From positions 4,588,001 through 4,652,000 of the forward strand of contig NC_089439.1 of the NCBI RefSeq assembly GCF_026210795.1: a stretch of DNA of 64,000 nt. The letters are read 5' to 3'. Position 1 is the first letter of the stretch; each line of letters opens with the position of its first letter. Shown here piece by piece: positions 1 to 64,000 of this stretch. The stretch comes from Rhizophagus irregularis (Eukaryota; Glomeromycota; Glomeromycetes; Glomerales; Glomeraceae). Below the pieces are notes generated by a model. That model was not told the origin of the DNA and ran no database searches. It saw nothing but the letters and a program-made list of their open reading frames with translations. Both the position numbers and the translations under genes were made by a program.

Positions 1-3000
1 ATAATTTTCTAAAGCCAAAATAAAAAGTGTTCATAGAATGAAGAAATAAAGCATATATTTTTTTTTTAACACTATCTTATATGAAATGAAAGTGAATAAA
101 TAAGAGTTTCATTGTAACACTAGGCGTTAAATAATAGCTAGTGAGTCTTATATTTCTCTCTTTTAGTCAAATTATTTTTATAACAAATGTTCGTAAAATT
201 TAACTACAGGGAAAGAACAACTCGAAAGGCCAAATTGTTGATAAATTTGGTATTGTCATTATTAAATGGCGTGGTGGCGTAATTAATTTTATTTTTCCGG
301 ATATATGGGTCGTAGTTTTTATCCTTAAAAAATATCCAGACAGAATCATTCAATTTTGATAATAATATCTGATAGTACTTTCACTATTCACTATTATGAT
401 TTTTTAATTTTGTTTTTATGTTATAATGATAATTTGGACAAAATTTATAGCGCCAGTTGAATTTAAAATTTTATTTTATTAAAAAAGTGATACTGATTTA
501 TTTAAATATATGTCTTAGTTTAGTTAAGCTAATACTACGAATTTTATTTGTTAAATTTATATATTTCCTATTCGGATTTACACCTATATTATTTTGCAAA
601 GAATATTAATTATAAAATTTTTTGTTTCGAGCATTTATTTGTAAACGTAAATTAACAACGCATAACTTTCTAAATGTAAATATTAGAACTTGAATAGTAT
701 TGATTTTAATATGATATTAACATATATTTTTCTGTAGTTTTTATCATCCTATTGTTATGATTATAGCTAACCAGAATGAGTTAAATGAGTTGTATCTGGA
801 CGTTAGTTTTTTTTTATTTTATCATACTACTGTACTATACAATTAACGAGAATTGGTGTATCACTAACGACATAAATGTCACATTTTTATTCCGTAGTTA
901 AATGATGGACTAATATTGAATGGATCATATTAGCGATCTACTAGAAGTCTAGAAAGAACAGCCACGAATAGAATATGGAATTAATGACTGACTAAATAAA
1001 AAGAATATGTGAGTGTAAAAAATATTGATATGCATAATTCGTCTAAAATCATTTTTTAACGTCATATTACAAAAATTCCAGATATTCCACGTTTTCTGAA
1101 ATCAAATCAATTTTTTTTAAAAAAAAAAATTATTGAAAATAGATCTAAAATAAAAATGATTTTAGATTAAAATTTAATGTTTAAACTAAGGAAACATTAA
1201 ATTCTGTAATTTTATTGTTTTGTTTGTTTATTTCATTATACCTTTTAAGTGTTTAGTTTTTACATTTTAAACTTCTCTATAAACATGTAAGATGATATCT
1301 TCTAATAAAGTTTCACCTATTCTTCTAAAAAAAGATCCTTTACATTTTTTAGCTTTGCAAAATAAATACTGTACGTGTGAAAAATTACATAAATCTACGG
1401 TATACGACTATACGAGTGCATTTATATTTTTTTTTTATAAAAAATAGCGTATTTATAAAAAAGCATATTTATTTAATTAATAATATTTAATAATATAAAA
1501 ACGTATTTATCCAATTATTAAACATTTAGAATAAATTTATAAATAGTGAAAAACTTCAAAGTCTAAGGTCTAAGAGATCCACTTTGTAAGTAAAGAGAAA
1601 TTCTAAGAAGGAAAAGAACATTAAAACAATGTTCTTAAGATCTTCACACTCTTATATACTTACCACCTCCCTTCCAACATTCCAACATTCAAAACCGGCG
1701 CCTATAAAAAAAATTTAGGAAATATTAGTAAACTTTTTTAAACAAAATGAAAAAAAACTAAAAACTCTTTCTTATTTCAACTAAATAACATAAGGGGTGT
1801 CCTCGAAATTCGAAAGTTTGCAGACTATGATCCCTTTTGTTTATGTGATTTTTTCATAATCCACACCGTGGTACCCAGTTACTCTAGGTAACGTTTATTT
1901 ATCATAATTGGTAATCAGGATCAAGTGTTTGCTTTCATAACGTAAACAGATTTTACGACCCTTTTTATTACTAAAAAAGGAGAACGGCTGGGAAACACTT
2001 AAATTCTCTTATACTAACATTGTATTGATATGAAATTGACAAAAAAAAATTTTTTTTTAACTAATTTTAGTCACTTTGACCAATAGAAATGTAAATTTTT
2101 AATTTTTTTTTTTAAATCGATGTCGATCAAATGATCAGTGATCATAAGACATTCGACCAACAAGAATCCTTAACTTTTGTAACATGATGCTAATATTATG
2201 AATAAACATATTTACGTGACATTCAATACAAAATGGCGCAATAATTCCAAAAATATGTAAAATGAAATATTGCAAATATTGCTTGCTCTTGGCCAGTTAT
2301 TAACTTACAACTGTTTCTCCTGAACACCACGTAGAGGTGGCAAGCTTCGTTCAGGGTAAAAAAGAAATCACTTACCTATCATAATCTTATACAACCAGTT
2401 TATAATTAATAGGATTAAAAAAAAAATAATAATAATATTTGGGTTGTTAAGAACAAAAATTGAGCAGAGACGTTCGGACATATAGATATATATATAATAT
2501 AACAACATTCACAACTTGACCAATTCTATATGTAAACTGTGTTTTTTTAGTTATGTTCTGGCCCCAGATACGACTACTTATGCACATGTGCATCAAATCA
2601 AGAAAGAAAATTATAAAAGAAAATTATTTACATAAAAATCAAAACAAAAAAAAAAAATGCACATGTGCATCAGAACAAGAAAAAAATTATTTTTGTAAAA
2701 TCAAAAATAAGCTTTCTCATCCCCCCATCTAATTATTTGGTTTACATATATACACAATACGTACTATGTACATACATACATAAAATACGTACGTATATAT
2801 ACGTAATGTGGGAAAGTCGAACGAGCAATAAACACAGGTTTCTCGACTCAATTTTATTAGAAAAATTTGTTTAAGTATGGCTTTAACTTTTTTAAAGTTT
2901 TAACGTGAAGTTGGTCGTACCTACTGTTTAAAATGAGATGTGGAGTTGGTTGCACCTTACCTATTACCATACTTAACAAGAAAAAAATAAATAAAAAAAA

Positions 3001-3399
3001 AGAAAAGCGAGAAGGAATAAAAAAGGAGAGAGGAGTTGAAGAGAATAAAGAGAAAAAAGTGGTAATTTTATACTATATTTTACTTAACCATGATGGGTCA
3101 TGTTACAAACATGTAAACTCCGATAGGATAGTATAGAAAATAGACATGTGTTTGCAATAATTTCTCACGTAATCTTGTATATGACGTCAAATTTTATATA
3201 CTATTTCTGTGGGCGTATATCAATCATTACATCACTAACCGAACAACCCATTACTGCGTAACTTATTACAGTATATTTTCAAAAATATTAGTGATGTACA
3301 ATCGATGTCTAAAACTCCTAGTACCTCTAGAATAAAGCCAATATAAACACAGAATTATAAGTATAATAAATAAAAATTTTCTTAAAAATCTTTTGAAAC
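1..3399. other. AT-rich intergenic region
   Basis: No gene is supported here. The stretch is AT-rich with many homopolymer runs. The 12-bp palindrome TGCACATGTGCA occurs at 2581-2592 and again at 2658-2669, followed by similar A-rich text, so this is a local duplication of about 77 bp. The short open frames near 2665 and 2933 have low-complexity Lys/Tyr/Ile-rich translations and no splice or domain support. Confidence 0.6.
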
Positions 3400-4019
3400 C
3401 TAACTAAATATAAAGGTAGATAATCTACTATCAATAACTTGAAATACTTCATATTTCTCTATTTCAAAAGTTTCTCTATTAATGATTTTCTTTTCATATG
3501 AACGTTGCTTGCTTTTACCAACAATATTATTAATAAAAGATCCTGATGATTTGATATACAAATCTTGTAACCAAAAATGTGGTCCCTCATTTTTACTCCA
3601 AATGATTGCTTCCTTTTCAAAATTGACTCGATTTAATATAGGATTAAATCGATTTGTTAATGAAAATAAAAACTATTTGACGTTTTACATTGATAATTTT
3701 TTGTGGTTACGAGATCTTTCATCTGCTACCATTTTTGTACGACACCATTCTAATGGATTATATCCACAATCTCTTGGGTGTAATTATAAGAACAGTTGGT
3801 CCCTTATTATCGCAATGTTTATGGAATTTATCAATCCCAAAACCAACGACAAATAACAGATAAGATTAAATTTAAAAGGTAAATCTTTAAAATGATAAGG
3901 TGTTCCTTTTTCTTATCAATCCAACTTGCTATTAATGCAACATCTGTAGTAATTAGTAATCTTGGAGTCAAATATATATCTTGGCGGCAAAGCATTGGGG
4001 AAAGTCTGGAGGCTGAATT
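3400..4019 (-). pseudogene. TLDc-domain protein relic (BTB/TLDc family)
   Basis: Read on the minus strand, broken pieces recall a TLDc domain. From the N-terminal side there is a segment with 'SWIDKK', then 'FHKHCDNKGPTVLIITP', then 'GYNPLEW' in a shifted frame. The C-terminal part is one open frame containing 'KEAIIWSKNEGPHFWLQDLY' and ending near 'FEIEKYEVFQVI' before a TAG at 3400-3402. This order matches the C-terminal TLDc domain of the BTB/TLDc proteins that are abundant in glomeromycetes. Stops and frame changes between the blocks mean no intact product. An open frame at 4136-4318 (minus) could be eroded upstream sequence of the same gene, but I cannot identify it. The plus-strand open frame at 3482-3856 is antisense to this relic. 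Confidence 0.6.
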
Positions 4020-4330
4020 TGAAAAATATTTTTAAAATATACAAAATCTTTTTTAGTTAAAACGAGAAGTAATGACAGGCAATTGTATAATAATATGAAT
4101 GTGAGGTTTATAAATCTTATAATTTACAGGTTTCGTTATATTGTCTCCAAATTCTTAGTGACATCTTCAAAAAAATCACCCGATATGCAGCTTCGATGGT
4201 TTCTCGTGGCCCAAAAATTCAGATCTTCTACCAGGAATGTGTAATCTAAAAGCAACTTTTTTGTCATTAGCAATAATTGTGTTGAACAAATGCTAGCTTG
4301 GAACATAATTAGATTCATATGTCTGTAAAG

Positions 4331-7064
4331 TATAATTCGTATTTCACTTCTTTAATAACAATTTTTAAAACAATATTAATGCTTCTTGTTAAATATTTAT
4401 TAAACAATTTATAATTTTCTTTTTTAGTAATATCTACATCTTAAAAACTATATATTAATAACTTTTTTTTAAAAAAAATAAAAAAAAAAGAGCTGTGATG
4501 CCATTATCTCTAAGTTTCCAACTCAAACTTTGAAAATCTTATATTTCTTCCCTTTGATTTTTTTTACGATCCATTATACGCAGTGATAGAGCTGGTTACC
4601 AAATAGAATTTTGATTATTCTCGAATTTACTTAAAATTTCTCTAAATTTTAATATAAGTACTTGCGGAAAACAGAATTATTAGCAAATTTTTGTTATTTT
4701 TTTTAAATTTATTTTTATCCAATAATTTGTTATATTAATAAACACCTTTAAATATTCATTTGAACTACTTAAAATATTTAAGGCGATATATTTTAATGAT
4801 AGTTTCGTCCATTAAATCAATGTATTAATAAGGCGGCGCAAAGTTATAAATTCGGTTTTCATATCACACATATCACAATTTGTCTTTTTTTTTGACCCAG
4901 CCGTCGCCCGGGATTTTATTTTTACAGCTGTTTTCATATTATTCGGGACAAAGTAAAATTTTGAACTTGACATCCAGTCCGGTTTTTCGGACGAGGCAAA
5001 AAAAAAACTAAGTCCTTCAGATAAATATAGACAGCGGCGGTGAAGCATTATAAATAAACCATTTCTAGAAAAAAAAAATTTATGGTAATTTAAATAATCA
5101 AATTTACTTCATGCTTCGTATTCTATTCACATCCCTAAAAATGAAAAAATGATATTAGTGTCATTTCAAACAAATAAACATCATCAAACCACCCGTTCTA
5201 AATTATAGTACTAAGTCAATGGATCGAAGTCGCATCTAAAAATACATCATCATTATTGAATATTGTTTCAAACGCAATTACCAAAGATAAGAAATTAAAC
5301 TTACCGAAATCGTTTTAATGTTTTTTTGAATATATCATATCAAGTCCAATATTTCCCAAGTAACTTGTAATGAAATATAGTAAACGAAACATAGAAACGA
5401 AACATAGTATAATGCTCTCTCTTCATCTCATTTTCGACTCCCATTGTACCTTTTCATCACCGTTCCATTTTTGTGGAATTTGGATATGTACGCAAATGAG
5501 GTATGCATTTGACTCTGAGCTTGGAATTTCGAGGTTCTTATTTGGCATAAACTTTCAGTGATTCAAGAAGATTTTTATCAATACGCAATATATTTATCAT
5601 TTGCATACAATATTGATATCAATAGTTTATTTGCGTACAATTTTGAATATATCAAATATCGATTATTTATTTGAGCGTGATTAGCCAGTGATTAGCCGTA
5701 CGATATTATAGATATTGTACGGTGTTGTATTTATATTGATTTACGTCACGAAATATCACACTAATTTTTCTTGCAACCTTCCCGCGGGAATATGTAAATT
5801 GGGTCTCCTCGAAAAGCTCTTTTGCAAGAATTAATGTCGTGTTCGCAGACGTGATCTTCTGGGTTTAAAGTACTTGATTTGATGCACATCTACCATTTGC
5901 AGACGAATGGGCAATGGGCTATTTATATCATTATATGTTGTAGTGATTTAACACCTTACGATTTGTCAAAATTTAATATAGAAGATTTCAAATACTACAG
6001 TAGTACTACAGTACTTAACAAAATGAATAGAATATATTCAGTTATACGTTGAAAATTTTACTATTATAATAACTGAATTACTGTAATATATACCAAGAAT
6101 TTTACTTTTTGGAGTATTTTAATAGTAAATTATAAATGGGTTAGCTTGTGAGATAAACTATGGTTTTTTTTCATCTACCTATGATTGACAGTATTGACGA
6201 TCTAACTTATTTATAATTTCGCTCTTTTTACGTTTCCTTTTCTAGATAGTCTTAATTAGTATTTTAACCAATTATATTCCTTAGAGATTATGAGGAGAGT
6301 GAATTTTAAATGGAAATCATTAAAAGAAATAAAGCGGTTTCAAAATTATTGAAATTGAGGAATATATTTATTTGCTCATATGTGAATAGAATATGCAAAA
6401 TATCGAAAATAAATTTAAAATGGAATTTTATGAATTTAAAATTTGACGAATTAAATAAACTCAATGTCAATCGTGATTGGCCAAAACTGATGATAGAATT
6501 TCGTGCCAATCTATGACTGAGCCGGCCGGCAATTGAGAATGCAGCTATTAGCACCTGCACGCATTTGTATCCGAACTAAAAGTTGTGTTGAATGAATGTA
6601 ATTATATACTATTTACTGTTAATTAAATATTTCAGTAACTAAATTTTGGAGATTTACACTTGATATATTACTGTATGTACCAATAAAATTTAACGAACGT
6701 AACAATAGGTCTATTAGAACTAATTAATGTACCTTGAGATTAATTATTAGCATATACCATGGAAACTTGAAATAGTATCCTGTTTATCATATTACAATAG
6801 TCAAATTAAATATTTACCTGCACGTTTTAACCCTAAGTATTTAATGCTCATGCTGTCTTTTAATCTCTTATTATACTTCAACTATATATTGTATTTTATA
6901 CTTTCAATACTAATATATATATATAACTATCCAGTCAATATAATGTTCATTTTTGAATCATCCAACCTGGCCACTAGTTCATTTAATTCATTTAATTGTA
7001 AATCTGAAACTACATAAATATAAATGTAAAAATTAATAACTAAGAACGGATATAAAATAATAAT
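4331..7064. other. AT-rich intergenic region
   Basis: No gene supported. Several short open frames occur, including a sense/antisense pair around 6306-6560, but they have skewed low-complexity composition and no recognisable domain or splice pattern. The segment probably holds the 3' flank of the kinase gene that ends at 7065. Confidence 0.5.
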
Positions 7065-8499
7065 TCAGCTACGATAAAACTTAAATATCTTACATATTGA
7101 ATTTTCAATTTGAGTTCCTGAAGAGTTTTTTGGCTCACAATAAAGACTATTATATTTCATCGGTCGACTAATATAAATCGCTTTAGGATGAAGTATTGTT
7201 TCAGTAGAAGAAAGTTCACTTTCATCTTTATCTTTAACTGTCTCAATAAATTCTTTAGACATTGCTACATCTTTACAAACTGATTTTCTCTTAGAATGTA
7301 AAACTTTTTCGTGATCACTATGGAATCGCCAGTTTCTAATCACTTTGAGGATCTCTTTTGACGAAGGTCTTTCGTCCGGATTTGCACTAAGACATCGATT
7401 TACTAAATCAGTATAACATTTTGGTGTTCCTTTAGCTACTGTTGGTCTCAAACCATCGCATATTGCTAACGCAAGATTTTCATCATGTGGTATCTTTCCG
7501 TGAGGTGGCTTTCCAGTTGATACTTCTATCATAATAATACCAAAACTATAAATATCACTTTTAAAACTATATGGTTTTCCATTTAATATTTCAGGTGCTA
7601 CATAAGGAAGAACTCCGCATATAGATGTAAAATTAGAAGAATCTGAATTATTAAATAATTGTGCGAGTCCTAAATCAGTAATTTTTGTTTCAATTCGTCC
7701 GTTATAATAGAACTGAAGTACATTTCCACTATGTAAATCCTTATGGATATAATTTCTATCATGAATAAATTCAAGTTCCACTATTATATTAACCAAGATA
7801 TCTAATTTATCCTTCCATTTTAAAGTAGAATAATTTTGTTTAAGATAATCTCTTAAATTTCCATAATTTGCATATTCTAAAACCATCATAAATTCTTTTG
7901 TATCCGGATCTTTTGTTATACCATAAAGTTGCGTAATATGAAAATTAGCATAATTACATTTATCATGTATTCTTATCTAAATAAAAAAAAATCGTTCATT
8001 ATAATAAATTAAAATTATTTGATAATTAATTAGAATAATAATAATAATACATTACTTCATTGATAAAAGCTCTAATATCTGGATTTTTAAGTTTTTTAAA
8101 TGCAACTTCAATAGAACCAGCACGAGCCTTTTTTTTATCATATTTTGGTGGACCTTCCAACCACGTAGCAGAATAAATTTTTGAAAACCCTCCTTCTCCA
8201 ATAGGTTTAATATTATTAAACTTATCATAAGGTATCCACTCTAAATTATCATAACAATGTAATGTTTGTTTTTGACTTTCAAGAATAAAGTTATCCATTT
8301 CCTCATTCCCAGTTGATTTTCCTTCTCTTATAAATCGGCCAGGGTCACATTTATTACACCATGCATATCCGGTATTTGGTCTTTTACAATCAGGACATAC
8401 GCCACAATTTATTATATGTTCTCTCAAATTTCTCGATAAAATAACTTTTAGCTTATCCTTCGTTTTAAGAAATTTGAGAAAATTAGTTAACCCATACAT
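7065..8499 (-). CDS. protein kinase with N-terminal Cys4 module, two exons
   Basis: Exon 1 is 8499-8056 and exon 2 is 7976-7065. The 79-bp intron (gtaatg...tttag) is phase 0, and splicing gives 451 residues. Residues 32-51 hold CxxCxxC and CxxC around 'GYAWCNKCDPGRF', a probable zinc-binding module common before kinase domains in this lineage. The kinase domain begins with the glycine loop 'GEGGFSKIYSA' (about 103-113), then 'VAFKKLKN'. The splice junction lies in the C-helix region and restores 'EIRIHDKCNYANF'. The hinge is 'MMVLEYANYGNL' (from 178), the catalytic loop 'HKDLHSGN' has its Asp at about 228, the metal-binding motif is DLG instead of DFG (about 249), and 'APEIL' follows. Ser/Thr versus Tyr specificity is not clear; the family resembles expanded TKL-like kinases of Rhizophagus. 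The C-terminal tail of about 90 residues is unassigned. All key residues are present, so activity is plausible. Confidence 0.93.
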
Positions 8500-8758
8500 A
8501 ACAAAATGGTCAAAGAAATGAATTTTTTTTAAACGAAATTAAAAACTTTAGGAAAAATACAGTTCACCCTTCCTATAGCGAATCTTATATTCCATATAAA
8601 AATTATAATTTGTACTGAAAAATAAAAATTCTTATAATTTAAAAAGTTCATTTTTTAGCTTTAAAAAAAAATCTTAACCTTATTACGTACTTTTCATATG
8701 ATCACCACATGGTTACAATGGTTACATCATCTGAATGAGGTCATTTGACAATTTTGTG

Positions 8759-9204
8759 GCACATCTGAAATGTGTGTCAGGTTGACGGCGCAGTGTGGCG
8801 CAGCGATTTTTCCAAAAAAAAAATTAAATTGCAATTTTTTTTATTTAAAATAAAACCTTTAAATTACTGCAATAGATGTATTTTCGTCCGCTCTGTAAAT
8901 TTACTTAGAGTATATACGGGCGGTTTAGAAGGCCATTTTCGAGTTATTTAATAAAAACCATTTTTTTGACAAATCCAATTTTGGAAATGATCGGCAAAGA
9001 CGATAAAATCAGTTGTTATATACTAAAGTCAAAATCTACGTCCAAAACCTCCTTCCGTTTATAAGTGAATTTTGTAAAACAGATGAAAATACATCTAATG
9101 TGTAAATTTGAAAGCATTACATTAAAAAGAAAATCTTCAACTTAGATTTTTTTGAATTACTGCGCCACACTGCGCCGTCAACCTGACACACATTTCAGAC
9201 GTGC
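8759..9204. mobile_element. 446-bp TIR element, MULE-like MITE
   Basis: Long terminal inverted repeats of about 44 bp begin GCAC(A/G)TCTGAAATG and continue through a shared GACGGCGCAGTGTGGCGCA block; they differ at a single base. The element is flanked by a perfect 9-bp direct repeat AATTTTGTG (8750-8758 and 9205-9213). A 9-bp target duplication with long TIRs is typical of Mutator-like elements. The interior is AT-rich with no coding frame, so this is a non-autonomous copy. It lies just upstream of the kinase gene ending at 8499. Confidence 0.85.
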
Positions 9205-9367
9205 AATTTTGTGTCATGTCATTTAAAATATTGGTCAAATTTAGGTAGGCCAGAATTATGGATAAAAACAAATTAAGAAAAATTGATGTTCACTTTTAAT
9301 GTTGTAATACTTATTTTATTAATAAAAATTAAAAATGTAAATTAAAAAAGTCAATTATTTTAATGTT

Positions 9368-9577
9368 GTATTACTAGTTGGTGCGGCAGTCCCAGGTTTA
9401 AGCAAGCTCCATATGTACCAATTCTGGTATGACTACGTAAAAGCGGTTTATGATGAAAAGGCTTTCCTTTGTTATATTTGTTATATGGACACTGATTCGT
9501 TCGTAGAAACTGAGAATATTTATGATGATATGATAAAAAATGCAGACCTCTTTGATTTTAATAATTATTCATGGTGA
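9368..9577 (+). pseudogene. family-B DNA polymerase relic (motif C region)
   Basis: A frame without an ATG encodes about 69 residues that look like the palm of a protein-primed type family-B DNA polymerase. It contains 'GLSKLHMYQFWYDYVK', then the catalytic 'YMDTDSF' (motif C, YxDTDS), then 'ENIYDDMIKNADLFDFNNY'. The order SK..MY.F.YDY..K...KA.L...DTDS...E..YDDM.....FDF..Y resembles polymerases of Polinton/Maverick elements and relatives. A short in-frame duplication of Cys-Tyr codons just before the DTDS motif and the lack of upstream or downstream domains show that it is a fragment. It lies between a MULE-like MITE and a CRN relic, suggesting an accumulation site for dead elements. Confidence 0.6.
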
Positions 9578-9823
9578 CACCTGAGGTGAGGTGACAAATA
9601 GGAATCAGAACAAGTCGCTGAGATAAATATAAACAACGCACATGATCAGTGACAGGTAAATATCACACCTTTCCGAGGGTGGTGTGATAAAATCATCCCT
9701 GATGAATTTTTCACATATACCTTCAGTATTTTTTCGCAAATAAATTTTTTTTACTCTTGTCCTCACGTACGTCAGTTTCCACCAATAAAATTTCACAAAA
9801 ATTACTATAAAAGCCGTTATATC

Positions 9824-10091
9824 TATCACGTTCTCTGTCTCGTTAAAGGAAATACAACTGCGAACGCTTTTGCCGTAGATATTGATAGGGAAAAGTTGGT
9901 TAGCCACCTCAAGGAGGCTACAAAAGAGAGTCAAAAGCCGTCTTTCGATAGCGTTCCCAACCAAAGACATTAAAGTTATGGAATGCGAAGATCACCTTGA
10001 CGATCAGTTGAAGAATCTCAAACTCAATGAGACAATGACGATAAACAAAAAAAAATTGACAGTGAAATTAAAGTACGTGACACAAATTTAA
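9824..10091 (+). pseudogene. Crinkler (CRN) N-terminal header relic
   Basis: One frame gives 'LCLVKGNTTANAFAVDI' and 'DREKLVSHLKEATKE', matching the beta-grasp header of CRN proteins ('L.CLV.G....AF.VDI...K.V..LK.AIK'). After about residue 45 the match moves to another frame: 'TKDIKVMECEDHLDDQLKNL', corresponding to the 'D.LKLWKVEIP...DD.LKNL' part of the header. The frame change and the missing start show a relic. It is a different CRN subtype from the longer CRN gene at 11669-14752. The minus-strand open frame 9605-9970 is antisense to it. Confidence 0.6.
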
Positions 10092-10094
10092 TAA

Positions 10095-10470
10095 AAGATT
10101 GATTGCGGAGATGAACAAAATTAATTCGCATTATACTGCGGAGATCGCATTGATCAGAATTTTTGTCGCAGAGGCGCAGGGAATTCTCGATCGGATTAAT
10201 AACACTGAGCAATCTCTATGAAGGAAAAAGACGGTGTGAAGAAGTGCGGATAATTAATCAAAATGAGACGGAATCAATTACTTCATCCGTCAACTCTTCG
10301 TCCATTTGGACTTGTTTTAAACGCATTACCGATGGAATTATGACCGAAAAAAATTTAACTTTAGTTGAAGTACAGTATATAATAGGATAGCAAATGAAAT
10401 AAGTGATTACGGTACGGGAAAGATTTGTATGCAAACCGTAAAAAATTTTTATCATAAGAATAATTCTCAT
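10095..10470 (+). pseudogene. unidentified coding relic downstream of CRN header
   Basis: The translation has coding-like composition in shifting frames: a helical, charged stretch including 'LIAEMNKINSHYTAEIALIR', then 'SSVNSSSIWTCFKRITDGIM' and 'NLTLVEVQYIIG'. Frames change at least twice and stops interrupt, so no product is expected. It may be the eroded C-terminal part of the CRN-like gene whose header precedes it, or a separate repeat-borne gene. I do not recognise the family. Confidence 0.3.
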
Positions 10471-10516
10471 TAGATAAGATTAGTGTGTGGGAATGAGTAG
10501 AGGAAAGGAACTGCTA

Positions 10517-10575
10517 TTCTCGCTTAGCGAGAAGTCTAGAGGCCGGCAGTAGTATGAATTTCTCTTCATACTTTT
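10517..10575. repeat. two adjacent perfect hairpins
   Basis: The first stem is TTCTCGC/GCGAGAA with a 3-nt loop. The second is GTATGAA/TTCATAC with a 6-nt loop. They are about 25 bp apart in a segment richer in GC than its surroundings. They sit just outside the TTTAAACGTCT repeat at 10577. Terminal structures of a mobile element are one possibility. Confidence 0.5.
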
Positions 10576-10576
10576 A

Positions 10577-10620
10577 TTCCTCCCTTTAAACGTCTACTAC
10601 TCATTTTCATTTTTTATTAG
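10577..10620 (+). repeat. left copy of TTTAAACGTCT inverted repeat flanking CRN locus
   Basis: The text around CCTTTAAACGTCTACTACTC matches, on the opposite strand, 14917-14957 (CCTTTAAACGTCTGCTACTC). About 40 bp align with roughly 80 percent identity. The two copies face each other and enclose the whole CRN pseudogene. Confidence 0.5.
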
Positions 10621-11668
10621 TTATCCAATTACTTGAAAAAATAAATAAAACTTTCTTTACGCACGCGATTTTTTTTTATTTAAATACTAATATAAAAATA
10701 TCATCACGAAAGATACTTAGAGGTCTATTAACTGACGCAAACGCTTTTCAATAAATTCCAATGTTATGGTTAAATATTTTTTCCACGAATTCCACGAATT
10801 CCAACATTCTGAATTCTCATAATTAATCAATAAAGTAAAAAATCCAATTAGATTATTAAACACGTTTTTTTAGAACATTAGCGAATATGAAAAATTCCCT
10901 GATTCTTAGAATACGTAGAATTCTGTGAATTTAAGATTTTTTTTTTTTTGAAGGTATAGTTATATAGAGAAACATGAGCAATTCGTTATTAACATCTTTC
11001 ACTCATACTGTGCAGCTAAACTTAACTAGCTTCTACATTCTATTATATTATATGACGACATTCCACAACTCGGAAATATCCGCTATCAATAGACAAGGCG
11101 AGTAGTATTCATTTTGAAGTGGAAGGTAGTCAATTATACAAAGAAAAAGAATCTTCAACGACTGAAAACAATAGAAAATACGAACCTATAGCTAGGTGGA
11201 ACTGATATTACACTTTATCTGTTTTGTTATTGCAAGTAGTAATTTTTAAGTCGTACGAGTGTGACTTCTCAGTTTCTTTTTTTAGGTCAGTTTCATTTTC
11301 ACGTAGAAAATAGTATGAAAATCTTACGTCACGAAGAGTTACTGCGCTTTATCTGTGTAAGTAAAATAAAACCACTGATTAGTCAAATTGTATGACCACC
11401 TCGTAAGGTAAGACGATGGCTTATTATTGTTTTGGAAAAATTCTTGGTTATTTACTAACTATAACCTGTTCACTCCAGTTGATGAGTTTAACTTAATATA
11501 ACAATTAAATTTTGACTATAAGCTACCAAAAGTTTATCAAGAGTCTATAGTCACGATGTATTCAGAAAGGTATATAAGAGATATATATACGTTCTATTTT
11601 CTAAAAAATACTTTCTATTAAAAATACTTTCTCTCGAATATTTTTATCATTACAGAAATATAATCGAA

Positions 11669-14600
11669 ATGGTTGAATCGTACAATTGTTTACGTCTAGA
11701 TAATGATTATGTTTTCCAGGTGGAAGTTTGCAAAAATGAAAACGACGAAATTTTTCGAAATTATTGATAAAAAAATTTCACTTGAAGAAATAGAAGTTGG
11801 ACAGCTTGCAAGGCTTATCTCTCACGTAGGAAAGTTTAGAGATTCTGACGTACTGAATCTTTGGAAAGTTGATGTCGATGATAGTAAGCTTAACTCTAAT
11901 TCTACTGAAGAGGATATTAAAAACCTTGGAGGTGAGATTATGAAAAGCAAATTTATAAAATATTTTCAAGATGGATATAAACCTAAGGAGGAAGAAAACA
12001 TCAACATCGTTGCTGTCATTGCAACTACCGGTAAGATAATTTTTACCACTCGAAGAAGAACGAAATATCAATTTTGATCTGACATCATTTTTTTCTCACG
12101 CTAAAGCAGGTCCTTCACGAGGCATCATGCAAGGTACTGTATTTCTCGTTAAATAACTTTGAGTATCTATTGGTTTGGAACAATGTCAAAAAACTTTCTA
12201 ACAAATCCCTTACATATTATTGATTCTAGGACCTGACTGGCACGATGCTTCTTCTATCTACGAGTGGATACAACAATTCACACTGAACCGTGGTAATAGT
12301 CGAGTATGTCTTACTAGCTTTATCTTTTCAATTATGTGTTTTTTAGCTCCTCTGGCTAAAATCATATTGACTTTATCAGCTCGTCAAAACCTATGGTATA
12401 AACTTTGAACTTTATCAATGAGAAGACACAATCGAAACCCTATGGAACCTGATCAAGAAACGATATCCAAATCGTAATTATAAAGACAAAGGTCATCATT
12501 CAATCCCCGTCTTAGCCGGTGGACCTGGAACTGGAAAGAGCAGATTTCTTGATGAAATCAAAAGATTGCTTAGGCGTTGCATCAATAAATCTGATGAGAA
12601 AATCCGTAATGGTTTTGCAAACATGGTCGTATTAAACACCACTTATGGGAATGGATCCCCTGCTAATAGTTTTGATATAAGAATTATTAGTAACAGGTCA
12701 ACAGAAATAATTAACGGCCAGAAATCTCTTGCGTTGCGTATTCTATTTGAGTACTTCCGACCGCAATACGAAATTAGCGAACTCACTTTTTCGCAATTTA
12801 ACACACTATGTAATAAGTTAAAAGCTGTTGACTTTACTCTAGACACTGCTCTCCGAGTTATATACGCTGATTTTATTAAACAAAGGAAGCAAGAAACAAG
12901 TTCTTGTCCTCCACTAGTCCTGGTCCTTGGAATCGATGAGTTCAACAATTTGCACGATTTACAAAAAAATGCCTGTAAAGAACTTATAAAAACTATTGGA
13001 GGAGTTATGTGTAATTCACCTGCAAACATTTTTTCATTCCCATCCTAGCTGGAACGATTGAAGGGGCCATAACTGATTATATTTCAGGTTCTAAGCACGA
13101 ACCAATTCTCCTCCCACTACGCTTACTTAATAATGATGATGCAATTAGCATTGGTAAGAGGATGAATCTGTTTGATGATGATTATGTCTGTCGGCATCCA
13201 TATTTTCGAATCAGCATTAGTGATGTTGGAGGACATGTAAGAACATTGGAGTATTACTACAGTAATTTTGCGAAACAAAAAGATGACAAGATGAAACTAG
13301 GGACAGAAACAGGAGAGACAGGTCTTTATGATGTGAATATTGGAAAAGTCATGGAATACGTCAAACATAAGATTGTAAATAAATATCAAATTAATAGATA
13401 TACAAGTTATTTGTCAGTACCTCTCGCAAAGGCCATATTGGGCCTTCCGGTTGGTAAATTGGATGCTGTTAAAAAAGAGAATGTGAAAGACCACGAAGGA
13501 AAACTTCAAACCTATGAGGAACTTGTTTCAATGGGACTTATTAACCTGGTTCCGGCAGGGACACTCTACCTTATTCGTTTACCTTACCTATGGGTATGTG
13601 CAATCGCTGAATATTCCACTGACCCTGATTTGTCGAATTGGAAATCCATGTTACAATATGATGATCCGATTAATTGGCAGAATTTTGAGGATTTTAATGC
13701 CAAATTCTTGGCATTGCACCTCGGTCTTTTTCGTTTACTAGGATATGAGAAAATTAATTTGAAGAAATTTTTAAAGGGTGCAGATTTCTCGCATAGTTTT
13801 CCGGATGTTGAAGTTGCCTTACCTGAAACTAGAAATATCAAATTGTACAAATTATTACATCGATATCCAGGTATTAAGTTTTGCTGATTTTCGTATAACA
13901 TAAAAAGTCACATCAAATTCAAACCCAAATCTAATATAATTTAGTCGCTAAAACTTACAAGAATCAAGAAGCGAAATATGTAAACTTGACAAAAATGAGA
14001 AATGGTTATATCGACCTTGATTTACTGCAAAATGATGATATCAAGAAATACACTGGTTGTGTCTTTCTTAATGCTGCTGGAGCACCTTGAGATGTCTTTG
14101 GGCTTCTTAAATGTGGAACTTCAGAGTCTGAAATTTGTTGCGTAGCTCAGCAATTGAAACTAACTACTACTTCAAATGTTATCATCGATCAAAAGTTATT
14201 TGAAAATGAGTATAAAAAGGTAACAACATTGCTTTCTATATTAAGTACACATACGAATCGTCAAAATTGTTAGGCTAACAAATATCTTTCTTATGCAAAA
14301 GGTTATTAAAAATATGAAGGAAGTTGACACGAAAAATTGGGTTTTGTTATTCTTAACAAACGCAGACCAGAAAGACAACCTCTCTGTAAGTGATAGTCCG
14401 AATAGCGCATTAGTATCCATAGAAAAAATACAAGAATTTTATGGATATACATATGCAAGTCGAGCACAATTTGCGTCTGGTATGTTTGCAAAATTCAGAA
14501 TTCCTTTTCTTTTATCATAATATCTGAAACTGCACTCTCTATTCTTTTACTTAGCAAACGATAAAATATACTTTAATTCAGCACCTGTTGAATCACTCAA

Positions 14601-14752
14601 ACTTATTGGATTTAGCGATAACGAGAACGTTAATATACGTATTGAACGCAAAAAACGCCCCTTCACTAGTCTAAATGATATAAAAAAAAAGGCTTGACAT
14701 TGAAGAAGATAAATTTAAGAAGTTAAAGCTTGATAGAGTTGAATTTAATTAA
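11669..14752 (+). pseudogene. Crinkler (CRN) effector-like gene with P-loop ATPase core, disrupted
   Basis: The start at 11669 opens 'MVESYNCLRL', typical of CRN headers; after a frame change, the header ends with 'LNLWKVDVDD' and 'FIKYFQDG'. GT-AG introns are visible at 12031-12109, 12134-12229 (bounding a 24-bp microexon), about 12304-12346, one beginning at 13873, one beginning at 14220, and one beginning at 14481. The core has Walker A 'GGPGTGKS' (about 12518), Walker B-like 'LVLGIDEFNN' (about 12920) and a long C-terminal region ending near 14752. CRNs of this design (header plus P-loop ATPase, often plus nuclease) are proposed host-nuclear or conflict effectors. Damage: frame shifts in the header, around 12410, in a T-run at about 13030 and in an A-run at about 14690, plus an in-frame TGA at about 14088 where CGA is expected. 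Some homopolymer shifts could be assembly errors; the TGA is harder to explain that way. Confidence 0.75.
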
Positions 14753-15878
14753 ATAATCTCGAAAATCATCTATATTTAACAGTATTCCCTTTTCTGATGT
14801 ACTGTAATTTAGAGAAAATTAAACTTATATGAATAATGACTGCAATACCGGTTTAAATTTTCTGAAACTTAATTATTGCTAATATAAAATTGAAGCTGAC
14901 TCTAGCTAAATTAATTTAATAAAAAATAACGGAGTAGCAGACGTTTAAAGGAAGAAACATCTCGAGCCTTTTCAAGTAATAAACAAATGTATTTGTTACA
15001 CTCTATTGTTGTTTAATGAAAAAAATTAGAAATTTAATAGTTTCTATTTCTTAAAACAAAACGTTAATAAATTCATAATTATGTAGTATGCATTTTGCAC
15101 TTTCGAAACTCTTAAAAAGTAGTATTTATTTGTTACAGCATGTGATGGTAGTAGTTGATGTCTAAGAGAATCCTGTCCAGAATCTCGAAACTCGAAAAAA
15201 ATAAAATGCACTGTTTCTTACTTGGCACAAAATCCCATGAGGCCATGATACTCCTGGTAAGTTACTATCAATATATCACTCTAATTCATTGTTTCAGCGT
15301 ATCACAGACATTGTTTTGGTTTCACTAAGCCAGTAACAAATACTAGTGTCCATCATTTAAATCATTTATGACAGAAACATATGTGAAACAATCAGAGACA
15401 ACCAACGAGTCCACAATTAATGCCTTGAGATAATATACGTACTGCCCAATTGCTGTTTGTTCTTTGTACTAAAAATACACTTCCAAAAAAATGGATATAA
15501 TCCGAAAATGATAATATTTTTAAAAATGGGTTCTGAGCGTATTCATTGAATACCAAAAGTTATGGCTGGCATACAGTATTCTATTATATGTATAGCGGAA
15601 TCTTTGTAATATTATCTATTACTTTTAGAGGGATTTCTTTTGAATTTTTACGTATCCTTTCATGTTATGGGTAAGTGTAACTTATTTTATTAAAAATACA
15701 TCTTTTTCTCCAGGAAAATTAAAATAAATTATATTAAATATTTAAAAATTAAATAAACTATATATAGTGTATTTATGAAAAGTAATTATAACGAAAAATG
15801 CGAAAGTTTCGAGAGGAGAACAATACGAATGATGAATAAGTTTCTTTCGTTTCGGCTCTTCAGCTCTAGTCCTTCATT
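14753..15878. other. intergenic; right inverted repeat of CRN locus
   Basis: Positions 14917-14957 carry the reverse complement of the repeat at 10577-10620 (GCAGACGTTTAAAGG on this strand). The remainder is AT-rich; I see no gene, and no direct-repeat target duplication next to the repeat. Confidence 0.45.
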
Positions 15879-16333
15879 CTAGTCTACTTTTCTTGAAAGT
15901 TTTCTTCTCAATAAACTTTTGACTTTATAGGTTCTATCGTCCATTTGAACATGATATACTGATCAATAAAATAGACATTAAAATTAGTATATAATAATTT
16001 TCGCAAAAAAAAAATACGTACATACTGTACATAAAAAAATTTACTTACATTGTGGATTAAGAAAAGTCTCCCAACTAAATTAATTAATTTATTATTAAAA
16101 AGGAATTAATTTATTATTTAAAAGGAGGTAGTTTTTTACTTACTGATAAGAAATTTGTTCTGGTGTAAATCGCGACATTTCATTACTAATATAATTAGGA
16201 TGTCCCCGCATCTTCATATGATATCTGATACGCTTATTACTCTGCAAGAAAAAAAATTATTTCGTTAATAATGAAGTATTTCTTTCTAAAAATAACGATA
16301 ATGACAACATACTTCATCATCAAATAATGGCAT
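15879..16333 (-). CDS. small Myb/SANT-like protein, four exons (copy A)
   Basis: Exons (minus): 16333-16313, 16241-16144, 16074-16049, 15958-15879, joined by GT-AG introns, give 74 residues. The 21-nt first exon encodes 'MPLFDDE'. Exon 2 encodes 'NKRIRYHMKMRG' and 'RFTPEQISY', and exon 3 'HWETFLNPQ'. The series of helices with 'TP.QIS..W...L.P' resembles the second and third helices of a Myb/SANT DNA-binding repeat. Exon sizes 21, about 100 and 26 and all intron phases match the paralogue at 39770-40393, which strongly supports the model. The C-terminal exon is unrelated in sequence and short (80 bp), so this copy may be truncated or may use another last exon. Function unknown; DNA binding is inferred. 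Confidence 0.6.
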
Positions 16334-18199
16334 TTTATTAACAATATATAGTTACTGTACACAAGGAAATAACATGCAATCTTTAGAAAATTGATTGAAA
16401 TAAAAAAAAAAGCAAATTTTTTTTTTAAAAAAAAAATGAAAAAAAAAATGGGAAAAAATGAGGAAACATGGTATAAATAAATAAACATTTATATCCGAAT
16501 TTAGTTAATTTAATTTAATTTAATTTATTTGTTTCAAGATAATTTCAAGTTCTGAATATGCCATTTTTGTTAAACATACAAAGAAATTTTTACAATTTAA
16601 AATTCTAAATTTTATTTCGATCATCCTAATGACGTTTTTCATTTTTGGCAATAATATCAAAGCAATAAGGTTAATAAGAGGATCAGAGGGCCCCGAAGGT
16701 AAGGTGGAAAAATTTTACAGGTTAGATATTGATTTGCGTACAATTTTAGCCATAGTCAGATTATTAAAATGCGTGTTTTTAACAGGCTTTTTTTTTTAAA
16801 TAGGGGGATCAATTGATTTATTAGGAACAAAAAGCAATATTATTATGATTACTTTGGCCAGAAGGATGAAATTGAAAAATGATAATATTTTTTTATATAT
16901 TCATTGTATGAAATATTTTAATATGTACATTTTTACGTATAAAATTTTACAAAGTTCAAATTACTATAACAGATAATATTTAATTTATTATGGGCGATCA
17001 ATAAAACAAATAAAACAATGGAACAATGGGCAAATGGGCAAATGGGCAAATAACATCATGATCAGATTAATTTGTGCATTATGATTTTCTCAAGTAAGGA
17101 GGCAATTTGCGTACTAAACTTATATTAATAAAAAATTTGAAAGTCACCTTACATCCGTCAATATTTCACACTCGTCAGGTCCGCTTAGAATAAAGCCAAA
17201 TCATGTAGATCGCTTCCATTTGTGGATAATACTGACCAGCATTACATAGTGCCGGCCCTGAAGAAATGCGTAGAGCTTATAGTAAATGTGTGCTGATCTC
17301 CTTGACCTATATATGGGTCATCATTCAATCAATCATTCATTACATTTTGAAAATATGTCCATCCATTATATGATGATCATCTTTAAAAAATAATTAAAAA
17401 AATGATTCCAAATTTGGAAATTTATGAAAGACAATAATTTTAAGATCAATTGCGTAACAAACATTTACTCTTAGCTTTATTAAGTGAAATACGAGTGTGA
17501 GAACAATGTTCTCATTTTATTGAAAAGACGACCCCCTTTTTTTTACCAATCATTAATTGAGAATACTGGCAAATGCTCCTTTTTTTTTGATTGGTTATAA
17601 ATTAATGCATATTGTAATCATATAACGTAATATAAAAAAAAATTATAATTAATTTGGCGGTGATTGGTACTATCATTTTAAAATGATTTGAAAAGTCTTC
17701 GCTTCCATTTAAAATCCTTGCGTTCAAATGTTAATCGATCCAAATGATCCAAATCCAATATCATTGATTTTATTTTATTGTAAAAAAAAAATAAGGATTT
17801 TGTATCACAAATAATACATATAAGAGTAAAGAACGTATTATCAGGGTTCGTAATATTAATACATCTAAGATTAAAATGCTTGCAATAAAAGTTTTCAAAA
17901 TTAAAATCCAAGTATTAGTATAATCTGACATTTTAATATCTTAAAAAGTAATTTTACATTTCATGATTGGCTGGATTAGTGTGTTAATGTTTCGGTTCGG
18001 TCTGAATATAAAGTTGAACTGTAGCGTACTGAATCGACTTGAACACACCGTGCAAGTCAAACCAAAACCAAACCTAATCGGACCTACAAATCAATAATAA
18101 CTTATTATTAGATATTACATTGTTATTTTGTTATTAATTTTATTTATTATTAAATGCATTATTATTATAACGTGCGTGAAAATTCCTAATCAATAATAC
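16334..18199. other. AT-rich intergenic region with short tandem repeats
   Basis: Contains runs of TTTAA near 16501-16530 and three or more copies of GGGCAAAT around 17028-17050. The open frames near 16237 and 17678 (minus) are low-complexity Phe/Ile/Lys-rich and unsupported. No gene recognised. Confidence 0.5.
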
Positions 18200-18632
18200 C
18201 TACAATCCTGAGTCCAACAATTTTTTTTTTACATCTAAATCTCTGTTAAGAGCAAAAGTTGATTCATATTGGACAGAGATCTTCCAAACTTCAAGATTAT
18301 ATTTAATCTTAAGTGGAGTATTCACTCTTATAACTAAATCTAGAGTATCACGCAACAAGCAATATAATATAGAGATTACGGTACTTTTACTTACCGTAAA
18401 ATTTGTATCCGATAATTTTCCTCCGAGTTGTCGGGTTGAATTTTGATGGTGAATCATCCACAGTAATAAGCATATAAAAATTAACTGCATTTACTGTACA
18501 GTCAAACTCTGATATATGTCGGGGCTCGGGATCCATATCATGAAAATCTTTGAAAAATATCATCATATCAAAATTATAACAACAGTTATATATTCTTTCA
18601 TATATAGTAGTGGGAAGGTAAATTTTTATCAT
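18200..18632 (-). CDS. hypothetical protein, two exons, 125 aa
   Basis: Exon 1 is 18632-18395 and exon 2 18339-18200, separated by a 55-bp intron with a GTAAGT donor and a CTCTAG acceptor. Joining is in frame (phase 1) and yields 125 residues ending in TAG. The product begins 'MIKIYLPTTIYERIYNCC' and has no signal peptide, membrane segment or motif that I recognise. The second exon is charged and ends with a Lys run. The in-frame join with a strong donor is the main support; the model could be the 3' part of a longer gene. Function unknown. Confidence 0.45.
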
Positions 18633-18740
18633 TATACAGTATTGAGTTTTTAAAATAGATCGGTATCATCGGGAATTTTTTTTAGGGGATAAATATCAAT
18701 AATTATCACTTAAATCGATGATCAACGAATTACGATTATC

Positions 18741-19382
18741 TGTGGTTAAATGCAGACAATTTATAATCATCAATAATAATCTCAAAGTTAAATAAGTTAA
18801 ATGCAGACAATTTGCAATATTGATAATTACCGTAATTAATTATCATGTTAATTAACGATATTGATAATAATCATAATTAATTATCATGATAATTGTTGAT
18901 AATTAATCATGATAGTTATTTTTTTATACATAATTTTATAATACAATTATTGCTAAATATTAATATAAAATTAAGGAAATTCGTGCAAACTATCCTGCTT
19001 ATTTACTTTTAACAATAATTATAATTACCAATAGGATCATGCAGATTTTCATAGACTGATATTTTTATTAGGCATAGCAATAACACATGATTGATATAAT
19101 AAAGTGGAGTAAAAAAATATGATGTAAATAAATATTTTGTAGGAAAAGTTTTAAAAATAGCATAAAAATGAAATTTATAGAAAGTTAAATAAAACTTATT
19201 TATGATGTTATTAATTAATGCATGATTAAAAACGTCAGAACGATAACACACTTATTGGATGTGGGGCTGTGACCGAACCGATATAGCTACTCCCCCATCC
19301 AATAACTACTTATTATTGCAAACTATCATGATGATTAATTATGATAATTATCAATATCGTAAATTGTCTGCATTTAACCACA
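18741..19382. mobile_element. 642-bp TIR element with subterminal ATTAATTATCATGAT palindromes
   Basis: The ends are inverted copies of TGTGGTTAAATGCAGACAAT followed by TT(A); the left motif is repeated directly at about 18797 (GTTAAATGCAGACAATTT). Inside both ends lie many short palindromes of the TAATTATCATGATAATT type. A nested hairpin at 19251-19308 has arms TTATTGGATG and CATCCAATAA. No clear target duplication is visible. The open frame at 19009-19251 (minus) is not supported. Probably a non-autonomous DNA transposon. Confidence 0.6.
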
Positions 19383-19482
19383 TATAATTGATTTATTTAG
19401 TGATAAAATGTGATAAATTTCAATAAAATTATAATTATTTAAAAAATCCTGATATTTTCAAAAAAAAAAATTAAAATATGAT

Positions 19483-19549
19483 AAGATCTTAGACTAGAAT
19501 TGAACTAGCCAAAGCATAGATATGCTCTCCACCAGGATAGATTTAAAAA
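19483..19549 (-). repeat. tRNA-like repeat, copy 1 (SINE-head candidate)
   Basis: On the minus strand the repeat reads CTGGTGGAGAGC (A-box-like) then, about 17 nt later, CTAGTTCAATTCTAG (B-box-like, with a T-arm stem CTAG/CTAG). A close copy lies at 20088-20150. The A-to-B spacing is short for a functional tRNA, so a tRNA-derived SINE head is more likely than a tRNA gene. Confidence 0.35.
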
Positions 19550-19825
19550 AAAATATCTGTTTGCTTAATCTTTTAAACACATAGGAGAAAGAAAAGAAAC
19601 AGAAAAAGAAGAGAAACACCTTAAAGTATGGAAGAACCTAACTAGAGCTATGACCTCAAACACCAATCGGCAAACTCAGAGGGATGCTATGGCTGACCAG
19701 CCGGGAGACAGGGGCATATGCTATGGGTTTATCACGTTTCCAATAAACCAAGGTCGTCTACAGTCACATTATGTATATTATACTATACATATGGTCTAGA
19801 AGTTCAAACATCTTCATTACACTGG

Positions 19826-20087
19826 TGACCAGATGTAAAACCTAGACATCACCAGAGATAATGGGCGTTTTTACTAATAAAACTGCAAAACAAACTCCTT
19901 TTGTACGAGAGAGATACCTCGGTACGCGTGACGACCAGATGTAAAACCTAGACATCGTCAGGAATGTGGGCGTTTTTACTAATAAAACTGCAAAACAAAC
20001 TCTTTTTGTACGAGAGAGATACCTCGGTATGCGTGACGCCGTGACGACCAGATGTAAAACCTGGACATTGTCAGGAATATGGGCATC
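19826..20087 (+). repeat. minisatellite, about 110-bp unit, 2.3 copies
   Basis: The unit begins GACCAGATGTAAAACCTAGA and contains GGGCGTTTTTACTAATAAAA and ACGAGAGAGATACCTCGGTA. It starts at about 19826, 19931 and 20043. It lies between the two tRNA-like repeats and may be part of the same composite repeat. Confidence 0.75.
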
Positions 20088-20150
20088 AAGATCTTAGACT
20101 AGAATCGAACTAGCCAAAGCATAGACATGCTCTCCACCAGGATAAGATTT
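20088..20150 (-). repeat. tRNA-like repeat, copy 2 (SINE-head candidate)
   Basis: Near-identical to 19483-19549. Here the B-box-like core is AGTTCGATTCT, closer to the pol III consensus GGTTCGANTCC than copy 1. Confidence 0.35.
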
Positions 20151-20800
20151 AAAAAAACAGAGATATTACCAAAAAAAGAACGAGAGAGATATAAAAAAAA
20201 ACGAGGGATATATTATTTAAAAAAACGAGAGAGATATAAAAAAAGGGAGAGATATAAAAAAAATGAGTGAGGTATTATAAAAAAAAATGAGTGAGGTATT
20301 ATTAAAAAAGAAACGAGAGAGATATTATAAAAAAAATGAGAGAGATATTATAAAAAAAAAACGAGGGAGATATTATGAGATATTATAAAAAAAAAAAGAG
20401 GGAGATATTATTAAAAAAATTAGAGAGATATTATAAAAAAAACGAGGGAGATATTATAAAAAAAACGAGAGATATAAAAAAAAATGAGGGAGATATTATA
20501 AAAAAAAACGAGGGATATATTATTAAAAAAAACGAGAGAGATATAAAAAAAGGGAGAGATATAAAAAAAATGAGTGAGGTATTATAAAAAAAAATGAGTG
20601 AGGTATTATTAAAAAAGAAACGAGAGAGATATTATAAAAAAAATGAGAGAGATATTATAAAAAAAAAACGAGGGAGATATTATGAGATATTATAAAAAAA
20701 AAAGAGGGAGATATTATTAAAAAAATTAGAGAGATATTATAAAAAAAACGAGGGAGATATTATGAGATATTACGAGAGAGGTATATTATGAAAAAAAAAT
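20151..20800 (+). repeat. A-rich (GAGAGATATTATAAAAAAA)n array with ~307-bp higher-order repeat
   Basis: Degenerate units of GAG(A/G)GAGATATTAT followed by 6-10 A residues fill the segment. A block beginning ACGAGGGATATATTA at about 20201 recurs at about 20508 with the same order of unit variants, so there are two higher-order copies. The open frame at 20375-20587 is only a translation of the repeat. Confidence 0.8.
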
Positions 20801-21431
20801 TCCAAAATGTGGTTTATTTATAGAAAAAAATAATCAGTGGGTATACACAAAATTACGTAACTATTACAAAAAGTTATTCAAAATATGAGTAACTCAGAGA
20901 TGTATCGCGATATCAGTTGCGACTCTGTGACATCATGACTAATATGACTAATAATTACTTAATAATTGATCAAAGATTTCTCAATAAGAGTAAAATCAGT
21001 ACAGTCTAACCACAATATACCGATATTCGATATACTGATATACTATTAAAAACTTGATATAAGATAAAGTTTTATTTTCCCACTATATGTGAGGACATAC
21101 TGTATAAATATCGGTATAACTTGTATAACTTTGATATATAAAAATTTCATATCCCGACATTCCGAGGTTTGGCTGTAGAACTTTATTCCAACCAATAATC
21201 GAAGTGTGTTAGAAATTAGTAAGTTATTTAACTGAAAGTTAACCGCTTCTATTTTTTTTTTGCACTTCGTATAATTTTACAATTTAATCAAGTAAAAATT
21301 ATGAACTCCAGCCAATTTTTCGAATGGGAGCAAATTCTCCTAGTCTATGGCCAACCATTCTAAAATATCGTACGAATTACTGCACGTTTCTTATCTCTTT
21401 TTGTAAGAAAGGGATACGTATACGTCGAATG
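20801..21431. other. AT-rich spacer before the intron-like array
   Basis: No gene recognised. Positions 21300-21431 carry less AT-rich text ending in CGTCGAATG, which matches the CGAATG at the end of later exon-like segments in the array, so this may be its first exon. Confidence 0.35.
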
Positions 21432-22061
21432 GTACGTTGCATAACTTATTTTTTCTATTTTTTTTATAAGAAACGTTATTCTAACGTTTCTCTTCTTTTT
21501 TTTGTAGATTCAAGTGGGGTACTTCGAAACGGTGAATTTCGAATGGTTAGTTTCGTGTTGCGAAACTAATTTTTTTCTATTTTTTTTTTTATAAGAAACG
21601 TTATTTTAACATTTCTCTTTGAAGTGATAAATCTCGAATGGTAAGTTTCGCGTTGCGAAACTTTTTATTATTATTTTTTTTTTATAAGAAACGTTTTTAA
21701 TATTTCGTTTATTATTTTTTTTGTAGGTATCGATTATAAGCGTTAGAGTTTTAAACGGGTAAGTTTCGTTACGAAACACCTTTTTTTTTTGTTTTTTAAA
21801 TGAAACGTTTACTTACGTTTCTTTTTTTTTATAATTTTTTTGTAGGTCCCAGAGGGTTCGATCAGGGGGCACTTGAGTAGAAACGGTAAGTTTCTTTGCG
21901 AAATTTACCGTTTCTTTTTTTTTCTTTTTTTTAATATAAACGTTATTTTGTAGGCTCCATGATTTTAGGGTTTGGGTACTAAAGATGAGTAAGTTTCATT
22001 GTGAAACTTACGTTTTTTATTTAAAACGTTATTTAACGTTTTTTTATTTTTTTTTTTGTAG
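21432..22061 (+). other. array of six intron-like modules with hairpin-paired splice sites
   Basis: Module bounds are about 21432-21507, 21546-21624, 21641-21726, 21759-21845, 21886-21953 and 21989-22061, separated by 16-40 bp exon-like pieces. Most begin GTAAGTTTC (one GTTAGTTTC, one GTACGTTGC) followed within 5 nt by the complementary GAAACTTAC-like arm, then carry AAACGTTA...TAACGTTT, a long T tract and TTGTAG. Module 2 lacks a clear TAG end. Similarity falls off from left to right. No single long reading frame is obvious across the exon-like pieces, so a noncoding or very short-coding transcript is possible. Confidence 0.55.
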
Positions 22062-22469
22062 GCTTCGGATGTTTGAGTTCGGAAGATGTAATAACTTAAA
22101 CTAATTTTCTTTTATTTCATTAGGAATTGTTTACTTTCTCTTAATTTGTAGGATTCTGGAGTTTCGGAAATGGAAAAACATCTTTGGAGTAATTAATTTT
22201 AGTATAGATTTAAATAATGTATTTATTAATTATTATTAAATAAAACAACCAATTAATCCAACAATATTTAACAAATGAATAATTTAACGTTATCTAACAA
22301 TGAAGTAACATAATTACATAGCACACTATTTAACAATAAATAATTTAACGATTTTTTGACTATTAAGATAATTATAATTATTGTCAATTTAATCTAATTT
22401 ATCCACATTGACGAGTCCGATATATATCACGTGACATTTTCATCGATAATATATCCCCACATCTACTAC
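22062..22469. other. AT-rich spacer between intron array and LINE insertion
   Basis: Continues with two possible acceptors (CATTAG at about 22123, TTTGTAG at about 22151) and then an AT-rich stretch with repeated AATTTAACG. No gene seen. Confidence 0.4.
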
Positions 22470-22487
22470 AGTATACACCCTATAAAA
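22470..22487. repeat. LINE target-site duplication, left copy
   Basis: AGTATACACCCTATAAAA, identical to 31417-31434. It lies at the left terminus of the TIR element that was the insertion target. Confidence 0.92.
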
Positions 22488-22611
22488 GGACGATCGTTAA
22501 ATACCAAATATTCACAGAAGAAATTTTCACCATAAAAATACATTTCTCTATAGACAAGTGTCATTTTTTCTTAAAATTTTGGTCTCTACGCACTCCTCGG
22601 AACATTCTCAT

Positions 22612-24864
22612 ATGAGTTTTGCTATAGGAAAAAAATTTTCAAATAAATTCCTTAAAAATTTGGAAAAAAACTATCGTCCTATTTCTAACGACGAGGATAT
22701 ATATCTCACCTACTCGTCTTCCAACAAAAACAAATTCAATATGACTTCTAGTCAACCTGCAGCGCCTTCTCAAACTGCTAACAACACTTCAACAGATACA
22801 ACTATGGAAGAAGCAATGACTTCTTCTCCCACTCATGCTCTTTCGCACAACGAAATTGAACTTACATCACGTGACTCACATGAACAAGATGTTCACACAC
22901 AAACACCAATCACTGACAAATTGACTAATATGGATGTAGATCCCATAGATGCTAACCCGGATAAAGGAAAATCACCGGAAACACAATCAGCCACACAAAC
23001 AAACACCCCTAATCCGTTACATATTACGGTGCTAACAGATATATTTACACATACACCACAAGTTTCAAACAAAGTCCACAAAGGATTTATCCCTAGAGAT
23101 AGTTTTCAGTCAAAACTTTCTAACAACGATATTATCAATCTAATCAAAACGTCATTCATTAAAGATAGTAATGCTTTCAGATTTGACGTCAACACAACGT
23201 CCACTTATAGATACTTTACCATCCATTTCAGAACACGTGACTCGCTCGACCAATACATAGCAAATAGTCCTGACAGCCTCAAAAACATAAAAATTTACGA
23301 ACTCACCAATGAGGCTATTAATACGTTAATAGAACAAAAATTCTCCAACCTAGACCAGGCTGTTATAAAAATTATGGATATACCATATAATTATGATACC
23401 TCCATGCTTATTAAGCATCTCGCTGCAAAAACAGGCAGCAATATCATAGAACACAAAGAAATTAAAAAACCTCCAAGAAAAATTCCTAACCGCAATAACC
23501 GCGGTCGTCCTATTTTCATAAAACCAGCTTATAAGCAACTTATTGTCCAATTTGACAAACAAGCAGCATATGATTATTTCATGAAAGAAAACTATTGGAG
23601 CCTCGAAATAGAAAATTTCGTAGTAAGGATCTTACCTGGTAACACTGAAGACCCTGAATATAAAATACGCACCAGTAATTATTTTAAGATCACCGGACTT
23701 CCCCTTAACACCACAGCCAAGGACATAGAACCTCTTATCAAACACGTCTACGGACGAACTTGTACATTTACACAAACTACCAAATATTCAACCATGAAAA
23801 ATGCTTATATTTACGTCTCACCTAACAATTATCCAGTGGACGCGTCCAATGGAGCCTCCTCACTTTTCGAAGGATACAACCTCCACGTTCTACCAGGACA
23901 CCTTTCACTAAAAACATGTAATATTTGTGGTTCACCACTTCATGAGACAATTAACTGTGACGACAAAAACTTCGATACAGATCATAATAATCGGAAAATC
24001 TTCAAAAAACGATTTATTAAACGTAACGAAGAAAAAATTACAATCAACGATAACCACAGAACCCGGTTTAATCACGTCATCACTTTAAACGCAAACAAAA
24101 GATCTCCCTCAATGTCACACGACCCGAAAACCAACCATACACCACCGCATAACTACAATAACAAAAAATACCAACAAGCAGGTAGCTCATTATATCCAAG
24201 ACAAACCAAACAACCAACCAATAACCATTACAATTACGACAAAAGTAACAAGGATTTCAAACATGATAATTCCTATATTGCCCCCCACCTAGACAATCCC
24301 CAAAGGTCAGACACCAATCGTTATGAACAACGAATTACACAATTGGAACGCCAAGTTGAATCCCTCTTAAATAGTGTTAAAACACTCCAAGAAGGAAAAT
24401 CTAAAGTCGATAATACTATCGCCGATATCCATCACAATCATAATTTAATGAGTTCTTCACTCAATGACATCACAATCAGACTTGACAAATACGACACAAT
24501 TCTACAACAGCTCTCGACTAATATTAGTCTACTTAGTCAAGAAAAGATTACACAACATAGAGAACGTAATGCCAAACCACCAAAACGACCGGCACCATAC
24601 GAGCAAACTTCGTATAAGGCAACTAAAAATAGATATAACCTAAGAGGCAATAAACAGGGAAACATATCAGCGGAAGACAGCGAACAACATCATTTGGCAA
24701 CTGATGACGATACCGATGCCCCTGACGACGCCGCGATGTCAGACGGTGCCGTCTTCGAAGGAATCATTGACGAAGTGTCAAATGCTTCATCATCTGAGCC
24801 TAAATTTTCAGTTAAATCCTACAATCCCCTCAACCTCCTCCCGCAGTTTAATGCGACACGTTAA
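22612..24864 (+). CDS. LINE ORF1 protein (RNA-binding, zinc knuckle)
   Basis: The first in-frame ATG is at 22612, giving 750 residues; an open frame extends slightly upstream without ATG. The N-terminal about 130 residues are Ser/Thr/Asn-rich and disordered. The centre has two RRM-like blocks, for example 'QAVIKIMDIPYNYDTSMLIK' and 'YFKITGLPLNTTAKDIEPLI'. A CCHC knuckle 'CNICGSPLHETINC' follows, matching CX2CX4HX4C. A helical, coiled-coil-like segment ('YEQRITQLERQVESLLNSVK') and an acidic tail complete the protein. ORF1 proteins of this type bind element RNA and chaperone the ribonucleoprotein. It lies 132 bp before ORF2 in the same frame. Confidence 0.88.
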   Translation: MSFAIGKKFSNKFLKNLEKNYRPISNDEDIYLTYSSSNKNKFNMTSSQPAAPSQTANNTSTDTTMEEAMTSSPTHALSHNEIELTSRDSHEQDVHTQTPITDKLTNMDVDPIDANPDKGKSPETQSATQTNTPNPLHITVLTDIFTHTPQVSNKVHKGFIPRDSFQSKLSNNDIINLIKTSFIKDSNAFRFDVNTTSTYRYFTIHFRTRDSLDQYIANSPDSLKNIKIYELTNEAINTLIEQKFSNLDQAVIKIMDIPYNYDTSMLIKHLAAKTGSNIIEHKEIKKPPRKIPNRNNRGRPIFIKPAYKQLIVQFDKQAAYDYFMKENYWSLEIENFVVRILPGNTEDPEYKIRTSNYFKITGLPLNTTAKDIEPLIKHVYGRTCTFTQTTKYSTMKNAYIYVSPNNYPVDASNGASSLFEGYNLHVLPGHLSLKTCNICGSPLHETINCDDKNFDTDHNNRKIFKKRFIKRNEEKITINDNHRTRFNHVITLNANKRSPSMSHDPKTNHTPPHNYNNKKYQQAGSSLYPRQTKQPTNNHYNYDKSNKDFKHDNSYIAPHLDNPQRSDTNRYEQRITQLERQVESLLNSVKTLQEGKSKVDNTIADIHHNHNLMSSSLNDITIRLDKYDTILQQLSTNISLLSQEKITQHRERNAKPPKRPAPYEQTSYKATKNRYNLRGNKQGNISAEDSEQHHLATDDDTDAPDDAAMSDGAVFEGIIDEVSNASSSEPKFSVKSYNPLNLLPQFNATR

Positions 24865-24996
24865 TATACGTGTTTACCATTAAATCAAATATATCCCCCT
24901 TTTATTTTGGACATACTTTTTGGATTTTCCCATTTTGATTTTAACGGTTTATTATTCTTTTTTATACACATTGTTTCTTTTTATATACTTTTTTTT

Positions 24997-27900
24997 ATGG
25001 AATACACCAATTTACAACCCCCGGCTGACCTCGAAAATCAGCCTTCAGAACCAGTTCTACAATATTCTTATAACAAATATAATAAAAACACAAAAACACA
25101 AAAAAATCATAAAAATCCCCAAAACCACAAAAATAATAATCAATACCTCCATACCCCAGATAATAATGATATACCAACAATGAGTTCACGAAATTATATT
25201 CGCGAACCTCGTAATGATGAAGACGAAAATATGTTAAACCACATTGAACACAATTTATTTGATGACCAGGATACAAGAGGGTCAACGTCGTCTACCTCTC
25301 AAACACACGACGCCCCCATATCAACATCTTCTCAATTGCGAACACAATTTATTGATTACTATAAATTTGGTACAATCAATATCCAAGGAGGATTCAATAA
25401 TAAATTGAATGATATTCTCCACTTTTTTACACTTCATAACTATGATATTTTAATTTTAACCGAAACAGGTCTTCACCAACATATTAATATAGATAGAGAA
25501 CATAATAAAACAACATACTCCACGTTTCCACTCCCAACACTGAATGATGATAATACCATTCATAATATTCATCTTTATACAGATGACAAAGGCAACACCA
25601 AAGGCAGTGGCGTCTCTATGATAATCACAGATCAATTACAAAAACACATTATCAGAACCAACACTTTTTATGGCCGTATTTTAACGGTCGATCTATGTTT
25701 TAAAGGCAACCATTATATCAAATTTATATGTTGTTATTTACCTGCTAATGCTGTTGATGACAAAGATTTAATTATCAAATGTTACAAAGAAATTGAAAAC
25801 ATTTTGATCAAGGCTAAACACGATCATTTTGAATGTATAGTTTTAGGCGACTTTAATATTAGTTTCGACAAATTTAAAAAAGCCAATCACTATCCTATTT
25901 GGAGACGTGAAATCAAAACAATTTTAAAAAATTTTGACCTTAAAGATTTACTTAAATCCTTTCACGATCACCCGAGCCCGACTCATACTACCAAGAGAAA
26001 TGAAGGTCCAGATATACAGTCTCGTATAGATTATATTTTTACCTCACCTCATATCTTTCACCATAGCTTTTATGCTTATACTCACCAAATTTCAGCAGAT
26101 TTTTTTACTACAGACCATCAGGCTCTTAGTTGTTATTTGACGCAGGATTATTTTAAAAAAAAATTCAATAGCTCTAGGAAAAGCCTAGAAAAATCACCTA
26201 CGTACAAACCTAACACAGACCCGAAAATTCATTTTAAATACCATTTAATGACCACCGAATCTTGGTCTAATTATAAAGTTACCAATGGTATTATTTATCG
26301 ACAACACATTAACAAATTAATTTTACCAAATACAACACCAGAACAACAAATAGAATTATATTGGTCAAATATCAAAGATATTATTATACAAACAAAAGAG
26401 AAATGTATCCCTTATTCCTCATATAAAAAATATACGAAACAGGAGCGACCGTTATCATTACGACAAAATAATAACAAGATACTTTTACTTCGTATGATTT
26501 TACGAAAATTTTCTAATATCAAACTTAATAGAGTACAAGGTGATATGGATAAATGGAAAGATTATTGGAACACCTGGAATAATTCGCGTAAACAAATTTT
26601 TGTTATCGACGTCCATTTTAACGCCAAACGTACTATTTGGCTACCGTATACTTTGACGCCGGATAATATATCCAATGTCAAAAAAGATTTACAAAGTCTT
26701 CTACGTATATCTATTGTTTTGCATAAACAAGAAGAAGATTCATGGACTCTAAAAAATATTAACAAATACGTTAATGACAGGAATAATAATTTAATTCATA
26801 ACCAAAAAAGAATGATTAATAGTATCCTTAATCGAAAACCTCAAAAGATAACATTAGATCGTTTACATTATTACGATCATGAAACCAATCAATTTCAATT
26901 TACTAACAATCCTCATATTATAGCAGAACAATCAAATTTACATTTTCAACGGTTAGGAAAAGACCTTAATGATATTAATAACGTCAAAGAATATATGACA
27001 ATTCAAGACCTCCCGTTATATTGGAGATCAACTTACGAACCCATCAACAATCGTGATTACAAACATATGACTTCGTTAGAGGACGAATTCTCAATCGAAG
27101 AATTATCCCAAGTCATCTCATCACTCCCAAACAACAAAGCCGCAGGCATTTCCGGCATCACATACGAAGACATTAAACATACACACCAAGACTTTAGAGA
27201 ATATATTAACAAATTTTTCAATTATATATTGCAGGTCCAAATTTACCCACGGGACTGGTTACATGCTTTCCTTTTCCCCATACCCAAACCTAAGGCTTGG
27301 GACTGCAAAATTGAAAATACTAGACCTATAGTCTTATTGGAAACATTTAGAAAATTATTCGTTAAAATTTTGACACAAAGAATTAATATCAAACTTACAA
27401 CGTACAACCTGATTAATGAAAATAATCGGGCCGGCCTAACGGGACAATCAACGTTACAACCGCTACAAGTTATTCAACATATAATTGAATCTGCTTACAA
27501 AGATAAGAAACCATTATGGATTGGTTTACAAGACCTCAGCAAGGCTTACGATAGAGTTAATAAATCTCTACTACGACTAGCATTACAACGCCTCCATTTT
27601 CCCGATACGATTACCACTCTTTTAATTTCTTTATTTAGTAATCGGAAAAATAATGTTATTTTACCCTTTGGCTTATCCGCCGATTTTGATGTACTTCAGG
27701 GCATTGACCAAGGAGAAGTCATCAGTCCGCTATTATGGATTATTTATTATGATCCCATGTTTACACATCTTTCACAATTAACCAATAACCTTCATATTAC
27801 CAGCGTCAACAAAATTACTAATATTTACCAACCTGATTCCGACCTTCAGATTAATTACTCAGCATCTGTGGTGGGTTATCTTGATGATACCAGCTGGTTT

Positions 27901-30900
27901 GCATCTTCCAAATCGCAGTTGGAATCCAATCTCCAAATTGCGAATTCTTTCTATGACATGGCAAATATTACCATTAACCATGACAAATACACCATCCTTA
28001 CCAACATTCCTAAATTTTGTAACAAGGAATTACAATTTCAAGTCACCCCTGACAAATCAATAATGATTAAAACAGCGTCACGGGCCTCATCTAATCGAAT
28101 TCTTGGAATTTATATTAATGCATTTAATTCACATACACCGACGCTAAAAAAGATCAAAAAAATAATTAGTCATTTCGCGTATACAATGCGCTTCAAAAAG
28201 ATAACTCATGACCACCTTATTTATATCATTAACAAAGTATTATTACCCAAATTAGAGTATATTAATCAATTTACTATTTTTACAAGGTCACAATGTGACC
28301 TTTTATTAGCCCCTGTTAAAAAACTTTTTAAACAACATTTAAAATTACCAATTTCTACACATAATAATATTATTCATAACAAATTATTTCCTTCTATTAA
28401 TAGTTTTTTTTATAACCAATTTTATTCACATATATCAATTGTTAATGTTATTTTTAACACCCCTATGTTCTCCACTATTGGTTTACAAAAAATTTTGAAT
28501 ACACAATATGAATTTTGGATTCCCAATTTCCCGACGTCTAAGGACTTAGTCAACCCTATTTCGTCAAATTATCAATCCCTTTTGACTCGACAATTACGTT
28601 TATTCAACACGTTTCATATAACTTTTTTACCACACTGTAATACGAGTATCACTGGTGGTGGTAATTCTATAGTTTCATATTTTAATTTATTTAATTCTCT
28701 TGATTCTTTATCCACTAAAGACCTTCAAAGTTTACGGAAAAAACGTATAATGTTTATGGATCAATTAACATCCCTTGATGGCTATTTTCTAAGTACTTGG
28801 AAAGACGTTAAAAAACAAAACCCTAAGGCCAATTTCAAAGGTCCTACGCCCAAGTGGTTTCAAAATCTTGAAAAATTTAACATTTTGGTGAACGATAGTT
28901 CACGTCGCCTCTTACGAGATTTAATGGTTTCACCCCCGGCCAGATTTGATTCTATGTCTCCTTCTATACGAAAAGCATGTAAATATCGTCCCAAAAATGA
29001 ATGGACTATTTCCTGGGACGCAGTACACCAGTGTGAACTGTATGGCAAGACGATTGAACAACAAAATGACTTATACGGTACCAGCCTCACTTATCGAACA
29101 CATTACCTTCCTGAGGTTAACGCTGATACTAGAGTCAACTTGACACCCAAAAAAGTAACCCCTATTCTACGACCTTGTACAGGTCACTGTGGTCATAGTG
29201 TACCTTTTAGTGGCGATTTACGCCCAAAATGTGTTATTGTTTCTTTAACATCACATTTAATTCTTTTTAATGTTCACGCAAAATCTTTTATACCTAATAG
29301 ACCTTTTATAAAATTAGATAAATCTTTTATTTTCCCAACTACATCTTTACACACCCTTCGTACTCAAGCTTTTACATATAACAAACATAGATTAATTGTA
29401 CCTAACGTTTTACCCCCAACGATTCCTATTCTATCCTCTTTGGACTCATACTTAGAGGAGAATTTCTTGTTATTTACTAATAATTCAATCAATTTAAATT
29501 TAAATATCTCTTCCTCCCTCTTTATTAAAAATATTTTTGTAGGAAATAGAGATTTAATTATTCAACTTTTAGAAATAGCTAAACAATTTTTATTTCAAAA
29601 AAAATTTATTTTTTACACTGATGGTTCTTTTTCCCCTATAGATGTTAATTCTTCTACTCAAACTCAAATGGGTTTTGCTTGGATCGAGATTACTGATGCA
29701 ACTCCTGATTCTGGACCTCCTCCACCATCTTACAAAGGCGCTTTATCTTTTAATCCGTCTTCTACTAAAGCGGAAGTGTACGCACTTTTAACAGCTATTA
29801 TTGCTGTTCCAGATGAGAGTGAATTGGATATTTTCACAGACTCGTTGAACGTCATTCATACCTTCCATGCTGTTACAAACAAATTAACTTCCATTAGAAG
29901 AAAACTGAAATGCAATAACCATTTAGCGTGGCGTTTGATTGACACGTTAATTATGAAAAAATCCTTGATCGTCCACCTACACAAAGTCAAAGCTCACTCC
30001 AATGATTTTTGGAATGATATGGCCGATAGCTTAGCTAATTGTGCACGTCAACTTGCACCTTACGAGATTAATCCTGCAACTTTACCGGGTTCTTTAATGA
30101 CCCCTATTTGGGCCTCTATTGCACCAATTGACCGCGACATTAGAAAATTCTGTCATAATCTTACAGATACTTACACTTTTAGTCAATTTTTGGGTAATTC
30201 TTCACTTTCACCCATTTTCGATAGATTTCCCTTGTCCTCAATACATTGGCCTCTAACTAGAGCGTGGTTACAATTTAATCCCACGTCCGATGTATGTAGT
30301 TCTACCAAATCATCACACAACGCTTTTAAAATTAAAGCACTTAATCATATTCTTCCTTGTGGTGACGTCCTTACCAAACATTATCCTGATTTTTATCCTG
30401 ACAATCATATACCTTGTCCGGTTTGTAACAACCATCAAGATACTAATGAACATTTGGGAATTTGTTCGAAACTTTTACCTATAATCAATACTACCCTATT
30501 AGAACATAAAGTCATATTACAACATCTTCTTGAGAAGCATACTTCCTCTAATCCTATCTTTATTAAACAATCCATCGATCGATTTGATCTCCTATTACCG
30601 ATCTCGGAGTCAAATTCTTTCACTCATCCAATATATTTAATTATACACCAACTTGTTTCACAAGACTTTTATAATTTAGTACGATCTTTCACCTTTAATG
30701 ACAAACTTACTCGTTTAATTATATGGGAATTCTTAACCTCATTTCACGAACGAATCTACCAACAAATATGGCCTAAACATTGTTCTCTGTTGAAATTGTG
30801 GGAACTGCGTAATGGAATTACGCCCAAACGCAAACGCGATTTTCGTAAGAAAAAACCTTTGAAGTCACGTGATCATAAAACATCACAACCTATTACTCGC

Positions 30901-31224
30901 TCTAGAGTTGCCTCTACTTCTCATAACAGATCACAAAATCTTTCTCAACCCAGAGTTAGGACGAACTTTTTACCCCCGGATGGTATTTCTCGCCGATCAC
31001 TTCATCCTTGGATTTCCTCGGCCCCGTCTACTCGCCCTTCTCACTTACCGCAAGTACCGATGTGGTTGATTTTGTGCACTTGTAATTTTTTACACTCTGG
31101 TGGATGGTTATCTTCTGTCCGGCACCCTAGTAGTTTTGAGTTAGATATAGATAATTTTTCTTCTTCATGTAATTTTAATTTTAATTTTTTTAGTTCTTCT
31201 TTTGCATTTGATAGTCCGTTTTAG
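24997..31224 (+). CDS. LINE ORF2: AP endonuclease, reverse transcriptase, RNase H
   Basis: ATG at 24997 (after a T-run) gives 2075 residues; the frame is open a further 90 bp upstream without ATG. Domains: N-terminal Asn/Lys-rich linker; APE-type endonuclease from about 125 ('FGTINIQGGFNN', 'ILTETG', 'VLGDFNIS', 'SRIDYIFTS', 'TTDHQALS'); reverse transcriptase about 730-1000 with 'LSKAYDRVNKSLL' (motif A), 'GIDQGEVISPLLW' (motif B) and 'YLDD' at about 960 (F/YADD variant); RNase H from about 1535 with 'YTDGSF', 'KAEVYALL', 'FTDSLNV' and 'KAHSNDFWNDMADSLAN'; and a CCHC-like 'CPVCNNHQDTNEHLGIC' at about 1807. These carry out target-primed reverse transcription. No frame damage is seen. Confidence 0.93.
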   Translation: MEYTNLQPPADLENQPSEPVLQYSYNKYNKNTKTQKNHKNPQNHKNNNQYLHTPDNNDIPTMSSRNYIREPRNDEDENMLNHIEHNLFDDQDTRGSTSSTSQTHDAPISTSSQLRTQFIDYYKFGTINIQGGFNNKLNDILHFFTLHNYDILILTETGLHQHINIDREHNKTTYSTFPLPTLNDDNTIHNIHLYTDDKGNTKGSGVSMIITDQLQKHIIRTNTFYGRILTVDLCFKGNHYIKFICCYLPANAVDDKDLIIKCYKEIENILIKAKHDHFECIVLGDFNISFDKFKKANHYPIWRREIKTILKNFDLKDLLKSFHDHPSPTHTTKRNEGPDIQSRIDYIFTSPHIFHHSFYAYTHQISADFFTTDHQALSCYLTQDYFKKKFNSSRKSLEKSPTYKPNTDPKIHFKYHLMTTESWSNYKVTNGIIYRQHINKLILPNTTPEQQIELYWSNIKDIIIQTKEKCIPYSSYKKYTKQERPLSLRQNNNKILLLRMILRKFSNIKLNRVQGDMDKWKDYWNTWNNSRKQIFVIDVHFNAKRTIWLPYTLTPDNISNVKKDLQSLLRISIVLHKQEEDSWTLKNINKYVNDRNNNLIHNQKRMINSILNRKPQKITLDRLHYYDHETNQFQFTNNPHIIAEQSNLHFQRLGKDLNDINNVKEYMTIQDLPLYWRSTYEPINNRDYKHMTSLEDEFSIEELSQVISSLPNNKAAGISGITYEDIKHTHQDFREYINKFFNYILQVQIYPRDWLHAFLFPIPKPKAWDCKIENTRPIVLLETFRKLFVKILTQRINIKLTTYNLINENNRAGLTGQSTLQPLQVIQHIIESAYKDKKPLWIGLQDLSKAYDRVNKSLLRLALQRLHFPDTITTLLISLFSNRKNNVILPFGLSADFDVLQGIDQGEVISPLLWIIYYDPMFTHLSQLTNNLHITSVNKITNIYQPDSDLQINYSASVVGYLDDTSWFASSKSQLESNLQIANSFYDMANITINHDKYTILTNIPKFCNKELQFQVTPDKSIMIKTASRASSNRILGIYINAFNSHTPTLKKIKKIISHFAYTMRFKKITHDHLIYIINKVLLPKLEYINQFTIFTRSQCDLLLAPVKKLFKQHLKLPISTHNNIIHNKLFPSINSFFYNQFYSHISIVNVIFNTPMFSTIGLQKILNTQYEFWIPNFPTSKDLVNPISSNYQSLLTRQLRLFNTFHITFLPHCNTSITGGGNSIVSYFNLFNSLDSLSTKDLQSLRKKRIMFMDQLTSLDGYFLSTWKDVKKQNPKANFKGPTPKWFQNLEKFNILVNDSSRRLLRDLMVSPPARFDSMSPSIRKACKYRPKNEWTISWDAVHQCELYGKTIEQQNDLYGTSLTYRTHYLPEVNADTRVNLTPKKVTPILRPCTGHCGHSVPFSGDLRPKCVIVSLTSHLILFNVHAKSFIPNRPFIKLDKSFIFPTTSLHTLRTQAFTYNKHRLIVPNVLPPTIPILSSLDSYLEENFLLFTNNSINLNLNISSSLFIKNIFVGNRDLIIQLLEIAKQFLFQKKFIFYTDGSFSPIDVNSSTQTQMGFAWIEITDATPDSGPPPPSYKGALSFNPSSTKAEVYALLTAIIAVPDESELDIFTDSLNVIHTFHAVTNKLTSIRRKLKCNNHLAWRLIDTLIMKKSLIVHLHKVKAHSNDFWNDMADSLANCARQLAPYEINPATLPGSLMTPIWASIAPIDRDIRKFCHNLTDTYTFSQFLGNSSLSPIFDRFPLSSIHWPLTRAWLQFNPTSDVCSSTKSSHNAFKIKALNHILPCGDVLTKHYPDFYPDNHIPCPVCNNHQDTNEHLGICSKLLPIINTTLLEHKVILQHLLEKHTSSNPIFIKQSIDRFDLLLPISESNSFTHPIYLIIHQLVSQDFYNLVRSFTFNDKLTRLIIWEFLTSFHERIYQQIWPKHCSLLKLWELRNGITPKRKRDFRKKKPLKSRDHKTSQPITRSRVASTSHNRSQNLSQPRVRTNFLPPDGISRRSLHPWISSAPSTRPSHLPQVPMWLILCTCNFLHSGGWLSSVRHPSSFELDIDNFSSSCNFNFNFFSSSFAFDSPF

Positions 31225-31416
31225 ACTCCAGGTTATGCTTGATTGTTCTATAGAATAATGGGCAAGACGACCCCTTCAGGCTTCTCCTGAGAGGTTGGGT
31301 AAATCACTAGCTTAGAATTTATTGATCTTTTAGACCATGTTTATTCCTATTTAGCGTTCGACCCCAGTCGAGTCTATATCTTAAAAATAAAAATAAAAAT
31401 AAAAATAAAAATAAAA

Positions 31417-31434
31417 AGTATACACCCTATAAAA
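31417..31434. repeat. LINE target-site duplication, right copy
   Basis: Perfect match to 22470-22487, immediately after the (TAAAAA)n tail. Confidence 0.92.
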
Positions 31435-31979
31435 AATCTATGTACGGAAATGATACGTTTTGTATACATTTTATACGTGGTTTTTTAAATTCCGTATCAC
31501 AATTCCGTATATTTCATAAGTAATTTATTTTTGAAGATTTTTTAAAAAATTAATGTATACGGAATGAAAATTGTGTATACGGAATTTATACTGAATTTTT
31601 AAACTTAATAATTATCATTATTCCGTATTTCCATTCCGTATACTTTCCGTACCATAACATGTGACCACGTGATTGTTTATTGTTATGATCTGTGATACGT
31701 TTTTTATTTATTTAGATCACCGATCTTTTTTTTATTATCTTTTATCCCACTTCTTTTTATTCCACTTCGTGCTTTTGTTTTAAAAAAAAATATTTTTTTT
31801 TCTTATAGATTCCACTTCATTCCCTCTTTTTATAATATTTTTTTTATATCACTTCGTCCCCTTTGGTTTTTTTTTAAAAAAAATTTTTCTCATTTATTTC
31901 CATCTCGTTGTTTTTGTCTTCCCCCTTTTTAGAAGTGTTTTAAAAAAAATTTTTTTTATAATAATTTTTATTTTTTTAT

Positions 31980-32500
31980 TTTTTTTTTTTGTAGGATTTT
32001 TTGGTTTCCCTCTTTTTTTTTTAGGGTGGTTTGATTTCTTTTCTTGTAGGACGACGTGTAGGACGCTAGGACTTCTTCCTTTTTTATGACACTGAGCTTC
32101 TTTTTCATAGGAACGTTGCCTCTTGGAAACCCAGACTTTCTGTATGTATTAAATAGAGGGAGTTAATATATTAATTAGAAATGTAGTAACATTTCTTCTT
32201 TTTTTTAGGTTTCCGGACTTTTGGAGACTTAGACGAGCCTGGGATACTGTAGGTACTATATAGGAAGGAGTTTGAGTAAAAGTAATTAATATTCTTTTAA
32301 TACATTTTTTTTATTTTGTTTTTCAGGTCGTTAGACTCTTGGAAAGTGGAAACTTGGACGAACCTGGACTTAGATCTAATTAATATAAGGGAAGTTAGGC
32401 TTTTAAATTTGGGTTTTCATTTGTATCAAAGAAATATATTATTATTTCTTTTTTGTATATTTTTGTAAGAACAGCTTTTTTCTTAGGACTACTTCAAATA
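31980..32500 (+). other. second exon/intron-like repeat array, probably noncoding
   Basis: Exon-like pieces at about 32111, 32208 and 32326 share GACTYTTGGARAC and TGGACGARCCTGG blocks, so they are duplicated copies. The segments between start GTATGT or GTAGGT and end TTTTTTTTAG or TTTTTCAG. At least two contain a hairpin just before the T tract (AGAAATGT/ACATTTCT; AAGAAATA/TATTTCTT). AATAAAG polyadenylation-like signals lie at about 32540 and 32603. Everything is inside the TIR element. Confidence 0.45.
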
Positions 32501-32615
32501 TCTTATAGATACGTTGGTATGCATGGTATTTTTATTTTAATAAAGATTTTTGGGAGGGAATGGACTTTTCATATTTGTATTTTACTTTATTTGTATTTTA
32601 TTTAATAAAGTACTA

Positions 32616-32707
32616 GTGTAAATTCAGTGACTAAATCATTATAAATTTGCGACTAAACCATGTAAATTCAGTAACCAAATCAGTGTAAATTCCGTGATAA
32701 AATCGTG
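32616..32707 (+). repeat. minisatellite, ~22-bp unit, 4 copies
   Basis: Degenerate copies of GTAAATTCAGTGACTAAATCA lie just inside the right end of the TIR element. Confidence 0.7.
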
Positions 32708-32839
32708 CAAATGATACGTTTTTGTGATACGGAATTGTGCATTTTTCCGTATCCTCTCATTATACGTTATTTCTAAGGAAAAAAAATCTTATAAAAACTT
32801 TATAAAAAACGTATCCAGTTTTTTTATAGGGACAGTATA

Positions 32840-33897
32840 TTGAAAATTAAAAATTCAATGTTCGTGATTCATAATGTACATAATAAATCAACCATTTTAT
32901 AATTTTATATCACTTTGGTGAAATATTTTATAAATAAAAATTAGTTAATAAATAGCAAAATTGCAATCATTTTTATCAATGAATCTAGTTATCATTCAAA
33001 GGATAAATGAGATATAATAAATTGAAAGCTTTTTTTTTCTTTTGTGTCGTAAACTTGCATTTAATTTATTGTAATTTTAATTTACATATTATTATAGATA
33101 TAATTTCTATAATAAAATTAGCTTAGATTAAATAATAAAATGAATAAAAGAAAAATATGCATTTTTTTGCGTAGGTTATAAATAATACCATGCAAATAGC
33201 ATATGAAATAAAATATTATAAATCGAATAAAAATAGGAACGAGTTATATAAAATACATCATACATGGAAATCTACGAATACGAATATTAAAAGATTTAGA
33301 TTACTTTAAATCAAAAACTTTAAAATAAATTTTCGATAACGACGAAAATATATTGGAAGGTGGTTAGTAGTATACTAGTATATAAGGGATTTTTTTAAAA
33401 ATATTATTAAAAAATAAAAATGAAATAAAAATGAAATAATTTGTATAACAAATTTGAAATAAGAGAATGAATAATTTTGAAAATTAGAAACATATCGATA
33501 TATAATCGATGATTATGATAGATTAAAAAGAAGAGTTAAAAAATAAAAAGTGAAAATAAAATATAGTATATATTGTTAATATTACTAACCACTCTTCAAG
33601 TTCGTTAATTTGGATTTTTTTTTGAATAAAAAATAAGGAAAGGAAAAAAAGAGTGTAAGAAAAAATAAAAAGTATAATAATTTATATAATAAATTGAAAT
33701 CAAATAATAAGTAATTAACATTATGGAATAGTTAGTGTTAATAAATATTTAAAGTTAGGATAGAGTAAGCGGATTAAGATTGGGAAATTAGGAAAAGATA
33801 GTAGATAGAGTAGATAAAAGGAGCTTAAAAATAATAAATAAAATGGGAATAATTTGCGGTGTAACTTATGATATAAAAGAAGGAAAACATCATAATA
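32840..33897. other. AT-rich intergenic region
   Basis: No gene recognised; A/T-rich text with many short A runs. Confidence 0.5.
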
Positions 33898-34269
33898 TCA
33901 AACAATCGGTTTCATCTCGTCCGGACACCGATTAATAGTTGGAGCTTTACTATTCGTATCAACTGTATCAACTGGGATCGTTTTGATAGAATTAACATAA
34001 AAGTTTATGATTTCTTGCCCTGTAAAAAAAAAAATGATTAATATAAAGCACTTTTACGAAACAAAAATAGGTAACATTATCATTATATCATATATTTACA
34101 TTTCTCAAACTTATCCGATAATTTATTGGATAACTTCCATTTCCTGTAACTATATTTCTAAAAATATAACAGTAAAAATTAATAAAGATTATAAAATAAA
34201 ATATCATTTTTTTAATAGTAATTAATTTACCGTTACCACGGGATTCAACATTTTATGATAGTTTAGCAT
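33898..34269 (-). CDS. hypothetical small protein, three exons, 70 aa
   Basis: Exons (minus): 34269-34237, 34157-34100 and 34019-33898, with GT-AG introns ending TTTTTAG and TTTACAG. They join in frame to 70 residues; a second ATG at 34251 would give 64. The C-terminus is 'NRCPDEMKPIV', similar to 'FIPDENKPII' at the end of the gene at 36278-36773. The upstream sequences of the two genes are also alike (34430-35100 against 36900-37720), supporting a duplicated gene family. No domain recognised. Confidence 0.42.
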
Positions 34270-36277
34270 CAGTACTAGAGTTTGTAAATAAAGGATAAGA
34301 AAGTTTGCTTCTCAAGGGTAGCAACTGAAGTTAATTCTCCTCTCTTTTATATAAAAATAACTGCATCATTTTATTATAAATAAAGAATTATTTATTATAT
34401 TAGAAAATAATCAATACATTAGAATAAAGTCCGACACCCTAGCCTATTTTGATTGTTTTTAATTTCAGTTCTTCCTTTTTATTTATTTTTTTTGATTGTA
34501 GAATTATAAAACCGTTATGTTAATTAATTTACTTTGCTATGGTTGACAAAATTCTTTCTTGTACACGTTTTTAATTTACCAAGAAATTATTTCGGCCGTT
34601 AGTACATTCCAATAACGTTATTATTATCACTAATAAAGAATAAAGTTAATTGCTTTATGTTGGCTTTGATTTGATTATTTTAACAATAAATTAGCTAAAT
34701 TAAAGATAAATACAAACTCAATATCAATATTTTTAAATCGTGAGAATCTATTTTGTACGCTAAACATGATTTATTTTTCCGGAAATTTTCTCTTTCTATT
34801 GCAAAGGGACCATATGTCTTCATTTAAGAACGTCTGGCTGTTTTCGTAATTTATAAATATTTTATAAAACAGAAAGTAAGAGGAATAATCAACTTTATGA
34901 TCATCATGAAAAATTTCCCCAAATATTTCAAATATTTGAATGATCAACAACTCTGCATGCAGGTTATTGATTTTGCTTTGTTAAATTCAGCTTATAACCG
35001 GAGTTTCTAAAAAAAAAGAAACTCCTTCTAGAAAATAAATATTCTAGAAACGTTCTGGAATAAAATTAGTTAAAAGCCGGGATTTTTTCTCTTCCCTGTT
35101 ATATTCAAACTACCGTCACGTATTACTAAAAAGAGTATAGTACGGAATTTCTTTCATGGGTATCCATTTTAGTTTGTTCCTAAACAATTAAAATTTTCTT
35201 TATTAAATTATTACAATATATCATTTGTTTATTTTTATCTACTGAATCCAGAATCCAGACGTTATACTATTAATTCATCACGATAAGTTCTATTGTGTAT
35301 ATTTGCTTTGTTAATTCAAACTTATAACCGGAGTTTCTAAAAAAAAAAGAAACTCCTCCTAGAAAAATAAATATTCTAGAAATGTTCTGGAATAAAATTA
35401 GTTAAAAGCCGGGATTTTTTCTCTTCCCTGTTATATTCAAACTACCGTCACGTATTACTAAAAAGAATATAGTACGGAATTTCTTTCAAGAGTATCCATT
35501 TTAGTTAGTTCCTAAACAATTAAAATTTTCTTTATTAAATTATTACAATATATCATTTATTTATTTACTATTAAGATTTTTATCTACTTGAATAGACGTT
35601 ATGCTATTAATTAATCACGATAAGTTCTATTATGTATTTATATTATTGAAAAAAATACTGCGCATGATATATGCGTCTATTGTATTTAATATTTTCTAAA
35701 AAGTTTGTAAAAAAATAAATGTAAAAAAATTATTAAGTTAACAGAATTAATTATATATCAGATTTTTAACGTTATAAAATTTGGATGCTATTGCCTAACA
35801 AATGATTCATCGAGGAGGCGACCTCAGTTATGGACTGACTAAAAAATTTAGTATATCAAATATATGTTTCTTTAACGCTACATGGTACATTCAACAAACT
35901 TTGAAAATAGATAAAAAGAGTGACCGGAAAATGCCTGTATGATTTTTATACAACGATTTTCATTATTTCATATAATTTCTCATCATAATAAAAAGAACTA
36001 GGTTATATAATATACACATATACCACACAATAAGGAAGAATTTTTATCATTTTAATTAAATACTTATTATTTTTTTCTTTAAATGTATAAACTCTTTATT
36101 GAATTACAAAAAAAAAAATTAAACGTTTGGTTAAAAATTAATTCAGTAAGGAGAGAAATGAGAAATGAGAAATGAAGTAGAAAGTTAAGGTAGTAGGATA
36201 AAGAAATTATTTTGAAATGTAACGAAGGACTACATAATAATTTTGGTAAAAGCAGTAGAGAAATAAAAAGAACATAA
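34270..36277. other. upstream region with a ~330-bp tandem duplication
   Basis: Positions 34972-35301 and 35302-35640 are near-identical direct repeats. Each contains the inverted repeat GGAGTTTCT/AGAAACTCC across an A-run, then TTCTAGAA/TTCTAGAA. About 34430-34640 resembles 36930-37170 upstream of the next gene (shared AATTTACCAAGAAATTAT-type text). Probably promoter and upstream DNA of the minus-strand gene ending at 34269. Confidence 0.6.
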
Positions 36278-36773
36278 TCAAATTATTGGTTTATTCTCAT
36301 CTGGAATAAATGACATACTTTTCGACATACTTTTCCTCTTACAGTATAAACATTCACTTTCATCTGGAATGATATTAATGATATTCCACTCATATAGATA
36401 TTCATTTCCATCTGAAATATTATCCAACTTCTCATTTAGACATCCAGGGATAGCAAGATTAGTAGTTGAAATATTATAAATATTATACGTAAATTGATGT
36501 CTTGTTTTGTAAAGGGAATAATGATAAACAATTTTGAGAAACTGGCAAACTGTAAAAGATGTAAATAATTTAATCTTTTTTTTTTTATGAAAATCAAAAC
36601 TAAGTAAAACTACTGTATATTTACTTTCATCACATTTTTTACTGGACACGTTGAGCATCCTTTTTATTCCGGAACCACTCTGTAAAAAATAAACTTAAAA
36701 TAAATGAAACAATAAAATTAAAATTTTTAATAAATCTGACATAATTTACCACAGTACGTAATTTCTTCAACAT
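36278..36773 (-). CDS. hypothetical protein, two exons, 141 aa
   Basis: Exon 1 is 36773-36750 and exon 2 36679-36278, with a 70-bp phase-0 intron (GTAAAT...TTTACAG). The product begins 'MLKKLRTV', has a Lys run at about 40, Cys-rich points such as 'ECLYCKRKS' and repeated 'IPDE' motifs, and ends 'FIPDENKPII'. No signal peptide or known domain. Its C-terminal motif and its upstream region are shared with the gene at 33898-34269. Function unknown. Confidence 0.45.
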
Positions 36774-38859
36774 TTTTATGAGAGAGAAAAATTGATCGTA
36801 AGATTTTAGAAATTGATTACATAACTTTCTGGGAACAGCGTTACTTATATATTAAATTGCCTCATAATACTATAAATAAAAGAATAAATTATATTACGCT
36901 TCCTTTAGGAAAAAAAAATAAACAAAGCCCGATACCTCTTTTGATTGTGTTTTGAACTTTGATTTCTTCCACTTTGATTATAGTTTTAATCTCGGTAAAT
37001 ATCTACCGTTAACCGTTTATAACAGTTTGATAACTTTGATTGATTTTAATTTGAGTGACTCTGTTTATTATGATTAACGAAATTCTTTTTGCACATGTTT
37101 TTACTAACTAGGTTACCAAAGTCCGTCCTATATTTATCCAAGAAATTATATCAGCCGGTACATTTCTATGTATGGTTTTTATTTGATTATTTTAGCGGAA
37201 AAAAAATTGTATAACAGGTGGAAAAAAAAATCGAAATTGAATGTTATGTAAGAACTAAGAGCATGTGCTATGCATAAATTTTTTTCCGGTAGTTTTTCCC
37301 TTTATATTGCATAGAGCTTATTATTTCTTATTTAGAAGTGTTATGTTCCGTATCTATTTTACAATATTTAAGCTTCCCTTATTTTTCGTTTCTTAATTGT
37401 CATCTTGCCTTGCATAAACTTTAGGTTTTTTTTTAACGGAAAAGAAAAAGAGTCAGTGATTTGCATGATTGATAAAATGATCTTACCTAATGATTAAAAT
37501 GATTGGCGCTCTTACATCATGCAGTCCATCAACTCCGTTATCGCATTGTTCATTAAGTTAAAAAAAGATGTCCATTTAAAATCGGAATTTCTTAACGTTA
37601 TCCTATGACAATTGAAACTAGCTAAAATGGGATTTCGTCTGAAAGAAAGATAAATATTCTAGAAAATGTTGACGGATAGAGAAAATGGAATATGCATCGG
37701 ACATTTTTGATAATATTTAAGCGATAACTGAAAGCCTATTAGGCTTCTTTTTTTTTCTTTTTATATTTAAACAATTGTTACTTTGTACTATTTATTTTCG
37801 GCAAGAAATTTCATTGATCCTAAGCATAATAACACGAATCATTCATTTTAATTTTTCTGTTTTTGATTGTACCGTTTGTACGTAGTAATAATTTATTATA
37901 ACATGACTTAGTTATCCACTTTAACGTATGAAATAGATTTATTACATGATCATGGAAGAAAGAGTTACGTAGACTGTAAATCATATTTATATACTGTACA
38001 TATATTGTATTTATAATATTAATTTTAATGTATCAACAAATAATTCTGTAAGGTACTAGATGATGATCTTATTCTTAAAAAATCTTTTTACATTTATTTC
38101 ATTGTGACCTTATCTTTTATCATATCTTTTACGATTACGTTATTATATTAACGTCATACTAAAAATGTTGACAGAATTTAAATTTTTATTTAATTGTCTC
38201 AAATCCCTTTGGTATTGATGAATAATAATATCCAGTCTATTAGTTATTATACAGGGAGAGAAATTGGCATTTAATAGAATAATTTATAGGTCATTACAGG
38301 TCAGGTAGAGAATTGAAATAATATTTTAAAAATGATAAAATGTGTAAATAAAGATAATGGTAACCTTTTAAATATTAAAATTATAAAGTATTTATAAAGA
38401 TTTGTCTGAAAAGATAAAACTTTACGAATATTATTTTATTATAAAAGGCTACTTACTACTCATTCGATTATTTAAATCACGTGATAAGATCAAAATCGAT
38501 TTCACGTGACTAAATACGTTTAACGTAAGGTTAAAATTCTCAGATAGGTAAGGTCCTAACGATGCTAAGTATGGGTAAAAAGATTTTTCCGATTAAGGTA
38601 AGGTTGTCAGTTATAATGCATTCCATTTTCATCTAAATTATTAAGGTCCTTTCTTTAAAAAAAAATTTTATCCAAGAAATTATGGCGTCCGTGGCAGTCA
38701 ATATATTTCTATTCGGAAAGTTTTTTAATGCATGAATATTTTATTTCAAAATAAATTAATAAATAAATAAATCTACTCCATATAAAAATATTCAATAGTC
38801 TTATTTAAAATATTTTTAATGTTTTTTTTTTCAATTAAAAAGTCTCAATTGCCTTATTA
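36774..38859. other. upstream/intergenic region
   Basis: Carries promoter-like text paralogous to 34430-35100, with further shorter echoes near 38640-38730 (CCAAGAAATTAT context), suggesting a third decayed copy of the duplicated block. No gene seen. Confidence 0.4.
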
Positions 38860-39365
38860 TAATAACCAAATCTTTATAAATATAATTCCTACCATGAATA
38901 AAATGGTTATATTAAGTAAAATTTCTCATCTAAATTAGAATAATTTTTTTTAAAGTAATCTCTCAAATTTTCAAATTCGCGTATTTTAAAATCATCATAA
39001 ATTCTTCTGTATCCCTATAAAAAAATTCTGGAAAAAACTGACACGTGATCATTTTTCTGAAAAATTTTTTATAGGTATCTGGATCTTTTGTTATACCATA
39101 AAGTTGCATAATATGAAAATTAACATATTTACGGTATTCACTCTAAATTATCGCAATAATGTAATGTTTGTTTTGTTTTCACAGATAATTTTATCTATTT
39201 CGGAATTGCCTTCTTTCATAAATCGACCAGGATTAGATTTCTTACATCATGCATATCCAGTATTTGCCTCTTTACAATCAGAAATATGCCAAAGTTTTCA
39301 ATTTGTTCTCTCAATTCTTTAGAAATAATCTTTTTATTCTATCCTTCGCTTTAAGATCATCCATT
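38860..39365 (-). pseudogene. protein kinase pseudogene (paralogue of 43428-44853)
   Basis: Minus-strand text matches the N-terminal module ('GYA' context, Cys codons, 'GRF' region; 39180-39360), the 'ITQLYGITKDPD' region (about 39080-39110) and the start of the hinge (38950-39010) of the kinase at 43428-44853. The intron and adjoining coding sequence are deleted, frames are shifted, and a 62-bp MITE interrupts it at 39014-39075. Confidence 0.8.
39014..39075. mobile_element. 62-bp near-palindromic MITE with CCTATAAAAAA ends
   Basis: The ends are CCTATAAAAAAATT and AATTTTTTATAGG. A TATC repeat flanks it (39010-39013 and 39076-39079). The empty site is visible in the paralogue at 43428-44853, where TGTATCTGGATC is uninterrupted. 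The centre contains CACGTG. Confidence 0.75.
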
Positions 39366-39769
39366 ATAACAACATATATAACTTGATTTTATAATTCTGT
39401 CAAAAATAATATTATACATACGTACGATGCGACAACGATACGATAAAAGAAAACTTACGAACAAATCCAAAACTTATTTAAATCTGGAGTTTATTTCCGT
39501 TGATTGTTAGTATTTTGTAACACAAACATGTTTACATTAAATCTGATTGTATAATTTTTATTATATAAATTTCTAAGAGAAATTCATACAGTTTATTACT
39601 GATTTATCGAAAATTTAATCATGGAAAGTGCACAAATTAACTCGTAAATTCTTTTTTTTTTTAAAAAAAAATTAAATTATTTTAAAGTTATTTGCAAAAA
39701 TTATTTATATAATCTTATATATGAAAATTTGCAGATATATCTTTATCGGCTAAATATCGATAGAAAAAA

Positions 39770-40393
39770 TTATTCCGAAGAATTTGTCTGACCACTATAA
39801 TTATGAATCATAAGATCACGATTCGTGCTATGGCATGGATATGAATCAGCAATAGATACAGTATAATAAGTTTGGCCACTGGTGAAAAGAAAATTACCCA
39901 TAGGAACAATATACTTTTGCACAGTTCCGGGTTCTTCTTCAATTCTATATTTTCCTGGAGATTTTCTTTTCAAGTTCCAAAAATTTGGTCTATTTTTGGG
40001 ACAGTATACTAATCAAAGAAGTAATACAGATTATTAAATTGATATTCAAATTCATTTTTTTTTTTTTGAAATGTAATAATAATTTACTTACGTTGTGGAT
40101 CGAGATGATTCTTCCAACTGAATTAATAAATTATTAAAAAAAGATCAAATTTTTTTAAAAACAAATATTATTTATTATATTAAACTTACTGGTGTGAAAT
40201 TTGTTTTGGCGTAAATTGCGGCATTAATCCACTAATTCTTACAAACCGATCGTCAAGATGTCCCCACATCTTCATATGGTACCTGATACGCTTATTTTCC
40301 TATAAATGAAAAAAAAATATCTTAAAAAATAATTTCATCATTTTAAAATTAAAGAAATAAGTAATAACGTACTTCATCATTAAAAAGCGGCAT
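39770..40393 (-). CDS. small Myb/SANT-like protein, four exons (copy B)
   Basis: Exons (minus): 40393-40373, 40299-40190, 40117-40092 and 40008-39770, all with GT-AG introns, join to 131 residues with TAA/TGA-free frames. Exon 1 encodes 'MPLFNDE', exon 2 'ENKRIRYHMKMWGHLDD' and 'QFTPKQIS', exon 3 'HWKNHLDPQ'. 'TPKQISHHWKNHL' resembles the recognition helix of a Myb/SANT repeat. The last exon holds a basic stretch ('NLKRKSPGKYRIEEEPG') and an uncharacterised tail. Structure and phases match copy A (15879-16333), and a decayed first exon sits at 41422-41442. Likely a nuclear DNA-binding protein by inference; targets unknown. Confidence 0.65.
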
Positions 40394-40647
40394 TTTTATT
40401 ATATTATTTAGAAAAAGGAATTAAAAACAGCCAGTGGGAAGCAAAACAAATGGTTTTGTTTATGATGTATGTAAAATTCTATTCAAAATATTTATTCTTG
40501 AACGTTTTTTTTCGTTTAACCGTTTAATTACAACGTCATTAATTTAAAAGGTTAATAGTCAAGGGGTTTTGTATCTGTTTTCCTCTTTATTACATTGAAA
40601 TAAAATTTGAAACAACGTTTCATACAGTTTTATTTATACTTTCTAGT

Positions 40648-40717
40648 AGTGATGTGCATTGGAAGCTTCCAATGACTTTTTTATTGTGGAATTGAAAAGG
40701 TTCCAATGCACATCACT
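40648..40717. mobile_element. 70-bp hAT-like MITE
   Basis: Perfect 17-bp inverted ends AGTGATGTGCATTGGAA / TTCCAATGCACATCACT. The (C)AGTG start is hAT-like. Flanks TTTCTAG and CTTTTAG could be a decayed target duplication. Confidence 0.65.
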
Positions 40718-41421
40718 GCCTTTTAGTAACTAGTTGTCTTTTCATTTTAAATTTACTTATTTGATTATACTGCTATGGACAGATCGGCAAAATTTCGCAG
40801 ATTCAATTCCGAAAATCCCCCTTTTTTTTGTAAATCACTTTGTTAAAAAATTTTTCTTGTAAGAACTGTTTATTAGTGCGACAACTCATGGACTATTTTA
40901 TTTACATGTTTTATATTGTATGTTAGCCAGACAGGGTCTGTTTTATGTGTTTGTTCATTTGTTTAAAAATTACTTTATTTATTTATTTTTATTTCTATTT
41001 TAGTATTACTCTTTTTACACCTTTTTTTTAAAAAAAGTTAAACCACTCATCACTCAATGACATTATCAGTCATTACAGACGAAAACAATTATTCTATCAA
41101 TAACCATCCAAATATATTAGCTCATCAGCTCAGCAGCTCATTCATGATAAACTGAAGAAATATCGCGAAAGTATATGATTTTCTAGGATTACAAGATGTA
41201 AATTATCATGCTCTGTCGATTAAAATTTTTATTTAAAGTATTAATAATAAAGAAGGCTTAATTTAATGAGCTTATTAAAAATATCACAATAATATCGGAG
41301 TATTCTTCCTCATCTATATATTCTAAATATTAACCTTTCAAATTTTTGTATACTTCTGACCATCACAGCAAATGAATCACGTAGCGAAAACTTCTTTCTT
41401 TAATAGTTCTAAGTAACGTAC

Positions 41422-41442
41422 TTCATCATTAAATAGCGTTAT
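41422..41442 (-). pseudogene. relic of Myb-like first exon
   Basis: Minus strand reads as the 21-nt first exon of copy B with the start codon changed from ATG to ATA, followed by an intact GTACGT donor. No downstream exons follow. It is part of the duplicated upstream block. Confidence 0.6.
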
Positions 41443-42034
41443 TTATTGTAGTATTTAGTAAAAAGACAAAATGAACGTTTTGTTATTAGAGTTGTATGCA
41501 AAATTTTCAAGACTACAAAACGTATTTATTTTATTCTTGGACGTTTTTCGTTTAACCTAGCGGTTGAAGGTTTTTAATGCTTTCTTATTAAAATGAGTTG
41601 CTTGATTGCAAAAAGATTGTGCAGAGAATTCTTACAACGAAAAACCAAAAATAGATATACAATAAACAACGTTTACACTTTTGTCTTTTTTGATTGTCAA
41701 AATTGAAACAATCAAAATTTACGTGATCAACAAACAAAATTTTTCTTGTAGGAGCAGTTTTATTAGTACAATAACTCAGATTATTTTTTAAAAAAATTTT
41801 ATTCTATTTTAATCCCTCTTAACTTTGATTTGACTTTAAGTTTTATATCATAGCTTGACCGAGTGGCTGTGTTTAATTTAGTTTTAATTTTTTTTTTAAT
41901 TTTATTTAATTCTATGACCAATTAAGTAGTTAGAATTGAAAGATATAGAAAGAATGAAATTAAAGATTAAGCTAAGCCACTTATTATTCGCCGTTCATCA
42001 TTAGATTGTCGATACTGTTGATAGAATATCCGGA

Positions 42035-42598
42035 CTTTTTCGTCATCGAAGTCCATCTTACCGAAACCCATTTCGCCGAAGCAATTTCGCTGAAGAATGT
42101 TTCACCGAAGTGCCATTTCGCTGAAATACCATTTCCCCGAATGGCCATTTTGCCGAAGGATATTTCGCTGAAACCATTTGGGCGAAGGGATATTTTGCCG
42201 AAGATATGGAATTCTTTTTCTTTTTCAGAAGACAAACGGATTATTTACACATTGTAAGTCGGTCGCGTTTATTTAATTTATTTTTTTTAATTAAAGAAAA
42301 GTTAATTTTATTTGGTCTTATAGTAAGTTCAAAAAAAGATAACAAATTCGTCGTACTCATCAATTTCCGAAATTTAATTTTCTTTGTATCGAATTGTTAA
42401 TGATTAAGGAAATATGTTAATCACTAACATTTTCGGTGAGGTGTCCTTTGACGAAATGGTCGATTCAGATTCGGTGAGATGTTCTTCAATGAAATGCCCA
42501 TTCGGTGAAATATCTCTTTGGCAAAACTTCCCTTTGGCAAGATGAATTCAGTGAGATGGGTTTCGACGAAATGGACCTTGGCGAAATGTACCGTAACC
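42035..42598. repeat. inverted array of CATTTCGCCGAA motifs
   Basis: The left arm (42035-42205) has about ten degenerate copies of ATTTCGCCGAAG on the plus strand. The right arm (42430-42595) has the complementary form, CTTTGGCGAAAT and TTCGGTGAAATG. Outer parts of the arms correspond (GTCCAT...ACCCAT on the left; ATGGGT...ATGGAC on the right). GTCGATA occurs at 42008-42014 and 42599-42605. Open frames across the left arm on both strands reflect the repeat only. A long-TIR transposon remnant is likely. Confidence 0.65.
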
Positions 42599-42789
42599 GT
42601 CGATAGGTATCACAGAAGAAAAATACTAGTTCCGTCTATCGATAACTATTTAAAGGGTGCTAACTCATTTATGATAGACTAAAAATTTTCCCAAATGTAC
42701 AGTTGGTAGTAATATGTAACTTTAATATACTATGTGGTCATAATAAGTTAGTATGGAACCTTTCAAAAAAAAAAAATAGATTTTTTCGT

Positions 42790-42813
42790 AACCTAACCCT
42801 AACCCTAACCTAA
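42790..42813 (+). repeat. interstitial telomere-like repeat
   Basis: AACCTAACCCTAACCCTAACC, the complement of TTAGGG units, four partly degenerate copies. Confidence 0.75.
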
Positions 42814-43427
42814 TCCTGACCATATTTCTCTAACATACGTATTATGTAAAAAATTTATGATTTACATACTACAAACGTGCTATAAGTTTTGGCATATCCA
42901 TCCGAACCTGTATTAATTTAGTAATTAATACTACATAAAAAAGAATTCATACAAAAATTATTGAATTAAAAGAAAATTAACTTTCCGAGTCAATAAAATA
43001 GACGTAATTCTTTCTTTTTAATTCAATACAATATACCAAAAGATAGTTAATGCATAAATCATTTGTGAATATAACAATCAATGTAATATTTTAATTTCCA
43101 TTCAAAATTCTATGACGTAATACCATAAAATTTGTCAAAACTTCAACAACCTAACCATCTCAATGCAAATATGTGTCATTAACTCATTCAAGAACCAATT
43201 TTAATTGATTTGTATCAATAAAGAAATGAAAATAATATATGATGGTATAAATATTGAATTCACTCAATATAAAAACATTTGTCTATTATAATTGTAAACT
43301 GAAAATAAGTAAAGCATAAATTTTGGTAATAAAAAAAATTGAAAGATTCCTTCAACAAATAAACAAGTTCTCAGAATACTTAGTAGAAACAAGAGAAACA
43401 AAATTATGCATGTTAAATGACATTTCG

Positions 43428-44853
43428 CTATTTCATATTCCTTTGAATTTCTTTGATTTGGGAAGATTTGGAAAGATCGATAAAACTCATCATACGACTA
43501 GAATAAATTGCTCCAGGATGAAGTCTTGTTTCTGAAAAAGATTCTTGAGGAATAATTATATCTACATCTGCATTATCTGCATCAATAAATTCCTTATCTA
43601 TTTTTATATCTTCATTACTAATAAAATTTGTTTTTTTCAAAAACAATTTCTTAGATGGTTTTTCGTAATCATCATGGAACTGCCAATTTCTAATTATTTT
43701 AAGTATTTCTTTTGATGTAGATCTTTTATCTGGATTTGCATCAAGACATTGGGTTACCAAATCAATATAACATTTTGGCGTTCCTTTAGCTACTTTTGGT
43801 CTCAACCCATTACATATTTCTAATGCTAGCTTTTCATCATGTGGTATATTTCCATAAAGTGGTTTTCCGGTTGACACCTCTACCATAATAATACCAAAAC
43901 TATAAATATCACTTGCGAAAGTGTATGGTTTTCCATTTAATATTTCAGGTGCCATATAAGGAAGAACTTCACATACAGATGTAGAATTAGAGAAACTTGA
44001 ATTATCAGATAAATGTTGTGCAAGTCCTAAATCGGTAATTTTTGTATCAATCAAATCGTCATAATAAAATTGAAGTATATTCCCACTATGAATATTTTTA
44101 TGAATATAATTTCTATCGTGAATAAATTTGAGATTAGCTATAATATTAATTAAGATTTCTAATTTATCGGTCCATTTTAAGTTACAATGATTTTTTTTAA
44201 GATAATCTCTTAGATTTCCATGAGTTGCATATTCTAAAACCATCATAAATTCTTTTGTATCTGGATCTTTTGTTATACCATAAAGTTGCGTAATATGAAA
44301 ATTGGTATAATTACATTCATTATGTATTCTTATCTAAATAAAAAAAAAATTCGCTCATTATAAATATTTTTTACAAATTTAAATTATTTTGAAAATAATA
44401 AAGTTACCTACTGACCTCATTGATGAAAGCTTTCATATCTGAATTTTTAAGTTTTTTAAGCGCAACGCTAATAGGACCAATACGAGCCATTTCTTTATCA
44501 TATTTTGGCGCACCTTCTCTCCATGTAGCTGAGTAAATTATAGAAAACTCACCTTCCCCAATAGGTTTAATATTAACAAACTTATCAAACGGTATCCATT
44601 CTAAATTATCATAATAATGTAATGTTTGTTTTTGACTTTTATGGATAAATTCATCTATTGCAGTATTTCCACTTGTTTTTCCTTCTCTTAAAAATCGACC
44701 AGGATCACATTTCTTACACCACGCATATCCAGTATTTGCCTCCTTACAATCAGAACATATGCCAAAGTTTTCTATTTGTTCTCTTAAATCTTTCGAAAAG
44801 ATAGCTTTAAATTTATCTTTGATATTAAGGCTGTTACCACTCATTTTACTCAC
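43428..44853 (-). CDS. protein kinase-like protein, catalytic Asp replaced (probable pseudokinase)
   Basis: Exon 1 is 44853-44416 and exon 2 44333-43428, with an 82-bp phase-0 intron at the same position as in the kinase at 7065-8499; the product is 447 residues. Residues 33-49 carry CSDC and CKKC around 'GYAWCKKCDPGRF'. The glycine loop is 'GEGEFSIIYSA' (third Gly is Glu), the VAIK-like motif is 'VALKKLKN', and the hinge is 'MMVLEYATHGNL'. The catalytic loop reads 'HKNIHSGN': the HRD Asp is Asn at about 226. DLG and 'APEIL' are kept. The frame is otherwise intact, so a non-catalytic scaffold or regulator is possible. The tail after about 360 is divergent. Confidence 0.92.
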
Positions 44854-45273
44854 GCAATCTACGATAAACTGAAAGCAAAGGAGGACTCAACTTGGCTCAA
44901 CTTGTTTAAACTAAATAGGGTTTGCCTTAACGGAATATTGCTTTGAGTGTGACCGTTAATTAGCTAAATTTGATAGTTTTTGTAGCATGGCCGTGTCAAT
45001 ACAGAATGTAATATTTAATCATGTGATATGATTAATAATGGTTAAATGATTAAATATAAAAATCTAAGCAAAAGTTTTTACCTATGTAACTATAGGTACC
45101 GCCAGAATTGCCAAATTGAAATCACGGGCATCACTCAATATGGATTTTACCATTTAAATATTAACAAATCATCGAGACCAGCATTATAAATTTACGGATT
45201 ACAAATTATCTACGGCATACCAGAAAAAAATATTTACTTTGTGTAATTTTTATATTTTTGACATTAAATAATT
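44854..45273. other. spacer between kinase gene and Gypsy element 1
   Basis: Kinase 5' flank; nothing else recognised. Confidence 0.5.
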
Positions 45274-45277
45274 ACGG

Positions 45278-46526
45278 TGAGATCCCCCTATTCCCTCTGT
45301 CATCAATTTACAGAGTTGCCACATCGAACGGGCATTCCCATGGTCGAACGAACGAGTAAACGAACGAACGAACAAATAAACGAACAGCATAATTATCAAA
45401 CAACATAAACAACGAACAACATACAACAACATTCTTGGTTCACGAAATAAATAGCGTTAGTAATATAAAACGTCGAATGAAATAAAATAAAATTTAACTT
45501 CTCTAAATTTTCCCCAAATTATATCCACTTTTACCTTTAATTTTAAACTTCGATAGCTCTCGCTACGAATTATTACTTTCCAAAAGTGTATATTTAATTC
45601 ACCTTAAAATTTCCATTTATTCAATTAAAATTAATTAAGCAAACATTAATTAAAGTTTAGGGCGAACCTATTACCTTTAATTAACATTAAACTTCACTAA
45701 CAAATAATTAAAAAATAAAACTTATATTTTTATTGAGTTCTGTGGATGAGAACTGTGGAATTACTTTGAATTCCGTTCTCTATATATACAATTTTTATGC
45801 TACTTTCTATTCTATCTATATACTATCTTTCATGTTCTTTACATATTATCTTTGAACTATCTTTCTAATATACTATCTATATTTTAAATACGCTATCTTT
45901 TAATATGCTATCTTTATATATATGTTATCTTTTTATATATGTTCTTTTTAATATATTATCTTTTATGTTCCATCTTTTTGCTATCTTTTTATATTATCTC
46001 TTATAATATCTTTGTATAATCTTTTTATATTATCTTTTATAATATCTTTGTATAATCTTTTTATATTATCTTTTATAATATCTTATGTTCTTTAATCTTT
46101 CTGACATTATTTTATATGTTCTTTCAATCCGCTTTATGCGTTTTGCTTGTAATCTATCTTTTGTGGCTTATAATTATTCTTTCTAATCGTTCTTATTGTT
46201 AAAGATTGCTAAGCCCCAATTGATCGACTCTATTTATCCTATTGGTTCTTTGTCAATCATTTGATAAATATTACATTATGTAGATCATTACTCTTCCTAA
46301 ATGTTTATCAACATTATAGATATCGCTTAGTTTATATATTACTAAAATATTGAGTTCATAAAAATTATGGGATTCCCATTACTCCTCCTAAATGTTTATC
46401 CTTTTCGGCTAATTATTTATCCATCTACGCCAATTCACAATCAATTTGTTCGTTCTTAATATTTGGAAATTACATTTGGTGGTTGAATTTTATCATCTTT
46501 TTATGCTTGATATTCGGCCGTTTACA
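45278..46526 (-). repeat. LTR, element 1 (3' LTR)
   Basis: Starts TGAGATCCCCC, ends GGCCGTTTACA, 1249 bp. Contains (AACG)n-like repeats near its left end and repeated TATCTTTTTATATTATC units. The 60-aa open frame at its start is shared by both LTRs and is not supported as a gene. Confidence 0.95.
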
Positions 46527-46542
46527 TTATCCCCCTCTTCGC
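46527..46542 (-). other. polypurine tract, element 1
   Basis: On the minus strand GCGAAGAGGGGGATAA abuts the 3' LTR, as expected for plus-strand DNA priming. The same tract abuts the LTRs at 56765-56780 and 62575-62590. Confidence 0.8.
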
Positions 46543-46678
46543 TATTTGTGACCTCACAAATAACTTTAAAAGAATCGAACTCGGGTCTCGTTCATAATAA
46601 TTCTAATTGAATCGAACTCGGGTCTTATCGAATACCTCTTTTCCTTTAATTACTATTCTTGGTGTAAATCCCCCTCGA

Positions 46679-48793
46679 TCATAAAATTTCTTTAACCATT
46701 CTCCATTTTTCCACCTCTTTAAATACTTTTCTCCAACTACTATTGTCATTTTTAACTTTTACTCGACTGTATCTTTTGGTATATTTGTATACGCTCTGAT
46801 TTTCTTCAAACATTTTAACCATGTCCAAATATTCATCCTTTTTTAATGTTGGATATGATGATTTTTCCGTTTTCTTTGTTTCTCTCCCAATGTAATTTTC
46901 CCAACATACATTGCCATCTTTTTCTAAAAATATCACTATTGATTTATCTATTGTTTCTTTCAATCTAAATATTTCTTTTTCCATCTCATGATTTCCATGT
47001 GGAGTAATTAACCCTCTGTCAAAACTTTTCGTCTTTTGGTAATAATATTCACAATATGGTGATTTGTCTAAAATTATTATATCTGTATCTTCATCATATT
47101 CTAACATTCTTCTATTTATTTGTTCCACTACTTCTTTTCTAAATTTCCATTCTGTATCCATCTTTGATTCATAAAATTCATCTTTATCTTTTCTTCTTCT
47201 CTTATAAGTGTTGAATCTTACTTTTAATCCTTGCTTTTCCCATTCTTCAATTAAATTTTGTACTATACTTGTCTTTCCTAATCCGTCTACTCCGTCGATT
47301 ATTACTATTTCTGGTTGATCCTCTACTAACTTTAATAACCTACTTAATGCGTCAGCGTTCGTATTTTCTTTTCCTGATCTATGTATTACTTCAAAATTAT
47401 ATTGCTGTAATTCCATTACCCATCTTGCTCTTTTTCCCTTCGGTATCTTTGCATTCATTAATCCTTTTAATGCACTGTGATCTGTTATTACTTTAAATTT
47501 TCTATCGATCAAATATTTATGAAAATGTTGAACTCCCCAAACTATTCCTAAACATTCCAATTCTGTTATTGGATAATTCTCTTCTGCTGGTAATAAACTT
47601 CTACTTGCATATGCTATTACTACTTCTTTTCCTTTTTCATCTTTTTGACTTAATACTGCACCTAATCCTTTTCCTGATGCATCTGTTATTAATAAAAATT
47701 CTTTCTTCCAATCTGGATGTCGCAATATTGGATATTGTATTAACTTTTCTTTCAATTTTTCAAACGCTTCTTGTTGTTCTCTTCCCCAAATGAAAGGTAT
47801 TCCCTTCTTTCTCAAATCACTTATTGGTCTTGCTATCTTTGAAAAATTCTTCACAAATTTTCTGTAATATGAACAAAGTCCTAAAAATGATCTTACTTCT
47901 TTCACTGTTGTTGGTGCCTTCATTTCTTTTATCTTTTCTATCTTTTTATCGTCTGGCCTTAATCCATCATTTCCTACTATATGTCCTAAAAATTCTATGT
48001 TTCTTTCCAAAAATCTGCATTTCTTTAATTTTATTATTAAATTATTCTCCTGTAACTTCTTCAATACTTTTTCCACATGTTCCATATGGTCTTTCAAATT
48101 TTCTGAATATATCATAATATCATCGATATATACTACTACAAAATCATTTATGTATTCTTCTAATATTTCATCCATTAATCTTTGAAATGTTGCTGGTGCG
48201 TTCGTTAAACCAAACGGCATTACATTATATTCAAACAACCCTTTCGAACATACAAATGCTGTTTTTTCTTTGTCTTCTTCTTTCATTTCTACCTGATTAA
48301 ATCCTGCCGCTAAATCTATACTTGAAAACCATTTTGCTTTTCTGTATTTGTCTAATAATTCATCCATTCTTGGTAAAGGAAAACTATCCATTATAGTTAT
48401 CTTATTTAACTTTCTGTAATCAATGCAAAATCTATATTTTCCTGTTTTCTTTCCTGCTAATGTAACAGGTGAACTCCATGGACTTTTTGATTTCCTTATC
48501 CTTCCCTGTCTTAACAATTTGTCTACTTCTTCGCTTATAAATTTTGCCTTTTCATCTGTTTCTTTATATCTTCTTTGCTTTATTGGTTCTACCCCATCTT
48601 TTATTTTTATCTCATGTTGCGCTGCTTTTGTTCTTCCTTCTATTTCCTCATCGTATTCCAAAATATCTTGATATTCTAATAGTAATTTTACCATATTTTC
48701 CCAAATTGGTTCTTCTACTTCCCCTATACTTAGTTTTTGCATAAATTTTTCACTTGGTTCGAGCATCTTTTCCGTCTCTCTCTTCAGAGCCAA
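46679..48793 (-). CDS. Gypsy pol: reverse transcriptase, RNase H and nucleotide-kinase-like domain
   Basis: The frame opens after an in-frame TAG (48800-48802) that separates it from protease; about 704 codons, no own ATG at the boundary. RT: 'KYRFCIDYRKLNKIT', 'FSSIDLAAGFNQV', 'YIDD' box. RNase H: 'ITDASGKGLGAVLSQ' to 'NTNADALSRL'. From about residue 497 a further domain follows in frame: 'IDGVDGLGKTS' (Walker A, GxxGxGKT), 'IIILDKSPYCEYYYQ' (like the DR(S/Y) motif of thymidylate and deoxynucleoside kinases, with Lys for Arg), then 'SIVIFLE' and a LID-like 'GRETKKTEKSSYPTL'. It ends at 46679 shortly after a deletion junction. No integrase. This order (RH then kinase-like) is unusual for Ty3/Gypsy pol. 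Confidence 0.9.
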   Translation of the reverse strand: MALKRETEKMLEPSEKFMQKLSIGEVEEPIWENMVKLLLEYQDILEYDEEIEGRTKAAQHEIKIKDGVEPIKQRRYKETDEKAKFISEEVDKLLRQGRIRKSKSPWSSPVTLAGKKTGKYRFCIDYRKLNKITIMDSFPLPRMDELLDKYRKAKWFSSIDLAAGFNQVEMKEEDKEKTAFVCSKGLFEYNVMPFGLTNAPATFQRLMDEILEEYINDFVVVYIDDIMIYSENLKDHMEHVEKVLKKLQENNLIIKLKKCRFLERNIEFLGHIVGNDGLRPDDKKIEKIKEMKAPTTVKEVRSFLGLCSYYRKFVKNFSKIARPISDLRKKGIPFIWGREQQEAFEKLKEKLIQYPILRHPDWKKEFLLITDASGKGLGAVLSQKDEKGKEVVIAYASRSLLPAEENYPITELECLGIVWGVQHFHKYLIDRKFKVITDHSALKGLMNAKIPKGKRARWVMELQQYNFEVIHRSGKENTNADALSRLLKLVEDQPEIVIIDGVDGLGKTSIVQNLIEEWEKQGLKVRFNTYKRRRKDKDEFYESKMDTEWKFRKEVVEQINRRMLEYDEDTDIIILDKSPYCEYYYQKTKSFDRGLITPHGNHEMEKEIFRLKETIDKSIVIFLEKDGNVCWENYIGRETKKTEKSSYPTLKKDEYLDMVKMFEENQSVYKYTKRYSRVKVKNDNSSWRKVFKEVEKWRMVKEIL

Positions 48794-48799
48794 GACTTT

Positions 48800-49303
48800 C
48801 TATTTAAAATTCTGGTGCATTTTGAATACCTCTCCTTCATCGTTGCTTTCATATTCTTCGTCATCCTCGCTCTCTTCACTTTCATATATTGCTTCCCTTT
48901 CATATCCTACTGGAATCGTTATTATTTCTCCTCGTTTTTCTATTCTTAAGGTATGATCTTCAAAATTTATTTTTGCATTATACAGCTTCCATATATCATT
49001 TCCCAAAATTAGATCCTCTTCTTCTGAATCGATTACTTCAACTTCTTTTAGTATTTCTAATTCATCTTTGTATCTCAAAGTTATATTTGCCTTTCCTAAC
49101 GCTGCTATCTTTTGCCCATTTGCTATTGTACATCTAAATTTACTTTTTCCAAATATAGGTATATTCAATCTCCTCCTTAATTTGTCTGTTATCACACTTA
49201 CTGCTGCTCCAGTATCTATTATTACATTCACTAATTGATCTTCAACTTCTAATTCTGTTCTCATTGCTGTAGTTCTTTTCTCTTCATTTTTCATAGTTCC
49301 CAC
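48800..49303 (-). CDS. Gypsy retropepsin-type aspartic protease
   Basis: Contains 'NVIIDTGAAVSVITDKL' with the catalytic D-T-G and flanking hydrophobics, 'LILGNDIWKLYNA' as the second conserved block and an acidic tail. 167 codons from the ATG at 49303. It shares the frame of gag (stop TGA at 49313-49315) and of RT (stop TAG at 48800-48802), so gag-PR-pol is one frame broken by two stops. Processes the polyprotein in virus-like particles. Confidence 0.88.
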   Translation of the reverse strand: MGTMKNEEKRTTAMRTELEVEDQLVNVIIDTGAAVSVITDKLRRRLNIPIFGKSKFRCTIANGQKIAALGKANITLRYKDELEILKEVEVIDSEEEDLILGNDIWKLYNAKINFEDHTLRIEKRGEIITIPVGYEREAIYESEESEDDEEYESNDEGEVFKMHQNFK

Positions 49304-49312
49304 CGAGTGTAG

Positions 49313-52300
49313 TCAATTTTTCTCGTTTATGCTTCTTGGTCTATATGTTCCTTCTCTCAATTGTTTATGATACTTAGTATTCTCATTTATCATTTGTCCA
49401 ATTGTTATATTCGCTCTACAATTTTTCACGTCTTCCACAATATCGTAAGGTGGTATTCCATCAGTTAATCTCGGTCCATATTCTCTGGGCTTTCCTGTCC
49501 CTGATGGCTTTGTTCTAACCCAATTTCCAAATTCATCTTGCCGCATTCCAGGGTAAAATGCTTTGCCTTCTTTTGTGAACATTGGTTTATAAAATCTTCC
49601 ATCTTTTGTCATGGGTCGCCGACCATAATTATAATCTTCTGGTCCTATTGGATTATCCCAATTTTGACTATCTTTGTATACATTATTTTGTTCTATCCTT
49701 TCGGGCGTATATCTTGGTGTTGTTGTTCCACTTGGTATTTCTCTATCATCCATTCTATTTCCCGCTTCTCTTAATTCTTCTTGTAAATTTCCTTCTTCAC
49801 CATTATTTTTATATCCCACTACTGGATTCGTCCTTCTTGTTTGTCTTCTTGTCTTTACTGCGTTATCTTTTGCGTATAATTCATTATGATAATTTAATTC
49901 CCTATCTTCATAATCATCGTAATAACCTTGTGTATAATACATTTCACCGTATTGTGGTTCCTCATCTTCATATCCATTATAATCATATTCTTCTTGATCA
50001 TAATACTCGTCCATCATATTCACTCCTACATTCCTTCTTTTCTCTGGACACTCTCCTGAATAATGACCAGCTCTACCACATGTATAGCATGTCGGTACTC
50101 TTTTTTGGAATGACTGATTTCTTTGAATTGGTTGATTTCTTTGCATTGATTGGTTTCTTTGCATTAGTTGATTTCTTTGTGGCAATCGCCTATAGCTCTG
50201 ACTCGCTAAATTTCTTAATCTTTCATTCTCATCTTCTAACATCTTAATTTGTAACTTCGCAAAACTGTCTGCTAATTCATCTACACCTACCCCTTTATTA
50301 TTCCTTACATTCCCTTGAACAATAGGTTCTTGTCTTCTTTGTTCATCATTAATTCCTTTTGGTTGTACTTTATCCGTTAATGCTTCTAAACCTCTTTCTA
50401 CGTTTTTTGCTATCTGAAATGTTGCGTTTAGATCTGCTGGATTGCCCATTACTACATCTTTAGTAAAGTCCGGTTTTAATCCTCTAATAAAAATTCTCTT
50501 TTGCTGATTTGCTGCTACTGCTGCATCACCTCCCGCTCTCTTTAACATATACTTAAATCTCGTAAGGTATTGAGTTACATTCTCGTCTCCCTGTCTAATC
50601 TTTTCTAATTGTTCTAGCCATCTATCTTTAATTTCATCACTTGCATACTTTCCAATTATTCTTACTCTTAATCTTAAATTATGATCTCCATTAACATTCC
50701 AATCGACGATATTTACTCCTTCAGTCTTTAACCAATCTGCTGCTCCTCCCATTAATTTCGCTTTTGCTAATCTAAATCTCTGTGCATCATCATTCCCTAA
50801 ACCATTTGCTGTAAATGTCTCCTCAAATTTATCTGCCCATTCTTCTGGATCTTCTCCACTGGTACCATAAAATGCTGGTATTTCTACAATAGCTCCTCTA
50901 TTTGCGTTTAAATTTCCTATCGCATTGGTATTCGCTTGAACTTCTCCTTGTAATCCTGTCAATGTTATCGGTGGTACTGCTAAATTGTTCCAATCTGCCC
51001 CAATATCATGATTATACATAGTATTCATTAATGCTCTTAGATCTGCTCTGAGTTCATCTCTTGATGCTGCCATTGTTATCTTTGGTTTTATTGGTGGTAC
51101 TGGTGTTATTGGTATTATAGGTACTTCCTTTGATTTTTTATTTTTCTCTTTACTTTTTGGTTTTTTACTTGAGCCAATTTCGGGTCCTTTTATATCCTCT
51201 TCCATTTCATCTTCATCATCTGTTGGATTTTCTTTTTCAATATCTTTTTCACATTCTATGCAGGTTTCTTTTCCAATTTCAAATTCTTTCTTTAATCTTT
51301 CAATTTCACATCTTCCGCATTCTTTTGTGTTTTCAACTCTCCATTGTAATATTTGTTCATCTAATTTTTCATCTTCAAGATTCCATATTGTTAAATATTT
51401 CTTCATAAATTCATATGTTGTTATTATCTTTGCGGTTACTCCAAATTTTCTTATTCTTTCAATTTCCGTTATTTCTACATCATATCCCATTCTTTTCAAA
51501 TCCATTCTAATTATTTCTTCGAATACCTTTGTTGTTTCTGTTTCTTCAACATTATTAGATTCAATAGATTCGTCAGATTCCTCATCTGACATTTCTTCAT
51601 TTTTACTAATTGGTAAATTTTCTTCCTCCCCATCGTCTGTTTCTGTTATAGTATAACTTCTTGGTGTGTCATCACTATCTGTTTCATCTATATTTAATTG
51701 CTCAAACCCCCTAATCTTATCATAAACTCTTTCAATTACTACTTTCGAGATTCCTCCACCACGACCTTTTACGTACATTGTATTCAACATTGATCTAATC
51801 TTTTGTTTGAACGCTTCTATTTTTTCCGTTGACTCATCTTCTTTTAATTCCGCTTCCTCATACAATATATCTTTGTATTTTCTAATAACGCTATCTTTCC
51901 ATTCTATAAACTCTGATATAGCCACTTTATGCCATTCATAAAATTCCCTAAATCTTATATTCACATCCCAATCTTCCAAAATATAACCATATCTTATTAA
52001 TTCTTCATTCCCTATTAATCTGTCCATTGTTTCGTCTTCTTTATCGTTTTCTATACAATCTCTCGCAACCACTATTATTATTATCTTTAGTCCTTTCTCT
52101 CTCAATATTGGTTGTTTCAAGTATCTTATCGATTCAACTATTATATCTAATGCATCTCTAGTTTTTCCTTTCGTATAATTATTTCTTTCTTCACTATCTA
52201 TACTTAATAAATTTATTAACGCCCTTATAGTTTCTGCATTATAATCCCTTATCGTATATTCAAATTTTTGTAATATTCTCCAAAATTTCTTAAAAACTTC

Positions 52301-52441
52301 TGGTGTATCTCTTATTGGATAACATATTTCACATGTTATATTTTCTCCTCTCAATTCGTCTATATCTACATTTCCGATATTTTCGTCATGTCTTAATTTG
52401 TGGTTCTCGTAATCAACCCTCCAAGTTTCATACCATTCCAT
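49313..52441 (-). CDS. Gypsy gag, 1042 aa with long acidic N-terminal extension
   Basis: Start ATG at 52441. Residues 1-450 form an acidic, Cys-containing extension ('CEICYPI' near 37; 'CGRCEIERLKK' near 372) of unknown role, longer than usual for gag. The capsid-like retrotransposon gag domain spans about 520-700 ('AFYGTSGEDPEEWADKFEET', 'KDRWLEQLEKIRQGDENVTQ'). A zinc knuckle 'CYTCGRAGHYSGEC' (CX2CX4HX4C) is at about 784, after Gln/Asn-rich repeats of RNQ(L/S/P). Acidic Tyr-rich sequence and a long tail follow. The stop context is TGA CTA. Confidence 0.9.
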   Translation of the reverse strand: MEWYETWRVDYENHKLRHDENIGNVDIDELRGENITCEICYPIRDTPEVFKKFWRILQKFEYTIRDYNAETIRALINLLSIDSEERNNYTKGKTRDALDIIVESIRYLKQPILREKGLKIIIIVVARDCIENDKEDETMDRLIGNEELIRYGYILEDWDVNIRFREFYEWHKVAISEFIEWKDSVIRKYKDILYEEAELKEDESTEKIEAFKQKIRSMLNTMYVKGRGGGISKVVIERVYDKIRGFEQLNIDETDSDDTPRSYTITETDDGEEENLPISKNEEMSDEESDESIESNNVEETETTKVFEEIIRMDLKRMGYDVEITEIERIRKFGVTAKIITTYEFMKKYLTIWNLEDEKLDEQILQWRVENTKECGRCEIERLKKEFEIGKETCIECEKDIEKENPTDDEDEMEEDIKGPEIGSSKKPKSKEKNKKSKEVPIIPITPVPPIKPKITMAASRDELRADLRALMNTMYNHDIGADWNNLAVPPITLTGLQGEVQANTNAIGNLNANRGAIVEIPAFYGTSGEDPEEWADKFEETFTANGLGNDDAQRFRLAKAKLMGGAADWLKTEGVNIVDWNVNGDHNLRLRVRIIGKYASDEIKDRWLEQLEKIRQGDENVTQYLTRFKYMLKRAGGDAAVAANQQKRIFIRGLKPDFTKDVVMGNPADLNATFQIAKNVERGLEALTDKVQPKGINDEQRRQEPIVQGNVRNNKGVGVDELADSFAKLQIKMLEDENERLRNLASQSYRRLPQRNQLMQRNQSMQRNQPIQRNQSFQKRVPTCYTCGRAGHYSGECPEKRRNVGVNMMDEYYDQEEYDYNGYEDEEPQYGEMYYTQGYYDDYEDRELNYHNELYAKDNAVKTRRQTRRTNPVVGYKNNGEEGNLQEELREAGNRMDDREIPSGTTTPRYTPERIEQNNVYKDSQNWDNPIGPEDYNYGRRPMTKDGRFYKPMFTKEGKAFYPGMRQDEFGNWVRTKPSGTGKPREYGPRLTDGIPPYDIVEDVKNCRANITIGQMINENTKYHKQLREGTYRPRSINEKN

Positions 52442-54011
52442 CGTTGTAATCGTTCATCCAGAATCTTAACTAAAATCTCACCTCCTTTTATATATATATT
52501 TCACTCTCATCGTTTCTATTTTCAATCTTCTATGTTTCTATTTTCAATCTTCTAAACATTCTTTTATCTTTAGATAGATTGCTTCTTTCAATCTTTAAAT
52601 TCCATCTTTCAGTTTTATATATTTACTACTCCATATTCTATTATTAATTTTTGCTGCGCCTCAAAATTTCAAAAATTATTCTAAGTCCACGATCTCCTCA
52701 GACTGTGGAGGTTTTTACTGCGCCACAAAGTTTATCTTTTGTCACCGATATCCATAATTTCACATATCACATTCTAAAATTTATCTCCTATCACCGTGAT
52801 TCATAATTTCACGTGTCATATTCTAAAATTTATCTTCTATCACCGTGATTCATAATTTCACATATCATATATCACAAACTCCAAAATTTTCATAACTTTA
52901 AAAGTTTGTGAATCTTCAATCTTCCTCATCGTCCACATAAATCTTTCTTACTATATATTCTACATTATATAAATTAATCTATAATACACAAAATGTCATT
53001 CTTTTCCAATAGATATCCTTCTTTTCAAATAAATGTTCTTCTTTCAAATAAATGTCCTTCTTTTCGGATTTTACTCTATTATTAAATACTGCACGTAATG
53101 TTCATTATACGGCTCGTTAATGTGTAAATATCCTCCTATTTTATCTTCTTTTAACGGAACATTGTAATGAGAGCGTGAACTAGGACACTACACCAGGAAC
53201 CTTCATCTGAAATGTAGCCTAGGACCTGTAACAATACAACGTATCCATTTTTCCTTCTTCGTTGGCCGACTTGTCCCTTAACGGGTGAATCTAACCTTCC
53301 AAAATCCAGTTTTAAAAGTCATCAGCTATCCATAAAACTCATCTAAACCAACTTATCTTTCCTCAAATTGGTGGACCTATACTGGGCTTATCTCTATCTT
53401 TTTCCCATTGGGTAAAAGCATGATAGTTTACAGGTTTGTCCCATTTTATCCATTCAATGTTTCTTGATAGTAGGTGTCTTTACAACTTTCATTCCCCGTC
53501 CCCAAAGCAATTTGCGCATTATTGAGCTGGGTATCCAGATTTGACGTAACCCATACGTTATAATCTTTAATGTCGAAGAATAAAAATTTTCCAATCTCGA
53601 GCATTTATCCAAAATTCAAACTCAGAGGTAACCCATACCACACAGATGAACCCCAGATAATGCATTGGTGTTCTCCCATTATTAATCTTTATTCCAAAAT
53701 TCATCTTTCATTTCCACATCTCCTTATGAAATTTCTCAGGTACTTTATTCCCGAAAGAAATATTCTTGTGCTTTCTATCGATTAAGTGATTACTTGCACA
53801 ACTTCAAACTTCAATCTTTCACCTTTTCAAGTTTTTAACTCAATTAAATCCTTATTGATTTATTGGTCCCTCCTGAACTCGTCAAAACCTGAAATCTAAA
53901 AATAAATTCTAAAATAAAATATTGATCAATAATACCTATCAGTGACTTACTAACGAAATTAAATTTTCATATTCATTATAATAATAATCATGTGATGATG
54001 ATCATTTCCTT
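52442..54011 (-). other. element 1 leader region
   Basis: The 1.6-kb untranslated leader between primer-binding site and gag. It contains repeated CACCGTGATTCATAATTTCAC-like units (52740-52880) and AAATAAATGTCCTTCTTTC-like units. The short open frames within (for example 53570-53785 plus) are not supported. The homologous leader of element 2 is at 59838-61320. Confidence 0.7.
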
Positions 54012-54029
54012 TCTTGCGAGCATGCACCA
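54012..54029 (-). other. primer-binding site, element 1
   Basis: Two bases inside the 5' LTR the minus strand reads TGGTGCATGCTCGC, complementary to a tRNA 3' end finishing GCATGCACCA. The tRNA species was not identified. Element 2 has the matching site at 61320-61339. Confidence 0.65.
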
Positions 54030-54031
54030 TA

Positions 54032-55280
54032 TGAGATCCCCCTATTCCCTCTGTCATCAATTTACAGAGTTGCCACATCGAACGGGCATTCCCATGGTCG
54101 AACGAACGAGTAAACGAACGAACGAACAAATAAACGAACAGCATAATTATCAAACAACATAAACAACGAACAACATACAACAACATTCTTGGTTCACGAA
54201 ATAAATAGCGTTAGTAATATAAAACGTCGAATGAAATAAAATAAAATTTAACTTCTCTAAATTTTCCCCAAATTATATCCACTTTTACCTTTAATTTTAA
54301 ACTTCGATAGCTCTCGCTACGAATTATTACTTTCCAAAAGTGTATATTTAATTCACCTTAAAATTTCCATTTATTCAATTAAAATTAATTAAGCAAACAT
54401 TAATTAAAGTTTAGGGCGAACCTATTACCTTTAATTAACATTAAACTTCACTAACAAATAATTAAAAAATAAAACTTATATTTTTATTGAGTTCTGTGGA
54501 TGAGAACTGTGGAATTACTTTGAATTCCGTTCTCTATATATACAATTTTTATGCTACTTTCTATTCTATCTATATACTATCTTTCATGTTCTTTACATAT
54601 TATCTTTGAACTATCTTTCTAATATACTATCTATATTTTAAATACGCTATCTTTTAATATGCTATCTTTATATATATGTTATCTTTTTATATATGTTCTT
54701 TTTAATATATTATCTTTTATGTTCCATCTTTTTGCTATCTTTTTATATTATCTCTTATAATATCTTTGTATAATCTTTTTATATTATCTTTTATAATATC
54801 TTTGTATAATCTTTTTATATTATCTTTTATAATATCTTATGTTCTTTAATCTTTCTGACATTATTTTATATGTTCTTTCAATCCGCTTTATGCGTTTTGC
54901 TTGTAATCTATCTTTTGTGGCTTATAATTATTCTTTCTAATCGTTCTTATTGTTAAAGATTGCTAAGCCCCAATTGATCGACTCTATTTATCCTATTGGT
55001 TCTTTGTCAATCATTTGATAAATATTACATTATGTAGATCATTACTCTTCCTAAATGTTTATCAACATTATAGATATCGCTTAGTTTATATATTACTAAA
55101 ATATTGAGTTCATAAAAATTATGGGATTCCCATTACTCCTCCTAAATGTTTATCCTTTTCGGCTAATTATTTATCCATCTACGCCAATTCACAATCAATT
55201 TGTTCGTTCTTAATATTTGGAAATTACATTTGGTGGTTGAATTTTATCATCTTTTTATGCTTGATATTCGGCCGTTTACA
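54032..55280 (-). repeat. LTR, element 1 (5' LTR)
   Basis: 1249 bp, same ends and length as 45278-46526; no difference noticed on reading the two side by side. Confidence 0.95.
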
Positions 55281-55284
55281 ACGG

Positions 55285-55531
55285 CATTACGGCGACTTCA
55301 TATATTACGGTATAAGCTTCATATGCCATAATTAATTCTGATGGCAAGTATATTAAATGTAACCTAGTACACGCACCACATGATTCCTTGTGAACAAAAA
55401 TAAAAATAAATAAACTTACAATGTGAGTCTAACAGTATATGTTTAAACCAATTAAATTTATAAAAAAGAAGAGTCAGTAGGTAAACACCTACAACTAATG
55501 CTACAAATAGCGTGCGTATGTCGGTACTCGG
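55285..55531. other. spacer between Gypsy elements 1 and 2
   Basis: 247 bp of AT-rich sequence with repeated ATTACGG; no feature recognised. Confidence 0.6.
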
Positions 55532-56764
55532 TGAGATCCCCCAATTCCCCCTGTCATCAATTTACAAGGTTGCCACATCGAACGGGCATTCTCATGGTCG
55601 AACGAACGAATGAGCGAACAAACAAACGAACGAACGAGCAATCAAACGAACAAACACGTGATCAAAACATAATTAACGAACAACAACATCAGCGAACAAT
55701 ATACAACAACATTCTTGGTTCACAAAATAAATAGCGTTAGTAATATAAAACGTTGAGCGATATAAAATAAAATGTACTTCTCTTTCCTCAAATTATATCC
55801 ACTTTCGATTTCAAACTGCGATAGCTCTCGCTACGAATTATTATCTTCCAAAGGTATATATTTAATTCATCTTAAATTTTCATTAATTAAAATTAATTAA
55901 TCAAACATTAATTAAAGTTTAGGGCGAACCTATTACCTTTAATTAATATTAAACTTCATTAATAATTAAAAAATAAAACTTATATTTTATTGAGTTCTGT
56001 GGATGCGAACTGTGGAATTACTTTGAATTCCGTTCTCTATATATACAATTTTTATGCTACTTTCTATTCTATCTATATACTATCTTTTATGTTCTTTACA
56101 TATTATCTTTGAACTATCTTTCTAATATACTATCTATATTTTAAATACGCTATCTTTTAATATGCTATCTTATATATTATTTTATATGTTATCTCTTCTA
56201 TTATTCAAATATTACATCGTAAAGAAATAATTTATAACCCATCTTTTATGGCTGTGCTATCTTTTCTTTAAAATAATCTTTCAAATATTATGTCGTAAAG
56301 ATATAATTCATCTTTTGTGGCTGTGTTATCTTTTTATATATGTTCTTTTTAATATGTTGTCTTTTATATTCCATCTTTTTACTATCTTTTCATATTATCT
56401 TTTATATTATCTTGTGTTCTTTAATCTTTCCGACATTATTTTATATGTTCTTTTAATCCACTTTATGTGTTTTGCTTATAATCTATCTTTTGTGGCTTAT
56501 AATTATTCTTTCTTATCGTTCTTGTTGTTAAAGATCGTCAAGCCGCAATTGATCGACTCTATTTATCCTATTGGTTCTTTGTCAATCATTTGATAAATAT
56601 TACATCATGTAGATCATTACTCTTCTTAAATGTTTATCCTCTTCGGCTAATTATTTATCCATCCACGCCCATTCATGATTAATTTGTTCGTTCTTAATAT
56701 TTGATAATTACATTTGGCGGTTGAATTTTATCTTCTTTTCGTGCTTGATATTCGGCCGTTTACA
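55532..56764 (-). repeat. LTR, element 2 left
   Basis: Starts TGAGATCCCCCAATTCC, ends GGCCGTTTACA. It differs from element 1 LTRs by indels, including an extra ATTACATCGTAAAG-containing segment. Confidence 0.95.
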
Positions 56765-56840
56765 TTATCCCCCTCTTCGCTATTTGTGACCTCACAAATA
56801 ACTTTAAAAGAATCGAACTCGGGTCTCGTTCATAATAATT

Positions 56841-57140
56841 CTAATTGAATCGAACTCGGGTCTTATCGAATACCTCTTTTCCTTTAATTATTATTTTTGG
56901 TGTAAATCCCCCTCGATCATAAAATTTCTTTAACCATTCTCCATTCTGTGGTGTTTTCAATATTCTTCCATCTAATTCTTTGAGTTTATATGCTCCGTTT
57001 CCAAATTCTTCGTGAATTAAATATGGTCCTTTCCATTTGCTCTGCAATTTTCCAGACCATTGTTTCTCTCTCCATGCTTCATATAATAATACTTTTTCTC
57101 CTATTTCAAATTTAGGTTTTCTAATTCCCCTTTTGTTGTG
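56841..57140 (-). CDS. integrase C-terminal part, separated by a stop
   Basis: The frame continues from integrase after a TAA at 57141-57143: 'KPKFEIGEKVLLYEAWREK' then 'SKWKGPYLIHEEFGNGAYKL' and 'TPQNGEWLKKFY', the usual C-terminal GPY/F-like tail of Gypsy integrases. The TAA stands where CAA would keep the frame open, so this is probably one broken protein. Confidence 0.75.
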   Translation of the reverse strand, partial: HNKRGIRKPKFEIGEKVLLYEAWREKQWSGKLQSKWKGPYLIHEEFGNGAYKLKELDGRILKTPQNGEWLKKFYDRGGFTPKIIIKGKEVFDKTRVRFN

Positions 57141-58067
57141 TTATTGTTTTTGTTTCTCTTGAGCTTCTTCCACATTTTCTTTTATTTTTCTTCTTATTAC
57201 CGGTAGCTCCTCGATTAATACTTTTACTCTATCAGCTAATGTTACCTTATTTTCATCTTTATCTAATGGTAGTCTCGCTCTCCTTCCGTATGTTGCGTAA
57301 AAAGGTTTAATTCTTGTTGATGATTGCTTCTTTGTCCTATATGCAAATAATACAGATGGTATATGTTTATCCCAATTTTCTTCTCCTAATTTGGCCAATC
57401 CTTCACATAAAGTTTTATTGAATCTTTCGACCAAACCATTTGTTTGTGGCCTATATGGTGTACTTAATCTATGATTTATTCCACATCTTTCTACTAATTC
57501 TTCCATCATTCTATTGTTAAAGTGAGTCCCTCTATCGCTAATTATTTTCTTTGGACATCTATGTCTACAAATTATGTCTCGCCAAATAAATTCTACTACT
57601 TCTTTTGCTGTAGCTTCTTTTAGTGGTGCGGCCTCGGGCCATTTTGTAAAATAATCCATCGCTACTACAATATACTTATTTCCCTTTTCTGTCTCTTTTA
57701 ATGGTCCAACTATATCTATTCCAATCATCTCGAACGGTTCATTTATCTTTATTGGCGTCAGCTCATTCTTTCCTCTTGGTTTTCCTCTCATTTGACAATT
57801 CCAACACGTTCTTACATATTCTTCTACATCTTCTTTCATATTTTTCCACCAATAATTTTCTTTTATTCTATCTAATGTCGCTTCTATCCCAAAATGTCCT
57901 GATAATTCATTATCATGCATCATGTATATCAATCCCTCGTATTCATAATCCCTGATTACTCTAAATCTGTTTTGTCCTTTTATTCTATATAAAATTCCTT
58001 CTTTCAATTCATATTTATTCTCTTTTTCGATATTGTCAATTATTCTCTTATAATTATTTTCCTCCAT
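57141..58067 (-). CDS. Gypsy integrase (element 2)
   Basis: 308 codons. The N-terminal HHCC zinc domain shows 'HDNELSGHFG' and 'CWNCQ'. The catalytic core shows 'GIDIVGPL', 'ISDRGTHFNN' and 'NGLVERFNKTL' (D, D, E). It is in the same frame as the upstream kinase ORF but separated by TAA at 58128-58130 and a second TAA shortly after. It inserts element cDNA. Missing from element 1. Confidence 0.92.
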   Translation of the reverse strand: MEENNYKRIIDNIEKENKYELKEGILYRIKGQNRFRVIRDYEYEGLIYMMHDNELSGHFGIEATLDRIKENYWWKNMKEDVEEYVRTCWNCQMRGKPRGKNELTPIKINEPFEMIGIDIVGPLKETEKGNKYIVVAMDYFTKWPEAAPLKEATAKEVVEFIWRDIICRHRCPKKIISDRGTHFNNRMMEELVERCGINHRLSTPYRPQTNGLVERFNKTLCEGLAKLGEENWDKHIPSVLFAYRTKKQSSTRIKPFYATYGRRARLPLDKDENKVTLADRVKVLIEELPVIRRKIKENVEEAQEKQKQ

Positions 58068-58127
58068 AATATTTCTTTAATTGATTCTACTTCTGAGTTT
58101 GTTATTTTCGTTATGTGTTCTATATTT

Positions 58128-59837
58128 TTAGTTCTGTGCTCTTCTCCATTTTTCCACCTCTTTAAATACTTTTCTCCAACTACTATTGTCATTTTTAACT
58201 TTTACTCGACTGTATCTTTTGGTATCTTTATACACACTTTGATTTTCTTCAAACATTTTAACCATGTCCAAATATTCATCCTTCTTTAATGTTGGATATG
58301 ATGATTTTTCCGTTTTCTTTGTTTCTCTTCCAATGTAATTTTTCCAACATACGTCACCATCTTTCTCTAAAAATATCACTATTGATTTATCTATCGTTTC
58401 TTTCAGTCTGAATATTTCTTTTTCCATCTCATGATTTCCATGTGGAGTAATTAATCCTCTGTCAAAACTTTTCGTCTTTTGATAATAATATTCACAATAT
58501 GGTGATTTGTCTAAAATTATTATATCTGTATCTTCATCATATTCTAACATTCTTCTATTTATTTGTTCCACTACTTCTTTTCTAAATTTCCATTCTGTAT
58601 CCATCTTTGATTCGTGAAATTCATCTTTATCTTTTCTTCTTCTTTTATAAGTATTGAATCTTACTTTTAATCCTTGTTTTTCCCATTCTTTAATTAAATT
58701 TTGTACTATACTTGTTTTTCCCAATCCATCTACCCCGTCAATTATTACTATTTCTGGTTGATCCTCTACTATCTTTAATAATCTACTTAATGCGTCGGCG
58801 TTCGTATTTTCTTTTCCCGACCTATGTATTACTTCAAAATTATATTGCTGTAATTCCATTACCCATCTTATTTCGCATCTTTCGCACCAAGTTGTACTCT
58901 CATTTATTAATTGTCCATATGTTATATTCGCTCTACAATTTTTCACGTCTCCCTCAATGTCATAAGGTCGTATTTCATCAGTTAATCTTGGTCCATACTC
59001 TCTGGGTTTTGTTGGTCCTCCTGCTTCTCTCCATTTTCTTAGTCCTTCTGTTGGGTCATAATAATCTTGTCTTTTATTACTCCATTTCATTTTTCGTGGT
59101 CCTATCGGTTTATCCCAATTCTGTTCAGTTCGTTCAGGTATATAATTTGGTGTCGTTGTACCACTTGGTATTTCTCTATCATCCATTCTACTTCCTGCTC
59201 CTCTTAATTCTTCTTGTAAATTTCCTTCTTCATTATTATTTTTATATCCCACTGTTGGATTCGTCCTTCTTGTTTGTCTTCTTGTTTTTACTGCGTTATC
59301 TTTTGCATACAATTCACTATGATAATTTAATTCTCCATCTTCATAATCATCGTAATATCCTTGTGTATAATATACTCCATCGTATTGTGGTTCCTCATAT
59401 CCATTTTCATTATAATCACACTTTTCTTGGTCATCATATTCACCTGTCATATTCACTCTTGCATTCCTTTTTGCTTTTTGATTTTTACTCGAGCCAATTT
59501 CGGGTCCTTTTATATCCTCTTCCACTTCATCTTCAAGATTCCATATTGTTAAATATTTCCTCATAATTTCATATGTTGTTATTATCTTTGCAGTTACTCC
59601 AAATTTTCTTGTTCTTTCAATTTCCGTTATTTCTACATCATATCCCATACTAGTCAATCTTAACAATTCTTCTTCAGTTGTTATCGTTCCAATATCTCCA
59701 AAAATCTTCTGTAATCTTTTTACCCGATTATCAATTTCATCGATATCCTCTTCTTCACAATCTTTGCATACGGTTCCTCCTAATCTAAACATATCATTCA
59801 TCCATCTTATCATTTCTATTTTCAATCTTCTAAGCAT
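58128..59837 (-). CDS. chimeric gag-fragment / RNase H tail / nucleotide-kinase-like ORF
   Basis: One uninterrupted 569-codon frame made of in-frame deletion products: a leader-proximal start with 'CKDC', a piece of the gag extension ('MGYDVEITEIER'), a short bridge ('EEDIKGPEIGSSK'), the post-knuckle acidic part of gag ('YYTQGYYDDYED'), the gag tail ('CRANITYGQLI'), then the last RNase H residues ('NTNADALSRL') and the full kinase-like domain with 'IDGVDGLGKTS' and 'IIILDKSPYCEYYYQ'. At least three deletions each preserve the frame. Protein identity to the element 1 kinase domain is high, with mostly silent nucleotide changes. Confidence 0.85.
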   Translation of the reverse strand: MLRRLKIEMIRWMNDMFRLGGTVCKDCEEEDIDEIDNRVKRLQKIFGDIGTITTEEELLRLTSMGYDVEITEIERTRKFGVTAKIITTYEIMRKYLTIWNLEDEVEEDIKGPEIGSSKNQKAKRNARVNMTGEYDDQEKCDYNENGYEEPQYDGVYYTQGYYDDYEDGELNYHSELYAKDNAVKTRRQTRRTNPTVGYKNNNEEGNLQEELRGAGSRMDDREIPSGTTTPNYIPERTEQNWDKPIGPRKMKWSNKRQDYYDPTEGLRKWREAGGPTKPREYGPRLTDEIRPYDIEGDVKNCRANITYGQLINESTTWCERCEIRWVMELQQYNFEVIHRSGKENTNADALSRLLKIVEDQPEIVIIDGVDGLGKTSIVQNLIKEWEKQGLKVRFNTYKRRRKDKDEFHESKMDTEWKFRKEVVEQINRRMLEYDEDTDIIILDKSPYCEYYYQKTKSFDRGLITPHGNHEMEKEIFRLKETIDKSIVIFLEKDGDVCWKNYIGRETKKTEKSSYPTLKKDEYLDMVKMFEENQSVYKDTKRYSRVKVKNDNSSWRKVFKEVEKWRRAQN

Positions 59838-61341
59838 TCTTTTATCTTTAAATAGATCGCTTCTTCCAATCTTTCGATTCCATCTTTCGGTTCTATATAT
59901 TTACTATGCCATATTTTACTATTAATTTTTACTGCGCCTTAAAATTTCAAAAATTTTTCTAAGTCCACAATCTCCTCAGGCTGCGGAGGTTTTTACTGTG
60001 CCATCAAATTTATCTTTTATCACCGATCTCCATAATTTCACATGTCACATCTTTTCGTCACTGTGATTCATAATTTCACTTATCACATCTTTTCGTCACA
60101 TCTTTTTGTCACCAAGATCCATAATTTCACATATCACAAACTTTATGAAAATTTTGGAGTTTTAAGGTTTGCGAATTTCCAATCTTTCTTATCGTCCACA
60201 TAAATCCTTCTTACTATATATTCTATATTATATAAATTAATCTATAACACACAAAATGTCGTTCTTTTCAGATAAATGTCTTTCTTTTCAAATAAATGTT
60301 CTTTTTCAAATAAATATTCTTTTTCAAATAAATGTTCTTCTTTTAAATAAATGTCCTTCTTTTCGGATTTTACTCTATTATTAAATACTGCACGTAATGT
60401 TCATTATACGGCTCGTTAATGTGTAAATATCCTTCTATTTTTTCTTCTTTTAACGGAACATTGTAATGAAAGCGTGAACTAGGACACTACACCAGGAACC
60501 CTCATCTGAAATGTAGCCTAGGACCTGTAACAATACAACATATCCGTCTTTTCCTCCTTCGTTGGCTGACTTGTCTCTTAACGGGTGAATCTAACCTTCC
60601 AAAATCCAGTTTCAAAAGTCATCAGCTATCCATAAAACTCATCTAAACCAACTTTCTTAAATTGGTGGACCTATACTGAGCTTATCTTTATCTTTTACCC
60701 GTTGGAGATACCTCACATTGAAATAAAAGCACGACAGTTTTCAGGTTTGTCCCATTTTATCCATCCAATGTTTCTTGATAGTAGGTGTCTTTACAATTTT
60801 CATTCCCCGTCCCCAAAGCAATTCGTACGTTATTGAGCTGGGTATCCAGATTTGACGTAACCCATACGTTATAATCTTTAATATCGAAGAATAAGAATTT
60901 TCCAATCTCGAGCATTTATCCAAAATCCAAACTCAGAGGTAACCCATACCACACAGATGAACCCCGGACAATACATTGGTGTTCTCCCATTATTAATCTT
61001 TATTCCAAAATTTATCTTTAACTTCCACATCTCCTTATGAAATTTCTCAGGTACTTTATTCCCGAAAGAAACATTCTTGTGCTTTCTATCGATTAAGTGA
61101 TTACTTGCACAACTTCAAACTCCAATCTTTCACCTTTTCAAGTTTTTAACTCGATTAAATCCTTATTGATTTATTGGTTCCTTTTGAACTCGTTAAAACC
61201 TGAAATCTAAAAATAAATTCTAAAATAAAATATTGATTAATAATACCTATCAGTGACTTACTAACGAAATTAAATTTTCATATTCATTATAATAATAATC
61301 ATGTGATGATGATCATTTCCTTTCTCGGAGCATGCACCATA
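59838..61341 (-). other. element 2 leader and primer-binding site
   Basis: Homologous to 52442-54031. The PBS lies at about 61320-61339 (tRNA end GGAGCATGCACCA on the plus strand). The short frame at 60741-60923 is not supported. Confidence 0.65.
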
Positions 61342-62574
61342 TGAGATCCCCCAATTCCCCCTGTCATCAATTTACAAGGTTGCCACATCGAACGGGCATT
61401 CTCATGGTCGAACGAACGAATGAGCGAACAAACAAACGAACGAACGAGCAATCAAACGAACAAACACGTGATCAAAACATAATTAACGAACAACAACATC
61501 AGCGAACAATATACAACAACATTCTTGGTTCACAAAATAAATAGCGTTAGTAATATAAAACGTTGAGCGATATAAAATAAAATGTACTTCTCTTTCCTCA
61601 AATTATATCCACTTTCGATTTCAAACTGCGATAGCTCTCGCTACGAATTATTATCTTCCAAAGGTATATATTTAATTCATCTTAAATTTTCATTAATTAA
61701 AATTAATTAATCAAACATTAATTAAAGTTTAGGGCGAACCTATTACCTTTAATTAATATTAAACTTCATTAATAATTAAAAAATAAAACTTATATTTTAT
61801 TGAGTTCTGTGGATGCGAACTGTGGAATTACTTTGAATTCCGTTCTCTATATATACAATTTTTATGCTACTTTCTATTCTATCTATATACTATCTTTTAT
61901 GTTCTTTACATATTATCTTTGAACTATCTTTCTAATATACTATCTATATTTTAAATACGCTATCTTTTAATATGCTATCTTATATATTATTTTATATGTT
62001 ATCTCTTCTATTATTCAAATATTACATCGTAAAGAAATAATTTATAACCCATCTTTTATGGCTGTGCTATCTTTTCTTTAAAATAATCTTTCAAATATTA
62101 TGTCGTAAAGATATAATTCATCTTTTGTGGCTGTGTTATCTTTTTATATATGTTCTTTTTAATATGTTGTCTTTTATATTCCATCTTTTTACTATCTTTT
62201 CATATTATCTTTTATATTATCTTGTGTTCTTTAATCTTTCCGACATTATTTTATGTGTTCTTTTAATCCACTTTATGTGTTTTGCTTATAATCTATCTTT
62301 TGTGGCTTATAATTATTCTTTCTTATCGTTCTTGTTGTTAAAGATCGTCAAGCCGCAATTGATCGACTCTATTTATCCTATTGGTTCTTTGTCAATCATT
62401 TGATAAATATTACATCATGTAGATCATTACTCTTCTTAAATGTTTATCCTCTTCGGCTAATTATTTATCCATCCACGCCCATTCATGATTAATTTGTTCG
62501 TTCTTAATATTTGATAATTACATTTGGCGGTTGAATTTTATCTTCTTTTCGTGCTTGATATTCGGCCGTTTACA
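61342..62574 (-). repeat. LTR shared by element 2 and the next tandem unit
   Basis: 1233 bp. On its left side lies an element 2 PBS, on its right side a PPT (62575-62590), so it is a 5' LTR for one unit and a 3' LTR for the next. Confidence 0.95.
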
Positions 62575-62650
62575 TTATCCCCCTCTTCGCTATTTGTGAC
62601 CTCACAAATAACTTTAAAAGAATCGAACTCGGGTCTCGTTCATAATAATT

Positions 62651-62950
62651 CTAATTGAATCGAACTCGGGTCTTATCGAATACCTCTTTTCCTTTAATTA
62701 TTATTTTTGGTGTAAATCCCCCTCGATCATAAAATTTCTTTAACCATTCTCCATTCTGTGGTGTTTTCAATATTCTTCCATCTAATTCTTTGAGTTTATA
62801 TGCTCCGTTTCCAAATTCTTCGTGAATTAAATATGGTCCTTTCCATTTGCTCTGCAATTTTCCAGACCATTGTTTCTCTCTCCATGCTTCATATAATAAT
62901 ACTTTTTCTCCTATTTCAAATTTAGGTTTTCTAATTCCCCTTTTGTTGTG
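62651..62950 (-). CDS. integrase C-terminal part, second tandem unit
   Basis: Same as 56841-57140, again cut off from integrase by TAA (62951-62953). Confidence 0.75.
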   Translation of the reverse strand, partial: HNKRGIRKPKFEIGEKVLLYEAWREKQWSGKLQSKWKGPYLIHEEFGNGAYKLKELDGRILKTPQNGEWLKKFYDRGGFTPKIIIKGKEVFDKTRVRFN

Positions 62951-63877
62951 TTATTGTTTTTGTTTCTCTTGAGCTTCTTCCACATTTTCTTTTATTTTTC
63001 TTCTTATTACCGGTAGCTCCTCGATTAATACTTTTACTCTATCAGCTAATGTTACCTTATTTTCATCTTTATCTAATGGTAGTCTCGCTCTCCTTCCGTA
63101 TGTTGCGTAAAAAGGTTTAATTCTTGTTGATGATTGCTTCTTTGTCCTATATGCAAATAATACAGATGGTATATGTTTATCCCAATTTTCTTCTCCTAAT
63201 TTGGCCAATCCTTCACATAAAGTTTTATTGAATCTTTCGACCAAACCATTTGTTTGTGGCCTATATGGTGTACTTAATCTATGATTTATTCCACATCTTT
63301 CTACTAATTCTTCCATCATTCTATTGTTAAAGTGAGTCCCTCTATCGCTAATTATTTTCTTTGGACATCTATGTCTACAAATTATGTCTCGCCAAATAAA
63401 TTCTACTACTTCTTTTGCTGTAGCTTCTTTTAGTGGTGCGGCCTCGGGCCATTTTGTAAAATAATCCATCGCTACTACAATATACTTATTTCCCTTTTCT
63501 GTCTCTTTTAATGGTCCAACTATATCTATTCCAATCATCTCGAACGGTTCATTTATCTTTATTGGCGTCAGCTCATTCTTTCCTCTTGGTTTTCCTCTCA
63601 TTTGACAATTCCAACACGTTCTTACATATTCTTCTACATCTTCTTTCATATTTTTCCACCAATAATTTTCTTTTATTCTATCTAATGTCGCTTCTATCCC
63701 AAAATGTCCTGATAATTCATTATCATGCATCATGTATATCAATCCCTCGTATTCATAATCCCTGATTACTCTAAATCTGTTTTGTCCTTTTATTCTATAT
63801 AAAATTCCTTCTTTCAATTCATATTTATTCTCTTTTTCGATATTGTCAATTATTCTCTTATAATTATTTTCCTCCAT
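62951..63877 (-). CDS. Gypsy integrase, second tandem unit
   Basis: Identical translation to 57141-58067, with the same HHCC and D,D,E motifs. Confidence 0.92.
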   Translation of the reverse strand: MEENNYKRIIDNIEKENKYELKEGILYRIKGQNRFRVIRDYEYEGLIYMMHDNELSGHFGIEATLDRIKENYWWKNMKEDVEEYVRTCWNCQMRGKPRGKNELTPIKINEPFEMIGIDIVGPLKETEKGNKYIVVAMDYFTKWPEAAPLKEATAKEVVEFIWRDIICRHRCPKKIISDRGTHFNNRMMEELVERCGINHRLSTPYRPQTNGLVERFNKTLCEGLAKLGEENWDKHIPSVLFAYRTKKQSSTRIKPFYATYGRRARLPLDKDENKVTLADRVKVLIEELPVIRRKIKENVEEAQEKQKQ

Positions 63878-63937
63878 AATATTTCTTTAATTGATTCTAC
63901 TTCTGAGTTTGTTATTTTCGTTATGTGTTCTATATTT

Positions 63938-64000
63938 TTAGTTCTGTGCTCTTCTCCATTTTTCCACCTCTTTAAATACTTTTCTCCAACTACTATTGTC
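63938..64000 (-). CDS. C-terminal end of kinase-like ORF, second tandem unit (partial)
   Basis: Stop at 63938; the visible codons match the end of 58128-59837 ('WRKVFKEVEKWRRAQN'). Continues beyond the window. Confidence 0.8.
   Translation of the reverse strand, partial: DNSSWRKVFKEVEKWRRAQN

Follow-up and report, generated by a model that had tools for sequence, protein, structure and literature searches.

Retroelements are thought to draw their dNTPs from the host. The nucleotide-metabolism domain found described in retroelement pol genes is dUTPase, carried by retroviruses, by Gypsy elements of Postia, Phanerochaete, and Tuber, and by the bdelloid elements Juno, Vesta, and TelKA. In the available text of one study, dUTPase occupies several pol positions in fungal Gypsy elements, depending on lineage, and the idea is cited that dUTPase lets viruses replicate in non-dividing cells (PMC2864245); an excerpt of another indicates that it may sit between reverse transcriptase (RT) and integrase (IN) in vertebrate retroviruses (PMC5408684). 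The potential mobile units of phytoplasmas carry tmk-a thymidylate kinase genes, as described in the accessible part of PMC3750655.

In the Ty3/Gypsy elements studied here, a thymidylate-kinase-like (TMPK-like) domain likewise places a nucleotide-metabolism domain in pol and, judging from that excerpt, uses the slot of the vertebrate-retrovirus dUTPase. If the activity proposed below is right, both domains act on thymidylate supply, with the kinase one step further along the same pathway, but dUTPase belongs to a different fold and hydrolyses its substrate, and the domain here is a P-loop kinase. The phytoplasma units share with these elements a mobile element that bears and multiplies a TMPK gene; they differ in being bacterial DNA elements with a separate gene and, in the part of the source available, no reverse transcription of the unit is described. 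Retroelements with a nucleotide-metabolism domain are known, and what is new is the class of enzyme, for which we found no earlier description. Our full-text search, which covered articles without their supplements and few subscription papers, returned, by listing or title, no retroelement described with a thymidylate, nucleotide, or deoxynucleoside kinase or with a captured kinase domain, in agreement with the first-pass annotation, which knew of no Ty3/Gypsy lineage with this domain; the portions available of the R. irregularis transposon papers PMC11075540 and PMC8647823 make no mention of one.

The window analysed is a stretch of 64,000 nucleotides from Rhizophagus irregularis. Its elements belong to a family of Ty3/Gypsy LTR retrotransposons, identified by the order gag, protease (PR), RT, RNase H (RH), and integrase in the wider loci and by the LTRs of element 1. 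In element 1, gag, protease, and a 706-aa frame share one minus-strand reading frame with single stops between them. The 706-aa stop-to-stop frame (48799-46679, minus strand) runs from RT through RNase H, which closes with 'NADALSRL', into a kinase domain that reads 'PEIVIIDGVDGLGKTSIV...LDKSPYCEYYYQ...GRETKKTEKSSYPTL'. The kinase was originally taken to extend to the end of this frame; it does follow 'NADALSRL', but the frame leaves the kinase near 46700 and continues into a tail that corresponds to the sequence behind integrase in element 2. No integrase match was found inside element 1, and the tail is joined to the kinase frame because the integrase was deleted there. Element 1 (45278-55284) is flanked by a 4-bp ACGG repeat (45274-45277 and 55281-55284); its identical LTRs and this repeat, in an element without integrase, make a recent mobilisation in trans probable. 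Element 2 retains only ~32 residues of the RT/RH query, so neither of these two elements is complete. It had been described as having the same kinase followed by integrase, and the two domains do occur in this order, but the kinase frame closes with a stop and the integrase lies in another frame.

Table 1. Positions of retroelement features in the window.
Feature	Position	Strand	Remarks
3' LTR, element 1	45278..46526	-	1249 bp, identical to 5' LTR
Last codons of element 1 frame	46679..46699	-	MVKEIL + stop, seven codons; post-integrase tail in another frame
TMPK-like kinase domain, element 1	46700..47308	-	P-loop GVDGLGKT, DKSPYCEYYYQ, LID-side GRETKK; 3' edge from element 1/element 2 comparison
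RT + RNase H, element 1	47330..48619	-	Pfam RVT_1 5.8e-45, RT_RNaseH 1.7e-37
Aspartic protease ORF, element 1, TAG end	48800..49312	-	Pfam gag-asp_proteas 3.4e-9
In-frame UGA between gag and protease, then CUACA, element 1	49313..49315	-	readthrough-type context
gag ORF, element 1 (capsid, CCHC knuckle)	49313..52453	-	Pfam Retrotrans_gag 8.5e-6; zf-CCHC 7.2e-4, just under its cut-off
5' LTR, element 1	54032..55280	-	1249 bp
Integrase ORF, element 2 (H2C2 zinc domain + rve core), separate frame	57141..58076	-	Pfam Integrase_H2C2 6.8e-22, rve 2.7e-14
TMPK-like kinase domain + stop codon, element 2	58128..58760	-	96% identical to element 1 kinase
Integrase, third tandem copy	62954..63886	-	in tandem with element 2
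3' end of third copy's kinase domain	63947..64000	-	continues beyond window end (G000:C11:4651947-4652561)

Profile and fold comparisons both identify the domain between RNase H and integrase as kinase-like, as the first-pass annotation had proposed. First, residues 1-202 of the window kinase matched the PHROG_761 'thymidylate kinase' profile (E 1.2e-13; the E. coli Tmk control matched at 7.3e-38), and TMPK ranked top for this domain in three profile libraries. Its scores were under the curated cut-offs of PF02223 (Thymidylate_kin, 20.2 bits versus 27) and of the NCBIfam dTMP kinase models (20.4 versus 193; 18.7 versus 83.25); the PF02223 cut-off was exceeded by a related copy at C16:4182955, in locus L041, with its frame neighbours (28.4) and by the fragment C6:4454486 (27.7). 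In Pfam searches of other family members and relatives, general AAA or STAND models outranked TMPK for P0090, P0081, and P0091, and P0123 gave no TMPK row. In the PDB, a sequence-profile search ranked FtsY first (6.4e-6, over the P-loop and N-terminal part) with TMPK at only 0.066, a single-sequence search hit designed PPR proteins and adenylate kinase, spuriously or at the level of the P-loop, and the hhalign match to TMPKs was limited to the first 89 aligned columns. Second, the predicted structure has a TMPK-type fold, and the structural search that had been suggested (Foldseek) returned phosphotransfer kinases as the 50 PDB matches listed. No AAA+ protein was among these 50; two phage 'AAA domain containing' proteins appeared among the viral matches. 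Structure prediction thus gives the domain the fold of a nucleoside-monophosphate (NMP) or deoxynucleoside kinase. A chance P-loop is ruled out by the PHROG_761 match and the predicted fold, and an AAA+ ATPase of the IstB type was rejected, with only weak NCBIfam rows (E 0.02-0.11).

The likeness had originally been put down to thymidylate and deoxynucleoside kinases together, and only the former is found at the sequence level. Pfam profile searches with P0001-P0003 gave no PF01712 (dNK) row at E up to 1, under HMMER filters that remove most matches above about E 0.1, and the acidic P-loop residue (GxDGxGK) and the YQ pair agree with the TMPK pattern. By predicted fold, dCK/dGK score near the best TMPK and higher than several other TMPKs. 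The domain is TMPK-like rather than dNK-like by sequence, and by predicted fold the two are nearly tied; we consider it unlikely that it is a deoxynucleoside kinase salvaging deoxynucleosides rather than an NMP kinase.

Residues of the active-site type are near-invariant across sequences down to about 50% identity. The P-loop GVDGLGKT fits the TMPK pattern GxxGxGK[ST] with an acidic residue before the second G (D8 in 107/110 and K12 in 111/112 sequences). At the TMPK DR motif and the YQ that follows after seven residues, Asp and Tyr are each present in 112/112 and Gln in 111/114, but Lys replaces Arg in 111/112, and the family does not match the full DR...YQ motif of the E. coli Tmk pattern. 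With bacterial and phage TMPKs (PHROG_761, PF02223) the domain shares the predicted fold, the acidic P-loop, the D-x-(x7)-YQ block, and a basic LID side; it differs in the DR-motif Lys, the window scores under Pfam and NCBIfam cut-offs, the fusion to RT-RH or IN, and a conserved FNTFKRRR of its own. TMPKs read thymine with a Phe/Arg pair, for which the retroelement kinase has no clear counterpart. This lack and the Lys in the DR motif suggest that the substrate may not be dTMP, and the basic stretch K36-R37-R38-R39, present in 113, 110, 109, and 111 of 115 sequences, respectively, could serve another acceptor. That acceptor might be a nucleic-acid end or a tRNA or primer, phosphorylated during reverse transcription or integration and held by KRRR, and consistent with such a role are an O-phosphoseryl-tRNA kinase at Foldseek rank 7 (2.6e-4), weak matches to KTI12 (0.0058, under its cut-off) and, for P0091, to a polynucleotide-kinase PHROG row (0.0016), and the fusion of the domain to integrase in subfamily D. 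We nevertheless regard this role as improbable: TMPK is top for the window domain in the three libraries, TMPKs also have an Arg-containing stretch nearby (TREPGG in E. coli Tmk), and the Pfam search revealed no RNA-binding add-on.

The acceptor-site-type residues D8, D81, Y90-Q91, and R142 vary as little as the P-loop does. Because these residues are kept and the PDB matches listed are phosphotransfer kinases, the suggestion that the domain was repurposed as a nucleic-acid-dependent ATPase is now unlikely. Pure ATP binding would not need them either, which, with the missing AAA+ proteins among the 50 PDB matches listed, gives only a small chance to an ATP/nucleotide sensor or scaffold of weak catalytic activity that times particle maturation, the start of reverse transcription, or integration and makes no nucleotides; the Arg-to-Lys change, the general AAA/STAND profiles ranked above TMPK in some members, and the consistently kept link with RH or IN would fit that role.

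The R. irregularis genome (146.7 Mb, 32 contigs) contains at least 150 matches to the kinase, 130 of 150 spanning at least 195 residues; some copies contain stops. For 97 of the 98 related RTs that were scored (out of 361 candidates; identities 66-100%), a same-strand kinase follows within 600 nt; the exception is an RT at C13:673416 with a kinase ~15 kb downstream. A fusion peculiar to the window is thereby excluded, and the search for it in other family members succeeded beyond this genome as well, in R. clarus P0087. The predicted order RT-RH-kinase-IN was borne out in 20/20 wider loci, 17 of which also had gag and PR matches upstream; these loci were hand-picked from the kinase matches to sample subfamilies, and several have broken frames. 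An integrase match follows the kinase within 1.5 kb at 24/30 subfamily-A loci, three of the 24 being short. No chromodomain was detected at E 0.01 in the window integrase (311 aa, frame ending early) or in P0090 (593 aa), and Pfam found no dUTPase family in the pol, PR, gag, or IN of the window.

Outside this genome, named relatives of the kinase come from R. irregularis, R. clarus, and Glomus cerebriforme, and the rest are metagenomic or unnamed. The closest relatives found without retroelement domains are the metagenomic TMPK-like proteins P0091, P0123, P0130, and P0135. A NUDIX domain precedes the TMPK part in P0091 and P0123 (Pfam), and P0130 aligns with both. P0091 is 46% identical to the retroelement kinase and has a DKSPY.E(Y/F)(F/Y)YQ block; the NUDIX-bearing proteins differ by this domain in front, which matches this genome weakly (best E 0.008). 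At E up to 1, phage records matched neither the kinase nor P0123 and gave seven weak matches to P0091 (E 0.2-0.9). Viral contigs and prokaryote genomes yielded pattern matches, but at the sensitivity of the tools used tblastn confirmed none of these as a relative. The host TMPK (C13:3242213-3242981) was rejected as the source of a recent capture, as its exons are of eukaryotic type; a second PF02223 match in the genome is at C24:3288271.

The position of the kinase is fixed while its ORF partner varies between subfamilies. RT, RH, and kinase share one frame and integrase has another in subfamilies B and C (9/9 loci) and in most subfamily-A copies listed. In subfamily D (7/7 loci), RT-RH is separate and kinase and integrase share one frame, ~600 aa long where unbroken (5/7); the annotated D protein P0090 begins at the kinase (MGPKIIIICGVDG). 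The predicted R. clarus protein P0087 contains all three of RNase H, kinase, and integrase. The first-pass annotation had missed that kinase and integrase are mostly in different frames and that in D the kinase is part of the integrase ORF. Additional small open frames, which by eye span about 112, 51, and 81 codons in B, C, and D loci, are found between kinase and integrase in B (L031/L033) and C (L036/L040) and between RNase H and the kinase-integrase frame in D (L043 and kin). A spliced fusion of RT-RH with kinase-integrase in D was rejected: L047 and L048 are ~230 nt shorter, but the edges are short shared sequence rather than GT...AG.

Within subfamilies, omega (Nei-Gojobori) for the kinase was 0.076 in C (10 pairs), 0.128 in D (21), 0.246 in B (6 pairs, few changes), and 0.065 in A (435 pairs), where the 30 copies were chosen as the best protein matches, with all rows above the drop to 88% at 93-100% identity, which biases dN and omega down. 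Values for A, C, D, and B, in this order, were 0.032, 0.044, 0.036, and 0.104 for RT/RH and 0.074, 0.100, 0.089, and 0.197 for IN. Sequences with stops, less than 90% coverage, or a place outside groups A-D were left out (kinase 4/50, namely L035, L041, L042, and L050, all outside the groups; RT/RH 11/50; IN 10/44); four B copies remained for PR and none for gag. The substitution pattern indicates that the kinase domain is kept under selection. A captured gene fragment carried without function would agree with the stops in some genomic copies and with an element 1 that lacks integrase and an element 2 that lacks RT, but is hardly credible given omega of 0.065-0.128 in three subfamilies, the near-invariant active-site-type residues, the kinase behind 97/98 RTs, and the replacement of one kinase by another.

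This replacement is seen in both distances and trees. Between A and B, dN was 0.052 for the kinase versus 0.225 for RT and 0.312 for IN; between B and C, it was 0.253 versus 0.122 and 0.108. RT and IN trees pair B with C (100/99) and the kinase tree pairs B with A (100/99), and AU tests, for groups named after the distances had been seen and on trees of 18, 18, and 16 chosen copies, reject the opposite grouping (RT p 9.3e-5; IN p 0.0013; kinase p 0.0036). The conflict points to exchange of the kinase between lineages: by these comparisons either B swapped its own kinase for one of A type or A acquired one of B type, and the module was replaced rather than lost.

We give an even chance to the view that a TMPK-like domain was captured long ago by a Ty3/Gypsy clade of arbuscular mycorrhizal (AM) fungi, kept by selection, and works as an active NMP kinase, most likely on dTMP. 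Capture would have placed it between RNase H and integrase in the clade now carried by R. irregularis, R. clarus, and Glomus cerebriforme. The kinase, perhaps acting on other dNMPs as well, would be made with RT or IN and be packaged or co-located with them, and it might thereby raise the dTDP/dTTP supply of cDNA synthesis when the host is short of dNTPs, as in quiescent spores and hyphae; low dNTP levels in AM fungal spores are an assumption, and a raised local dNTP supply was also a suggestion of the first-pass annotation. Slightly less assured is the broader proposal of a retrotransposon clade with its own deoxynucleotide-synthesis enzyme, linked to RT or integrase and feeding cDNA synthesis in or beside the particle, free of host S-phase dNTPs, in which the module is worth trading between lineages and shifts between the RT and integrase ORFs but keeps its place. 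With a conserved kinase at the next step of the pathway, whether dNTPs limit a retrotransposon could be tested directly, and the elements offer a tractable case of a pol module that holds its place in the genome and switches ORF partner. Several Rhizophagus proteins named 'hypothetical' or 'thymidylate kinase-like' look like transposon parts, not host enzymes.

Upstream of the kinase, gag, UGA-CUACA, and protease lie in one frame in the window and in 15/15 loci (L031-L033, L036-L040, and L042-L048; not L041), these being the wider loci in which the gag frame reaches PR. UGA CU is a readthrough context known in fungi, according to the available text of PMC4207609, and its conservation at this junction suggests that gag-pro probably arises through programmed readthrough.

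Elements 2 and 3 form a tandem (55532-63110) with a period of 5810 bases, and both have an RT deletion and carry the same kinase-containing frame of 590 aa; 55532-57300 and 61342-63110 are 99.9% identical over the 1769 bases compared. Elsewhere in the window, a protein-kinase-like gene, recognised by eye, is present in two copies (7305-8333 and 43659-44693) that are 81-86% identical and ~36 kb apart.
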